The notes under the pieces were generated by a model. The model did no database searches. It was not told the DNA's origin and worked only from the letters and a program-made list of their open reading frames with translations. Shown piece after piece: positions 1 to 37,519 of a stretch of DNA of 37,519 nt. Source of the DNA: Pseudomonadales bacterium. GTDB taxonomy: Bacteria; Pseudomonadota; Gammaproteobacteria; Pseudomonadales; Azotimanducaceae. Each line of letters starts with the position of its first letter. Positions within the stretch are counted from its first letter, which is position 1. The translations under genes and the position numbers were made by a program. Location: positions 1 to 37,519 of the forward strand of contig JANQMF010000054.1 in NCBI GenBank assembly GCA_028280225.1, in the 5' to 3' direction.

Positions 1-2
1 AA

Positions 3-1679
3 AGTGACCCCAGCATGTTGTTGCCGTTGCTGGGTTTTCCGTCCGTGCAGGCCGCGGGCCAGGGGGATATTCTGAGCACCAGGGTCACCAACCAATGTGT
101 GGGTTCACGAGCCTTCTGTATTCCGGATGGCCACCGGGTTGATGTTGAACAATATCAGCTACACCAGACCCTGCGCACGGATCAGTTTACCTTCAAGCTG
201 ATTTGGGGACATCGCGAAATGGAGGAAATACTGCCCAGCACCTACACCGGAGAAGCTTTTTTGTCTCTATTTGACGCCTCACGCAATACCACCAAGGATC
301 AGGACCAGATTGAGTTGAGAATATCTTCAGACTTTGACGGCCCCTTTAACTTTGTTGCCGGTGCGTCTTATGCCAAGGAAGAAACCGATATGCTGGCGTT
401 TGCCACCGTGGGCCTGTCGGGTTTGTTTAACTTTGTCGACACGGACCCAAACGATGGGGCGGATGTGGGCAATGCCCTGTTACCCACCTTTAATGTGACC
501 CCGCCCTTGTTTAACGCCGACGGCACCTTAGCCCTGGAAACGGATTACATCACGGACCCCGCCATGGCAGGCGCAGCCCAGGACCGGGATACCACCGCAT
601 TTTATTTTGACTTTACCGTGGATTTAAACGACGCCTGGTCCATCAGCGCCGGGGTCCGCTACACCAACGATGAAAAAGAATTCTTCCGCCGCCAGAACCC
701 GGGCGGCCCCTGTACCGCGCTGACCCCGGCCAAAGACCAGGTGCCGGTGAACGGGGTCTGCCTGGACCGCCGGTCCAATGCCGTATCACGGGTGGGCAAT
801 GGTTTTACCGCACGGGATTTGAGGCCTTTTGAGATACCCCTGCCCGATACCGCCTTTGAGATTGCGCTGAACGCTGAGGATGAGTGGGACGAAACCACCT
901 ACCGCTTTGTTGTAGACTATACGGTAAACGACAATGCCATGGCCTACTTCAGTTATGCCACCGGATTTATTTCGGGAGGGTTTACCGAAACCTGTTCCAC
1001 CCAGGCCACGTGCCTGCCCTTTGATCAGGAAACCAACGAAAACTTTGAAGTGGGTTTTAAAGGTCAATTCATGGAAAACACCCTGCAGACCAACTTTGCG
1101 GTTTTCTTTACCGAGTACGAAGACCTTATCCGTTCCCAAGTGGTGCCGTTCACCAACATTTTTGGCAACACCACTCAGGAGACCATCAACGTAAATGCCG
1201 GGGTTACCGAGGCGTGGGGCGTTGAAGCGGAAGTCACCTGGCTGCCTTCACCCAACCTGCAAATCAACTTCAACCTGGGGTACCTGGACCACGAATACGA
1301 CGAATTTGTACTGAACGGCGCGGACCTGTCCAACCTGGACGTGCCCTTTTCTCCCGAATTGAAGTACGGTATTTCCATCACTTACGACCACGAGTTTGGT
1401 GACGGTTTCCTCACCTGGAATACCAACTTCAACCATCAGGACGAAGCCGAGTTTTCCGTATTCAATTCACCGCTCACCCAGATGAGCGAACGGGATTTGT
1501 GGGATGCCAATGTCACCTACCGGGATGGCGAAGACCGCTTCCGCATCACCCTGTGGGCCAAAAACCTCCTGGATGAGCGTTATCGAACCGCCGCCAATTC
1601 CGTGGCCGGCTTGTGGAATTTCACCATGTACGGACGTCCCCTATCTTATGGTCTGGAGTTTTCCGTCCATCTGGACTAG
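3..1679 (+). CDS. TonB-dependent outer-membrane receptor, 3' part
   Basis: The reading frame is open from the window edge, so the start, signal peptide and plug lie outside; the first ATG at 15 is probably internal. The visible 558 residues look like the beta-barrel of a TonB-dependent receptor. They show alternating aromatic strands, acidic loops, segments such as YFSYATGFISGGF and the late signature WAKNLLDERYR, and the chain ends in a short strand (YGLEFSVHLD). Receptors of this family import large or scarce substrates across the outer membrane using TonB-ExbBD energy. Lying directly before a run of oxidoreductases on the same strand, it is probably the uptake gate for the substrate of that pathway. 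That link is inference; siderophore uptake cannot be excluded because the plug is missing. Confidence 0.9.
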   Translation, partial: SDPSMLLPLLGFPSVQAAGQGDILSTRVTNQCVGSRAFCIPDGHRVDVEQYQLHQTLRTDQFTFKLIWGHREMEEILPSTYTGEAFLSLFDASRNTTKDQDQIELRISSDFDGPFNFVAGASYAKEETDMLAFATVGLSGLFNFVDTDPNDGADVGNALLPTFNVTPPLFNADGTLALETDYITDPAMAGAAQDRDTTAFYFDFTVDLNDAWSISAGVRYTNDEKEFFRRQNPGGPCTALTPAKDQVPVNGVCLDRRSNAVSRVGNGFTARDLRPFEIPLPDTAFEIALNAEDEWDETTYRFVVDYTVNDNAMAYFSYATGFISGGFTETCSTQATCLPFDQETNENFEVGFKGQFMENTLQTNFAVFFTEYEDLIRSQVVPFTNIFGNTTQETINVNAGVTEAWGVEAEVTWLPSPNLQINFNLGYLDHEYDEFVLNGADLSNLDVPFSPELKYGISITYDHEFGDGFLTWNTNFNHQDEAEFSVFNSPLTQMSERDLWDANVTYRDGEDRFRITLWAKNLLDERYRTAANSVAGLWNFTMYGRPLSYGLEFSVHLD

Positions 1680-1694
1680 GCCACAACAACGGCT

Positions 1695-1717
1695 ACCGCC
1701 ACCCCCGGGGTGGCGGT
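1695..1717 (+). terminator. Strong GC hairpin after the receptor gene
   Basis: An almost uninterrupted inverted repeat (ACCGCCACCCC with GGGGTGGCGGT) starts 15 bases after the receptor stop. No U-tract follows directly, so it may be a weak terminator or a processing or stability element that lowers expression of the downstream reductase genes relative to the receptor. Confidence 0.5.
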
Positions 1718-1767
1718 GTCTGCCTGGTTTAACCCCACAAACCCCTTGCAGCCACCGGCCGGCCAAT

Positions 1768-2853
1768 ATGACTAAGCCCGATGTGACAAAACAAAGCTAC
1801 AAAGTTTTTCAATGGGCCAGCGGCACCGTTGGCCAACACGCTGCCCGGGTGGCCCTGGCCCGTGACCATCTGGACTTGATTGGGCTATACGTTTATTCAC
1901 CGGATAAGGCGGGCAAGGACATCGGCAACCTGTTGGGCCGCGACCCAACGGGCATCCCAGCCACCAACAACAAGTCGGTGGTGCTGGAATCCGATGCTGA
2001 CATTGTCATACACGCCCCCCTGGCTTCCCTGGTTTACGGTGACCATCCGGAGCAGGATCTGGACGATATCTGTGACTTGCTGGCGGCCGGCAAAAATGTG
2101 ATTACCGTGGTGGGTTATCTGTACCCCAGTGTTCACGGCGATGCCGTGGTGGCGCGTCTGCGGGATGCATGCCGGCAAGGTAACGCAACCTTCCACTCCA
2201 CCGGGCTGAATCCGGGCTGGATGGGGGATGTAATACCACTCACCATGAGTACCCTGGCTGAAAGCATCGATCTGGTCCATGTCTTGGAGATCAGCAACTT
2301 TCAGTACTACCCTTCGCCGGAAATCATGTTCGACGCCATGGGATTCAACAGCACCCCGGCCGCGTTTGAGGTCAAAAACAAACGCCAGGGCCATTGGCTG
2401 AACGGCCTGTTTTCCGAAAGTGTGCAAATGGTGGCAGACGGCATGGATCTGGGGGTTACCGGAGTGACCTCACAGATGGAAATTGCCCTGGCGGAAAATG
2501 ATCTGCACACGGCTTCCGGCACGGTTCAAGCCGGTAACGTTGCGGGTCAACATTGGCGTTGGGCCGGTATCAACAGCGCCGGAGAAGAAAAGGTGGTCCA
2601 TGAAACGGTGTGGCGTATGCATACGGATGTTGCTCCGGACTGGGCCCGGGGCAAACACAGCGTACACATCACCGGCAACCCAACCATGCATGTTGAATTT
2701 GACGAAAGTTATGTGAGTGACGGCCTGCTGGCCACGGCCATGCATGCGGTTAACGCAATTCCGCACGTGGTTGCCGCGGACGCGGGGATTAAAACCTTGC
2801 TCGACTTGCCTTGGCTATTGACGCATAACAGGGAGGCAAAGAATGAATCTTAA
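1768..2853 (+). CDS. DapB-like NAD(P)-dependent Rossmann oxidoreductase
   Basis: A 361-residue protein with an N-terminal Rossmann fold; the dinucleotide loop is seen as WASGTVGQHAARV near residue 15. It resembles the dihydrodipicolinate reductase-like / 2,4-diaminopentanoate dehydrogenase-like family, which turns up in catabolic clusters of actinobacteria and proteobacteria. The frame is open upstream to 1504, but that part overlaps the receptor gene and is not protein-like, so ATG 1768 (MTKPDVTKQ) is chosen. No clear Shine-Dalgarno precedes it. The stop overlaps the next SDR gene by 11 bases, suggesting translational coupling. The family relation comes from remembered sequence character; the substrate is unknown. 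Confidence 0.8.
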   Translation: MTKPDVTKQSYKVFQWASGTVGQHAARVALARDHLDLIGLYVYSPDKAGKDIGNLLGRDPTGIPATNNKSVVLESDADIVIHAPLASLVYGDHPEQDLDDICDLLAAGKNVITVVGYLYPSVHGDAVVARLRDACRQGNATFHSTGLNPGWMGDVIPLTMSTLAESIDLVHVLEISNFQYYPSPEIMFDAMGFNSTPAAFEVKNKRQGHWLNGLFSESVQMVADGMDLGVTGVTSQMEIALAENDLHTASGTVQAGNVAGQHWRWAGINSAGEEKVVHETVWRMHTDVAPDWARGKHSVHITGNPTMHVEFDESYVSDGLLATAMHAVNAIPHVVAADAGIKTLLDLPWLLTHNREAKNES

Positions 2854-3718
2854 GGGGAAAAATGCCATTGTCACCGGGGCTGCGGTGGGGCTGGGCAACA
2901 GTTATGCCCAGGCCTTGGCCGCCGCGGGGGTTAATCTTGCCCTGTGTGATCTGCGGCCGGAAATAATCGACCTGCCCAAACGGCTGCAGACATATCCTAT
3001 CCAATGCCATAGCTGGCAGGGTAACGTAGCGGACCCGGACCACGTGCGCACCGTGGTGGACGGCGCCAAGGCAAAGCTGGGCAGCATTGATATTTTGATC
3101 AACAATGCCGGGGTCTGGGCCGGCAGTGTGGCGGATGACCCCATGGATAAGTCCCTGCTGGACTACGATCAAGTGATCGGCACCAACCTGTATGGCGAAT
3201 ATCTGTTTGGCCGGGCGGTCATTCCCATCATGATCGACCAGGGCAGCGGCGGCGACATTGTCAACATCGCCACGGACCATATGGTCACATGCGGCACCCC
3301 CCACCATTGTTGCCCCCACAATCCCCAATGTCCCTGGGGAGAAAGCCCCCGGCCAACCGGGGGTGGCGATAACATGGATTTGTACGATGCCAGCAAATGG
3401 GGCTTAAACGGTTTTCTGTTTGCCTGGGCCAAGGCCCTTGCCCCTCACGGTATCCGGGTAAATGCCCTGTGTATGGGTGCAACCGACTCCCATATGTTGC
3501 GTGGCTTCCACAATTTTGACCCCAGCCCGGAAGAAGAAGCTTCCTGGATGCGGGCTGAGGACAACGCCCGGGTTTTACTGGAACTGCTCGAAGAAGGGCC
3601 CGGCGGCCGCAACGCGCAAAACCTCAACTTTTGTGTGGGCAGACCCGTTGCCCTGGAACCCCCCAACCCGCACATCTACCTCAATCCGGATCAAATTAAG
3701 GTAAAGGTGGTCCCATGA
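2843..3718 (+). CDS. Short-chain dehydrogenase/reductase with a Cys/His-rich insertion
   Basis: A classical-type SDR of 291 residues. It has the glycine-rich cofactor motif VTGAAVGLG near residue 10, NNAG near residue 88 and the catalytic pair in Y181-DAS-K185. Where most SDRs have the catalytic serine it reads NIATDHMVT, and a segment rich in cysteine and histidine follows (C150, H154, H155, C156, C157, H159, C163). The next SDR has serine in NMSTYY and none of these cysteines. A good Shine-Dalgarno (GGGAGG) precedes ATG 2843. It overlaps both neighbours by a few bases, placing it in one operon. It probably oxidises an alcohol or reduces a ketone on the pathway substrate; the role of the insertion is unknown. 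Confidence 0.88.
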   Translation: MNLKGKNAIVTGAAVGLGNSYAQALAAAGVNLALCDLRPEIIDLPKRLQTYPIQCHSWQGNVADPDHVRTVVDGAKAKLGSIDILINNAGVWAGSVADDPMDKSLLDYDQVIGTNLYGEYLFGRAVIPIMIDQGSGGDIVNIATDHMVTCGTPHHCCPHNPQCPWGESPRPTGGGDNMDLYDASKWGLNGFLFAWAKALAPHGIRVNALCMGATDSHMLRGFHNFDPSPEEEASWMRAEDNARVLLELLEEGPGGRNAQNLNFCVGRPVALEPPNPHIYLNPDQIKVKVVP

Positions 3719-4521
3719 ATATTCAGGATCTGGCCGGGCGGGTAGCCATCGTCAGCGGGGCCGCCCAGGGTCTGGGCCGGACTATTGCCCAGCGTCTGTC
3801 TGACGACGGCCTTAAGGTACTGGCTTTTGACGTACAGCCGGGGGTCTCGTCTTTAGACCCGCTCGCCAATATGACCACCATGGTCGCTGACGTCAGTCGC
3901 CTGGAAGATGTCGAAGCGGTGGTTAAAACCGCCGCCCAACTGGGCCGTATCGGTATTGTTGTAAACAACGCCGGCAGGTGGAAACCAACCCCGGTGGACA
4001 GTCCCTGGCAACAGGCCCTGGACGACTGGCACTACATCATGGACACTAACCTTAAAGGGGTCATGATGATGTCCCGGGCTACGGTCCCCCACCTTCAACG
4101 AAACGGTGGCGGACATATCATCAACATGTCCACCTACTATGTACTGCCCGCCAGAAGTGACGGAACCAATCCGCCGGATACCGATTTATATGGCGCATCC
4201 AAGTGGGCCTTAAACGGTTTTACCGATGCCTGGGCGAAGTATCTTGCCGGAGACAATATTAAGGTGAACGCACTGTGTATGGGTGCCGTGGACACACCCA
4301 TGCTACGTGGCCTGTTTGCCGACGGAGAATTGCCGGAAAGCCTGGGGCAGGTCATGCAGACCACACAAATTGCCCAGCAGATGATCGAGCTGATAAACAG
4401 CGGGCGCAGCGGCGAAAATATTGGCGCCTGGGTTGGCGAGCCGGTAACCATCGGTGAGCAACCACCCCTGCACGCACGCATAACCGGGACCGGGGCTAAC
4501 TCGCCTCCGGGCGGGAACTGA
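3715..4521 (+). CDS. Short-chain dehydrogenase/reductase
   Basis: A 268-residue SDR with VSGAAQGLGRTIAQ at residues 14-27, NNAGRW in the middle, NMSTYYV carrying the likely catalytic serine and LYGASKW carrying Tyr and Lys. The core resembles the preceding SDR, including DLY-ASKW-LNGF and NALCMGA, so the two may have arisen by duplication. Its ATG overlaps the previous stop in an ATGA arrangement, indicating coupled translation. The acidic residue at the end of the second strand (FDVQ) suggests NAD(H) over NADP(H), as is usual in this fold. The substrate is presumably an alcohol/ketone intermediate, by inference from the cluster. Confidence 0.9.
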   Translation: MNIQDLAGRVAIVSGAAQGLGRTIAQRLSDDGLKVLAFDVQPGVSSLDPLANMTTMVADVSRLEDVEAVVKTAAQLGRIGIVVNNAGRWKPTPVDSPWQQALDDWHYIMDTNLKGVMMMSRATVPHLQRNGGGHIINMSTYYVLPARSDGTNPPDTDLYGASKWALNGFTDAWAKYLAGDNIKVNALCMGAVDTPMLRGLFADGELPESLGQVMQTTQIAQQMIELINSGRSGENIGAWVGEPVTIGEQPPLHARITGTGANSPPGGN

Positions 4522-4523
4522 CT

Positions 4524-5294
4524 ATGGGACTGTATGAAGATTTTCGTTTAGACGGACAGGTTGCCGTGGTGACCGGCGGTGGACGCGGCATCGGCCGGGG
4601 GATTGCCCTGGGGATGGCGGACTGTGGGGCAGACGTTGTGGTGCTTGCCCGGCGTCAGGCTGATCTGGATGCCGTGGTTCAGGACATCGAAGCCCGGGGC
4701 CGGCGCGGGCTTGCCATTGCCGCGGACGTGATGGACTGGAACGCCATCCCCGCGGCCTTGGACCAGGTTGTGGATAGGTTTGGACGTCTGGATATTATGG
4801 TCAACAACGCCGGCGGGAATCTGGACCGCAAAACTTATGCACTCCCGGATATTCCCATCAACAAGTTTGATGAGCAGTTGCAGCTGAACATGAAAACCAA
4901 ATTCTGGGGCTCTCAACAAGCCGCCAAACGGATGGACAGCGGCGGCAGCATTATCAACATCATCTCCATTGCCGCCCACAAACCATCCCCGGGGTTTGGT
5001 GTTTATTCCGCGGCCAATATGGGCATGATCAGCATGACCCGCACCCTGGCCGTGGAACTGGCACCCAAGGGGATCACCGTCAACTGCCTGGCCCCGGGAA
5101 TTATTGTCACCGACATGTTGGTGGAAACCATGAAAATCTCCGCGGACGATGCCGAACAGACTTTTGGCGCACAGATTCCTTTGGGCAGAACCGGCACACC
5201 GGCGGATTGTGCCGCTGCTGCGGTATTTTTTGCCGCGCCCGCTTCGCGTTGGATCACCGGCCAGTTTATTGATGTCGCCGGGGGACAACCATGA
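4524..5294 (+). CDS. SDR-family protein lacking the catalytic lysine
   Basis: A 256-residue SDR with a canonical N terminus (VTGGGRGIGRG) and NNAGGN. The active-site stretch has serines in NIISIAAH and reads Y161-SAA-N165, so the lysine of the YxxxK motif is asparagine. The tail LAPGIIVTDM and the C-terminal ITGQFIDVAGGQ are ordinary for the fold. SDRs without this lysine exist, and some are inactive or have a changed mechanism, so the activity here is uncertain. It starts two bases after the preceding stop and overlaps the next gene by ATGA, clearly within the same operon. Confidence 0.87.
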   Translation: MGLYEDFRLDGQVAVVTGGGRGIGRGIALGMADCGADVVVLARRQADLDAVVQDIEARGRRGLAIAADVMDWNAIPAALDQVVDRFGRLDIMVNNAGGNLDRKTYALPDIPINKFDEQLQLNMKTKFWGSQQAAKRMDSGGSIINIISIAAHKPSPGFGVYSAANMGMISMTRTLAVELAPKGITVNCLAPGIIVTDMLVETMKISADDAEQTFGAQIPLGRTGTPADCAAAAVFFAAPASRWITGQFIDVAGGQP

Positions 5295-6109
5295 CTGCAA
5301 TCAATGTGCTGATCGTCAGCAAGGGCCATGATTACGCGCACGATGCCTTTTTGGACATGTTCCGCAACATGGCGGATATTACCACCACCCTGGTGGAACA
5401 CCCCGCGGCCCAGACGGTCCTGCAATCCCCTGACCCCTATGACGTGGTATTTTTCTACGATATGTGCGGCATTCCGGGGGCCGGCCTGTTACACGACGGG
5501 GCTAACGATACCGGCATTCCCCCCGCAGCTTACGTCAGCGCCGTAGAAAATCTGCTGGCGTCCGGCACCGGACTTATTCTGGTTAACCATGCCACGGTCA
5601 GTTGGCCGCTGTGGCCCCTGTGGAGAAAAATTTCCGGCTCTTCGTTTATGCTGAGCGCTGGTGAACTGCAGGGCAAGTCCGTTCCCGGCTCGGGCTATCG
5701 CGGTGGTCACGGCCCCCTGCCCAGCGCCACAATCCGGCTGGTACCCCAGGGTGAACATCCGGTTCTGGAGGGACTGGAGGAAGGATTTTTGATCACAGAC
5801 GAACTTTACTTAAAAACTTCGGACTACGAAGCCAATGTACTGCCCCTGATGCGGGGAGACTATGCCTTTGTGGCTGAGAACTTCACCCCGCCACCCCTGG
5901 CCCCGGCTCAGGAACAGGCGGACTGGGACCATCCCCCGGGCAGCAATCTCATCGTCTGGGCCAACGCCTGCGGCAACAGCCCCATCGTGGTTTCCGATGT
6001 GGGGGACAGCCCGCTGGCTTACGACGATCCCGGTTACCGGCGCCTGCTGGAAAATGCCATACGCTGGGTGGCTTCCGCCGACGCCCGCGCCTGGGCAAAA
6101 ACCCAATAA
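5291..6109 (+). CDS. ThuA-like protein (class I glutamine-amidotransferase fold)
   Basis: A 272-residue protein resembling ThuA-type domains. It opens with a beta strand (NVLIVSKGHDY), continues with YDVVFFYDM and a strand-turn (GLILVNHAT), and carries the family-like GEHPVLEGLEEGF followed by DELY. ThuA domains are found in sugar and steroid catabolic clusters and their reaction is mostly undefined. No signal peptide is seen, so it is probably cytoplasmic. It overlaps the preceding SDR by ATGA, so it belongs to the operon. A hairpin overlaps its stop codon. The family call is fairly secure; the function is open. Confidence 0.75.
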   Translation: MTAINVLIVSKGHDYAHDAFLDMFRNMADITTTLVEHPAAQTVLQSPDPYDVVFFYDMCGIPGAGLLHDGANDTGIPPAAYVSAVENLLASGTGLILVNHATVSWPLWPLWRKISGSSFMLSAGELQGKSVPGSGYRGGHGPLPSATIRLVPQGEHPVLEGLEEGFLITDELYLKTSDYEANVLPLMRGDYAFVAENFTPPPLAPAQEQADWDHPPGSNLIVWANACGNSPIVVSDVGDSPLAYDDPGYRRLLENAIRWVASADARAWAKTQ

Positions 6110-6129
6110 CCCGGCGCAATGCGCCGGGT
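6109..6129 (+). terminator. Perfect GC hairpin between ThuA-like and SnoaL-like genes
   Basis: ACCCGGCGC and GCGCCGGGT form a nine-pair stem with a three-base loop, beginning at the last base of the ThuA-like stop codon. No T-run follows, so complete termination is doubtful. It may stabilise the upstream message or partly separate the next gene, which has its own good Shine-Dalgarno. Confidence 0.5.
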
Positions 6130-6150
6130 ATCACCTAATAGGAGTAATTT

Positions 6151-6558
6151 ATGATCAGTAGTGGACCCTTGGAAGATAGACTGGCCATTCGCGAACTGGT
6201 GGAGTCTTACAACGATGCAGTTATGCGATTTGACGGAGAAGCCTGGGCGGCAAACTGGACCGACGATGGTACCTGGGATACCGGCCAGGGGGAACTGACC
6301 GGCAAGGACACCTTTTACCCCGCCTGGCAACAAGCCATGGCCGGCTTCTCCTTTGTCGGCTTTTTTGCTTCTGCGGGCCCGATCATCGTTGAGGGTGATA
6401 CCGCCCACGGTACCTGGTACCAGCAGGAATTTTTACACCAGAAGGAGGGCGGCAAGATGAATATCACCGGCCGGTACGAAGACGACTATGTCAAGCAGAA
6501 CGGCCGTTGGTTCTTTGCCAAACGCATCTACAAAATTCTGCACATGGAACAGTCTTAA
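6151..6558 (+). CDS. SnoaL-like / NTF2-fold protein
   Basis: A 135-residue protein with the SnoaL-like layout: an N-terminal helix (EDRLAIRELVESYNDAV), then W-x-DDGTWD, and a C-terminal curved sheet (GRYEDDYVKQNGRWFFAKRIY). In this fold, small domains act as isomerases, hydratases or cyclases on polycyclic or terpenoid compounds, or only bind ligand. AGGAG lies six bases before ATG 6151. It is the last plus-strand gene of the first operon and converges with the P450 genes. Its low similarity to the second SnoaL-like gene of this window suggests a different substrate or step. Confidence 0.8.
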   Translation: MISSGPLEDRLAIRELVESYNDAVMRFDGEAWAANWTDDGTWDTGQGELTGKDTFYPAWQQAMAGFSFVGFFASAGPIIVEGDTAHGTWYQQEFLHQKEGGKMNITGRYEDDYVKQNGRWFFAKRIYKILHMEQS

Positions 6559-6585
6559 CACATTTTCTATTGATGTCTAAAGCAG

Positions 6586-7911
6586 CTAACCGACCCTGAC
6601 CGGTAACTGCCAGCAGGTATGCATCTCCCCGATGGTGAGGGCACGTAAGCCCGGCGTGGCGCCCTCCCTGAGTTCCAGGTCCGGTATATTTTCAACCAGG
6701 ACCATCGAGGCGGTCACCACCGTATCCCGGGTCAGGGCATATAGACTGCGGGGCCGGTCTTCAGGCACCGCCGGATGAATCGAGGGTTTGCCCAGACCCA
6801 GGGCAATACCCGATGCCAGACCATCAGCCCGGTACTGGCCCCGCGGCTCCCGCTGACAAAGATCCGGCCGGTCCACAACAAAGCTGTTGGGGTTGGTGAA
6901 AACTCGCGGGTCACGGTTAGCCGCTGCCGCGGAACACACCACCAGGGCACCTTGCGGCAACAATCTGCCGAAACGCTCCACCTCGTGACGGGTAAAGCGC
7001 GGTGCACCGAGGACCGGTGGGCAGTAACGCAAAGCCTCCAGATAGGCCAGTTTCATCATACGCGGCGCTGACCGGGCCTTGGCATATTCCGCCTCATGGG
7101 TGAGCAATAAGTACCACAGGTTTGCCGTTGCGCCGTGTACGGTCTCATGATCTCTCTCCAACAACGTGACAGCCACATCCGCCCCGGTGACCGGGCCACC
7201 CTCAACATCCAGGCCGGCAAGAACGGACAACAGATTCGCATCGTCAGTTTTTTTGCGTTGCGCCAACAAACCGGTAAAGTAGTCAGCCAGCTCCGTTAAC
7301 GCCACCCGGCCTTTAACTTGCAGATCCGGCCGCCAGCCGGTGCCGCGCTGGGCCTGCCAGTAGCGGCTGAAAAAGTGTTCCCGGTCTGCATTGCTGATGC
7401 CCAGGGTCCCGGCCAGAATTTCCAGAGGCAATCTCGCCGCAAAGTCTCTGGCCAAATCAGCATTGCCGGCCGCCAGCATGGCCCGGCTGAGGCGTGTAGC
7501 CACCTCCTCTACATGGTTGTCCATGCCTTGGGCAAAGGCAGTCACCACCTCCGGGTATGCCCCCAAGTCCCGGCCAAATGTTTCCATACCGTAAAACCAC
7601 AGTTTTGGGCGGGTCTCAAAGTTAGCGTCATCGGTAAACACCGAAGTGACATCGTTGTACCGGCTCATCCAGTAGCAATTTCCCAACCAATCTCTGTAAC
7701 AGGGGTAGTTCTCACGCAGAATTTCCAGCAGGGGATAGGGGTTGTGCAGATAGTCATCGGACAACAGTTGAATGGGTTTAATCTTTTCCGTACTTTGGCC
7801 CACCCGTTCGCGCTGGTGCACCTCATAGGTCCGATAACCCTCGCCGGTGCCGGACCGCTGTTGCCGGATGACCACCCCATTCCGGCCTTCTACCGGTATC
7901 TGCTCCGTCAC
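6586..7911 (-). CDS. Cytochrome P450-like protein without the haem-ligand cysteine
   Basis: A 441-residue protein that follows the bacterial P450 fold. It has the N-terminal NPYPLLEILRENYP, an I-helix reading RDHE256-T257-VHG, and the K-helix ExxR in LEALRY. At the haem loop, where family members read FGxGxHxCxG, it reads ALGLGKPSIHPAV, placing I378 where the axial cysteine should be; no other cysteine is nearby. The frame continues normally to the stop, so a frameshift is not evident. The start is GTG at 7911, three bases after the stop of the upstream canonical P450, so both are co-transcribed. P450 homologues without the cysteine that act as partners are known (EryCII, DesVIII); a similar helper role here is inference. 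Confidence 0.82.
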   Translation of the reverse strand: MTEQIPVEGRNGVVIRQQRSGTGEGYRTYEVHQRERVGQSTEKIKPIQLLSDDYLHNPYPLLEILRENYPCYRDWLGNCYWMSRYNDVTSVFTDDANFETRPKLWFYGMETFGRDLGAYPEVVTAFAQGMDNHVEEVATRLSRAMLAAGNADLARDFAARLPLEILAGTLGISNADREHFFSRYWQAQRGTGWRPDLQVKGRVALTELADYFTGLLAQRKKTDDANLLSVLAGLDVEGGPVTGADVAVTLLERDHETVHGATANLWYLLLTHEAEYAKARSAPRMMKLAYLEALRYCPPVLGAPRFTRHEVERFGRLLPQGALVVCSAAAANRDPRVFTNPNSFVVDRPDLCQREPRGQYRADGLASGIALGLGKPSIHPAVPEDRPRSLYALTRDTVVTASMVLVENIPDLELREGATPGLRALTIGEMHTCWQLPVRVG

Positions 7912-7914
7912 CCG

Positions 7915-9357
7915 TTACCCCTGTAAGTCAAATTCTATCCACAAGTCCCGCACCGAGACCAGGCCCATGGGTGCCGGGCGCACACCGTCAATATCCCGGG
8001 GCATTTTGTCTTCCCGAATACACGGGTTGCGCATATACCCGGCAAGAATGCGTGATCCCACCACCGCTTCCTGGTGGGATATCCATGCACCGGGACACAG
8101 ATGCGGCCCTACCCCAAAGGCCATGTGGCTGCACTTGCCGTCTTTGCGATAGCCGCTGCGCAGCAATTTCCCGGAATACAGATCGTTGCGGAAAATGTTA
8201 AAGGTCTCCGGCTCGGCGAATATACGTTCATCATGGTTGGCGGAAAAATCCACCATATTCATCAGCGAACCCGCCGGTACATGGACACCGTGCATTTCCA
8301 CATCAAAGGTATTGTGCCGGGGTTGCCCGCCAATGGACGTTGAGTGGCGCAACATTTCATGAAAGGCACAATTCCAGTTGTCATCGTCCGCCAGAACCGC
8401 CGTGTACTGGTCCGGATGCCTGAGCAACAAACACCAAAGGTTCATGATTGCCCCCCGGGTGGTTTCACCCCCGCCGCCGACAATCAGCGCAATATTGGAA
8501 GTGATTTCCTCGGTGGACAGGTAGTCACCGTCCAACTTGGTTTCACACAATTTGCTGATGATATCCTTACCCAGTTTGTTGCCTTCCCCATCGTATAGAT
8601 AGGTGGGCTGTTCGCGCCTGGCCTCAACAATACCCGCAACATAGTCCTCAAGGTGCTGGCGGGCTTGCACACCCTGTTTGTGAGTTTCCGACCCGCCCAG
8701 CCCACTCATCATGGAGTTGTACCAGTAGTAAAAGTCCGCCTGGGCTTCGCGGGGGAAACCAAGCACCTCACACACCACGCGAATGGGAAATTCGTTGGCA
8801 AACATGTGGCCAAGCTCAACGGTACGCCTGCCGCCCTCATCAATGACATAGGGTGAGCCTTCCGCCGCCGCAACATCCCAGGCGGTGATCATTTCCCGGG
8901 CCAGGCGTTCGATGGATGGAATGCGATTCTGCAAAGACTTGCCAACCAGATGCTGGCCGTACAGGTTGCGGCGGCGGCGGTGTTCTACCCCGGATAATTC
9001 CAGTTGGGTATTTCCCAGCACGCCACTTGAACTGCCCTTGGGGATGGTATTAAACCCCTCGTCGTCAAAATAACATTCCGTAATATCGTCGTAGCGGGTC
9101 ACCCAATAACAATTGTGCAATTTATCGTGATACACCGGGTAGTGATCCCGCAGGATTCGATAGTAGGGATAGGGGTTACGAAAAAATTCCGGCGAATCGA
9201 AGATGCGCGGATCGATCAGGGGGGTGCCATCCGCTGCCGTCCCCATGTCTACCGCCTGGCCTTCCGGCATCAGCGGAAAGGGACTGACTTTTGTCGGCTG
9301 GTCTTTTGTCGGCTGGTCGGGTTCGACGTCCCGGGTCAATTCCTCATAAAAGGACAT
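7915..9357 (-). CDS. Cytochrome P450 monooxygenase
   Basis: A 480-residue soluble bacterial P450 with all landmarks. The I-helix is GGGGETTRG, the K-helix ExxR is seen in HEMLRHS, and the haem loop is FGVGPHLCPGAW with C421 as the thiolate ligand. It has a longer N terminus than most, including a repeated DQPTK segment near residue 14. It would need electrons from a ferredoxin; the divergent ferredoxin gene 151 bases away is the obvious candidate. A GGGGAGG Shine-Dalgarno precedes ATG 9357. Upstream lies a promoter-like segment shared with the gene at 10936. It probably hydroxylates a hydrophobic pathway substrate. Confidence 0.93.
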   Translation of the reverse strand: MSFYEELTRDVEPDQPTKDQPTKVSPFPLMPEGQAVDMGTAADGTPLIDPRIFDSPEFFRNPYPYYRILRDHYPVYHDKLHNCYWVTRYDDITECYFDDEGFNTIPKGSSSGVLGNTQLELSGVEHRRRRNLYGQHLVGKSLQNRIPSIERLAREMITAWDVAAAEGSPYVIDEGGRRTVELGHMFANEFPIRVVCEVLGFPREAQADFYYWYNSMMSGLGGSETHKQGVQARQHLEDYVAGIVEARREQPTYLYDGEGNKLGKDIISKLCETKLDGDYLSTEEITSNIALIVGGGGETTRGAIMNLWCLLLRHPDQYTAVLADDDNWNCAFHEMLRHSTSIGGQPRHNTFDVEMHGVHVPAGSLMNMVDFSANHDERIFAEPETFNIFRNDLYSGKLLRSGYRKDGKCSHMAFGVGPHLCPGAWISHQEAVVGSRILAGYMRNPCIREDKMPRDIDGVRPAPMGLVSVRDLWIEFDLQG

Positions 9358-9380
9358 GATCAGCTGCCTCCCCGGAGAAA

Positions 9381-9413
9381 ATTGTAGTATGGTTCACTTT
9401 TAAGTTAGACTAC
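9381..9413 (-). promoter_or_regulatory. Shared promoter/operator, copy A
   Basis: Read on the minus strand, GTAGTCTAAC is followed by TGAACCAT and TACAAT. The same arrangement occurs at 10951-10983 before another minus-strand gene. TACAAT fits a -10 box and TCTAAC, 17 bases upstream, is a weak -35. The outer GTAGT/ACTAC arms form an imperfect inverted repeat, as expected for a TetR-type operator. The likely user is the TetR protein encoded at 9822. Confidence 0.6.
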
Positions 9414-9437
9414 TCTCAAAGCGCCGGCGCCGCAACG

Positions 9438-9453
9438 CCGGTAAAGCTACCGG
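9438..9453. repeat. Inverted repeat in the P450/ferredoxin divergent region
   Basis: CCGGTA and TACCGG flank the four bases AAGC, close to a second palindrome (GCGCCGGCGC at 9421-9430). Both sit between the divergent P450 and ferredoxin genes and could be a regulator site or the hairpin of a leader. No protein can be assigned. Confidence 0.35.
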
Positions 9454-9508
9454 TCCGCGTTCCAACAAGCAAAACAACAGTTCGAGTACACACAACCTTC
9501 ATCCATTA

Positions 9509-9802
9509 ATGACCTTTATAATTGCCAGCGCCTGTGTAGATGTCATGGATCAATCCTGTATTGAAGTCTGTCCCGTTGATTGCATCTATATAGAGGACAA
9601 CGATCGCATGTGTTATATCGAACCAAACGATTGTATTGACTGTGCCGTGTGTGAGGCCGCCTGCCCGGTAGGCGCCATATTTAAGGACAGCGATCTGCCG
9701 GCAGAAGCCCAGGCCTTTCTGGAGATTAACCAGTTGTGGTTTAATAACAAAGATGAGGCAAGGGAGCGGGTGAATCAATTTATGGACAGCGGCCTGGGCT
9801 GA
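9509..9802 (+). CDS. 7Fe (3Fe-4S/4Fe-4S) ferredoxin
   Basis: A 97-residue ferredoxin of the seven-iron type. The cysteine pattern C9, C17, C21-P, then C42-x2-C45-x2-C48-x3-C52-P matches the mycobacterial/Azotobacter-type layout: C9, C17 and C52 would hold the 3Fe-4S cluster, and C21, C42, C45 and C48 the 4Fe-4S cluster. The N-terminal ASACVDVMDQSC is characteristic. Such ferredoxins serve as electron donors to P450s in actinobacterial and proteobacterial degradation clusters. It is divergent from the P450 pair and 19 bases ahead of tetR, so it is probably co-transcribed with the regulator. The Shine-Dalgarno is weak. No ferredoxin reductase is encoded in this window. Confidence 0.93.
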   Translation: MTFIIASACVDVMDQSCIEVCPVDCIYIEDNDRMCYIEPNDCIDCAVCEAACPVGAIFKDSDLPAEAQAFLEINQLWFNNKDEARERVNQFMDSGLG

Positions 9803-9821
9803 ACAACCACCACATCAAAGC

Positions 9822-10475
9822 ATGTCTACCGCCACAGCGATTCGCACTCTGACCCCCAACCAGCAAGAACGCCGCGCACGAATTTTAGGTGCCGCCCGGG
9901 ATCTGGTTGCCCGCCACGGTTACCACGGCATGATCATGCGTGATGTGGCAACCCGGGCCAAGGTTTCCCCAACCACCCTGTATAACTTATACAACACCAA
10001 GGATGAATTGCTGCTTGAAGCATTGCGGGACAGCGTCGCCGACTCGTCCGGACGCGCCGCCCAGGAAACCGAGGATATGGGTTACGAGCGCTTGCTGGCC
10101 CATCTACATTTTTCGGTGGAACAAACACGGGAAGAGCCTGCTTACGCCAAGGCCATTACCCAGGCGCTGGTCCGGGCGGAGCAAGGTGATCAGATTACCC
10201 TGGTGCTGTTCAACGGCACCCGCAGCGCCATCGCCGGCGCCCTGACCGTGATGCGGGACCAGCAGCAACTGCATCCCAAAACTCAAATTGAGCCCCTGGC
10301 CAATGCCCTGCTGGCAGCCTTTTGGGGTAACTATATCCTATGGAGTAAGGGTGAACTGGCTTTGGAAGAGCTGGAGTCCGAGCTGAAGCGAAGTTTTCTG
10401 TCCCTGTTACTGCCCGTGGCTATCGGCGGCACCCAGACCCATATCAGCAACAGTCTGACCCAGTTGCTGCGCTAA
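9822..10475 (+). CDS. TetR-family transcriptional regulator
   Basis: A 217-residue regulator with an N-terminal helix-turn-helix at about residues 38-58 (MRDVATRAKVSPTTLYNLY) followed by the typical KDELLLEAL. The C-terminal ligand domain is helical and variable. TetR repressors commonly control adjacent catabolic genes and are released by a substrate or CoA ester. It lies directly behind the ferredoxin gene and between two copies of a conserved promoter segment (9381 and 10951), which makes those copies its best candidate operators. It ends 11 bases from the convergent SnoaL-like gene with no obvious terminator between them. Confidence 0.9.
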   Translation: MSTATAIRTLTPNQQERRARILGAARDLVARHGYHGMIMRDVATRAKVSPTTLYNLYNTKDELLLEALRDSVADSSGRAAQETEDMGYERLLAHLHFSVEQTREEPAYAKAITQALVRAEQGDQITLVLFNGTRSAIAGALTVMRDQQQLHPKTQIEPLANALLAAFWGNYILWSKGELALEELESELKRSFLSLLLPVAIGGTQTHISNSLTQLLR

Positions 10476-10486
10476 AGAGCCGGGTA

Positions 10487-10936
10487 CTACAAATTGCGCA
10501 AACCGTAGAACTCACGCTTGGGCCACAGAAAGTCGATCCGGGTCCGGTCAATCAGCCAGCAGCCATCTACCTTCTTATACACATCATCGTAAATCCCGTA
10601 CAAACCCAGGGGGCTGTCGTTGCCCTCCGCGGTAAACAGGTCGTGCAGATACCAGCGCCCGTTGGCGGTGTGGTCATCTATTAATCTGATCCAGGGATTT
10701 GTCACCGAGTGCAGGACCGCAAAGGGTGGTCCCTCCTGGGCCATGTAACCGGCAAAATTTTCCTTGATCTGGGCCTTACCGACCCAGTCACCCCCGTAAT
10801 TTGGGCCAAATTCACACACCGCATCCTCGGTGAACAGATCAACCAGTCCCTGCAGGTCCTTGCCGTCAAAAAAGTGGCTGTACTTGATGCGTAGCTCCTT
10901 GATGGTTTCCTTTTCCAGCAATTCTTCCAAGGTCAT
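10487..10936 (-). CDS. SnoaL-like / NTF2-fold protein
   Basis: A 149-residue SnoaL-type domain. It shows an N-terminal helix (MTLEELLEKETIKELRIKY), the FTEDAVCEFG turn and a C-terminal sheet ending in WLIDRTRIDFLWP. The frame extends to an ATG at 10960, but the promoter-like TACAAA at about 10951 would place transcription start downstream of it, so ATG 10936 is preferred. Fold relatives include ketosteroid-isomerase-like enzymes, dehydratases and small oxygenase subunits; none can be singled out. It is transcribed towards tetR from a promoter segment that resembles that of the P450 pair, so the two units are probably co-regulated. Confidence 0.82.
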   Translation of the reverse strand: MTLEELLEKETIKELRIKYSHFFDGKDLQGLVDLFTEDAVCEFGPNYGGDWVGKAQIKENFAGYMAQEGPPFAVLHSVTNPWIRLIDDHTANGRWYLHDLFTAEGNDSPLGLYGIYDDVYKKVDGCWLIDRTRIDFLWPKREFYGLRNL

Positions 10937-10950
10937 AAACGCCCCGCTTT

Positions 10951-10983
10951 TTTGTACCATGGTTCATATATTTGCTAGACTAC
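10951..10983 (-). promoter_or_regulatory. Shared promoter/operator, copy B
   Basis: On the minus strand GTAGTCTAGC, TGAACCAT and GTACAAA occur with the same spacing as in copy A at 9381-9413. The GGTTCA and TAGACTAC blocks are identical between copies. The TACAAA would act as the -10 box for the SnoaL-like gene starting at 10936. Confidence 0.6.
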
Positions 10984-11296
10984 CTTCGTCGCTGGGGATT
11001 AACAACCAGGCTCGCCCGTCCACAGTTCGGGCAAAACCGATAAAAATATCGATAAAAAATCAGCAACCGTTGCACACAAGCCGGTAAACTTAGCGCAATG
11101 AGTTGCCGGTGAGCCACCGGGGAGAACAAAGGTATCCATTTAGATCAACACCAATAACACCACGGTGACACACCGCACCCATTAATAAGCTGTCCCGCAT
11201 CAGGACCGCTTGAGAACACATGGCGTGTAAGAACCAATAGTGAAAACCCGTGGATAACACAGGCATGCAATTAACTGGAGGGCTATTCGCATACCG
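10984..11296. other. Divergent intergenic region before the third P450
   Basis: About 310 bases without a gene. It contains GCAACCGTTGC (11063-11073), a short perfect inverted repeat, and a TATCGATA palindrome near 11047, either of which might be a regulator site. A GGAGG lies about 14 bases ahead of ATG 11297, which is long for a ribosome-binding site. No copy of the shared operator and no convincing -35/-10 pair for the P450 was found. Confidence 0.4.
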
Positions 11297-12664
11297 ATGA
11301 GCAAGCAACCCTATACCCCTGTCGCACCGGAGGGTCTACAGGACATCAATTTCCTTGATGCAAATCTGCAGAATTGTCCATACCACGCTTATCAACTGCT
11401 GCGTGATGATGCGCCGGTGTGGAAAGACCCTGTTACCGGCTTTTATGTCATCACGCGCTTCGAGGATCTGCGCCGGATCCTGTTAGATACCGAACAGTTT
11501 CGCAACAACATGGCTGGGGGCCAGGGGGGCAGCCGCGACCGCCTGGACGCCGAGCGGGCCAAACGCATGCAGCAGCTTTATCGCGACAATGGGTGGCTGC
11601 CCGCACCCACCCTGGCCGGGCGGGATGATCCGAATCACAAACAAATGCGGGCCATGTTCAACGAAGCTTTCCGCCCCAAGAAGATCAACGCCATGGACCC
11701 CTTTGTGCGGGATACCGCCTACAAATTGATCGATGCCTTTGTAGATGATGGCCGCTGCGACTGGGTTAAACAATATGCGGTACCCCTACCCCTTATTGTT
11801 ATCGGTCAGCAAATGGGGGTTCCCGAGCAGGACATCTGGCAAATCAAGGCATGGACCGACGCCTGGGTGCAGCGTTTGGGAATGATGCAAACCGAAGAAG
11901 AAGAGCGCTGGTCGGTTGAGCAGGAAATTGAAGCCCAGCATTACTTCCAACCTATATTTGAACGTCTCCGCCGGACCCCGGACGACACCCTGCTTTCGGA
12001 AATGGTCAATCGGGTTATCCCGGAGTGGGGACGCCCCTTGAACGACAACGAGCTGCATGCGGAGATGATGGCGGATACTTTTGTCGGCGGTTCCGAAACC
12101 ACCACCAACGCCATTGGCTACGGGATGAAATTGTTGATTGAAAATCCCGAGGTCTGGAACACGCTGAAAGCAGACCCCGACCGGTATCTCAAAACTTTTT
12201 GCGAAGAGGTTGTGCGCCTGGAAGGACCCGTCCAGGGCCTGTTCCGCATTGCCGGTTGCGATATCAACCTGCACGGAGTGACTATTCCCAAGGGGGCCAT
12301 GATCAACATCCGTTATGCCGCGGCAAACCGCGACGAACGGGAATTTGACTGCCCCGCGGACTTGGATCTAGAACGCAGCAAACCCGGACGGCATCTGGGT
12401 TACGGCTCGGGTATCCACCACTGCCTGGGTGCACCCCTGGCCCGGCGGGAACTGTATTGGGCATTTCGCGCCCTGCTTGACCGCGTCGACACTCTCAGGT
12501 TTGCCGATGGTGCCAACGACTTTTCCGTGGCGCCCAACTTTTCTCTACGCGCCATGCAGGAACTGCATATCGAATTTGACCCCCTGCCGGTGTCAAGACG
12601 TATTGACCCGACCAAGGTTGATGCCGAATCCGGCGCCACCGAACTTGGAGACGAAAATGGCTGA
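11297..12664 (+). CDS. Cytochrome P450 monooxygenase
   Basis: A 455-residue P450. The I-helix reads FVGGSETTTN, the K-helix ExxR is EEVVRLE, and the haem loop is YGSGIHHCLGAPLARRE with C376 as thiolate ligand. The sequence is more typical of common bacterial class I P450s than the pair at 6586-9357, so it probably acts at a different position or step. ATG 11297 is the only good start. Its stop overlaps the Rieske oxygenase start by eight bases (ATGGCTGA), so both are made from one message. That coupling suggests consecutive oxidations of the same substrate, an inference. Confidence 0.93.
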   Translation: MSKQPYTPVAPEGLQDINFLDANLQNCPYHAYQLLRDDAPVWKDPVTGFYVITRFEDLRRILLDTEQFRNNMAGGQGGSRDRLDAERAKRMQQLYRDNGWLPAPTLAGRDDPNHKQMRAMFNEAFRPKKINAMDPFVRDTAYKLIDAFVDDGRCDWVKQYAVPLPLIVIGQQMGVPEQDIWQIKAWTDAWVQRLGMMQTEEEERWSVEQEIEAQHYFQPIFERLRRTPDDTLLSEMVNRVIPEWGRPLNDNELHAEMMADTFVGGSETTTNAIGYGMKLLIENPEVWNTLKADPDRYLKTFCEEVVRLEGPVQGLFRIAGCDINLHGVTIPKGAMINIRYAAANRDEREFDCPADLDLERSKPGRHLGYGSGIHHCLGAPLARRELYWAFRALLDRVDTLRFADGANDFSVAPNFSLRAMQELHIEFDPLPVSRRIDPTKVDAESGATELGDENG

Positions 12665-14012
12665 AGCCTATCGAGATTTAGACCCGGAAACCATGCCGCG
12701 CTCACCGGGTCTGACATACCAGCAGCTGTTGGACGCCGATTCCCACGGGGTACCCGATGTCCTGCGCCTGCAGTCCCCTAAGGACATGGGGTTAGTCGAA
12801 TACCCGGTCACACGTTATACCACCGCTACGTACCACGAAAAAGAAGTTGAACACCTGTGGAAGAAGGTCTGGCAGATGGCCTGCCGGGAGGAAGAAATTC
12901 CCCAACCGGGTGATCATCACCGTTACGATATTGCCGGTATGTCCTTCCTTGTGGTGCGCACGGAAAGCGGGGAAATCAAGGCGTATCCCAACGCCTGCCT
13001 CCACCGCGGCCGGATGCTCAAGGAGTTCAACGGCAACGCGGCTGAATTACGCTGCCCCTTTCACGGTTTCTGCTGGAAACTGGACGGCAGCCTCAATGAC
13101 ATTCCCGCGGACTGGGACTTCCCGCATATTGACCGGGATAAATTCTCCCTGCCGGAGATTCCCGTGGCCACCTGGGAGGGGTTTATCTTCATTAATCCCG
13201 ACCAGCAATGTGCGCCCTTTGCAGACTTCATCAAAGATCTGGCGGATCAGTTCCAACGCTGGCAACCCCGCAACCTGTTTAAAGCAGCCCATGTTGCCAA
13301 GGTCATGCCCTGCAACTGGAAAATTGCCCAGGAAGCTTTTTGCGAAGCTTATCATGTCAACGGCACCCACCCCCAGATACTGCGCAGCCTGGGTGACGTG
13401 AACAGTCAGGTGGATATCTGGGAAAACTGCGCCAGGGTCATCACTCCGGGAGGCACCACAAGTCCCTTGTTAGACTATGAAGTTCCGGACAAAGAACTGT
13501 TGCGTGCCAACATGGACCTGCCCCACGATGCTGAAGTTCCGGAAATCCCGGCAGGGGTTAATGTCCGCACGTATCTTGCGGACCGGGCCAGGGAAAACCT
13601 GCGGCCCATGGCGGGGCAAAAGGTAGATGAATACTGTGACGCTGAACTGGTGGACAGCATCGACTATACCCTGTTTCCCAACTTCCACCCCTGGGGAGCG
13701 TTTAACGGCATTGTTTACCGTTTTCGCCCCAACGGCCGCGATCACCGGTCATCCATTATGGAGTGTATGATGCTGGCCCCCTTTCAGGGTGAACGCCCAC
13801 CGCCCGCGGAGGTGGTGTGGCTGGAAGAGGATCAGTCCTGGTCCCGGGCATTGGGCTTTCTGGGCAAAGTGTTTGATCAGGATGCCTTCAACATGCCCCG
13901 GGTACAGGAGGGGCTGGAAACAACCTATCAAACGGGGGTGGTCTTATCCGGCTACCAGGAATCCAAGGTACGCTGGCTGCATCACAAGCTGACAGAATGG
14001 GTGGGGGAATAA
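12657..14012 (+). CDS. Rieske non-haem iron oxygenase, alpha subunit
   Basis: A 451-residue ring-hydroxylating-type oxygenase. The Rieske 2Fe-2S ligands are C114-x-H116 and C133-x2-H136 (CLHRGR and CPFHGF). The mononuclear iron site is seen in FCEAYHVNGTH with H233 and H238. Although the frame is open further upstream, ATG 12657 is chosen because it overlaps the P450 stop, has GGAG six bases before it and begins a plausible N terminus (MAEAYRDLD). Oxygenases of this group hydroxylate or demethylate aromatic and alicyclic compounds and need a reductase, which is not in the window. No beta subunit with clear similarity is adjacent, so it may be an alpha-only (homotrimeric) type. Confidence 0.92.
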   Translation: MAEAYRDLDPETMPRSPGLTYQQLLDADSHGVPDVLRLQSPKDMGLVEYPVTRYTTATYHEKEVEHLWKKVWQMACREEEIPQPGDHHRYDIAGMSFLVVRTESGEIKAYPNACLHRGRMLKEFNGNAAELRCPFHGFCWKLDGSLNDIPADWDFPHIDRDKFSLPEIPVATWEGFIFINPDQQCAPFADFIKDLADQFQRWQPRNLFKAAHVAKVMPCNWKIAQEAFCEAYHVNGTHPQILRSLGDVNSQVDIWENCARVITPGGTTSPLLDYEVPDKELLRANMDLPHDAEVPEIPAGVNVRTYLADRARENLRPMAGQKVDEYCDAELVDSIDYTLFPNFHPWGAFNGIVYRFRPNGRDHRSSIMECMMLAPFQGERPPPAEVVWLEEDQSWSRALGFLGKVFDQDAFNMPRVQEGLETTYQTGVVLSGYQESKVRWLHHKLTEWVGE

Positions 14013-14254
14013 TGGCCAGTCTGACCCACCCCTTTGATACCGACACGCTGTACGAACTGACCGACGAAGGCAATATCAAGCTCACCAACGGCAACCGGGT
14101 GGGCATCTTTACCGCCAGGGGACAGTATATTTCCGGGGATATTAAACAAGCGGACCCGCAGTTGTGTGTATGGGTCGGCAACAACCCGGACGAATCGTTG
14201 CAGCAAATGTCAGACAAAAGGGCGGCAACGTCCATCACGGCAAAACGAACCTGA
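14012..14254 (+). CDS. Small conserved-looking protein downstream of the Rieske oxygenase
   Basis: An 80-residue protein beginning MASLTHPFDTDTLYEL, whose ATG shares a base with the oxygenase stop (TAATG), so it is translationally coupled. It is soluble, has no cysteine pair or membrane segment, and appears to be a small beta-rich domain (VGIFTARGQYISGD, QLCVWVG). I do not recognise the family. The tight coupling suggests an accessory role for the oxygenase, for example a small subunit or stability factor, but this is unsupported beyond position. The longer frame from 13997 lies inside the oxygenase gene and is less likely. Confidence 0.6.
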   Translation: MASLTHPFDTDTLYELTDEGNIKLTNGNRVGIFTARGQYISGDIKQADPQLCVWVGNNPDESLQQMSDKRAATSITAKRT

Positions 14255-14261
14255 CACAGGG

Positions 14262-14341
14262 TTGAAGGGGAATTTCACCTGCGGGTGGTCGGGTGTATCA
14301 CTTAGTGGACCTTGGCATCAGCTTTTTTTAAGCCCCTTCAA
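14262..14341. repeat. Widely spaced inverted repeat between convergent genes
   Basis: TTGAAGGGG (14262-14270) and CCCCTTCAA (14333-14341) are perfect inverse copies separated by 62 bases. The right arm overlaps the end of the PQQ-dehydrogenase gene and is preceded by a T7 run. It may form a long-range bidirectional terminator, but the loop is large. Confidence 0.35.
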
Positions 14342-16197
14342 TCTTCCGCGGTAAATACCAGCAGGGCGTTGCCGGCCATGCGGTCTCCAAAGAGGTAACC
14401 GGAGTTCACTAAGACATGGCCGCGATAAACAACCGGTCCGTCAGCCTCAATACTACCCCCCTGGGCAACCGCACCGGATACCGAGGTAAATTTGCCGTGG
14501 GTATTAAAATCCCAGATCACCTGACCGGAGGCAGCATCGTAAGCGCGCAGATGTCCATCAAAGGCCCCGGCAAAGACCACCCCGGGAATGGCCGTCACCG
14601 CAGCGGACAAACCCGGGTCACAGGCGGGTTTGTCCGTTGGGGCACATACATCCGGTGCCGGGGTATGCCACAAGATTTCACCGTTTTGGGGGTCGATGGC
14701 AAATAACCCGGGTTTGCGCGGCCCCTTGAATCGCCCGGTGAACACCGTGTCTGCATTGGGGGCATATATGGCTGTGCCGGACGCGGCCATGCCCCAGTGT
14801 ATACCTCCCGCAAATCCCCCGCGGCCTATTTTATGACGCCACCGCAAGCTGCCGTCCTCTGGATTTAAAGCAAATACATCACCGGACTTTTGCCCGGCAA
14901 TGACCAGATCCTCATCACCCACGTTGACCAGCATGGGCGGCGCACCAATATCCAGGTCCGGACCGTCTTCCTCGGGGCAATTTGTACCTCCGCCAATAAA
15001 GCAGGCCATATTCCAGGCATCCCCGGCAATGGATTGAAAGTGCCAGACCAACTCGCCGGTGACCAGGTCAATAGCCAACACAGCATCGCTGGTGTCTGCT
15101 GCGGGAGAGGTATACGCCTCCCCCGTGCCGACATAGAGCAAACCCCGCCTTATATCAATGGTTGGCGAATTCCATACCGGTGCTCCCGCGGGATGATACC
15201 GGGGCAAACCCAGGGCATTGACCTCGCCGGTGGGCCGCGGCGTCCGGGGAATGGCATAAGCCGTCCAACGTTTTGTACCATCCACCACATCAAAAGCCGC
15301 CACCCCACCCCGAAAGGTGCAACAGGCATAACCCGGATCCGCGGCACTGGCCCACTCCGACGAGGACAGGGGGACATATAGGGTGTTCTTATACAGGCGG
15401 GGTGAACCCGTTAAAGTAGTATCCGGATGGGCATCCGCCCGGGTCCGCCATAACTGTTCACCATTGCGGGGATCAATGGCATAAACCACGCCACTCAAAT
15501 CGCCAAAGTAGGCCGCCGTGCCATCCGCGTTAATTGCCAGCGCGGAACGCACTTCCGCGTCTGCCTGAAAAATCCAATGAGCACAGCCGTTTGCCAGACT
15601 CAAGGCAAATACCTGGCCACTCTGGCTGCCCACCAGGATGTTCTCGCCGAAGGGGACCGGTTGGCTGCGGGCCCGGGTTGCGCCGGGATAGGCAAAAACC
15701 CATTTCAGGCTCAAACGGCCAACCTGCTGCGGGCTCAACTCGGCCACATGGGATGGGATAAAGCGCGTACCTTCAAGATTAAGGCTCCACCCCTGAGTCG
15801 CGGGCGGGACAGCGGCTATTTCCCGTTCGTTACAGCGCAGGACAGGTTCTTCTACTAACACCGCCCGGGGATCACCGCCACCCAGGTAGGCGGCCAGTTT
15901 CAGCCGCTCGTCCGCACTTAGACCCCGGGCATAACCAGCCATCAAACCCCGGGTCAGCGTAGCGTGAATGGCCGGGGCACCCATCAGCTGAAATTTGATT
16001 TGATGAGGCGCCTTGGCCACGCTGCCGTCATGACAATGTGCGCAGCGGGCATCAAAAGCCCTCTGAGGATCAAAGTGTTCCGCCACCACCGGGGTGCTGT
16101 CCGCTGCTGTACCCGCCTCATCCGGCAGCACACCACAACCCGCCAATCCCACCGCCACCAGTCCCATGACCCTAAGTCCCCAGGCAAAACAGTGCAT
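14338..16197 (-). CDS. Cytochrome c / PQQ-dependent dehydrogenase, lipoprotein
   Basis: A 619-residue envelope enzyme. A lipobox (VGLAG-C21) predicts a lipid-anchored protein facing the periplasm. A c-type haem motif CAHCH sits at C52-C55-H56, followed by a beta-propeller with PQQ-type repeats (VYAIDPRNGEQLWR, VFALNPEDGSLRWR, LFAIDPQNGEILWH, LRAYDAASGQVIWD). Vicinal cysteines C292-C293 match the pair that lies over PQQ in quinoprotein alcohol dehydrogenases. The order haem c first, propeller second, resembles polyvinyl-alcohol dehydrogenase and related quinohaemoproteins. It probably oxidises an alcohol in the periplasm and passes electrons to the respiratory chain. It is divergent from the cupin gene. 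Confidence 0.87.
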   Translation of the reverse strand: MHCFAWGLRVMGLVAVGLAGCGVLPDEAGTAADSTPVVAEHFDPQRAFDARCAHCHDGSVAKAPHQIKFQLMGAPAIHATLTRGLMAGYARGLSADERLKLAAYLGGGDPRAVLVEEPVLRCNEREIAAVPPATQGWSLNLEGTRFIPSHVAELSPQQVGRLSLKWVFAYPGATRARSQPVPFGENILVGSQSGQVFALSLANGCAHWIFQADAEVRSALAINADGTAAYFGDLSGVVYAIDPRNGEQLWRTRADAHPDTTLTGSPRLYKNTLYVPLSSSEWASAADPGYACCTFRGGVAAFDVVDGTKRWTAYAIPRTPRPTGEVNALGLPRYHPAGAPVWNSPTIDIRRGLLYVGTGEAYTSPAADTSDAVLAIDLVTGELVWHFQSIAGDAWNMACFIGGGTNCPEEDGPDLDIGAPPMLVNVGDEDLVIAGQKSGDVFALNPEDGSLRWRHKIGRGGFAGGIHWGMAASGTAIYAPNADTVFTGRFKGPRKPGLFAIDPQNGEILWHTPAPDVCAPTDKPACDPGLSAAVTAIPGVVFAGAFDGHLRAYDAASGQVIWDFNTHGKFTSVSGAVAQGGSIEADGPVVYRGHVLVNSGYLFGDRMAGNALLVFTAED

Positions 16198-16271
16198 AAG
16201 GCTGCCCTCAATTCTCCAACGGCTTATTTAGTTTCTGTCCGGAAATACCAGGTGTTTGGGACAGGTACTAT

Positions 16272-16281
16272 TTAGCGCTAA
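16272..16281. promoter_or_regulatory. Palindrome in the PQQ-dehydrogenase/cupin divergent region
   Basis: TTAGCGCTAA is a perfect 10-base palindrome, flanked at slightly unequal distance by GGTA and TACC. It lies about 75 bases from either gene, a usual place for an operator. The protein that would bind it is unknown. Confidence 0.3.
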
Positions 16282-16348
16282 CATACCCAGGTTGAGCCAC
16301 AATGACCACACGGCGGTACATCCTTAAGCATCATGTGGGGGAACTACC

Positions 16349-16804
16349 ATGAGCGACCCGGCCACCGATCCCTTAGCCGCAGCCACCCTGGCCCGGCGTG
16401 GGCACCTGGCGTTCAGTTGGGACGATCTCGACGAAATTGAACTGCCATCGGGTATCCTCACCCGGATGTTCCGCCTCGGCGCGGCAGAGGACGCCCCGAC
16501 AATATTTAATGTCTATTATCCGCCGGGGTGTCACGTTGATGCCCATACCCACGCCACCGACTACACCGAAATCATTCTGGAAGGCACCCAGCGGGTGGGG
16601 GCAACCTGGCACAAGGCTGGGGACATTCGCATCGGCCTGGCCAACAGGGGCTACGGCCCCTTAGTTGCCGGTCCCGATGGCGCCCGGGTTCTGTTTATGT
16701 TCAAGGATGGGCGCTGGCCCGCCATTGCTCTGGGTAAAAACAATACCGCGGATCTGGGCAGCGACGTGATTGCGGCTCACCTGGCGGGAAAAAATAAGCG
16801 CTGA
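16349..16804 (+). CDS. Cupin-domain protein
   Basis: A 151-residue single-domain cupin. Motif 1 is seen as PPGCH62-VDAH66-TH68-ATDYTEIILEG, providing histidines and an acidic residue for a metal. The strand GTQRVGATWHKAGDIRIG follows. Relatives include small dioxygenases, isomerases and ChrR-like metal-binding domains. GGGGGAAC precedes ATG 16349. It stands 100 bases ahead of the aldolase-like gene on the same strand, probably one transcript. The reaction is not predictable; a role in ring or side-chain processing is suggested by the neighbours. Confidence 0.8.
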   Translation: MSDPATDPLAAATLARRGHLAFSWDDLDEIELPSGILTRMFRLGAAEDAPTIFNVYYPPGCHVDAHTHATDYTEIILEGTQRVGATWHKAGDIRIGLANRGYGPLVAGPDGARVLFMFKDGRWPAIALGKNNTADLGSDVIAAHLAGKNKR

Positions 16805-16905
16805 GTGCCTGGACCTGAAATGGGGAATAAGGCCGGGTATCATACAGCCGTGAGCCTGCTGCCCGCTGGGCAGACCGCTGAAATTTTGCACAGGAGCGAT
16901 TCATC

Positions 16906-17673
16906 ATGACCAGTTTTACCGCACTAGATTCCCTACAGGATATTGTCTCCCCGGAAGAATGGACCGTCCGCCAGGATCTTGCCTGCCTTTACCGTCTGGT
17001 GGCCAGCCACGGGTGGGACGACATGCTGTTTACACACCTGTCCGTGCGAATACCCGGCCCGGAACATCACTTCCTGCTTAACCCCATTGGCCTGATGTTC
17101 GACGAAGTGACCGCTTCCAGCCTGGTTAAGGTTGATGTTGAGGGTAACAAAGTCATGGACACGCCCTGGGACATTAACCCCGCCGGTTTTACCATTCACT
17201 CTGCCGTGCACATGGCCAGAGAAGACGCCCACTGTGTGATGCATCTGCACACCGATGATGGTGTGGCGGTGTCCGCCCAGGAAGCCGGTCTGATGCCGAT
17301 AACCCAGCATGCCATGCAGGTGGGTGAAGTGGCCTACCACGACTATGAAGGGGTTGCCCTGGATCTTGACGAACGAGAGCGTATTGTCAGGGATTTGGGA
17401 GACCGCCAGTTTATGATCCTGCGCAACCACGGCACGCTCACCGTGGGCCGCACCTGTGCTGATGCTTACATGGCCATGTACTATCTGGAAAGGGCTTGTA
17501 CCATGCAGATTCGGGCATTGGCCGGTGGCACCGCCATCACCCAGCCACCCCAGGGCTCACCAGCCAAGGCTGCGGAACAAAGCAGGGTATTATTCGACGG
17601 CACCGTGGGCCCCCTGGCGTGGAGCGCTCTGCGGCGCAAAATGGAACGCCTCGACCCGGGCTTTCTGAACTAG
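16906..17673 (+). CDS. Class II aldolase/adducin-family protein
   Basis: A 255-residue protein of the class II aldolase/adducin fold. Its metal site is visible as H113 and H115 in MHLHTDDGV and H175 in LRNHGTL. The N-terminal LYRLVASHGWDDMLFTHLSVR is typical. Enzymes of this family cleave or decarboxylate hydroxy-acids and ketols with zinc or another divalent metal. CAGGAG precedes ATG 16906 at good distance. A double hairpin follows the gene. It would fit a late carbon-carbon cleavage in the catabolic pathway, which is inference from context only. Confidence 0.87.
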   Translation: MTSFTALDSLQDIVSPEEWTVRQDLACLYRLVASHGWDDMLFTHLSVRIPGPEHHFLLNPIGLMFDEVTASSLVKVDVEGNKVMDTPWDINPAGFTIHSAVHMAREDAHCVMHLHTDDGVAVSAQEAGLMPITQHAMQVGEVAYHDYEGVALDLDERERIVRDLGDRQFMILRNHGTLTVGRTCADAYMAMYYLERACTMQIRALAGGTAITQPPQGSPAKAAEQSRVLFDGTVGPLAWSALRRKMERLDPGFLN

Positions 17674-17681
17674 TGTAAAAC

Positions 17682-17700
17682 AACGGCTCCGTGAGCCGTT
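17682..17700. terminator. Bidirectional hairpin terminator
   Basis: AACGGCTC and GAGCCGTT form an eight-pair stem with a three-base loop. On the minus strand it is followed by GTTTTAC, and on the plus strand by ATT. It closes the aldolase gene and the convergent VWA gene. Confidence 0.65.
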
Positions 17701-17704
17701 ATTC

Positions 17705-17732
17705 AGCCCGCAGCCACCCAAGACTGCGGGCT
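17705..17732. terminator. Second hairpin in the convergent gap
   Basis: AGCCCGCAG and CTGCGGGCT form a nine-pair stem around a ten-base loop, directly behind the first hairpin. The tandem arrangement supports a strong transcription boundary between the catabolic island and the next module. Confidence 0.6.
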
Positions 17733-17769
17733 CCTTAAGATACGCTGTCAACATACCCCGGCTGTTGGC

Positions 17770-18981
17770 CTACAACTCCGGTGCCGGGGCTGCGTATTCC
17801 AGTCCAACGTCCGCGGTTTGGGACTTGATGGTTTCGTATATTTTGTATTCAAACGATTCCTCCAGGTTGTCCATGGACTCGGTTTGGCTGGCAATATAGT
17901 CGGCACGGGCACGGGTCAGCGAAGTAATTTGCTTTTCTAACTCCTGGCGTTTTTCAGCCACCCCGGCAATATATTGCTGTTGTTCTTCTTTGTTCATGCT
18001 GCGCAGGGTGGCCGGTAATTCGTCTTCCGCCACTTCGTCAAGCTTTACCTCGCCGGTGCTGATGGCATTAACCAGATCTTTGCCGTAGAGATTCTTCTTG
18101 CCACCGGCTTTGGCATTAAAAGCCGCCCGGCGGGCCCGGGTGGCGGCTGACGCCTGATCATGCAGTTTGCGGGTTGCGCCGGCCTTGGCCGCCGCCGTGG
18201 CCCGATCTTCCCGGTTGCCATAGGGGAGCCGGGTGTGATCCAGAGCAGCAGAAACTTCCGCCAGCTTTGTATCGTACGGTGTCGCAATGGCCACCGCTTG
18301 GGCGTGCTGATCAATGGTAGTGTAGGCACCCTGGGCCAGCCCGGCAATCCACTGCCACTGGCTTTGGGTTTGCGGGCTATTACCGGCCCGAATGGTGTTG
18401 ACAATAATGCCTCTGGCCTGGGCTCGCCGGATAACACTGGAAAGGTCTTCTTCATCGGGATAGTCCAGATGCATGGGGGCATCCCCAACCAGAAAGATCA
18501 CCCGGTAAGTCTGCCCGGTGACATTGTCCCCGGAACCCCAACTGATCTCATCTACGGCAACCCGCAGCGCCGTGTTGCCGCTCTCCGGGGTATCCCCGCC
18601 ACCTTCAGCGCGAAAATCCATCAGCTTGCCGTAGACGGAGTCCAGATCATGGGACAGGTCGGTGACCTGGGTGACATAGGCATCACCCCGGTCCCGATAG
18701 GCCACCAGGCCAACCTTAACCTCCGGGGCATTTTGCGCACTGGCCATCGATGAGGCAATGGACCAGATTTTCTGCTTGGCTGTATCTATCAGTCCGCTCA
18801 TGCTGCCGGTGGTATCCAGAACAAAAACCACCTCGATATTGGCCGCCCGGTCAGCGGGATTGGTAACAAGAGGATCCACGACAGGGTGCGGGTCGATCAG
18901 GCCCCGTGCGGGAAAAGGTTGAGTAACGATGACAAGTGTTGTCGCCACCATAAGCAATAAGGCTAAAATAGCTGTTTTCAT
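17770..18981 (-). CDS. Exported von Willebrand factor A-domain protein
   Basis: A 403-residue protein with an N-terminal hydrophobic signal or anchor segment (AILALLLMVATTLVIV). A VWA domain follows with a metal-ion-dependent adhesion site at D56-TTGSMS, a DTPES loop further on, and GDAPMHLDYPDE. The C-terminal third is charged and partly coiled-coil (KEEQQQYIAGVAEKRQELEKQI). AGGGA is eight bases before the ATG at 18981; an ATG at 18987 is possible. VWA domains mediate metal-dependent protein contacts, often in envelope complexes. It is the last gene of a PspA-membrane-VWA operon and probably acts at the cytoplasmic membrane from the periplasmic side. The partner is unknown. Confidence 0.85.
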   Translation of the reverse strand: MKTAILALLLMVATTLVIVTQPFPARGLIDPHPVVDPLVTNPADRAANIEVVFVLDTTGSMSGLIDTAKQKIWSIASSMASAQNAPEVKVGLVAYRDRGDAYVTQVTDLSHDLDSVYGKLMDFRAEGGGDTPESGNTALRVAVDEISWGSGDNVTGQTYRVIFLVGDAPMHLDYPDEEDLSSVIRRAQARGIIVNTIRAGNSPQTQSQWQWIAGLAQGAYTTIDQHAQAVAIATPYDTKLAEVSAALDHTRLPYGNREDRATAAAKAGATRKLHDQASAATRARRAAFNAKAGGKKNLYGKDLVNAISTGEVKLDEVAEDELPATLRSMNKEEQQQYIAGVAEKRQELEKQITSLTRARADYIASQTESMDNLEESFEYKIYETIKSQTADVGLEYAAPAPEL

Positions 18982-18992
18982 GGGCATGATCC

Positions 18993-19553
18993 CTATTTTT
19001 GTTGCAAGGTAATTTGTTTAAAGGCTTGGCGAGCCGTAGCTGCGGCAGCGCAAAAAGTCTGGCGGTGTGTCTGATCATTGTGCCCGGAACCAGGGCCGGT
19101 TTTGCCGGGTATGAATACCGCCAGTCCCTGCACCAGATAAAAGCACCAGAACGCAAGCACGAAGTTGCCATCCCCCAAACCCCACAGCGCAAAACCCACC
19201 GACGCGAGACTCAGGACCAGATCCAGCAGCAGGGCCGGGATTGTGGTATGCAGGTACAAACCGCGCAGCACGGAGATCATGCAGGCTTGAATCGTGGCAA
19301 ACGTCAGCAAAGAATCCAACAATAGACACAAGGCGGAACCACCCACCCACAGCAGGGGGACCACCAGCCGGCCAATGCGCGGTTGACAGCACCACATGAT
19401 ATAACCGGCATACAGGGTACAGGTTGTCCCCACCGCCAGCTTAAATCCCGGGGCGGGACCCAATATAACGCTGCCGAAACTCCACAGGCCTGCGCCCACC
19501 AGCGCCAGCACTGCCGCTGCACCCACATTTTTAGGTAGGGTTAAGGCTCTCAT
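18993..19553 (-). CDS. Polytopic membrane protein of unknown function
   Basis: A 186-residue protein with about four to five membrane segments, including AAVLALVGAGLWSFGSVI, LYAGYIMWC, LVVPLLWVGGSALCLLLD, TTIPALLLDLVLSLASVGFAL and FVLAFWCFYLVQGLAVFI, and a basic, polar C-terminal tail. I do not recognise the family. Its start overlaps the pspA-like stop by ATGA and it ends just before the VWA gene, so the three are one operon. It could be the membrane anchor for the PspA-like protein and the VWA protein, by position only. Confidence 0.75.
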   Translation of the reverse strand: MRALTLPKNVGAAAVLALVGAGLWSFGSVILGPAPGFKLAVGTTCTLYAGYIMWCCQPRIGRLVVPLLWVGGSALCLLLDSLLTFATIQACMISVLRGLYLHTTIPALLLDLVLSLASVGFALWGLGDGNFVLAFWCFYLVQGLAVFIPGKTGPGSGHNDQTHRQTFCAAAATARQAFKQITLQQK

Positions 19554-20116
19554 GACCCGCCTCCCTGACCGCCGCTGTCGTCACCCTGGCGCTCTTGTAT
19601 GTGATGTTGTTGGCGGCGCTCTTCCCGGTGGCGCAACAGGGCCACGTCAATTTCTTCCTCGGTAACCGCTGCTTCCAAGTCCTCCACCGGAGCACTTTCC
19701 ACCAGCGCCGCCTTTTGTTGCAACGACTCCAACTCCTGTTGCTGTTGAATAAGCTGTTCCGACTGTTGGACACGATGAGTTTGCAAGGTTGTCAACTGCC
19801 GGTTTGCCGATTCCAGCCGGCGCCCGGTTTCCAACCGCCGGCGCATCACCCCACGGGCAAGCTCGTGATCTTGGGCATCCAGGCAAAGATCAAGCTCCCG
19901 GCTAAATTCCTCCAGTTTGCTCTTAAGATGAGCCACCACATCACTGTGTTGGCGGATTTGTTCTTCAGTGGCGGCCAGCGACGCTTTCAGCCCCTGTGTT
20001 GCGGCCTGCATATCGCGAACGGCCTGTTTCAGGACCACCTCAGGCTCTTCGAGCTGATCCAGAACCGCGTTCATGTCAGCGGCAAAAAGCCGGTTTATCC
20101 GGGTAATCAGGGTCAT
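19550..20116 (-). CDS. PspA/IM30-family phage-shock-like protein
   Basis: A 188-residue protein with the PspA/IM30 layout. A short amphipathic N terminus (MTLITRINRLFAADMNAVLD) with EEPEVVLKQAVRDM leads into long coiled coils (ATEEQIRQHSDVVAHLKSKL; RLESANRQLTTLQTHRVQQS; IQQQQELESLQQK). A Gly/Ser-rich tail ends the protein. PspA proteins bind stressed inner membrane and preserve proton-motive force. AAAGGAG sits five bases before ATG 20116, which is favoured over ATG 20134. It heads the minus-strand operon, divergent from a two-component system, and carries a CpxR-like site in its upstream region. It is shorter than E. coli PspA (about 222 residues). Confidence 0.82.
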   Translation of the reverse strand: MTLITRINRLFAADMNAVLDQLEEPEVVLKQAVRDMQAATQGLKASLAATEEQIRQHSDVVAHLKSKLEEFSRELDLCLDAQDHELARGVMRRRLETGRRLESANRQLTTLQTHRVQQSEQLIQQQQELESLQQKAALVESAPVEDLEAAVTEEEIDVALLRHREERRQQHHIQERQGDDSGGQGGGS

Positions 20117-20183
20117 GACGGCTCCTTTATTCATTAGGAACCAACAGCATGCCAGGACAGCAGCTTTGCAAAAGGCACAGTTT

Positions 20184-20220
20184 GGTAAACAATGCGGGCA
20201 TGTGTTTACCTAAAGTTTAC
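20184..20220. promoter_or_regulatory. CpxR-like repeat cluster in the divergent promoter
   Basis: GGTAAACA (20184-20191) and TGTTTACC (20203-20210) are perfect inverse copies. A second GTTTAC at 20215 repeats the first (20204) with an 11-base period. On the minus strand this reads GTAAA-N6-GTAAA, the arrangement known for CpxR/OmpR-type regulators. The response regulator encoded 46 bases away is the natural candidate to bind it. Confidence 0.5.
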
Positions 20221-20265
20221 GTGTCCACCCCCCTGCCCCGTTATGCTTGACAAGATGGAGGCAAC

Positions 20266-20976
20266 ATGACCCCTAAACCCCGCTTACTTATTGTTGAAGA
20301 CGAGCAAGCCATTGCCACCGGGCTGAACGATGTATTCATCTATCATGGCTACGAGGTTGTCGTGGCCGCGGATGGCGAAGCCGGCCTGGCTGAAGCCCTG
20401 AGCGGGCGCTACGATATGATCCTGCTGGACATCATGCTACCGAAAAAGGACGGTCTACAAGTGTGCGAACGGGTGCGCCTGGAGTTACCCGAACAGCCCA
20501 TTATCATGCTAACCGCACGCTTAAGTGATGAAGACATCGTCCAGGGTCTTCGGCTTGGCGCTGATGACTATGTCACCAAACCCTTTTCCATCGAACAACT
20601 GGTTCTGCGGGTTGCGGCGGTACTGCGGCGCGCCGGCACCCATAAACTTAAGGAGGCCACCTTTGCCCTTGGGCCCTGGGAAATAGATACGCTGAACCTG
20701 CTGGCCCGGGCTGACGGCCACAAAGTACATTTAACGAAGCGGGAGACGGCTGTGCTGAGTTATTTGCAGCAGCACCCGGAACGGCCCGTCCCCCGGGAGG
20801 AATTGCTGGCACAAGTTTGGGGATACCAACAGTCGGAACTGATCGAAACCCGCACCGTGGATATCCATATCGCCAAAATTCGCAAAAAACTGGAGGACAA
20901 TCCCGCCGATCCACAACTTCTGCTTACGGTCCGCGGGGCCGGTTATCGCCTCCGGCACAGCCGGGAGGACACATGA
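20266..20976 (+). CDS. OmpR-family response regulator
   Basis: A 236-residue regulator with a receiver domain (acidic pocket in VEDEQ, phosphoacceptor D55 in LLDIMLPKKDG, K in DDYVTKPF) and a C-terminal winged helix (LTKRETAVLSYLQQHP, RTVDIHIAKIRKKLEDNP, VRGAGYRL). GGAGG lies four bases before ATG 20266. Its stop overlaps the kinase start by ATGA, so the pair is coupled. It probably controls its own operon and the divergent pspA-like operon through the GTTTAC repeats; the recognition site is inferred from family behaviour. Confidence 0.95.
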   Translation: MTPKPRLLIVEDEQAIATGLNDVFIYHGYEVVVAADGEAGLAEALSGRYDMILLDIMLPKKDGLQVCERVRLELPEQPIIMLTARLSDEDIVQGLRLGADDYVTKPFSIEQLVLRVAAVLRRAGTHKLKEATFALGPWEIDTLNLLARADGHKVHLTKRETAVLSYLQQHPERPVPREELLAQVWGYQQSELIETRTVDIHIAKIRKKLEDNPADPQLLLTVRGAGYRLRHSREDT

Positions 20977-22928
20977 ACAATTTTGCACAGCAGCGGCGGC
21001 GGACAACCTGGTGGCTGGTGGGGTTATTTGGCCTACTAGCCGCTGTAGCGGTTTATCTTGTGATATTCAGCTTCAAACAACTGCGGTACGAAGCGTTCTT
21101 TTCCCAGCGCAATCTCGCGGATGCCTATGTGGCAGATACCCACCGCAGAATATCAACCTGGTTGGCAGCGGAAACCGCCCGGGATCCGGCGGAGTACAAA
21201 TACCGCCCGGACGGCCCCCTGACCCTGATTAAAGCACCTGCGGGTTTGCCCGGGCTGTTACATTACTTTCAGCTGACCGCAGACGGAAGTTTCTCCACAC
21301 CCCTGCTCCCCGAAGGACCCGCCCAAGCACAATTGTCAAACGCGGAGCTGGCGGAACGTCAAGGGTTGCAGGATCGCCTGCAATCCGTCCTGGCCATGGC
21401 TGAAGTTGTCCCACCCGGGGAATATTTCGACGCCGGCTCAGCCGGTGACCACGGCAAGCGCCCAGGTAAGCCCGGGGATGCGCCTGACCAAGATCAATTG
21501 GAATACCTGGAAGCGATTGCGGGGAGTCCGGTATTGGAAGAAATGGCTGCCGCTGCACCAGCATCCCCCGCGTCCACACAAAAAAACCAGACGGTATTTT
21601 CCGAACTCAGCAGACCCCAGCGCAGCCGCGCCGAGTCAGCGGACAACCTGGTTGAGCTGAAAATCAGTAAGCGGGCGGAAGTGGACGCCTATGCCAGCGC
21701 CCAGGCGCCAGCCCCGGCTCTTCAAGAGCTGTCCAGGGATGTGGATTCCGGCAAGGACATCAACCCCTTCGCCATGACCGGCCAATCTCCCTTCCGCCTG
21801 ACGTTTCTCGGCACCGAATATATGGCTCTGCACCGGGATGTGTGGACCAGCGGTCAGCGGCGCATTCAAGGCATGGTCATCCAGATTGATCCGTTTCTGC
21901 AAACCCTCATTCGCGCCCCTTATGCCAATGGCTTGCTGAGCGCACACAATGATCTGACCCTGACCCTGCAGGGTAAGATCATCGAACAAATCTCCGCAAG
22001 TCAGGGGGTGGTCAGCTACCTCAGCCAAACCGACGTGGCCGGCAGCGAACTTATTCTGCAACGGCGCCTGACCAATCCCTTTGACGCTTTTGAACTGATT
22101 ATCTCCGCACAGCACCTGCCGTTGGGGGCAAGTTACCAGGTTTTGACGTATACCTCCGCGGTTCTGTTTCTGCTGATGCTGGCCGGCTTTATCTTTCTCA
22201 AACTGTTGTCCAACAAGTCCATCGACGTTGCCCAACAACAGCAGGACTTTGTGGCCGCGGTGACCCACGAATTAAAAACCCCTTTAACCTCCATACGCAT
22301 GTATGGAGAAATTCTGCGCAACGGCTGGGCTGACGAAGCCAAACAGAAAGTCTACTACGACTTTATCTTCTTTGAGAGCGAACGCCTCAGCCGCCTGGTC
22401 AACAACGTTTTACAATTGGCGCGTATCAGCAGGGGCACGGAGCACACCACTACGCCCAAGGAACATAATGTTGGGCAACTGTACAAGACTATTTTGACCC
22501 AAACCAACGCACAAACCGAAGCGGCGGGATACAGCCTGGTAAACAAGTTTGACCCCGCCCTGGCAGACCTGGATGTACTCTGTGACCTGGATGCTCTGCA
22601 ACAGGTGATGATGAATCTGGTGGACAATGCCATCAAGTTTTCCGCGGCCAATGACCCCAGGGTGATCATCTGCGGTTCGCGCCGGAGCAAGGAGACCATC
22701 GACCTTTACGTTCGCGACCACGGCCCGGGCATCCCAAAAGATCAGATGAAAAAGATTTTTGAGCTGTTTTACCGCAGCGAGGATGAACGTACCCGGGAAA
22801 CCCTTGGCACCGGCATCGGACTGGCCCTGGTGGCCACCCTAGTGGAACAGATGCGGGGTGAAATCGATGTAGTGAACCGGGAACCCGGCGCGGAGTTTAT
22901 CGTTAAGCTAAATGTACGCGGTCATTAA
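20973..22928 (+). CDS. Membrane sensor histidine kinase
   Basis: A 651-residue kinase. A first membrane helix (WWLVGLFGLLAAVAVYLVIF, residues about 13-33) and a second (about 389-411) enclose a sensor region of roughly 350 residues. That region contains a Pro/Ala-rich stretch of low complexity at about residues 145-240. The phosphoacceptor is H432 in FVAAVTHELKTPLTSIR, the N-box is NLVDNAIKFS, and ATP-lid motifs are DHGPGIP and GTGIGLALV. The start at 20973 overlaps the regulator stop; the frame further upstream lies within the regulator gene. The large unrecognised sensor domain probably reads an envelope signal. Convergent curli genes lie 37 bases downstream. Confidence 0.93.
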   Translation: MNNFAQQRRRTTWWLVGLFGLLAAVAVYLVIFSFKQLRYEAFFSQRNLADAYVADTHRRISTWLAAETARDPAEYKYRPDGPLTLIKAPAGLPGLLHYFQLTADGSFSTPLLPEGPAQAQLSNAELAERQGLQDRLQSVLAMAEVVPPGEYFDAGSAGDHGKRPGKPGDAPDQDQLEYLEAIAGSPVLEEMAAAAPASPASTQKNQTVFSELSRPQRSRAESADNLVELKISKRAEVDAYASAQAPAPALQELSRDVDSGKDINPFAMTGQSPFRLTFLGTEYMALHRDVWTSGQRRIQGMVIQIDPFLQTLIRAPYANGLLSAHNDLTLTLQGKIIEQISASQGVVSYLSQTDVAGSELILQRRLTNPFDAFELIISAQHLPLGASYQVLTYTSAVLFLLMLAGFIFLKLLSNKSIDVAQQQQDFVAAVTHELKTPLTSIRMYGEILRNGWADEAKQKVYYDFIFFESERLSRLVNNVLQLARISRGTEHTTTPKEHNVGQLYKTILTQTNAQTEAAGYSLVNKFDPALADLDVLCDLDALQQVMMNLVDNAIKFSAANDPRVIICGSRRSKETIDLYVRDHGPGIPKDQMKKIFELFYRSEDERTRETLGTGIGLALVATLVEQMRGEIDVVNREPGAEFIVKLNVRGH

Positions 22929-22965
22929 GATCGTCCGGTTCGTCCCCGAGCGCCGCATGGCAGGT

Positions 22966-23376
22966 TCAGGCCCGGGTGCCGCACTCACCTTTTTCAAGGA
23001 AGTAGGACACCCCATCATCCTGTTCAACATCTAGAACCGCACACCAGCCCGGGCTCTTGTTGACCCTCACCCGGGAAAGCGGGGCCTTGGATTGGGGGGT
23101 AATTTGTGTGGCTCCGGCCTGCCGGGAAGTCGAACGCCCGGAGACATTCAGAACATAACGGACCCCCACGTTTTTTTGTGTATTTGCGGTCACCAGAAGT
23201 TCAATCATGTTGGGTTGACCCGGAATTTCATGCAGGGTGAGTTCAAGGGCCCGTTCAGACGGTCCCGTACCACCGGTATTTTCCGCCCGGCTTTCGCCGT
23301 GTAGTCCCGCACTCATGACAACACTCGCGGACAGCAAGCCCGCACGGACCAGCCCAGGGCGGCTGCGCCTATCCAT
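22966..23376 (-). CDS. csgH: CsgH-like curli assembly factor
   Basis: A 136-residue secreted protein with a signal peptide (VRAGLLSASVVMSAGLHGESRA). A single immunoglobulin-like beta domain follows with the feature YVLNVSGRSTSRQAGATQI, reminiscent of CsgH/CsgC-type curlin chaperones that delay amyloid formation in the periplasm. Two cysteines (GWCAVL and KGECGT) could form a disulfide. ATG 23376 is chosen because it overlaps the preceding stop (ATGGATAG) and starts a regular signal peptide; the longer frame lacks these. It is the last gene of the curli operon. The family assignment rests on short sequence resemblance and context. Confidence 0.65.
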   Translation of the reverse strand: MDRRSRPGLVRAGLLSASVVMSAGLHGESRAENTGGTGPSERALELTLHEIPGQPNMIELLVTANTQKNVGVRYVLNVSGRSTSRQAGATQITPQSKAPLSRVRVNKSPGWCAVLDVEQDDGVSYFLEKGECGTRA

Positions 23377-23941
23377 CGGTCCCTGGAGGCAGCACAACAA
23401 TGGCACCGTCCGGCAGTTCAAGACCACCCAGATCCGGATTTTCCAGGGGCAGTTCATCACTGTCCTGACCAAAAATACCGCTCGCGTCGGGGTTCTGATT
23501 TAAGAACGCGGAAAGCGCATCCGGACCAATTTCCCGGGCAATCAGTTCCGGTGTGGGCTGCAAGCCTTGACTGCGAATGGTTCGCCACACCTGAGCCACT
23601 TCCTGATACAACCGCCTTTCCGGAGACATGGCCGAGGCGGTCTCGGTTTCTTTTGATATCTCAAGTTCCGGTGCCGCATCATCGTCGGCAACTTCTATAT
23701 CATCGGGTAACTGGGACACCGCCTGGGCATCACCCGCCTGATTACGTATATCGGTCAAGTCGCTGGATTCATCGCCAGCCGGCGGGGGTGAAGCAGGGAC
23801 CAGTTGTTGCATGCTGACCTTATCACTCAACCGGGGTGTCCGGCTTTGCTCGTCGGCAGCTTCGCTCCCCCACGCCGGCCCCCCCAGCACCATCACAAGC
23901 ACGGTGCTTGCCACAATGGGATAAGTGGTTATGAATCGCAT
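23369..23941 (-). CDS. Unknown secreted protein in the curli operon
   Basis: A 190-residue protein with an N-terminal signal peptide (IVASTVLVMVLGGPAWG). A long acidic, disordered-looking stretch (about residues 45-100, rich in D, E, S and P) is followed by a short helical domain (ERRLYQEVAQVWRTIRSQGL) and a hydrophobic C terminus (ELPDGAIVVLPPG). The ribosome-binding site is nearly ideal (AAGGAGGT five bases before ATG 23941), implying high output. I do not recognise a family. Its place between the curlin-like gene and csgH suggests a role in fibre secretion, anchoring or chaperoning. It shows no CsgE-like sequence. Confidence 0.75.
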   Translation of the reverse strand: MRFITTYPIVASTVLVMVLGGPAWGSEAADEQSRTPRLSDKVSMQQLVPASPPPAGDESSDLTDIRNQAGDAQAVSQLPDDIEVADDDAAPELEISKETETASAMSPERRLYQEVAQVWRTIRSQGLQPTPELIAREIGPDALSAFLNQNPDASGIFGQDSDELPLENPDLGGLELPDGAIVVLPPGTDG

Positions 23942-24017
23942 AGTTACCTCCTTACCTACATGGAGTGAGCGCTGATTCTAGCCTCCCGCTCGGTTGCCCG
24001 CCACACCGATTACGGCA

Positions 24018-24614
24018 CTATTGAGTCTGGTGAATAGCCACCTCAGCACCGCCGGTCTGTTCCACAATCAGCTCCAATCCCCCACCTACCTGGGATAGAT
24101 CCGCTGAATTGTCGTCACCGGTCTGTAACAGGGTCATTTTATTGCCCGCACCATGCTGCGCCAGAGTGCTGAGGTTGTTGACCCCAAGCTGGGCTAACGA
24201 CAACACATTGCTGCCGGCCTGGCGAATGAGTGCGGAATTCGATACACCATTCTGCACCACATAGGCTTCGTTGCCCGTGCCATAGTAGCCGTACTGCATA
24301 ATGGTGGAGTCATTGGCCTCACCGGTGCTGTCTAAACTGACATAGTTCCGTGCGTAGCCATGTTGTTCTATCCGGTGCTGTTGATCCGCACCGTCTGTCC
24401 TGGCTTCTACCACATTATTCCGCTGGGTTTGCAGAACAAAAATGTTGTTGTAGCTGCCGATTTGAGAAATGTTGACCCGGCTGTCCAGAGCATTCTGCTG
24501 CTGCACCTCAACCCGCTGCTGCGTGCCTTGAGAAACCACATTACTCTGCGTTCTGGCGTACCCCTGGCCGGGCAATCCCAGTGACAAGATAAAAAACACA
24601 AGTATTATTCTCAT
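24018..24614 (-). CDS. Curlin-repeat protein, CsgB-like minor subunit
   Basis: A 198-residue secreted protein with a signal peptide (IILVFFILSLGLPGQGYA) and about seven imperfect curlin repeats of the form NxxxxxQxGxxN (for example VNISQIGSYNNIFVLQ, STLAQHGAGNKMTLLQTG). The repeats are less regular than in the two larger curlins, and the chain ends EVAIHQTQ. In known curli systems CsgB nucleates CsgA and is the shorter, more divergent curlin, so this is the best CsgB candidate. A ten-pair hairpin separates it from the preceding curlin gene. The alternative is that it is simply a third fibre subunit. Confidence 0.82.
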   Translation of the reverse strand: MRIILVFFILSLGLPGQGYARTQSNVVSQGTQQRVEVQQQNALDSRVNISQIGSYNNIFVLQTQRNNVVEARTDGADQQHRIEQHGYARNYVSLDSTGEANDSTIMQYGYYGTGNEAYVVQNGVSNSALIRQAGSNVLSLAQLGVNNLSTLAQHGAGNKMTLLQTGDDNSADLSQVGGGLELIVEQTGGAEVAIHQTQ

Positions 24615-24633
24615 CCTAATTGTCCTAAGTTGT

Positions 24634-24657
24634 ACCGGAGCCCCGCAGGGCTCCGGT
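24634..24657 (-). terminator. Perfect hairpin between curlin genes
   Basis: ACCGGAGCCC and GGGCTCCGGT form a ten-pair stem with a four-base loop in the 57-base gap between the 390-residue curlin and the CsgB-like gene. No U-tract follows on the minus strand, so partial termination or message protection is more likely than full termination. Confidence 0.6.
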
Positions 24658-24671
24658 CAAAGTGCAGTCCA

Positions 24672-25844
24672 TCACTGCGCAACTATGGCCACGTTACCGG
24701 AGCCCACTTGATTAACCGTCGACACATTCCCATGGGTAGACTGGGTAACGTCTGCAACGTTGCCCTTGCCATCCTGGTTGATGTACGACCGGTTGTTGTC
24801 ACCACTCTGCAATACATAGGCGGTATTGAACGCCCCGTACTGCAGAATTTCAGACAAGTTGTGGTTTCCGCTCTGGACCACGGAAGCATAGTGATTTTCG
24901 CCGTCCTGACTTATCAGCGATTGGTTACCAAGTCCGGATTGATCAACCACGGCGCCATGCCCGGCACCTGAGTTCTGGTTAATCGTGGAGGTATTTTCAT
25001 CACCTCCCTGGGTCACCAGGATCAGGCTGCTGCCTGACAGGTTGGTGACATACGATTTGTTGGCATGACCAATCTGATCCACCGTGACCGAGGAGCCATC
25101 CCCGTCCTGGAGCACATCAGAATAGTTATTCTCGCCAATCTGCATAACCCAAACGGATCCGCCAATACCGCCTTGACTCACATAGGACTCGTTGTGCGAA
25201 CTCTGAGAAACGGTAGCGCTGTTACCAGCCCCACCCTGTTTCACATCCGAGCTGTTTGCATCACCGGACTGCGTGACATCTGCGGTTGCAGAGTCTGCCG
25301 TCTGGTCAACAACGCTCTTGTTTGCAGCGCCTGTTTGAGTCACGTTGGCGACATGGCCGCCGACCCCGGTCTGCATGACGTCGGAGACATTTCCGTACGT
25401 AGCACCGTTGCCTGCCTGGCCTTGCTCAACGTTGGCAATACTGTTATCCCCCGTCTGCAGTACGTTAGACGTTTGTTCGTCATCGTACTGAGTGACGGTG
25501 GCAGTGTTGCCATTACCGGACTGGTCTATGGCTGACTTGTTCTGGACAGCCACTGTTTCTGCAGTCTGGTAAACCGTTGCAGTATTGTCGTTACCGCTTT
25601 GATTGATATCCGAATCGTTCACAAAGGCTGTGCCGGTACCGTCATCTGCTTGAGTGACGGTTGCGGTATTAAAGTCGCCGGATTGATCCACCAGGGAATT
25701 ACTACCCGTTGTTGATGCGGTTTGCGCCACATCCACGGTGTTGTCCCCGCCTTGGATAATCGTGCTGCTTGAATTAGCCGCAAGCACAGCCCCGGAAATG
25801 CTGAGAAGAGAAACTAGAACGACTGTGGAGATTACCTTCTTCAT
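24672..25844 (-). CDS. Large curlin-repeat amyloid subunit (390 residues)
   Basis: A secreted curlin with a signal peptide ending AVLAAN and about 16 curlin repeats of 18-24 residues (for example NTATVTQ, NKSVVDQTADSATADVTQSG, NNRSYINQDGKGNVADVTQS). The repeats show the Q/N ladder and S-x-V-x-Q-x-G-x-x-N spacing of CsgA, which itself has five. Expected fold: an elongated beta-solenoid assembling into extracellular amyloid after export through CsgG. The last repeat, ADVTQSTHGNVSTVNQ, is nearly the same as in the 503-residue curlin, suggesting a conserved capping or docking repeat. AAAGGA precedes ATG 25844. Confidence 0.9.
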   Translation of the reverse strand: MKKVISTVVLVSLLSISGAVLAANSSSTIIQGGDNTVDVAQTASTTGSNSLVDQSGDFNTATVTQADDGTGTAFVNDSDINQSGNDNTATVYQTAETVAVQNKSAIDQSGNGNTATVTQYDDEQTSNVLQTGDNSIANVEQGQAGNGATYGNVSDVMQTGVGGHVANVTQTGAANKSVVDQTADSATADVTQSGDANSSDVKQGGAGNSATVSQSSHNESYVSQGGIGGSVWVMQIGENNYSDVLQDGDGSSVTVDQIGHANKSYVTNLSGSSLILVTQGGDENTSTINQNSGAGHGAVVDQSGLGNQSLISQDGENHYASVVQSGNHNLSEILQYGAFNTAYVLQSGDNNRSYINQDGKGNVADVTQSTHGNVSTVNQVGSGNVAIVAQ

Positions 25845-25863
25845 ATCTTAGTTCCTTTGATCA

Positions 25864-25887
25864 ACTCCGGGGGATAGCCCCCGAAGT
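25864..25887 (-). terminator. Hairpin between the two large curlin genes
   Basis: ACTCCGGGGG and CCCCCGAAGT pair over ten bases with one mismatch around the loop ATAG, in the 52-base gap between the 503- and 390-residue curlin genes. Like the hairpin at 24634, it may set relative subunit amounts. Confidence 0.55.
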
Positions 25888-25896
25888 CACTTCCCT

Positions 25897-26830
25897 TTAT
25901 TGGGTCACCACAATGAAACTGCCAACCGTTGCCGTCTGATTAACAACAGAATTGTTGTTATTCGTAGACTGGGTAACATCAGCGGTATTGCCGGCAAGAT
26001 CCTGGTACACAGCGGAGTAATTGCTGTGACCGCTCTGGGTAACATAGGCAGTGTTGCCATAACCAAACTGCTCTACGTATGAGTCGTTCCAGTTACCGGA
26101 CTGATTCACCTTAACCAGCAGGCTGTCACCCGCTTGCACAACCTTAGAGGTGTTGTGGTTGCCGGACTGTTCAACAAAGGTTGCGGTATCACCACCGGCT
26201 TGCAGCACAAGTGAGCCGTTGTCGCTACCAAGCTGGGCAACGTTAACCAGACCAAAGTCGCCGCTGTAGCCGTTGTACTGTCCAACAACAGACTCGTTGC
26301 GGTGACCAATTTGAGCAACGTTAACTAATGCGCCGGAGCCCAGTTGACCAACCAGTGACTTGTTGCGGTTACCCACCTGAACAACATTTACACCTGCCAG
26401 TGCGGCAAGTTCCAAAATCGCGGACCGGTTGTGGTTACCGTCCTGATAAACACTGATGCCGGCATACTCACCAACTTGCTTCACGATGGATCCGTTGTCG
26501 TTACCGTACTGGGTGACGTACACGGATTCGATAACCCCAAACTGCCCAACATAGGAATGGTTGCCGGTGCCGCCTTGCTTAACAACAACCTCTGCCAGAC
26601 CCGTAATCTGGGTAACGTCAGATACATTGTAGTGGCCGTACTGGGTGACACTGACACTGGACGCTTTGGCGACCTGATCTACGTTGGAGTTGTTATAGGT
26701 GCCATCCTGGTAAACAGACACGGCAGACCCATAGGCAAGCTGATCAACATAAGAGTAGTTTCCGGTACCATGCTGGCCAACGCTCACGTAGCTCTTGGCA
26801 CCATCCTGGTATACTTCCGAGTTGTTGTCG
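25897..26830 (-). repeat. Array of 66-base curlin-coding repeats
   Basis: The 3' two-thirds of the large curlin gene is a head-to-tail series of diverged 66-base units, each coding a 22-residue beta-arch. One unit, around residues 375-401, carries five extra residues (GYSGDFG region). DNA identity between units is low but the coding pattern is regular, so the array is old rather than freshly expanded. Confidence 0.7.
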
Positions 26831-27408
26831 TGACCGTACTGAATAACATACGTCTCATTGTCGTAGCCGTACTGTTCTACTGAAGACTTGTTACAGCAAC
26901 CGCCCTGATGAACATAGACATAACCCTTTCTACCGCCCTGGTATACCCAGGAGTAGTTGTTAGTCCCAAACTGATACACATGCGCATCGTTACCACGGCC
27001 GGTCTGTAAAATACCAGATTCATTGCCCCAGCCTTCCTGGTAAGCAGACGCATAGTTTCTGTTACCCGGCTGCACAATTTTAGACTTGTTAGGCGCCGCA
27101 CCCGGATGGGTGTTGTACTGGCCTACTGAAGCCTCATTTTTTTCGCCGGTCTGCTCGATGTAACTATGGTTAACCACATCGTGCTGAGAGCCGCCCGGGG
27201 ATGACCCCTGCTTGACCTTTGCGCTGTTCTCAGTGTTGTACTGATCGATGTCTGAAATAGATTTCCCACCTTGAGTACCGGTTTGATCAACCTCTACATG
27301 ATGTGGGCCCCCGTACTGGTCGATGGTGCTTTCCGAATTATTCGCAAACACCCCTCCAGATAGTGTCAGTGCCGCTCCGGACACCATTGATATAAGTAGC
27401 TTTTTCAA
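25897..27408 (-). CDS. Very large curlin-repeat amyloid subunit (503 residues)
   Basis: A secreted curlin with a signal peptide (ISMVSGAALTLSGGVFA) and about 20 repeats. From about residue 200 onward these are almost exactly 22 residues long (for example SYVSVGQHGTGNYSYVDQLA, then SAVSVYQDGTYNNSNVDQVA). An irregular N-terminal part (residues 22-110) precedes them. The repeats are rich in tyrosine (recurrent QYG). C171 and C172 are its only cysteines, placed in a turn. At 503 residues it is more than three times the length of E. coli CsgA. The start codon is TTG at 27408, preceded by GGGAG; no ATG fits as well. It is the first curlin after csgG and probably a major structural subunit. Confidence 0.9.
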   Translation of the reverse strand: MKKLLISMVSGAALTLSGGVFANNSESTIDQYGGPHHVEVDQTGTQGGKSISDIDQYNTENSAKVKQGSSPGGSQHDVVNHSYIEQTGEKNEASVGQYNTHPGAAPNKSKIVQPGNRNYASAYQEGWGNESGILQTGRGNDAHVYQFGTNNYSWVYQGGRKGYVYVHQGGCCNKSSVEQYGYDNETYVIQYGHDNNSEVYQDGAKSYVSVGQHGTGNYSYVDQLAYGSAVSVYQDGTYNNSNVDQVAKASSVSVTQYGHYNVSDVTQITGLAEVVVKQGGTGNHSYVGQFGVIESVYVTQYGNDNGSIVKQVGEYAGISVYQDGNHNRSAILELAALAGVNVVQVGNRNKSLVGQLGSGALVNVAQIGHRNESVVGQYNGYSGDFGLVNVAQLGSDNGSLVLQAGGDTATFVEQSGNHNTSKVVQAGDSLLVKVNQSGNWNDSYVEQFGYGNTAYVTQSGHSNYSAVYQDLAGNTADVTQSTNNNNSVVNQTATVGSFIVVTQ

Positions 27409-27420
27409 AACTCTACTCCC

Positions 27421-27432
27421 TTAACATGTTAA
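27421..27432. promoter_or_regulatory. 12-base palindrome before the large curlin gene
   Basis: TTAACATGTTAA is a perfect palindrome 12 bases upstream of the TTG start, next to the ribosome-binding site. It could be an operator within the leader. No matching regulator is known here. Confidence 0.35.
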
Positions 27433-27798
27433 CGGAGCCGCGAGACTCCATATTGCAAGCTCAGCCAACCCGGCCGGACATGCGTTTTGCGAAAAATACG
27501 GCCACCGGTTTCGCGTGCCGACAGCTGACGGGAATAGATAGGACAAGGGGAACACGCCGGTGCGTTTTGACAGGCATAGTGCATATCGATACACTCCGCC
27601 CGCAATAAACGCGGCCCAGGCGCGTCCACTTGTTGGGTTGGTTCCCCGTGGACCTTCCCACTCTGGCCTACCAGCGTTTTGACGCCAAATCATCTGCGCT
27701 GGTGGGCCGACCTTCTTTGGGTGACTTACATCAACTTTTTACACTGAAATAAGTTAGCTCCCTTTGTTTGCTTGTTCGTTTGTTCTTGCCATTGTCTT
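27433..27798 (-). other. Gene-free leader between csgG and the curlin genes
   Basis: A 366-base gap that probably carries the promoter and leader of the curlin genes. It holds a long stem (27665-27708) and a shorter GTCCAC/GTGGAC pair (27624-27653). Short frames in it show no protein character. I could not identify a convincing sigma-70 promoter or a CsgD-type site. Confidence 0.5.
27665..27708 (-). terminator. 12-base stem-loop downstream of csgG
   Basis: GGCCTACCAGCG and CGCTGGTGGGCC pair over 12 positions with one G-T/C-A exception, around a 20-base loop. It begins about 90 bases after the csgG stop. There is no U-tract, so it may be an attenuator, a stability element or a dyad operator. 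Confidence 0.45.
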
Positions 27799-28812
27799 TT
27801 ACTTGGCACCAGCCCCTCCCGCAGCGGTAACAGGCACCTGCGGAGTGGGCAACATTTGTCCCGGTCTGGGTTGATAGTGATTCATTGCCGTACTGTTACG
27901 GCAGGTCACCGAGGGCCGGTTACCATTTCTATCCAGGGGTACGGTGACCTTCTTTAACGGAATATCATCCCGCTCCGAAAAATAACGGCGCATCAGGTTA
28001 TCACCCTCAGCTTCATTGGTGGCAATACACCACAGGTCCTGCATCGACCCTTCCAGAATCAGCGCATACAGCGCGGTTTCGATGGCACGCTGTAAAGCCA
28101 GCTGATCCGGTTCGTTGTAGGTAATACCGGTTTCCGCCTCCAACAATTCCTGGAAAGAGACATACCTGAAGGCATCCGCGCCGTAGGCAATGGACGAAAT
28201 TGACTTTCTGACGCTGACCGACGAGAGCACTTCCCCGGTCTTTACACTGACCGCGCGCAAATAGATGGTAACCGTATCTTCCCGGTATTGAGTTTGCCCA
28301 CCCACACCTAAGAAGCGCGCGCCAATGCCGCCGGACTTGGTATTGGTATCAAACCCGATGATCCCGCCCTCTAACAACATACCGGCAAACAACAGCGGCG
28401 GCAGCGCCTGGGGGTTGATGGTTTTCTCACCCAGATAACTGGCGCGCATTTCACGAATAACCGCCCGTTCGCGTAACAGGTTGTCCAACTTTTCCCGTTC
28501 TATAACGGTAAACCAGGACCGTTCACCCGCTTCGTGCAGGGCTTTGACAAGTATAGAGGTAGCACCCTGGGTGACCGCCCGGGACAGGGTCTGAGCACCG
28601 TCCGTGGGTTTAAACTGTCCCGTTTGATCGGTAAAGCCATACACCGCTACAGGCACCTTCTGTCCTGCCGGTGGCAAAGACCGCAGAATTTCCCCCGCAT
28701 CGGTCCTGCCCTGCACCTTGGATTGATAAAATGAATCGCCGGCGTTTGCGACACACCCGCTCAGAACTACCGCGGACAACAGTGCCGCTAAGAGCCTTAC
28801 TCCCCTTTTCAC
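27799..28812 (-). CDS. csgG: CsgG curli secretion lipoprotein
   Basis: A 337-residue CsgG-family protein. A lipobox (VVLSG-C20) predicts acylation and outer-membrane insertion. The core has the CsgG pattern: VAVYGFTDQTGQFKP, ALHEAGERSWFTVIEREKLDNLL, then LLEGGIIGFDTNTKSGG, TVTIYLRAVSVKTGEVL and a C-terminal IETALYALILEG. CsgG forms a nonameric pore that exports curlins. It is longer at the C terminus than E. coli CsgG (277 residues), with a Pro/Gln tail (HYQPRPGQMLPTPQVPV). The start is GTG 28812 with GGAGG upstream, four bases from the csgF stop. Confidence 0.95.
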   Translation of the reverse strand: MKRGVRLLAALLSAVVLSGCVANAGDSFYQSKVQGRTDAGEILRSLPPAGQKVPVAVYGFTDQTGQFKPTDGAQTLSRAVTQGATSILVKALHEAGERSWFTVIEREKLDNLLRERAVIREMRASYLGEKTINPQALPPLLFAGMLLEGGIIGFDTNTKSGGIGARFLGVGGQTQYREDTVTIYLRAVSVKTGEVLSSVSVRKSISSIAYGADAFRYVSFQELLEAETGITYNEPDQLALQRAIETALYALILEGSMQDLWCIATNEAEGDNLMRRYFSERDDIPLKKVTVPLDRNGNRPSVTCRNSTAMNHYQPRPGQMLPTPQVPVTAAGGAGAK

Positions 28813-28815
28813 AAA

Positions 28816-29259
28816 CTAACCCTCCGTTAGAAGCGGAACAATAACTTCAGTGACACTGCCATCCAGATTATTGGTGATGGTTAAGGTGACACTTTCAATT
28901 CCACGTACAAACGATATCTCTTGATCGCCAAATTGAATCAAACCGGTGTCCTGGGCGTTTTCGCCGAAGATTACATCGGTAATTTGCGTTGCCAATGCAG
29001 ACAACAGACGGCTTTGGAGCGTGCGGACAAACTGTGCCGCCGGATCGTTGCGGTCTTCGGCATCCGGATCTTCATGATCATTCTGCGCATTGGCCAACCC
29101 AAGCAGATGGGATGAGTTAAAGGGGTTCCCCCCAAAGGAAGGGTTATTGAATCGGAACGTTTGGTCCGAGGCAAAGGCATTTGCCCCAAACAGCATCGAC
29201 GCCGTACAAATGAGTCCCGCAAACAGTTTTGATTTTGGACTTTTAACCGGATTTAACAT
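28816..29259 (-). CDS. csgF: CsgF curli assembly protein
   Basis: A 147-residue secreted protein with a signal peptide ending NAFAS and the hallmark mature N terminus QTFRFNNPSFGGNPFNSSHLLG, split by QNDHEDPDAEDRND from the later domain. In CsgF this N-terminal peptide inserts into the CsgG pore while the rest nucleates curlin at the cell surface. GGGGGA precedes ATG 29259. It is the first gene of the curli operon, immediately followed by csgG. No csgE lies beside it, unlike in E. coli, Pseudomonas and Shewanella, where E, F and G are neighbours. Confidence 0.93.
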   Translation of the reverse strand: MLNPVKSPKSKLFAGLICTASMLFGANAFASDQTFRFNNPSFGGNPFNSSHLLGLANAQNDHEDPDAEDRNDPAAQFVRTLQSRLLSALATQITDVIFGENAQDTGLIQFGDQEISFVRGIESVTLTITNNLDGSVTEVIVPLLTEG

Positions 29260-29723
29260 CTCAAATCCCCCGGTTTGTTGTTTTGGTTCATGACTAACCG
29301 CTCCCTGCGATCCCTGTTATCTAAAGTACTCCGTTCAAATGACCCGGGCTTTAAGGCTATGCTGCCTTTTAAGCCGTCGTCGGTGGGCCCGGCAAGTCCA
29401 GTGCACGCCCAACCGGCTCATCAATCGTTATAATATGGGGGCGTTATATGCAATCTGCTTATAACCACGCTTTCTTCCTCCCATTCGTGTCGCAAGGCTT
29501 CAATCAAGAAAGCCGACATTTTTATAGTTTTTTTACGCCACTATCGAATAGTTACTTGCCTTAGTGGACATGTCAAGCCCCCTTACAGCAAGCTTATTAC
29601 CATATTTTCTCAGTATTTTGACAGATCTTATGCAGAGTTTGTGACAATTTTGTAAACAAATCGGGGAGGCTGGACTTTTTTCTTGTTCCGATGCCCAAAC
29701 ACTCAAGTCTCACAACCGCGCGC
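29260..29723 (-). other. AT-rich intergenic region before csgF
   Basis: A 464-base stretch with no convincing gene, visibly richer in A and T than the flanking genes between about 29420 and 29700. It should contain the csgF promoter. A dyad-like TTGTGACAATTTTGTAAACAA near 29638-29660 is loosely similar to a CRP site. TATAAT on the plus strand at 29429 has no gene to serve. No defined promoter is claimed. Confidence 0.45.
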
Positions 29724-30659
29724 CTAATGATCTTGTTGCGCACGCGCCGCCAACCCGGCATCAAGATGTCCGGCCAACCTGACCAATTCCTCGTTCAGAG
29801 TATTCCTGGACCGTTTATACTCTGCCTCAGCAACCAGAACCGCCCGGCGTTGATCCACCAAACCTACCTCAGCACCCTGGGTGAGCAATTCCATACGACC
29901 AATATTTTCCGCCAGGATAAAAAGTGCCTGACTGAATTCCGCATCCGTTTGTACAGTCTTAAACAAACGATCCAACGCAATACGGGTGGCCCGGAAAAGC
30001 GGTTCCAGGGTGTTTGCGTCAATGCTGACCAATAGATCAGCGGACGCCGCCAGGCGCACTTCCAGAACCTGCCTGGAAATAGCCATTAAATTGCTGAATA
30101 CCTCCTCAAGCCCCCGGCGTAGACCGGTAATGTCCCCCTGGCTCAATTTATTCACCATAGTCCTTTGCGCACGGTAGCCGGGATATTTCCGGGTGGCCTG
30201 GGCCAGCTCCGCCAAACCCAGCATATGGTTTGCCCGCCGCAGAGCTTGCCGGGTTTCCGTGTCCAGCGATTCAACAATATCGTTGTACGACTGCGCGGCT
30301 CTCCGCCGGGCGCGCTGATTGTCCCGCCACGTTTGATACAGTACAAACAACCCGGGCTCCGGCGGCTGGGGGATGTACCTTTGTTGCCAGCGGACCAGAT
30401 GCTCAACCGCCTCGTTCAATTTGTCGCCTTGCAATTTATCCGCCTGTTCAAACGAATTGGTAAAAGAACTCCGATTCACCCCCAGTATCATGTCTCTGAG
30501 CGCGCGCTGCAGTTGTGGTTGAGGGGACTGTTGCAGTTCCGCCATGGAGGTCTCTATACACTGCCATTGCTGTATTGCCGGCCAACCCAGCCATAAAATC
30601 AGTAGAGCACCTCCACACCCAACAACAACATTGAGTTTTCCAAAACGCCTTTTAGCCAT
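29724..30659 (-). CDS. Membrane-anchored helical protein of unknown function
   Basis: A 311-residue protein with one N-terminal membrane segment (VVVGCGGALLILWLGWPAI) followed by an almost entirely helical, charged region (for example ARRRAAQSYNDIVESL, SQALFILAENIGRMELL, AEYKRSRNTLNEELVRLAGH). I do not recognise a family; the fold could be a helical sensor or adaptor in the periplasm. ATG 30659 overlaps the stop of the binding-protein gene (ATGGCTAA), so it is coupled to it; the frame reaches back to 30698 but that part lies within the neighbour. It ends the metal-pump operon. Confidence 0.7.
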   Translation of the reverse strand: MAKRRFGKLNVVVGCGGALLILWLGWPAIQQWQCIETSMAELQQSPQPQLQRALRDMILGVNRSSFTNSFEQADKLQGDKLNEAVEHLVRWQQRYIPQPPEPGLFVLYQTWRDNQRARRRAAQSYNDIVESLDTETRQALRRANHMLGLAELAQATRKYPGYRAQRTMVNKLSQGDITGLRRGLEEVFSNLMAISRQVLEVRLAASADLLVSIDANTLEPLFRATRIALDRLFKTVQTDAEFSQALFILAENIGRMELLTQGAEVGLVDQRRAVLVAEAEYKRSRNTLNEELVRLAGHLDAGLAARAQQDH

Positions 30660-31818
30660 CGTTTTTAAACCCCTCGGACCAACTGCTGAGGGGCACAAGT
30701 CGTCCGTTCTTAACCTGGGTTGGCCAGGTCAGGCCCAACCCCCGCCGGCTTATTCCGCTGACCATACCCAGTCCGGCATCCCGCAAACCATTTACACCCC
30801 GCACAATGGACGCCCGGCTCAGGTCACGGCTTCTTTCCAGTCCGGCCACTAGAATCCGCGCAGACAAAAACCCTTCCAGGGATACAAAACCCGGCACGGC
30901 ATCCGGATCAAATTCCCTTAGCACACGCCGGTAAAAAACCAGTTCGTCAGCATTCCCGGTATAGTGGGGTACCACCTGGGAAAACAAGACACCTTCAGCC
31001 TGTGCACCCAAGTCAGCCAAGACAACTTCAGCACCGGTAAAGGACAAGCCAACATATTGAGTTTGCCGCCAAACGTCCCGGGCCAGGGTGATAAAACGGG
31101 CGGCTGCTTCCGGGGCTGCAATCATGACAACAATCCTGGGCGGTTCAGGCCGCCGCATTAACCCGGCCAGCGCACTTTCGACATGATTGGTATTACGGGC
31201 ATATTTGCCGAATAACAGTTCATTGCCGAAACCCCGGCGCTTAAACGCTGCCACGGCGTTGGCATAACCGCCGAAACCAAATGCGTCATCCTGGATCAAA
31301 AAACCCACATGCCGGGGAGATATCCGGGCGGCATAGATGCCCGACACAATCGCCTCAATTTCCTGAGCGTAACTTGCGCGAACGTTGACGATATAGGGAT
31401 TTGGAGGGTATTCCCGCAACACCTGAGTACCCGTAAAGGCACCAAAAAACAGGGTTTCTTGTGCTACCGCAACCGGGGCGGCCACCACCGCCGTGGGTGT
31501 GCCGACAATTCCCGCTACGGCGGCTACGCGCTCCTCCCGGATCAGCGAACGTACGTTAAGAGCTGCAGCCTCTGGTTCGTAACCGTCGTCTTTAACCACC
31601 AGTTCTAACGGGTGCCCGTCCACCCCGCCACTTTTATTGATATGGTAAAAGTAGGCTTCATAACCTTGCCTTACCCCACGCCCAAGCCTTGCCGAGGGAC
31701 CCGACAAGGCTGTAGACATACCAATCTTAAGGTTCTTTTCTTCTCCGTGATGCGCCCAGGCCACGGAGCAGCCCACCGGGGTTAACAAGACAAACCACAC
31801 AAACACGGGCAAGGGCAT
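30652..31818 (-). CDS. Periplasmic substrate-binding protein, amino-acid type
   Basis: A 388-residue periplasmic binding protein with a signal peptide (VFVWFVLLTPVGCSVAWA) and the family I/Leu-Ile-Val-type layout: IGMSTALSGPSARLGRGVRQGYEAYF, then VDGHPLELVVKDDGYEPEAA, VAAVAGIVGTPT and HVGFLIQDDAFGFGG. Such proteins bind amino acids, amides or related anions for an ABC transporter or a sensor. No permease or ATPase is encoded here, so a sensing or delivery role is likely. The start shares bases with the cusA stop (TGATG), tying it to the RND metal pump operon, an unusual partner. Confidence 0.88.
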   Translation of the reverse strand: MPLPVFVWFVLLTPVGCSVAWAHHGEEKNLKIGMSTALSGPSARLGRGVRQGYEAYFYHINKSGGVDGHPLELVVKDDGYEPEAAALNVRSLIREERVAAVAGIVGTPTAVVAAPVAVAQETLFFGAFTGTQVLREYPPNPYIVNVRASYAQEIEAIVSGIYAARISPRHVGFLIQDDAFGFGGYANAVAAFKRRGFGNELLFGKYARNTNHVESALAGLMRRPEPPRIVVMIAAPEAAARFITLARDVWRQTQYVGLSFTGAEVVLADLGAQAEGVLFSQVVPHYTGNADELVFYRRVLREFDPDAVPGFVSLEGFLSARILVAGLERSRDLSRASIVRGVNGLRDAGLGMVSGISRRGLGLTWPTQVKNGRLVPLSSWSEGFKNDG

Positions 31819-34800
31819 CAGGCTCCCTCCTTACTTTGCAACCAGCCAAACTGACGCCCCTGGTGGTACACCAGCGGCAGGATAATCAGGACAAGCAGCA
31901 AAACCGTCAGCATGCCTCCTACCATGGGGGCGGCAAGGCGGCTCATGATCTGTGCACCCGTCCCTTCACCATACATAACCGGCAATAAACCCACTATGGT
32001 GGCCACCGAGGTCATCATCACCGGACGCAGACGGCGGCATGCCCCTTCAACAACCGCCTGGCGATAGCCATCAGCGGTTTGTGCACCCGCACAGGCCTGT
32101 TTGAGGTATTGCAGCATGATTACACCGGTTTCCGCGGCAATACCCCCCAGGGCAATAAGGCCTACCGCAACCGCCACGGAAAAGTTATAGCCTTCAAGGT
32201 AGAGCAGCCACAGCGCCCCGACAACGGCAAAGGGCAGGGTGGCCAGAATGATCATCACGTCCAGCATATTCCGGAAGTTGGCATACAACAGGAAAGTGAT
32301 CACCAGCAAGGTGACCGGTACAATGACCTTCAGACGATCTTCTGTCCTTTGCAGATATTCAAACTGCCCGGCCCAGCGTATGGAATATCCGGGCGGCAGC
32401 TTCAACTTTTGCCTGACCAGACTTTGTGCCGTGGCCACGTAGTTGCCAATGTCGATACCTTGGATGTCGACGTAGGTCCAACCGTTGAGTCTGGCATTTT
32501 CACTCTTGATGCCCGGTGGTCCGTTTGCTATGGCGATATCAGCCACTTCCCCCAGCGACAACCTTTGGCCGCTGTGGGTGATAATGGGCAGCAACGCCAT
32601 ATCTTCCGGCGAATTTCGATAGGCTTGCGGATAACGCATATTGACCGGATATCGCTCCGAACCCTCCACCGAATAAGTGACATTGGTACCACCGATGGCG
32701 GTTGCGATAACCTGCTGAATATCTTCAACATTAAGCCCGTACCGGGCTGCCGTCTCGCGCCGGATATTCACTTCAACATATCGTCCGCCGGCAACCCGCT
32801 CGGAATAGACCGAGGCCGTTTGCGGAAGCTGTTTGAGAATGTCTTCTAAGTCCCGGCCAATTTTTTCTATCGTATCCAGATCAGGACCGGCTACCTTAAT
32901 ACCCACCGGCGTCTTGATACCGGTGGCTAACATATCGATACGTGTTTTTATCGGCATAACCCACGCGTTGGTCAGCCCCGGCAGTTGTACCAGGGCGTCC
33001 AGTTCCCGGCGCAGCTTTTCCGGGGTCATTCCGGGGCGCCAGGTCTCCCGGGGTTTAAATTGAATAAAGGTTTCGATCATCGTCAGCGGTGCGGGATCAG
33101 TGGCGGTCTCCGCCCGGCCAACTTTGCCGAATACCGTCTTCACCTCGGGAACGCTGCGAATGAGTTTATCGGTTTGTTGCAGAATCTGCCGGGCCTTGCC
33201 GATGGAAACACCCGGATAGGTACTTGGCATATACATCAGATCACCTTCATCCAGCGGCGGCATAAATTCGCTGCCTATTTGCTGATAAGGAAAATAGCTG
33301 CTGGCCAGTACCGCCACGATGCCCACGGTAACCCACCTTGGGTGTTGCAGCATCCAATTCAGCACACAGCGGTAACCGGCAACCAGATAACGGTTCAGGG
33401 GGTTGTCCAACTCACTCTTAATCTGCCCACGTATACAATAGCCAATGAGGACAGGCACCAGGGTAATGGACAACAAGGCAGCACCGGCCATTGCATAGGT
33501 CTTGGTATAGGCTAACGGCGAAAACATGCGGCCTTCCTGGGCTTCCAGGGCAAAGACCGGCAAAAAGCTGACGGTGATGATCAGCAGACTAAAAAAAAGT
33601 GCGGGGCCCACCTCGCGCGATGCATCTGTAACCTGCCGCCAGCGGTCGGCATGGGGGTTGCGCTCCGCGTGTTTGTGCAGATTTTCAACACAGACAATGG
33701 CGCCATCTATCATGGTGCCAATGGCTATGGCCAGCCCTCCCAGGGACATGATGTTGGCATTCATACCCTGTAGATAAATCAGCACAAAGGCCAGCAGAAT
33801 ACCCACCGGCAGGGCAATGACGGCAACCAGGGCCGAACGCAGATGGAACAGAAACAGAGCACAGATGATTCCCACCAGAACAAGTTCCTTACCCAGGGTG
33901 CGCCACAAATAACCCACCGCGTTTTCGATCAAGGCAGAACGATCATATACCGTGACCACCTCAACCCCGTCGGGCAAGCCGCTCTGCAATTGCTGCATTT
34001 TTTCCCTTACCCGCCGGATGGTTGCCTGGGCATTTTCCCCATAGCGCATGACAACAATGCCGCCAACGGTTTCACCAACCCCGTTCAGCTCAGCAATGCC
34101 ACGCCGCATTTGCGGCCCAATGGTTATCTCCGCGATATCCCGCAACATGATGGGAATGCCGTTGCGGCTTAACCCCAAAGGCACCTGGCGCAGGTCTTCA
34201 ATACCCTGAATATAGCCGCTGGCACGCACCATGTATTCAGCTTCAGCCATTTCGATTACCGATCCGCCTACCTCCCGGTTACTGCGTTGAATAGCTTGTT
34301 GGACGTGCGCCAACGGTATACCGTAGGCGCGTAGCTTGTCCGGTTCTACAATCACCTGATATTGCTTAACCATGCCACCCACGCTGGCGACTTCGGATAC
34401 ACCCTCAACCGCTTGCAGTTCAAACTTAAGGAACCAATCCTGAATCCCGCGCAACTGGCCGATATCATGACTGCCGGTGGGATCAACCAGGGCATACATG
34501 TACACCCACCCCACCCCGGTGGCGTCCGGCCCTAATTGAGGTTGGGCTGCCGCCGGCAAGTTGGGTTCCGCCTGCCGCAGGTACTCCAACACCCGGCTGC
34601 GGGCCCAGTAGATATCCGTATTGTCGTCAAATATGACGTAGACATAAGAATCGCCAAAGAAGGAGAATCCACGAACGGTGGTAGCCCCCGGCACCGAGAG
34701 CATGGCTGTGGACAAGGGGTAGGTCACCTGGTCCTCAACAACCTGCGGCGCCTGGCCGGGATAGGCGGTCTTAATGATCACCTGAACATCAGACAGGTCC

Positions 34801-34919
34801 GGAATGGCATCTACCGGTGTCTTAACCAGGGCGTACAAGCCAAATGAGACCAAAACACCACAGGCCATCAGGACAAAAACCCTGTTTTTCACCGACCAGA
34901 GGATCACCCATTCAATCAT
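31818..34919 (-). CDS. cusA: Heavy-metal RND efflux pump, CusA-like
   Basis: A 1033-residue HME-type RND transporter with about 12 membrane helices. D405 in TMIDGAIVCVEN matches the proton-relay position of E. coli CusA. M655 and M663 in MPIKTRIDM-LATGIKTPVG resemble the copper/silver-specific stretch, so monovalent copper or silver is the likely cargo. The start MIEWVILWSVKNR is typical. It overlaps cusB by ATGA and the downstream binding-protein gene by TGATG. The pump works with CusB and an outer-membrane factor to expel metal from periplasm and cytoplasm. Zinc/cobalt specificity (CzcA) is less likely but cannot be excluded. Confidence 0.92.
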   Translation of the reverse strand: MIEWVILWSVKNRVFVLMACGVLVSFGLYALVKTPVDAIPDLSDVQVIIKTAYPGQAPQVVEDQVTYPLSTAMLSVPGATTVRGFSFFGDSYVYVIFDDNTDIYWARSRVLEYLRQAEPNLPAAAQPQLGPDATGVGWVYMYALVDPTGSHDIGQLRGIQDWFLKFELQAVEGVSEVASVGGMVKQYQVIVEPDKLRAYGIPLAHVQQAIQRSNREVGGSVIEMAEAEYMVRASGYIQGIEDLRQVPLGLSRNGIPIMLRDIAEITIGPQMRRGIAELNGVGETVGGIVVMRYGENAQATIRRVREKMQQLQSGLPDGVEVVTVYDRSALIENAVGYLWRTLGKELVLVGIICALFLFHLRSALVAVIALPVGILLAFVLIYLQGMNANIMSLGGLAIAIGTMIDGAIVCVENLHKHAERNPHADRWRQVTDASREVGPALFFSLLIITVSFLPVFALEAQEGRMFSPLAYTKTYAMAGAALLSITLVPVLIGYCIRGQIKSELDNPLNRYLVAGYRCVLNWMLQHPRWVTVGIVAVLASSYFPYQQIGSEFMPPLDEGDLMYMPSTYPGVSIGKARQILQQTDKLIRSVPEVKTVFGKVGRAETATDPAPLTMIETFIQFKPRETWRPGMTPEKLRRELDALVQLPGLTNAWVMPIKTRIDMLATGIKTPVGIKVAGPDLDTIEKIGRDLEDILKQLPQTASVYSERVAGGRYVEVNIRRETAARYGLNVEDIQQVIATAIGGTNVTYSVEGSERYPVNMRYPQAYRNSPEDMALLPIITHSGQRLSLGEVADIAIANGPPGIKSENARLNGWTYVDIQGIDIGNYVATAQSLVRQKLKLPPGYSIRWAGQFEYLQRTEDRLKVIVPVTLLVITFLLYANFRNMLDVMIILATLPFAVVGALWLLYLEGYNFSVAVAVGLIALGGIAAETGVIMLQYLKQACAGAQTADGYRQAVVEGACRRLRPVMMTSVATIVGLLPVMYGEGTGAQIMSRLAAPMVGGMLTVLLLVLIILPLVYHQGRQFGWLQSKEGA

Positions 34920-36367
34920 GCGCCCGGCCCCAATACATCCAGTTGGGTAATGCGGAACTCACCGGCTTGAATGGTAAAGGTAAACAGGATATCGGTGTTC
35001 GGATGTATCCCTTCCAAGGCAACGCCTTCGTCCACCAGAAAGTTCATTGTTTTACCCGGCCGCGACCATTTCACGATGGGATCGTGGGCGATCCGCAACA
35101 CCCTTTCCGCTGGGTAAACCGCCTTAACGGTGCCGGTGACCGATGCTTGTTGCAGTTGCTCCGCGTGGCCGTCAATACGCTTGAAGTCGGATTGTTTGCT
35201 GGATTCAGAGTCGATGAGAAATTGCGCTGAGGTCACCACCCGGTCACCGTCGTTCAGACCGGCAAGGACCTCCGCGTAACCGGCATCCATGTGGCCCACA
35301 CGGACCGCCACCGATTTAAACCGGCCACCGCCCAGATCCAGTACCACCCGATTCTGATACCCGGTCCGGATAATCGCCTCTTTTGGGACCACCAATGAAA
35401 CCTGTTGGTGGCTTGCGCGAATAGACACCTGGGCAAACATATTGGGTTTGAGCACCAGATCCTCATTATCGAAACGCATTCTTACCCGCACGGTGCGGGT
35501 GGTGGGGTCCAGCACCGGATAAACATAGTCCACGTAACCCCGCCAGACCCTGCCGGAATTGTAATTTAAGGTCATGGTCACCGGATTACCCCGGCGAACC
35601 AGGGCAGCCTGTTGTTCAAATACTTCCGCTTCTACCCAAACCTGGTCCAAACCCGCTATTGACATCATCCGGGTGCCGGGCTGGATATAGTCACCCTGAC
35701 GCACCTTTAACTCTTCCACCACCCCATTACGGGGCGCGGTAAACGTCACCCGTTGCCGGACCTGTTGATGCCGGCTGAGGGTGGCAAGCGCCTGTTGCGG
35801 ATAACCCAGTGAAATCAGGCGGGTTTCGGCAGCCGCCACCAGCGCCTTGTCGTCGGAATTTAGTGCGGTTATGAATTCCTGTTGGGCATTGACCAGGGCA
35901 GGTGAGTAGAGGTCATAAATCGGCTCACTTTCCGCAACAATCTCGCCGTTGGCCCGCACATGCAGCTGTTCAATCCAGCCGGCAACACGGGGCTGCACAC
36001 GGCTCAAGCGGTCTTCGTCATGGGTGACAAAACCCACCGTGCTGATCTGGTGCAAAAGCAGGCGGCGTTCAACCACCGCTGTGCGCACCCCAAGGGTCTG
36101 AATCACTTGGGGAGAAACCGTGATGGTGCCGGGACTGGTATCCGCTTCGCCGGCGTATACCGGAATAAGATCCATACCCATCGGGGATTTGCCCGGTGCG
36201 TCCCGCCGGAAGTTCGGATCCATGGGTGCCACCCAGTATAAAGGCTGGCTGCCGCCGGTACCGTTTTCTTCTTGAGCAGGCTCGTGAACACGCCAATAGA
36301 GATAGGACAAGCCAAGGCCAAGCAGTATACCCGTGGCTAACGCAACCAGGTTTATGGCCCTGCTCAC
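34916..36367 (-). CDS. cusB: CusB-like periplasmic adaptor with C-terminal CusF-like domain
   Basis: A 483-residue membrane-fusion protein. An N-terminal anchor (LVALATGILLGLGLSYLYW) is followed by a heavy-metal-binding motif (YWVAPMDPNFRRDAPGKSPM). Next come the barrel and hairpin domains, including the lipoyl-like GVVEELKVRQGDYIQPGT and VVPKEAIIRTGYQNRV. After about residue 410 a CusF-like OB domain appears (VTGTVKAVYPAERVLRI, then H428-DPI). In E. coli CusF the ligands are a His, a Trp and two Met; here H428 and M441 remain, W434 is shifted and a lysine (K439) replaces one Met. The adaptor links CusA to the outer-membrane channel and hands over metal. It overlaps its neighbours by ATGA on both sides. 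Confidence 0.9.
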   Translation of the reverse strand: MSRAINLVALATGILLGLGLSYLYWRVHEPAQEENGTGGSQPLYWVAPMDPNFRRDAPGKSPMGMDLIPVYAGEADTSPGTITVSPQVIQTLGVRTAVVERRLLLHQISTVGFVTHDEDRLSRVQPRVAGWIEQLHVRANGEIVAESEPIYDLYSPALVNAQQEFITALNSDDKALVAAAETRLISLGYPQQALATLSRHQQVRQRVTFTAPRNGVVEELKVRQGDYIQPGTRMMSIAGLDQVWVEAEVFEQQAALVRRGNPVTMTLNYNSGRVWRGYVDYVYPVLDPTTRTVRVRMRFDNEDLVLKPNMFAQVSIRASHQQVSLVVPKEAIIRTGYQNRVVLDLGGGRFKSVAVRVGHMDAGYAEVLAGLNDGDRVVTSAQFLIDSESSKQSDFKRIDGHAEQLQQASVTGTVKAVYPAERVLRIAHDPIVKWSRPGKTMNFLVDEGVALEGIHPNTDILFTFTIQAGEFRITQLDVLGPGA

Positions 36368-37519
36368 TTAGTAGTACCGTCAGTCGTGGGTGGGACCGTG
36401 GTGTGATAGTTTATGCGGGCAATAATCCGACCGCGCTCCACAGCAAGCGCAAGCGCTTCGAGCCGGCCATCCACCAGCGCCACCCGGCTGCGTACCGCCT
36501 CGGCAAAACCACCCCGGTCACTGGCATAAGCATCTAACGATACCTGCGCCTGGAGCGCCAGTTGGTTCAAGAGTTGACCCTGGTATAAGGCCTGTCTTTG
36601 AACCACTCGTTCCAGGTCCGCCAGGTCTGCTGACAGTTGGCTGACCATGCGCCGTAACAACAGTTGTTTTTCCGTTACCTCACGCCCGGCCAGGGCCACA
36701 GCGGACTTAAGCAGCTGATCCTGCCGGTTTATGCGAAAAAAAGGTAAGTCCACCAACACTCCAAGGCTGACAAAGTCGGCGCGGCTTCTCCCCTGGGGGT
36801 CGTTATCCCGGTATCCGTAGCTGGCCTGGAACTGCCATTGCGCTTTGTAGTTTTGCCGGGCCAGTTCCACCTCTGTTTGTCGGGCGGCAACGTTACGGGT
36901 TATCGCTGCAATCGCCGGGTGCTGGACCAACCAGATACTTAACTCAGGCGTGCTCTTATGCACAAGCGCCGGAGCATCCAGCTCTATCCCCGGTAGGTCC
37001 GGATGAACCCTGAAGTCCGGTAGTTGCACCCATTGCGCTGCGGTGCGTTGATAGAAAAATTCCTGTAACAAACGCACCCGGCTGTCTTTTTGCCGGCCTA
37101 AGCTGATCAAGCGCTCGTCCATACGGGTTAAGGCGAGTTTTGCCCGAACCACATCCTGCTGGCCACCCTTTCCCGGCCGGCTCCCATAACGCCGGATTGC
37201 CGCATCCTGTAACTGTTCGAACAAACTGCGTTGTTGCTTAACCAGCACCATACTTTCCTGAGCCAGATAGACATCCAGCCACAGTTGGCAGACGCGTTGG
37301 CGGATCTGTGCCCTGCGATCCAGGCGCAACAGGGGTTCGCGGAGTTGCAGATGCCCCAGCCGCTTGTTGCGCAACTTGGCCGAATGTCCCCGGGGAATTT
37401 TCTGCTGGATCCCCACCTTAAATTGGCTCATGGGCTCCCGGCCAAAATCAAAACCGTCCACCGGTAAGTTTGCCGCAGACAGAGACAATACGGGATTTGG
37501 CCACAGGCCGGCGGCATCC
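36364..37519 (-). CDS. Outer-membrane efflux protein (TolC/CusC type), 5' end missing
   Basis: The frame runs to the window edge without a start (a TTG at 37488 is internal). The visible 385 residues show the outer-membrane factor pattern AGLWPNPVLSLSAANLP and two halves of long helices (RRMVSQLSADLADLERVVQRQ; YQGQLLNQLALQAQVSLDAY), with the second-repeat signature SYGYRDNDP. It would form the trimeric exit duct for the CusAB pump. It overlaps cusB by ATGA, so it heads the operon; the promoter and any metal-responsive regulator lie outside the window. Confidence 0.9.
   Translation of the reverse strand, partial: DAAGLWPNPVLSLSAANLPVDGFDFGREPMSQFKVGIQQKIPRGHSAKLRNKRLGHLQLREPLLRLDRRAQIRQRVCQLWLDVYLAQESMVLVKQQRSLFEQLQDAAIRRYGSRPGKGGQQDVVRAKLALTRMDERLISLGRQKDSRVRLLQEFFYQRTAAQWVQLPDFRVHPDLPGIELDAPALVHKSTPELSIWLVQHPAIAAITRNVAARQTEVELARQNYKAQWQFQASYGYRDNDPQGRSRADFVSLGVLVDLPFFRINRQDQLLKSAVALAGREVTEKQLLLRRMVSQLSADLADLERVVQRQALYQGQLLNQLALQAQVSLDAYASDRGGFAEAVRSRVALVDGRLEALALAVERGRIIARINYHTTVPPTTDGTTK

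Follow-up and report, generated by a model that had tools for sequence, protein, structure and literature searches.

A cytochrome P450 homologue without the haem-ligand cysteine, constantly encoded next to a canonical P450, as a candidate haem-less subunit

EryCII is a P450 homologue that lacks the haem-ligand cysteine and the C-helix and binds a glycosyltransferase via its N-terminal helix, with R26, R31, Q34, and R37 among the contact residues (PMC3391682). In a survey of Streptomyces P450s (PMC7369989), proteins that contained either ExxR or CxG, but not both motifs, were set aside as pseudo-P450s, and surveys of P450s may pass over genes such as the one described here. Among the matches listed in searches of open-licence papers for Cys-less P450s or P450 heterodimers, none had a title or abstract start that described the pairing of a Cys-less P450 with another P450. 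Soluble P450s of bacteria are generally viewed as catalysts consisting of one chain, with redox partners as their only requirement.

The window, which is the whole stretch of 37,519 nucleotides that was analyzed, originates from a 4.4-Mb draft genome. It encodes a Cys-less P450 homologue, designated “PSEUDO,” at positions 6586 to 7911 of the reverse strand (441 amino acids, GTG start); all features of this protein given below are on that strand. The gene directly upstream, at positions 7915 to 9357 on the reverse strand, encodes a canonical P450 of 480 amino acids, designated “PART,” with the haem motif FGVGPHLCPG and Cys421 at 8095 to 8097. Three bases (7912 to 7914) separate the PART stop codon from the start of PSEUDO, which confirmed the spacing given in the original prediction. 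Both proteins were recognized as P450s by Pfam, PSEUDO with a weak score of 32.9 bits against p450 (PF00067), which was nevertheless above the cut-off of 22.8. A model of PSEUDO alone, predicted from a 48-row alignment, had a P450 fold (pLDDT, 87.2; pTM, 0.87), and the closest fold found by Foldseek was CYP134A1 (3nc3; E value, 5.8e-20) at about 20% identity.

A scan of a collection of species genomes yielded at least 79 loci with PSEUDO (best 80 of 87), and all 79 were in records labeled MAG. The labels of these at least 79 loci indicated 40 Gammaproteobacteria, 12 Alphaproteobacteria, 22 Actinomycetota (17 of them Acidimicrobiia), and 5 others or unplaced ones, with some of the records evidently being mislabeled. 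When exact duplicates and two fragments (200 bits or less) were left out, 87 distinct PSEUDO sequences remained, including that of the window, which formed 86 clusters at 98% identity. A search of 200 genomes of the home family (E value of 1e-30 or lower) gave 47 matches, three of which (G085, G102, and G105) were ordinary P450s only, leaving 44 genomes with an orthologue; this number counts the genome of the window and includes two orthologues that are fragments (G026 and G174). None of the home-family orthologue rows contained an internal stop. In G744, the seemingly missing C-terminus was accounted for by a stretch of Ns in the assembled sequence. A sample of 398 genomes from the phylum contained either gene, at the thresholds used, in the window's own genome only. 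None of 609 matches in plasmid records reached 60% identity; the 15 matches listed were 24 to 28% identical and were cytochrome P450s where annotated. The residues R27, E30, Q33, R34, R36, E292, R295, Cys352, R361, and D363 were present in 87/87 orthologues. The dN/dS ratio, determined for the 14 closest of 32 locus comparisons, was 0.05 to 0.16 for PSEUDO and 0.02 to 0.10 for PART; PSEUDO is under strong purifying selection.

The features expected of a catalytic P450 were only partially present. Beside the P450 fold (Pfam, predicted model, and Foldseek), the ExxR motif of helix K (E292 and R295, 7027 to 7038) was retained by all 87 orthologues. The I-helix motif TLLERDHETVHGATAN (residues 249 to 264, 7120 to 7167) contained the pair E256-T257, with the Glu occurring in 68 and the Thr in 85 of the 87 orthologues. 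A cysteine thiolate ligand in an FxxGxxxCxG loop was present in none of them: between residues 369 and 388, the number of distinct orthologues with a Cys was 0/87. This established PSEUDO as a P450 homologue without haem-ligand cysteine, as originally proposed from the ExxR motif, the Glu-Thr pair, and the loop. Another cysteine, Cys352 (6856 to 6858), is located ahead of the haem loop (RPDLCQREPRGQYRADG). The C-helix with its propionate-binding residues was missing as well; it was deleted in a MAFFT alignment with PART, and residues 108 to 119 were coil in the predicted model. According to the hhalign alignment, nine additional residues follow the haem loop before the L-helix begins.

The remodeled haem loop from G374 to S389 (6745 to 6792), with the sequence GLGKPSIHPAVPEDRP, was strongly conserved despite the missing Cys. 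Its length was 16 residues in 87/87 orthologues, and the stretch from R27 to N97 likewise had a constant length of 71 residues in 87/87. With a mean column identity of 0.82 to 0.84, residues 346 to 390 were among the best-conserved parts of PSEUDO. The variable part, with a column identity of 0.33 to 0.59 in seven of eight blocks, comprised residues 121 to 240, a stretch that presumably includes the helices that shape the substrate pocket of P450s. The original prediction had placed an Ile at the position of the ligand and had proposed its conservation among homologues as a check. The absence of Cys was upheld, but Ile378 (6778 to 6780) was opposite the lost ligand only when the alignment was ungapped. 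MAFFT and hhalign each inserted one residue, which placed His379 (6775 to 6777) opposite Cys421 of PART, and in both alignments a Pro shared by the two proteins followed directly. Position 378 varied freely (K in 33 sequences, I in 23, R in 16, V in 9, M in 2, and S, A, E, and T in 1 each; n = 87), so that a conserved Ile was not borne out. Position 379 was occupied by H in 66, Y in 15, F in 3, W in 2, and N in 1 of the 87 sequences.

Conservation of the gene pair in other genomes, the second check proposed, was found in every sample that contained PSEUDO. The 82 PSEUDO ORFs of the at least 79 loci included two at contig edges (L099 and L145). Wherever the contig allowed, PART was located directly upstream in the same order and on the same strand (80/80), with L152, in which the longest ORF start overlaps PART, being counted among the 80 pairs. 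In the 200 genomes of the home family, PART was present in 44/44 genomes with PSEUDO, and PSEUDO was present in 44 of the 45 genomes with PART; in the exception, G018, the contig ended 243 nt past PART. Locus L136 belongs to genome G597, which is labeled Ilumatobacteraceae; among 198 genomes from the actinobacterial order of G597, the same 9 carried PSEUDO and PART, adjacent and on one strand. The home-family and order samples overlap partly with the 79 loci. A chance adjacency of both genes was ruled out by the 80/80 loci and by the 9/9 genomes of this order. The FGxGxHxCxG-type pattern was matched by 82 of 85 PART-like ORFs, three of which belong to a solo subfamily (L163, L164, and L167); of the three ORFs off the pattern, two were cut at contig ends and one had an X in the motif, with the Cys being kept. 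The PSEUDO and PART distance matrices, calculated for 80 pairs, were correlated with an r of 0.65, a value not reached in any of 2000 permutations (0/2000), for which shared descent alone could suffice.

Relatives of PART with 57 to 64% identity occur without PSEUDO, and G085 and G143 contained the solo type only, which was 62% identical to PART. The PART-like P450s without PSEUDO at L163, L164, L165, and L166 represent a natural control for the pair. When hidden relatives of PSEUDO were sought downstream of solo PART-like P450s, MatE (2) and beta-lactamase-type (2) genes were present instead at the four visible loci. With L162, L163, and L164 left out, the C-helix and haem-loop segments of PART did not have a significant excess of positions that distinguish paired from solo sequences (6/17 versus 28/165; Fisher P = 0.10).

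Recurrent neighbors were scored as ORF clusters within 8 kb of the pair at the 79 loci. In the window, an Fe-S ferredoxin of 97 amino acids (9509 to 9802, forward strand) is encoded divergently from the pair and is likely the electron donor of PART. A similar small ferredoxin was present in at least 18/79 loci, a number for which only ORFs of 100 amino acids or more were counted. A TetR regulator (9822 to 10475, forward strand) recurred in 13/79 loci, and “P450c,” a canonical P450 of another lineage (11297 to 12664, forward strand), in 20/79. A third P450 was found near the pair in 28/79 loci, with 20 of the 28 ORFs being downstream on the same strand and the Cys motif being kept in 23/23 ORFs of at least 380 amino acids. 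SDR1/SDR2-like dehydrogenases were close to the pair in 29/79 loci, SDR3-like ones in 14/79, a cluster resembling family III CoA-transferases in 14/79, ThuA in 11/79, and SnoaL in 11/79; Rieske oxygenases formed clusters of 13 and 10 at the 79 loci. This neighborhood looks like one for the catabolism of a hydrophobic compound. A glycosyltransferase was absent among the window ORFs scanned, in agreement with the original prediction, and none appeared among the 25 most frequent Pfam families, out of 103, in representatives of 80 of the 204 neighbor clusters without a window homologue. At a larger distance, the reverse strand of the window carries a curli-type amyloid cluster (24018 to 29259) with three curlin-repeat ORFs (24018 to 24614, 24672 to 25844, and 25897 to 27408), followed by CsgG and CsgF. 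At 31818 to 37488, it also carries RND-type efflux genes, in which CusB/CusF-like heavy-metal domains were recognized, together with a gene for an outer-membrane efflux protein.

The relationship of these P450s was evaluated with a quick tree of 96 P450 rows (SH-aLRT support only, midpoint root), the resolution of which is limited by long branches. PSEUDO formed one clade (100*) on a long branch. It fell into a group of 67 rows (100*) that also comprised PART, the third P450, and four PART-like rows of the solo type; this group was separate from P450c and the other sampled P450s. The paired PART sequences formed one group (98*) beside the solo subfamily (99*), and the profile of PSEUDO matched PART with an hhalign probability of 100. 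Judged by the tree and the profile, PSEUDO is a paralogue of PART, the enzyme that it is proposed to serve, and shares its ancestry; it most likely arose within the lineage of PART and the third P450. Two PART-PSEUDO pairs were arranged in tandem at L095, L098, and L111. By distance, first copies matched first copies and second copies matched second copies for both proteins, except for the second PSEUDO of L111, which was just as close to the first copy at the same locus (0.71). At L095, the two PSEUDO copies clustered with each other and with L119 (98*), and the two PART copies were split, one of them grouping with L048 (100*). Since the PSEUDO and PART trees of L095 disagree, a clean duplication of one pair unit is unlikely, and this discordance may come from exchange between copies or from separate acquisition.

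A constant adjacency behind one working P450 suggests that the two proteins act as one enzyme. With a probability of roughly two in three, PSEUDO is a paralogue that has lost both haem and catalysis and that acts as a subunit of PART, binding this P450 and activating or stabilizing it. Both proteins would be made together, probably from one transcript, and would form a heteromer. The conserved N-terminal tail and the former haem-proximal face of PSEUDO would hold PART in a productive state, and this effect may concern its stability, closure of the substrate pocket, or docking of the electron donor. The oxygenation itself would be left to PART, and a ferredoxin like that of the neighboring gene would supply the electrons. 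Within the tail (residues 27 to 41, RTYEVHQRERVGQST, 7789 to 7833), R27, E30, Q33, R34, and R36 were invariant in 87/87 orthologues, and residues 1 to 38 had a pLDDT below 50 when PSEUDO was modeled by itself. Five invariant positions in a segment that is disordered without a partner are what a region for binding PART could look like. Its likeness to the contact residues of EryCII may be convergence or coincidence. A fused-chain AlphaFold2 model of PART and PSEUDO was poor (pLDDT, 67.1; pTM, 0.48). The role of a partner of another P450, as raised in the original prediction, is the best-supported idea due to the constant and conserved pair; the contact of the two proteins is a part of it that we infer. 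The solo relatives of PART without PSEUDO, the tree discordance at L095, and the nonsignificant enrichment of pair-specific PART residues count against a subunit role. A more far-reaching version, which is tentative, would be an obligate two-subunit P450 in at least two phyla, with PART failing without PSEUDO. In this case, PSEUDO may perhaps build part of the redox-docking site of PART or bind a new pocket ligand via Cys352 or His/Tyr379.

Evaluation of the subunit role needs to consider that co-occurrence and adjacency would also follow from action on successive intermediates. PSEUDO may be an independent enzyme with a new non-haem activity, the other possibility raised in the original prediction, or a binding protein; it would share a pathway with PART and use the substrate or the product of PART, but would not form a complex with it. 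The high conservation of residues 346 to 390, the invariant Cys352, many invariant Arg and Asp residues, and the strong purifying selection would agree with such an activity. From one phylum to another, the genes for separate enzymes of a pathway usually become rearranged, dispersed, or lost, whereas PSEUDO and PART were never split in the loci and genomes examined. Moreover, residues 121 to 240, which we take to include the pocket-shaping helices, are the variable part of this protein instead of a conserved one. An independent enzyme is an unlikely explanation. Position 379 leads to a clearly less probable one, PSEUDO as a second haem centre or as an electron relay to PART. His and Tyr are able to ligate haem, two aligners placed His379 opposite the cysteine, His or Tyr was present in 81/87 sequences, and ExxR and the I-helix are retained. 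This has to be weighed against Phe, Trp, or Asn at this position in 6/87 and against the loss of the C-helix, the residues of which hold the haem propionates in P450s. As judged from alignments and model, these two points make it more likely that an aromatic residue at position 379 fills an emptied haem pocket than that a differently ligated haem is present.

An activator of a glycosyltransferase of the EryCII/DesVIII/AknT kind would also have a P450 fold without Cys and C-helix and a conserved N-terminal extension. The score of PSEUDO with TIGR04515 was 82 bits, compared to a curated cut-off of 343, and this was just the 17th of 24 matches in its own genome. PSEUDO also grouped with PART and the third P450, in a tree that had no EryCII row. 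A helper of this type was rejected due to this score and the neighborhood without glycosyltransferases among the scanned window ORFs and the 25 commonest neighbor families of 103, in line with the doubts of the original prediction; it is very improbable. Nothing but the missing Cys would speak for a decaying pseudogene or a sequencing error, which had been named as a refutation together with Cys-bearing homologues. Both are practically negligible, given 0/87 distinct orthologues with a Cys next to intact motifs in PART, a dN/dS of 0.05 to 0.16, and home-family rows free of internal stops; the possibility of a sequencing error is closed.

If the proposed role of PSEUDO as a subunit of PART is true, this P450 clade, which occurs in at least two phyla and was not found without its dead paralogue, would represent a heteromeric P450. 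The P450 superfamily would then include a natural example of control by a pseudoenzyme. Cys-less P450 helpers would extend beyond glycosyltransferases, and P450s of this kind may fail when expressed alone. For experiments, the family offers invariant residues in the N-terminal tail, Cys352, and the prolines of the haem loop.

The known systems resemble PSEUDO to different extents. CYP134A1 (CypX) is the nearest solved fold of the PSEUDO model and the first match of both the PSEUDO profile and PART, albeit at about 20% identity to PSEUDO. It presumably carries haem and its Cys, and this Cys was present in the alignment with PART. The prozyme of trypanosomes, an inactive paralogue that activates AdoMetDC and forms a complex with it (PMC5201418), is similar in principle only; fold and pathway differ, and an activation by PSEUDO would be the counterpart. 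EryCII, DesVIII, and AknT (TIGR04515) share the P450 fold without the haem Cys with PSEUDO (PMC3391682; for AknT, PMC10054333). EryCII shares, in addition, the missing C-helix and an N-terminal element before helix A′ (PMC3391682), which is known to be a helix in EryCII only. In contrast to these helpers, the constant partner of PSEUDO is a P450 and not a glycosyltransferase, its score is far under the TIGR04515 cut-off, and its 79 loci all come from MAG records. By analogy, PSEUDO most likely works like EryCII without belonging to the EryCII-type helpers.
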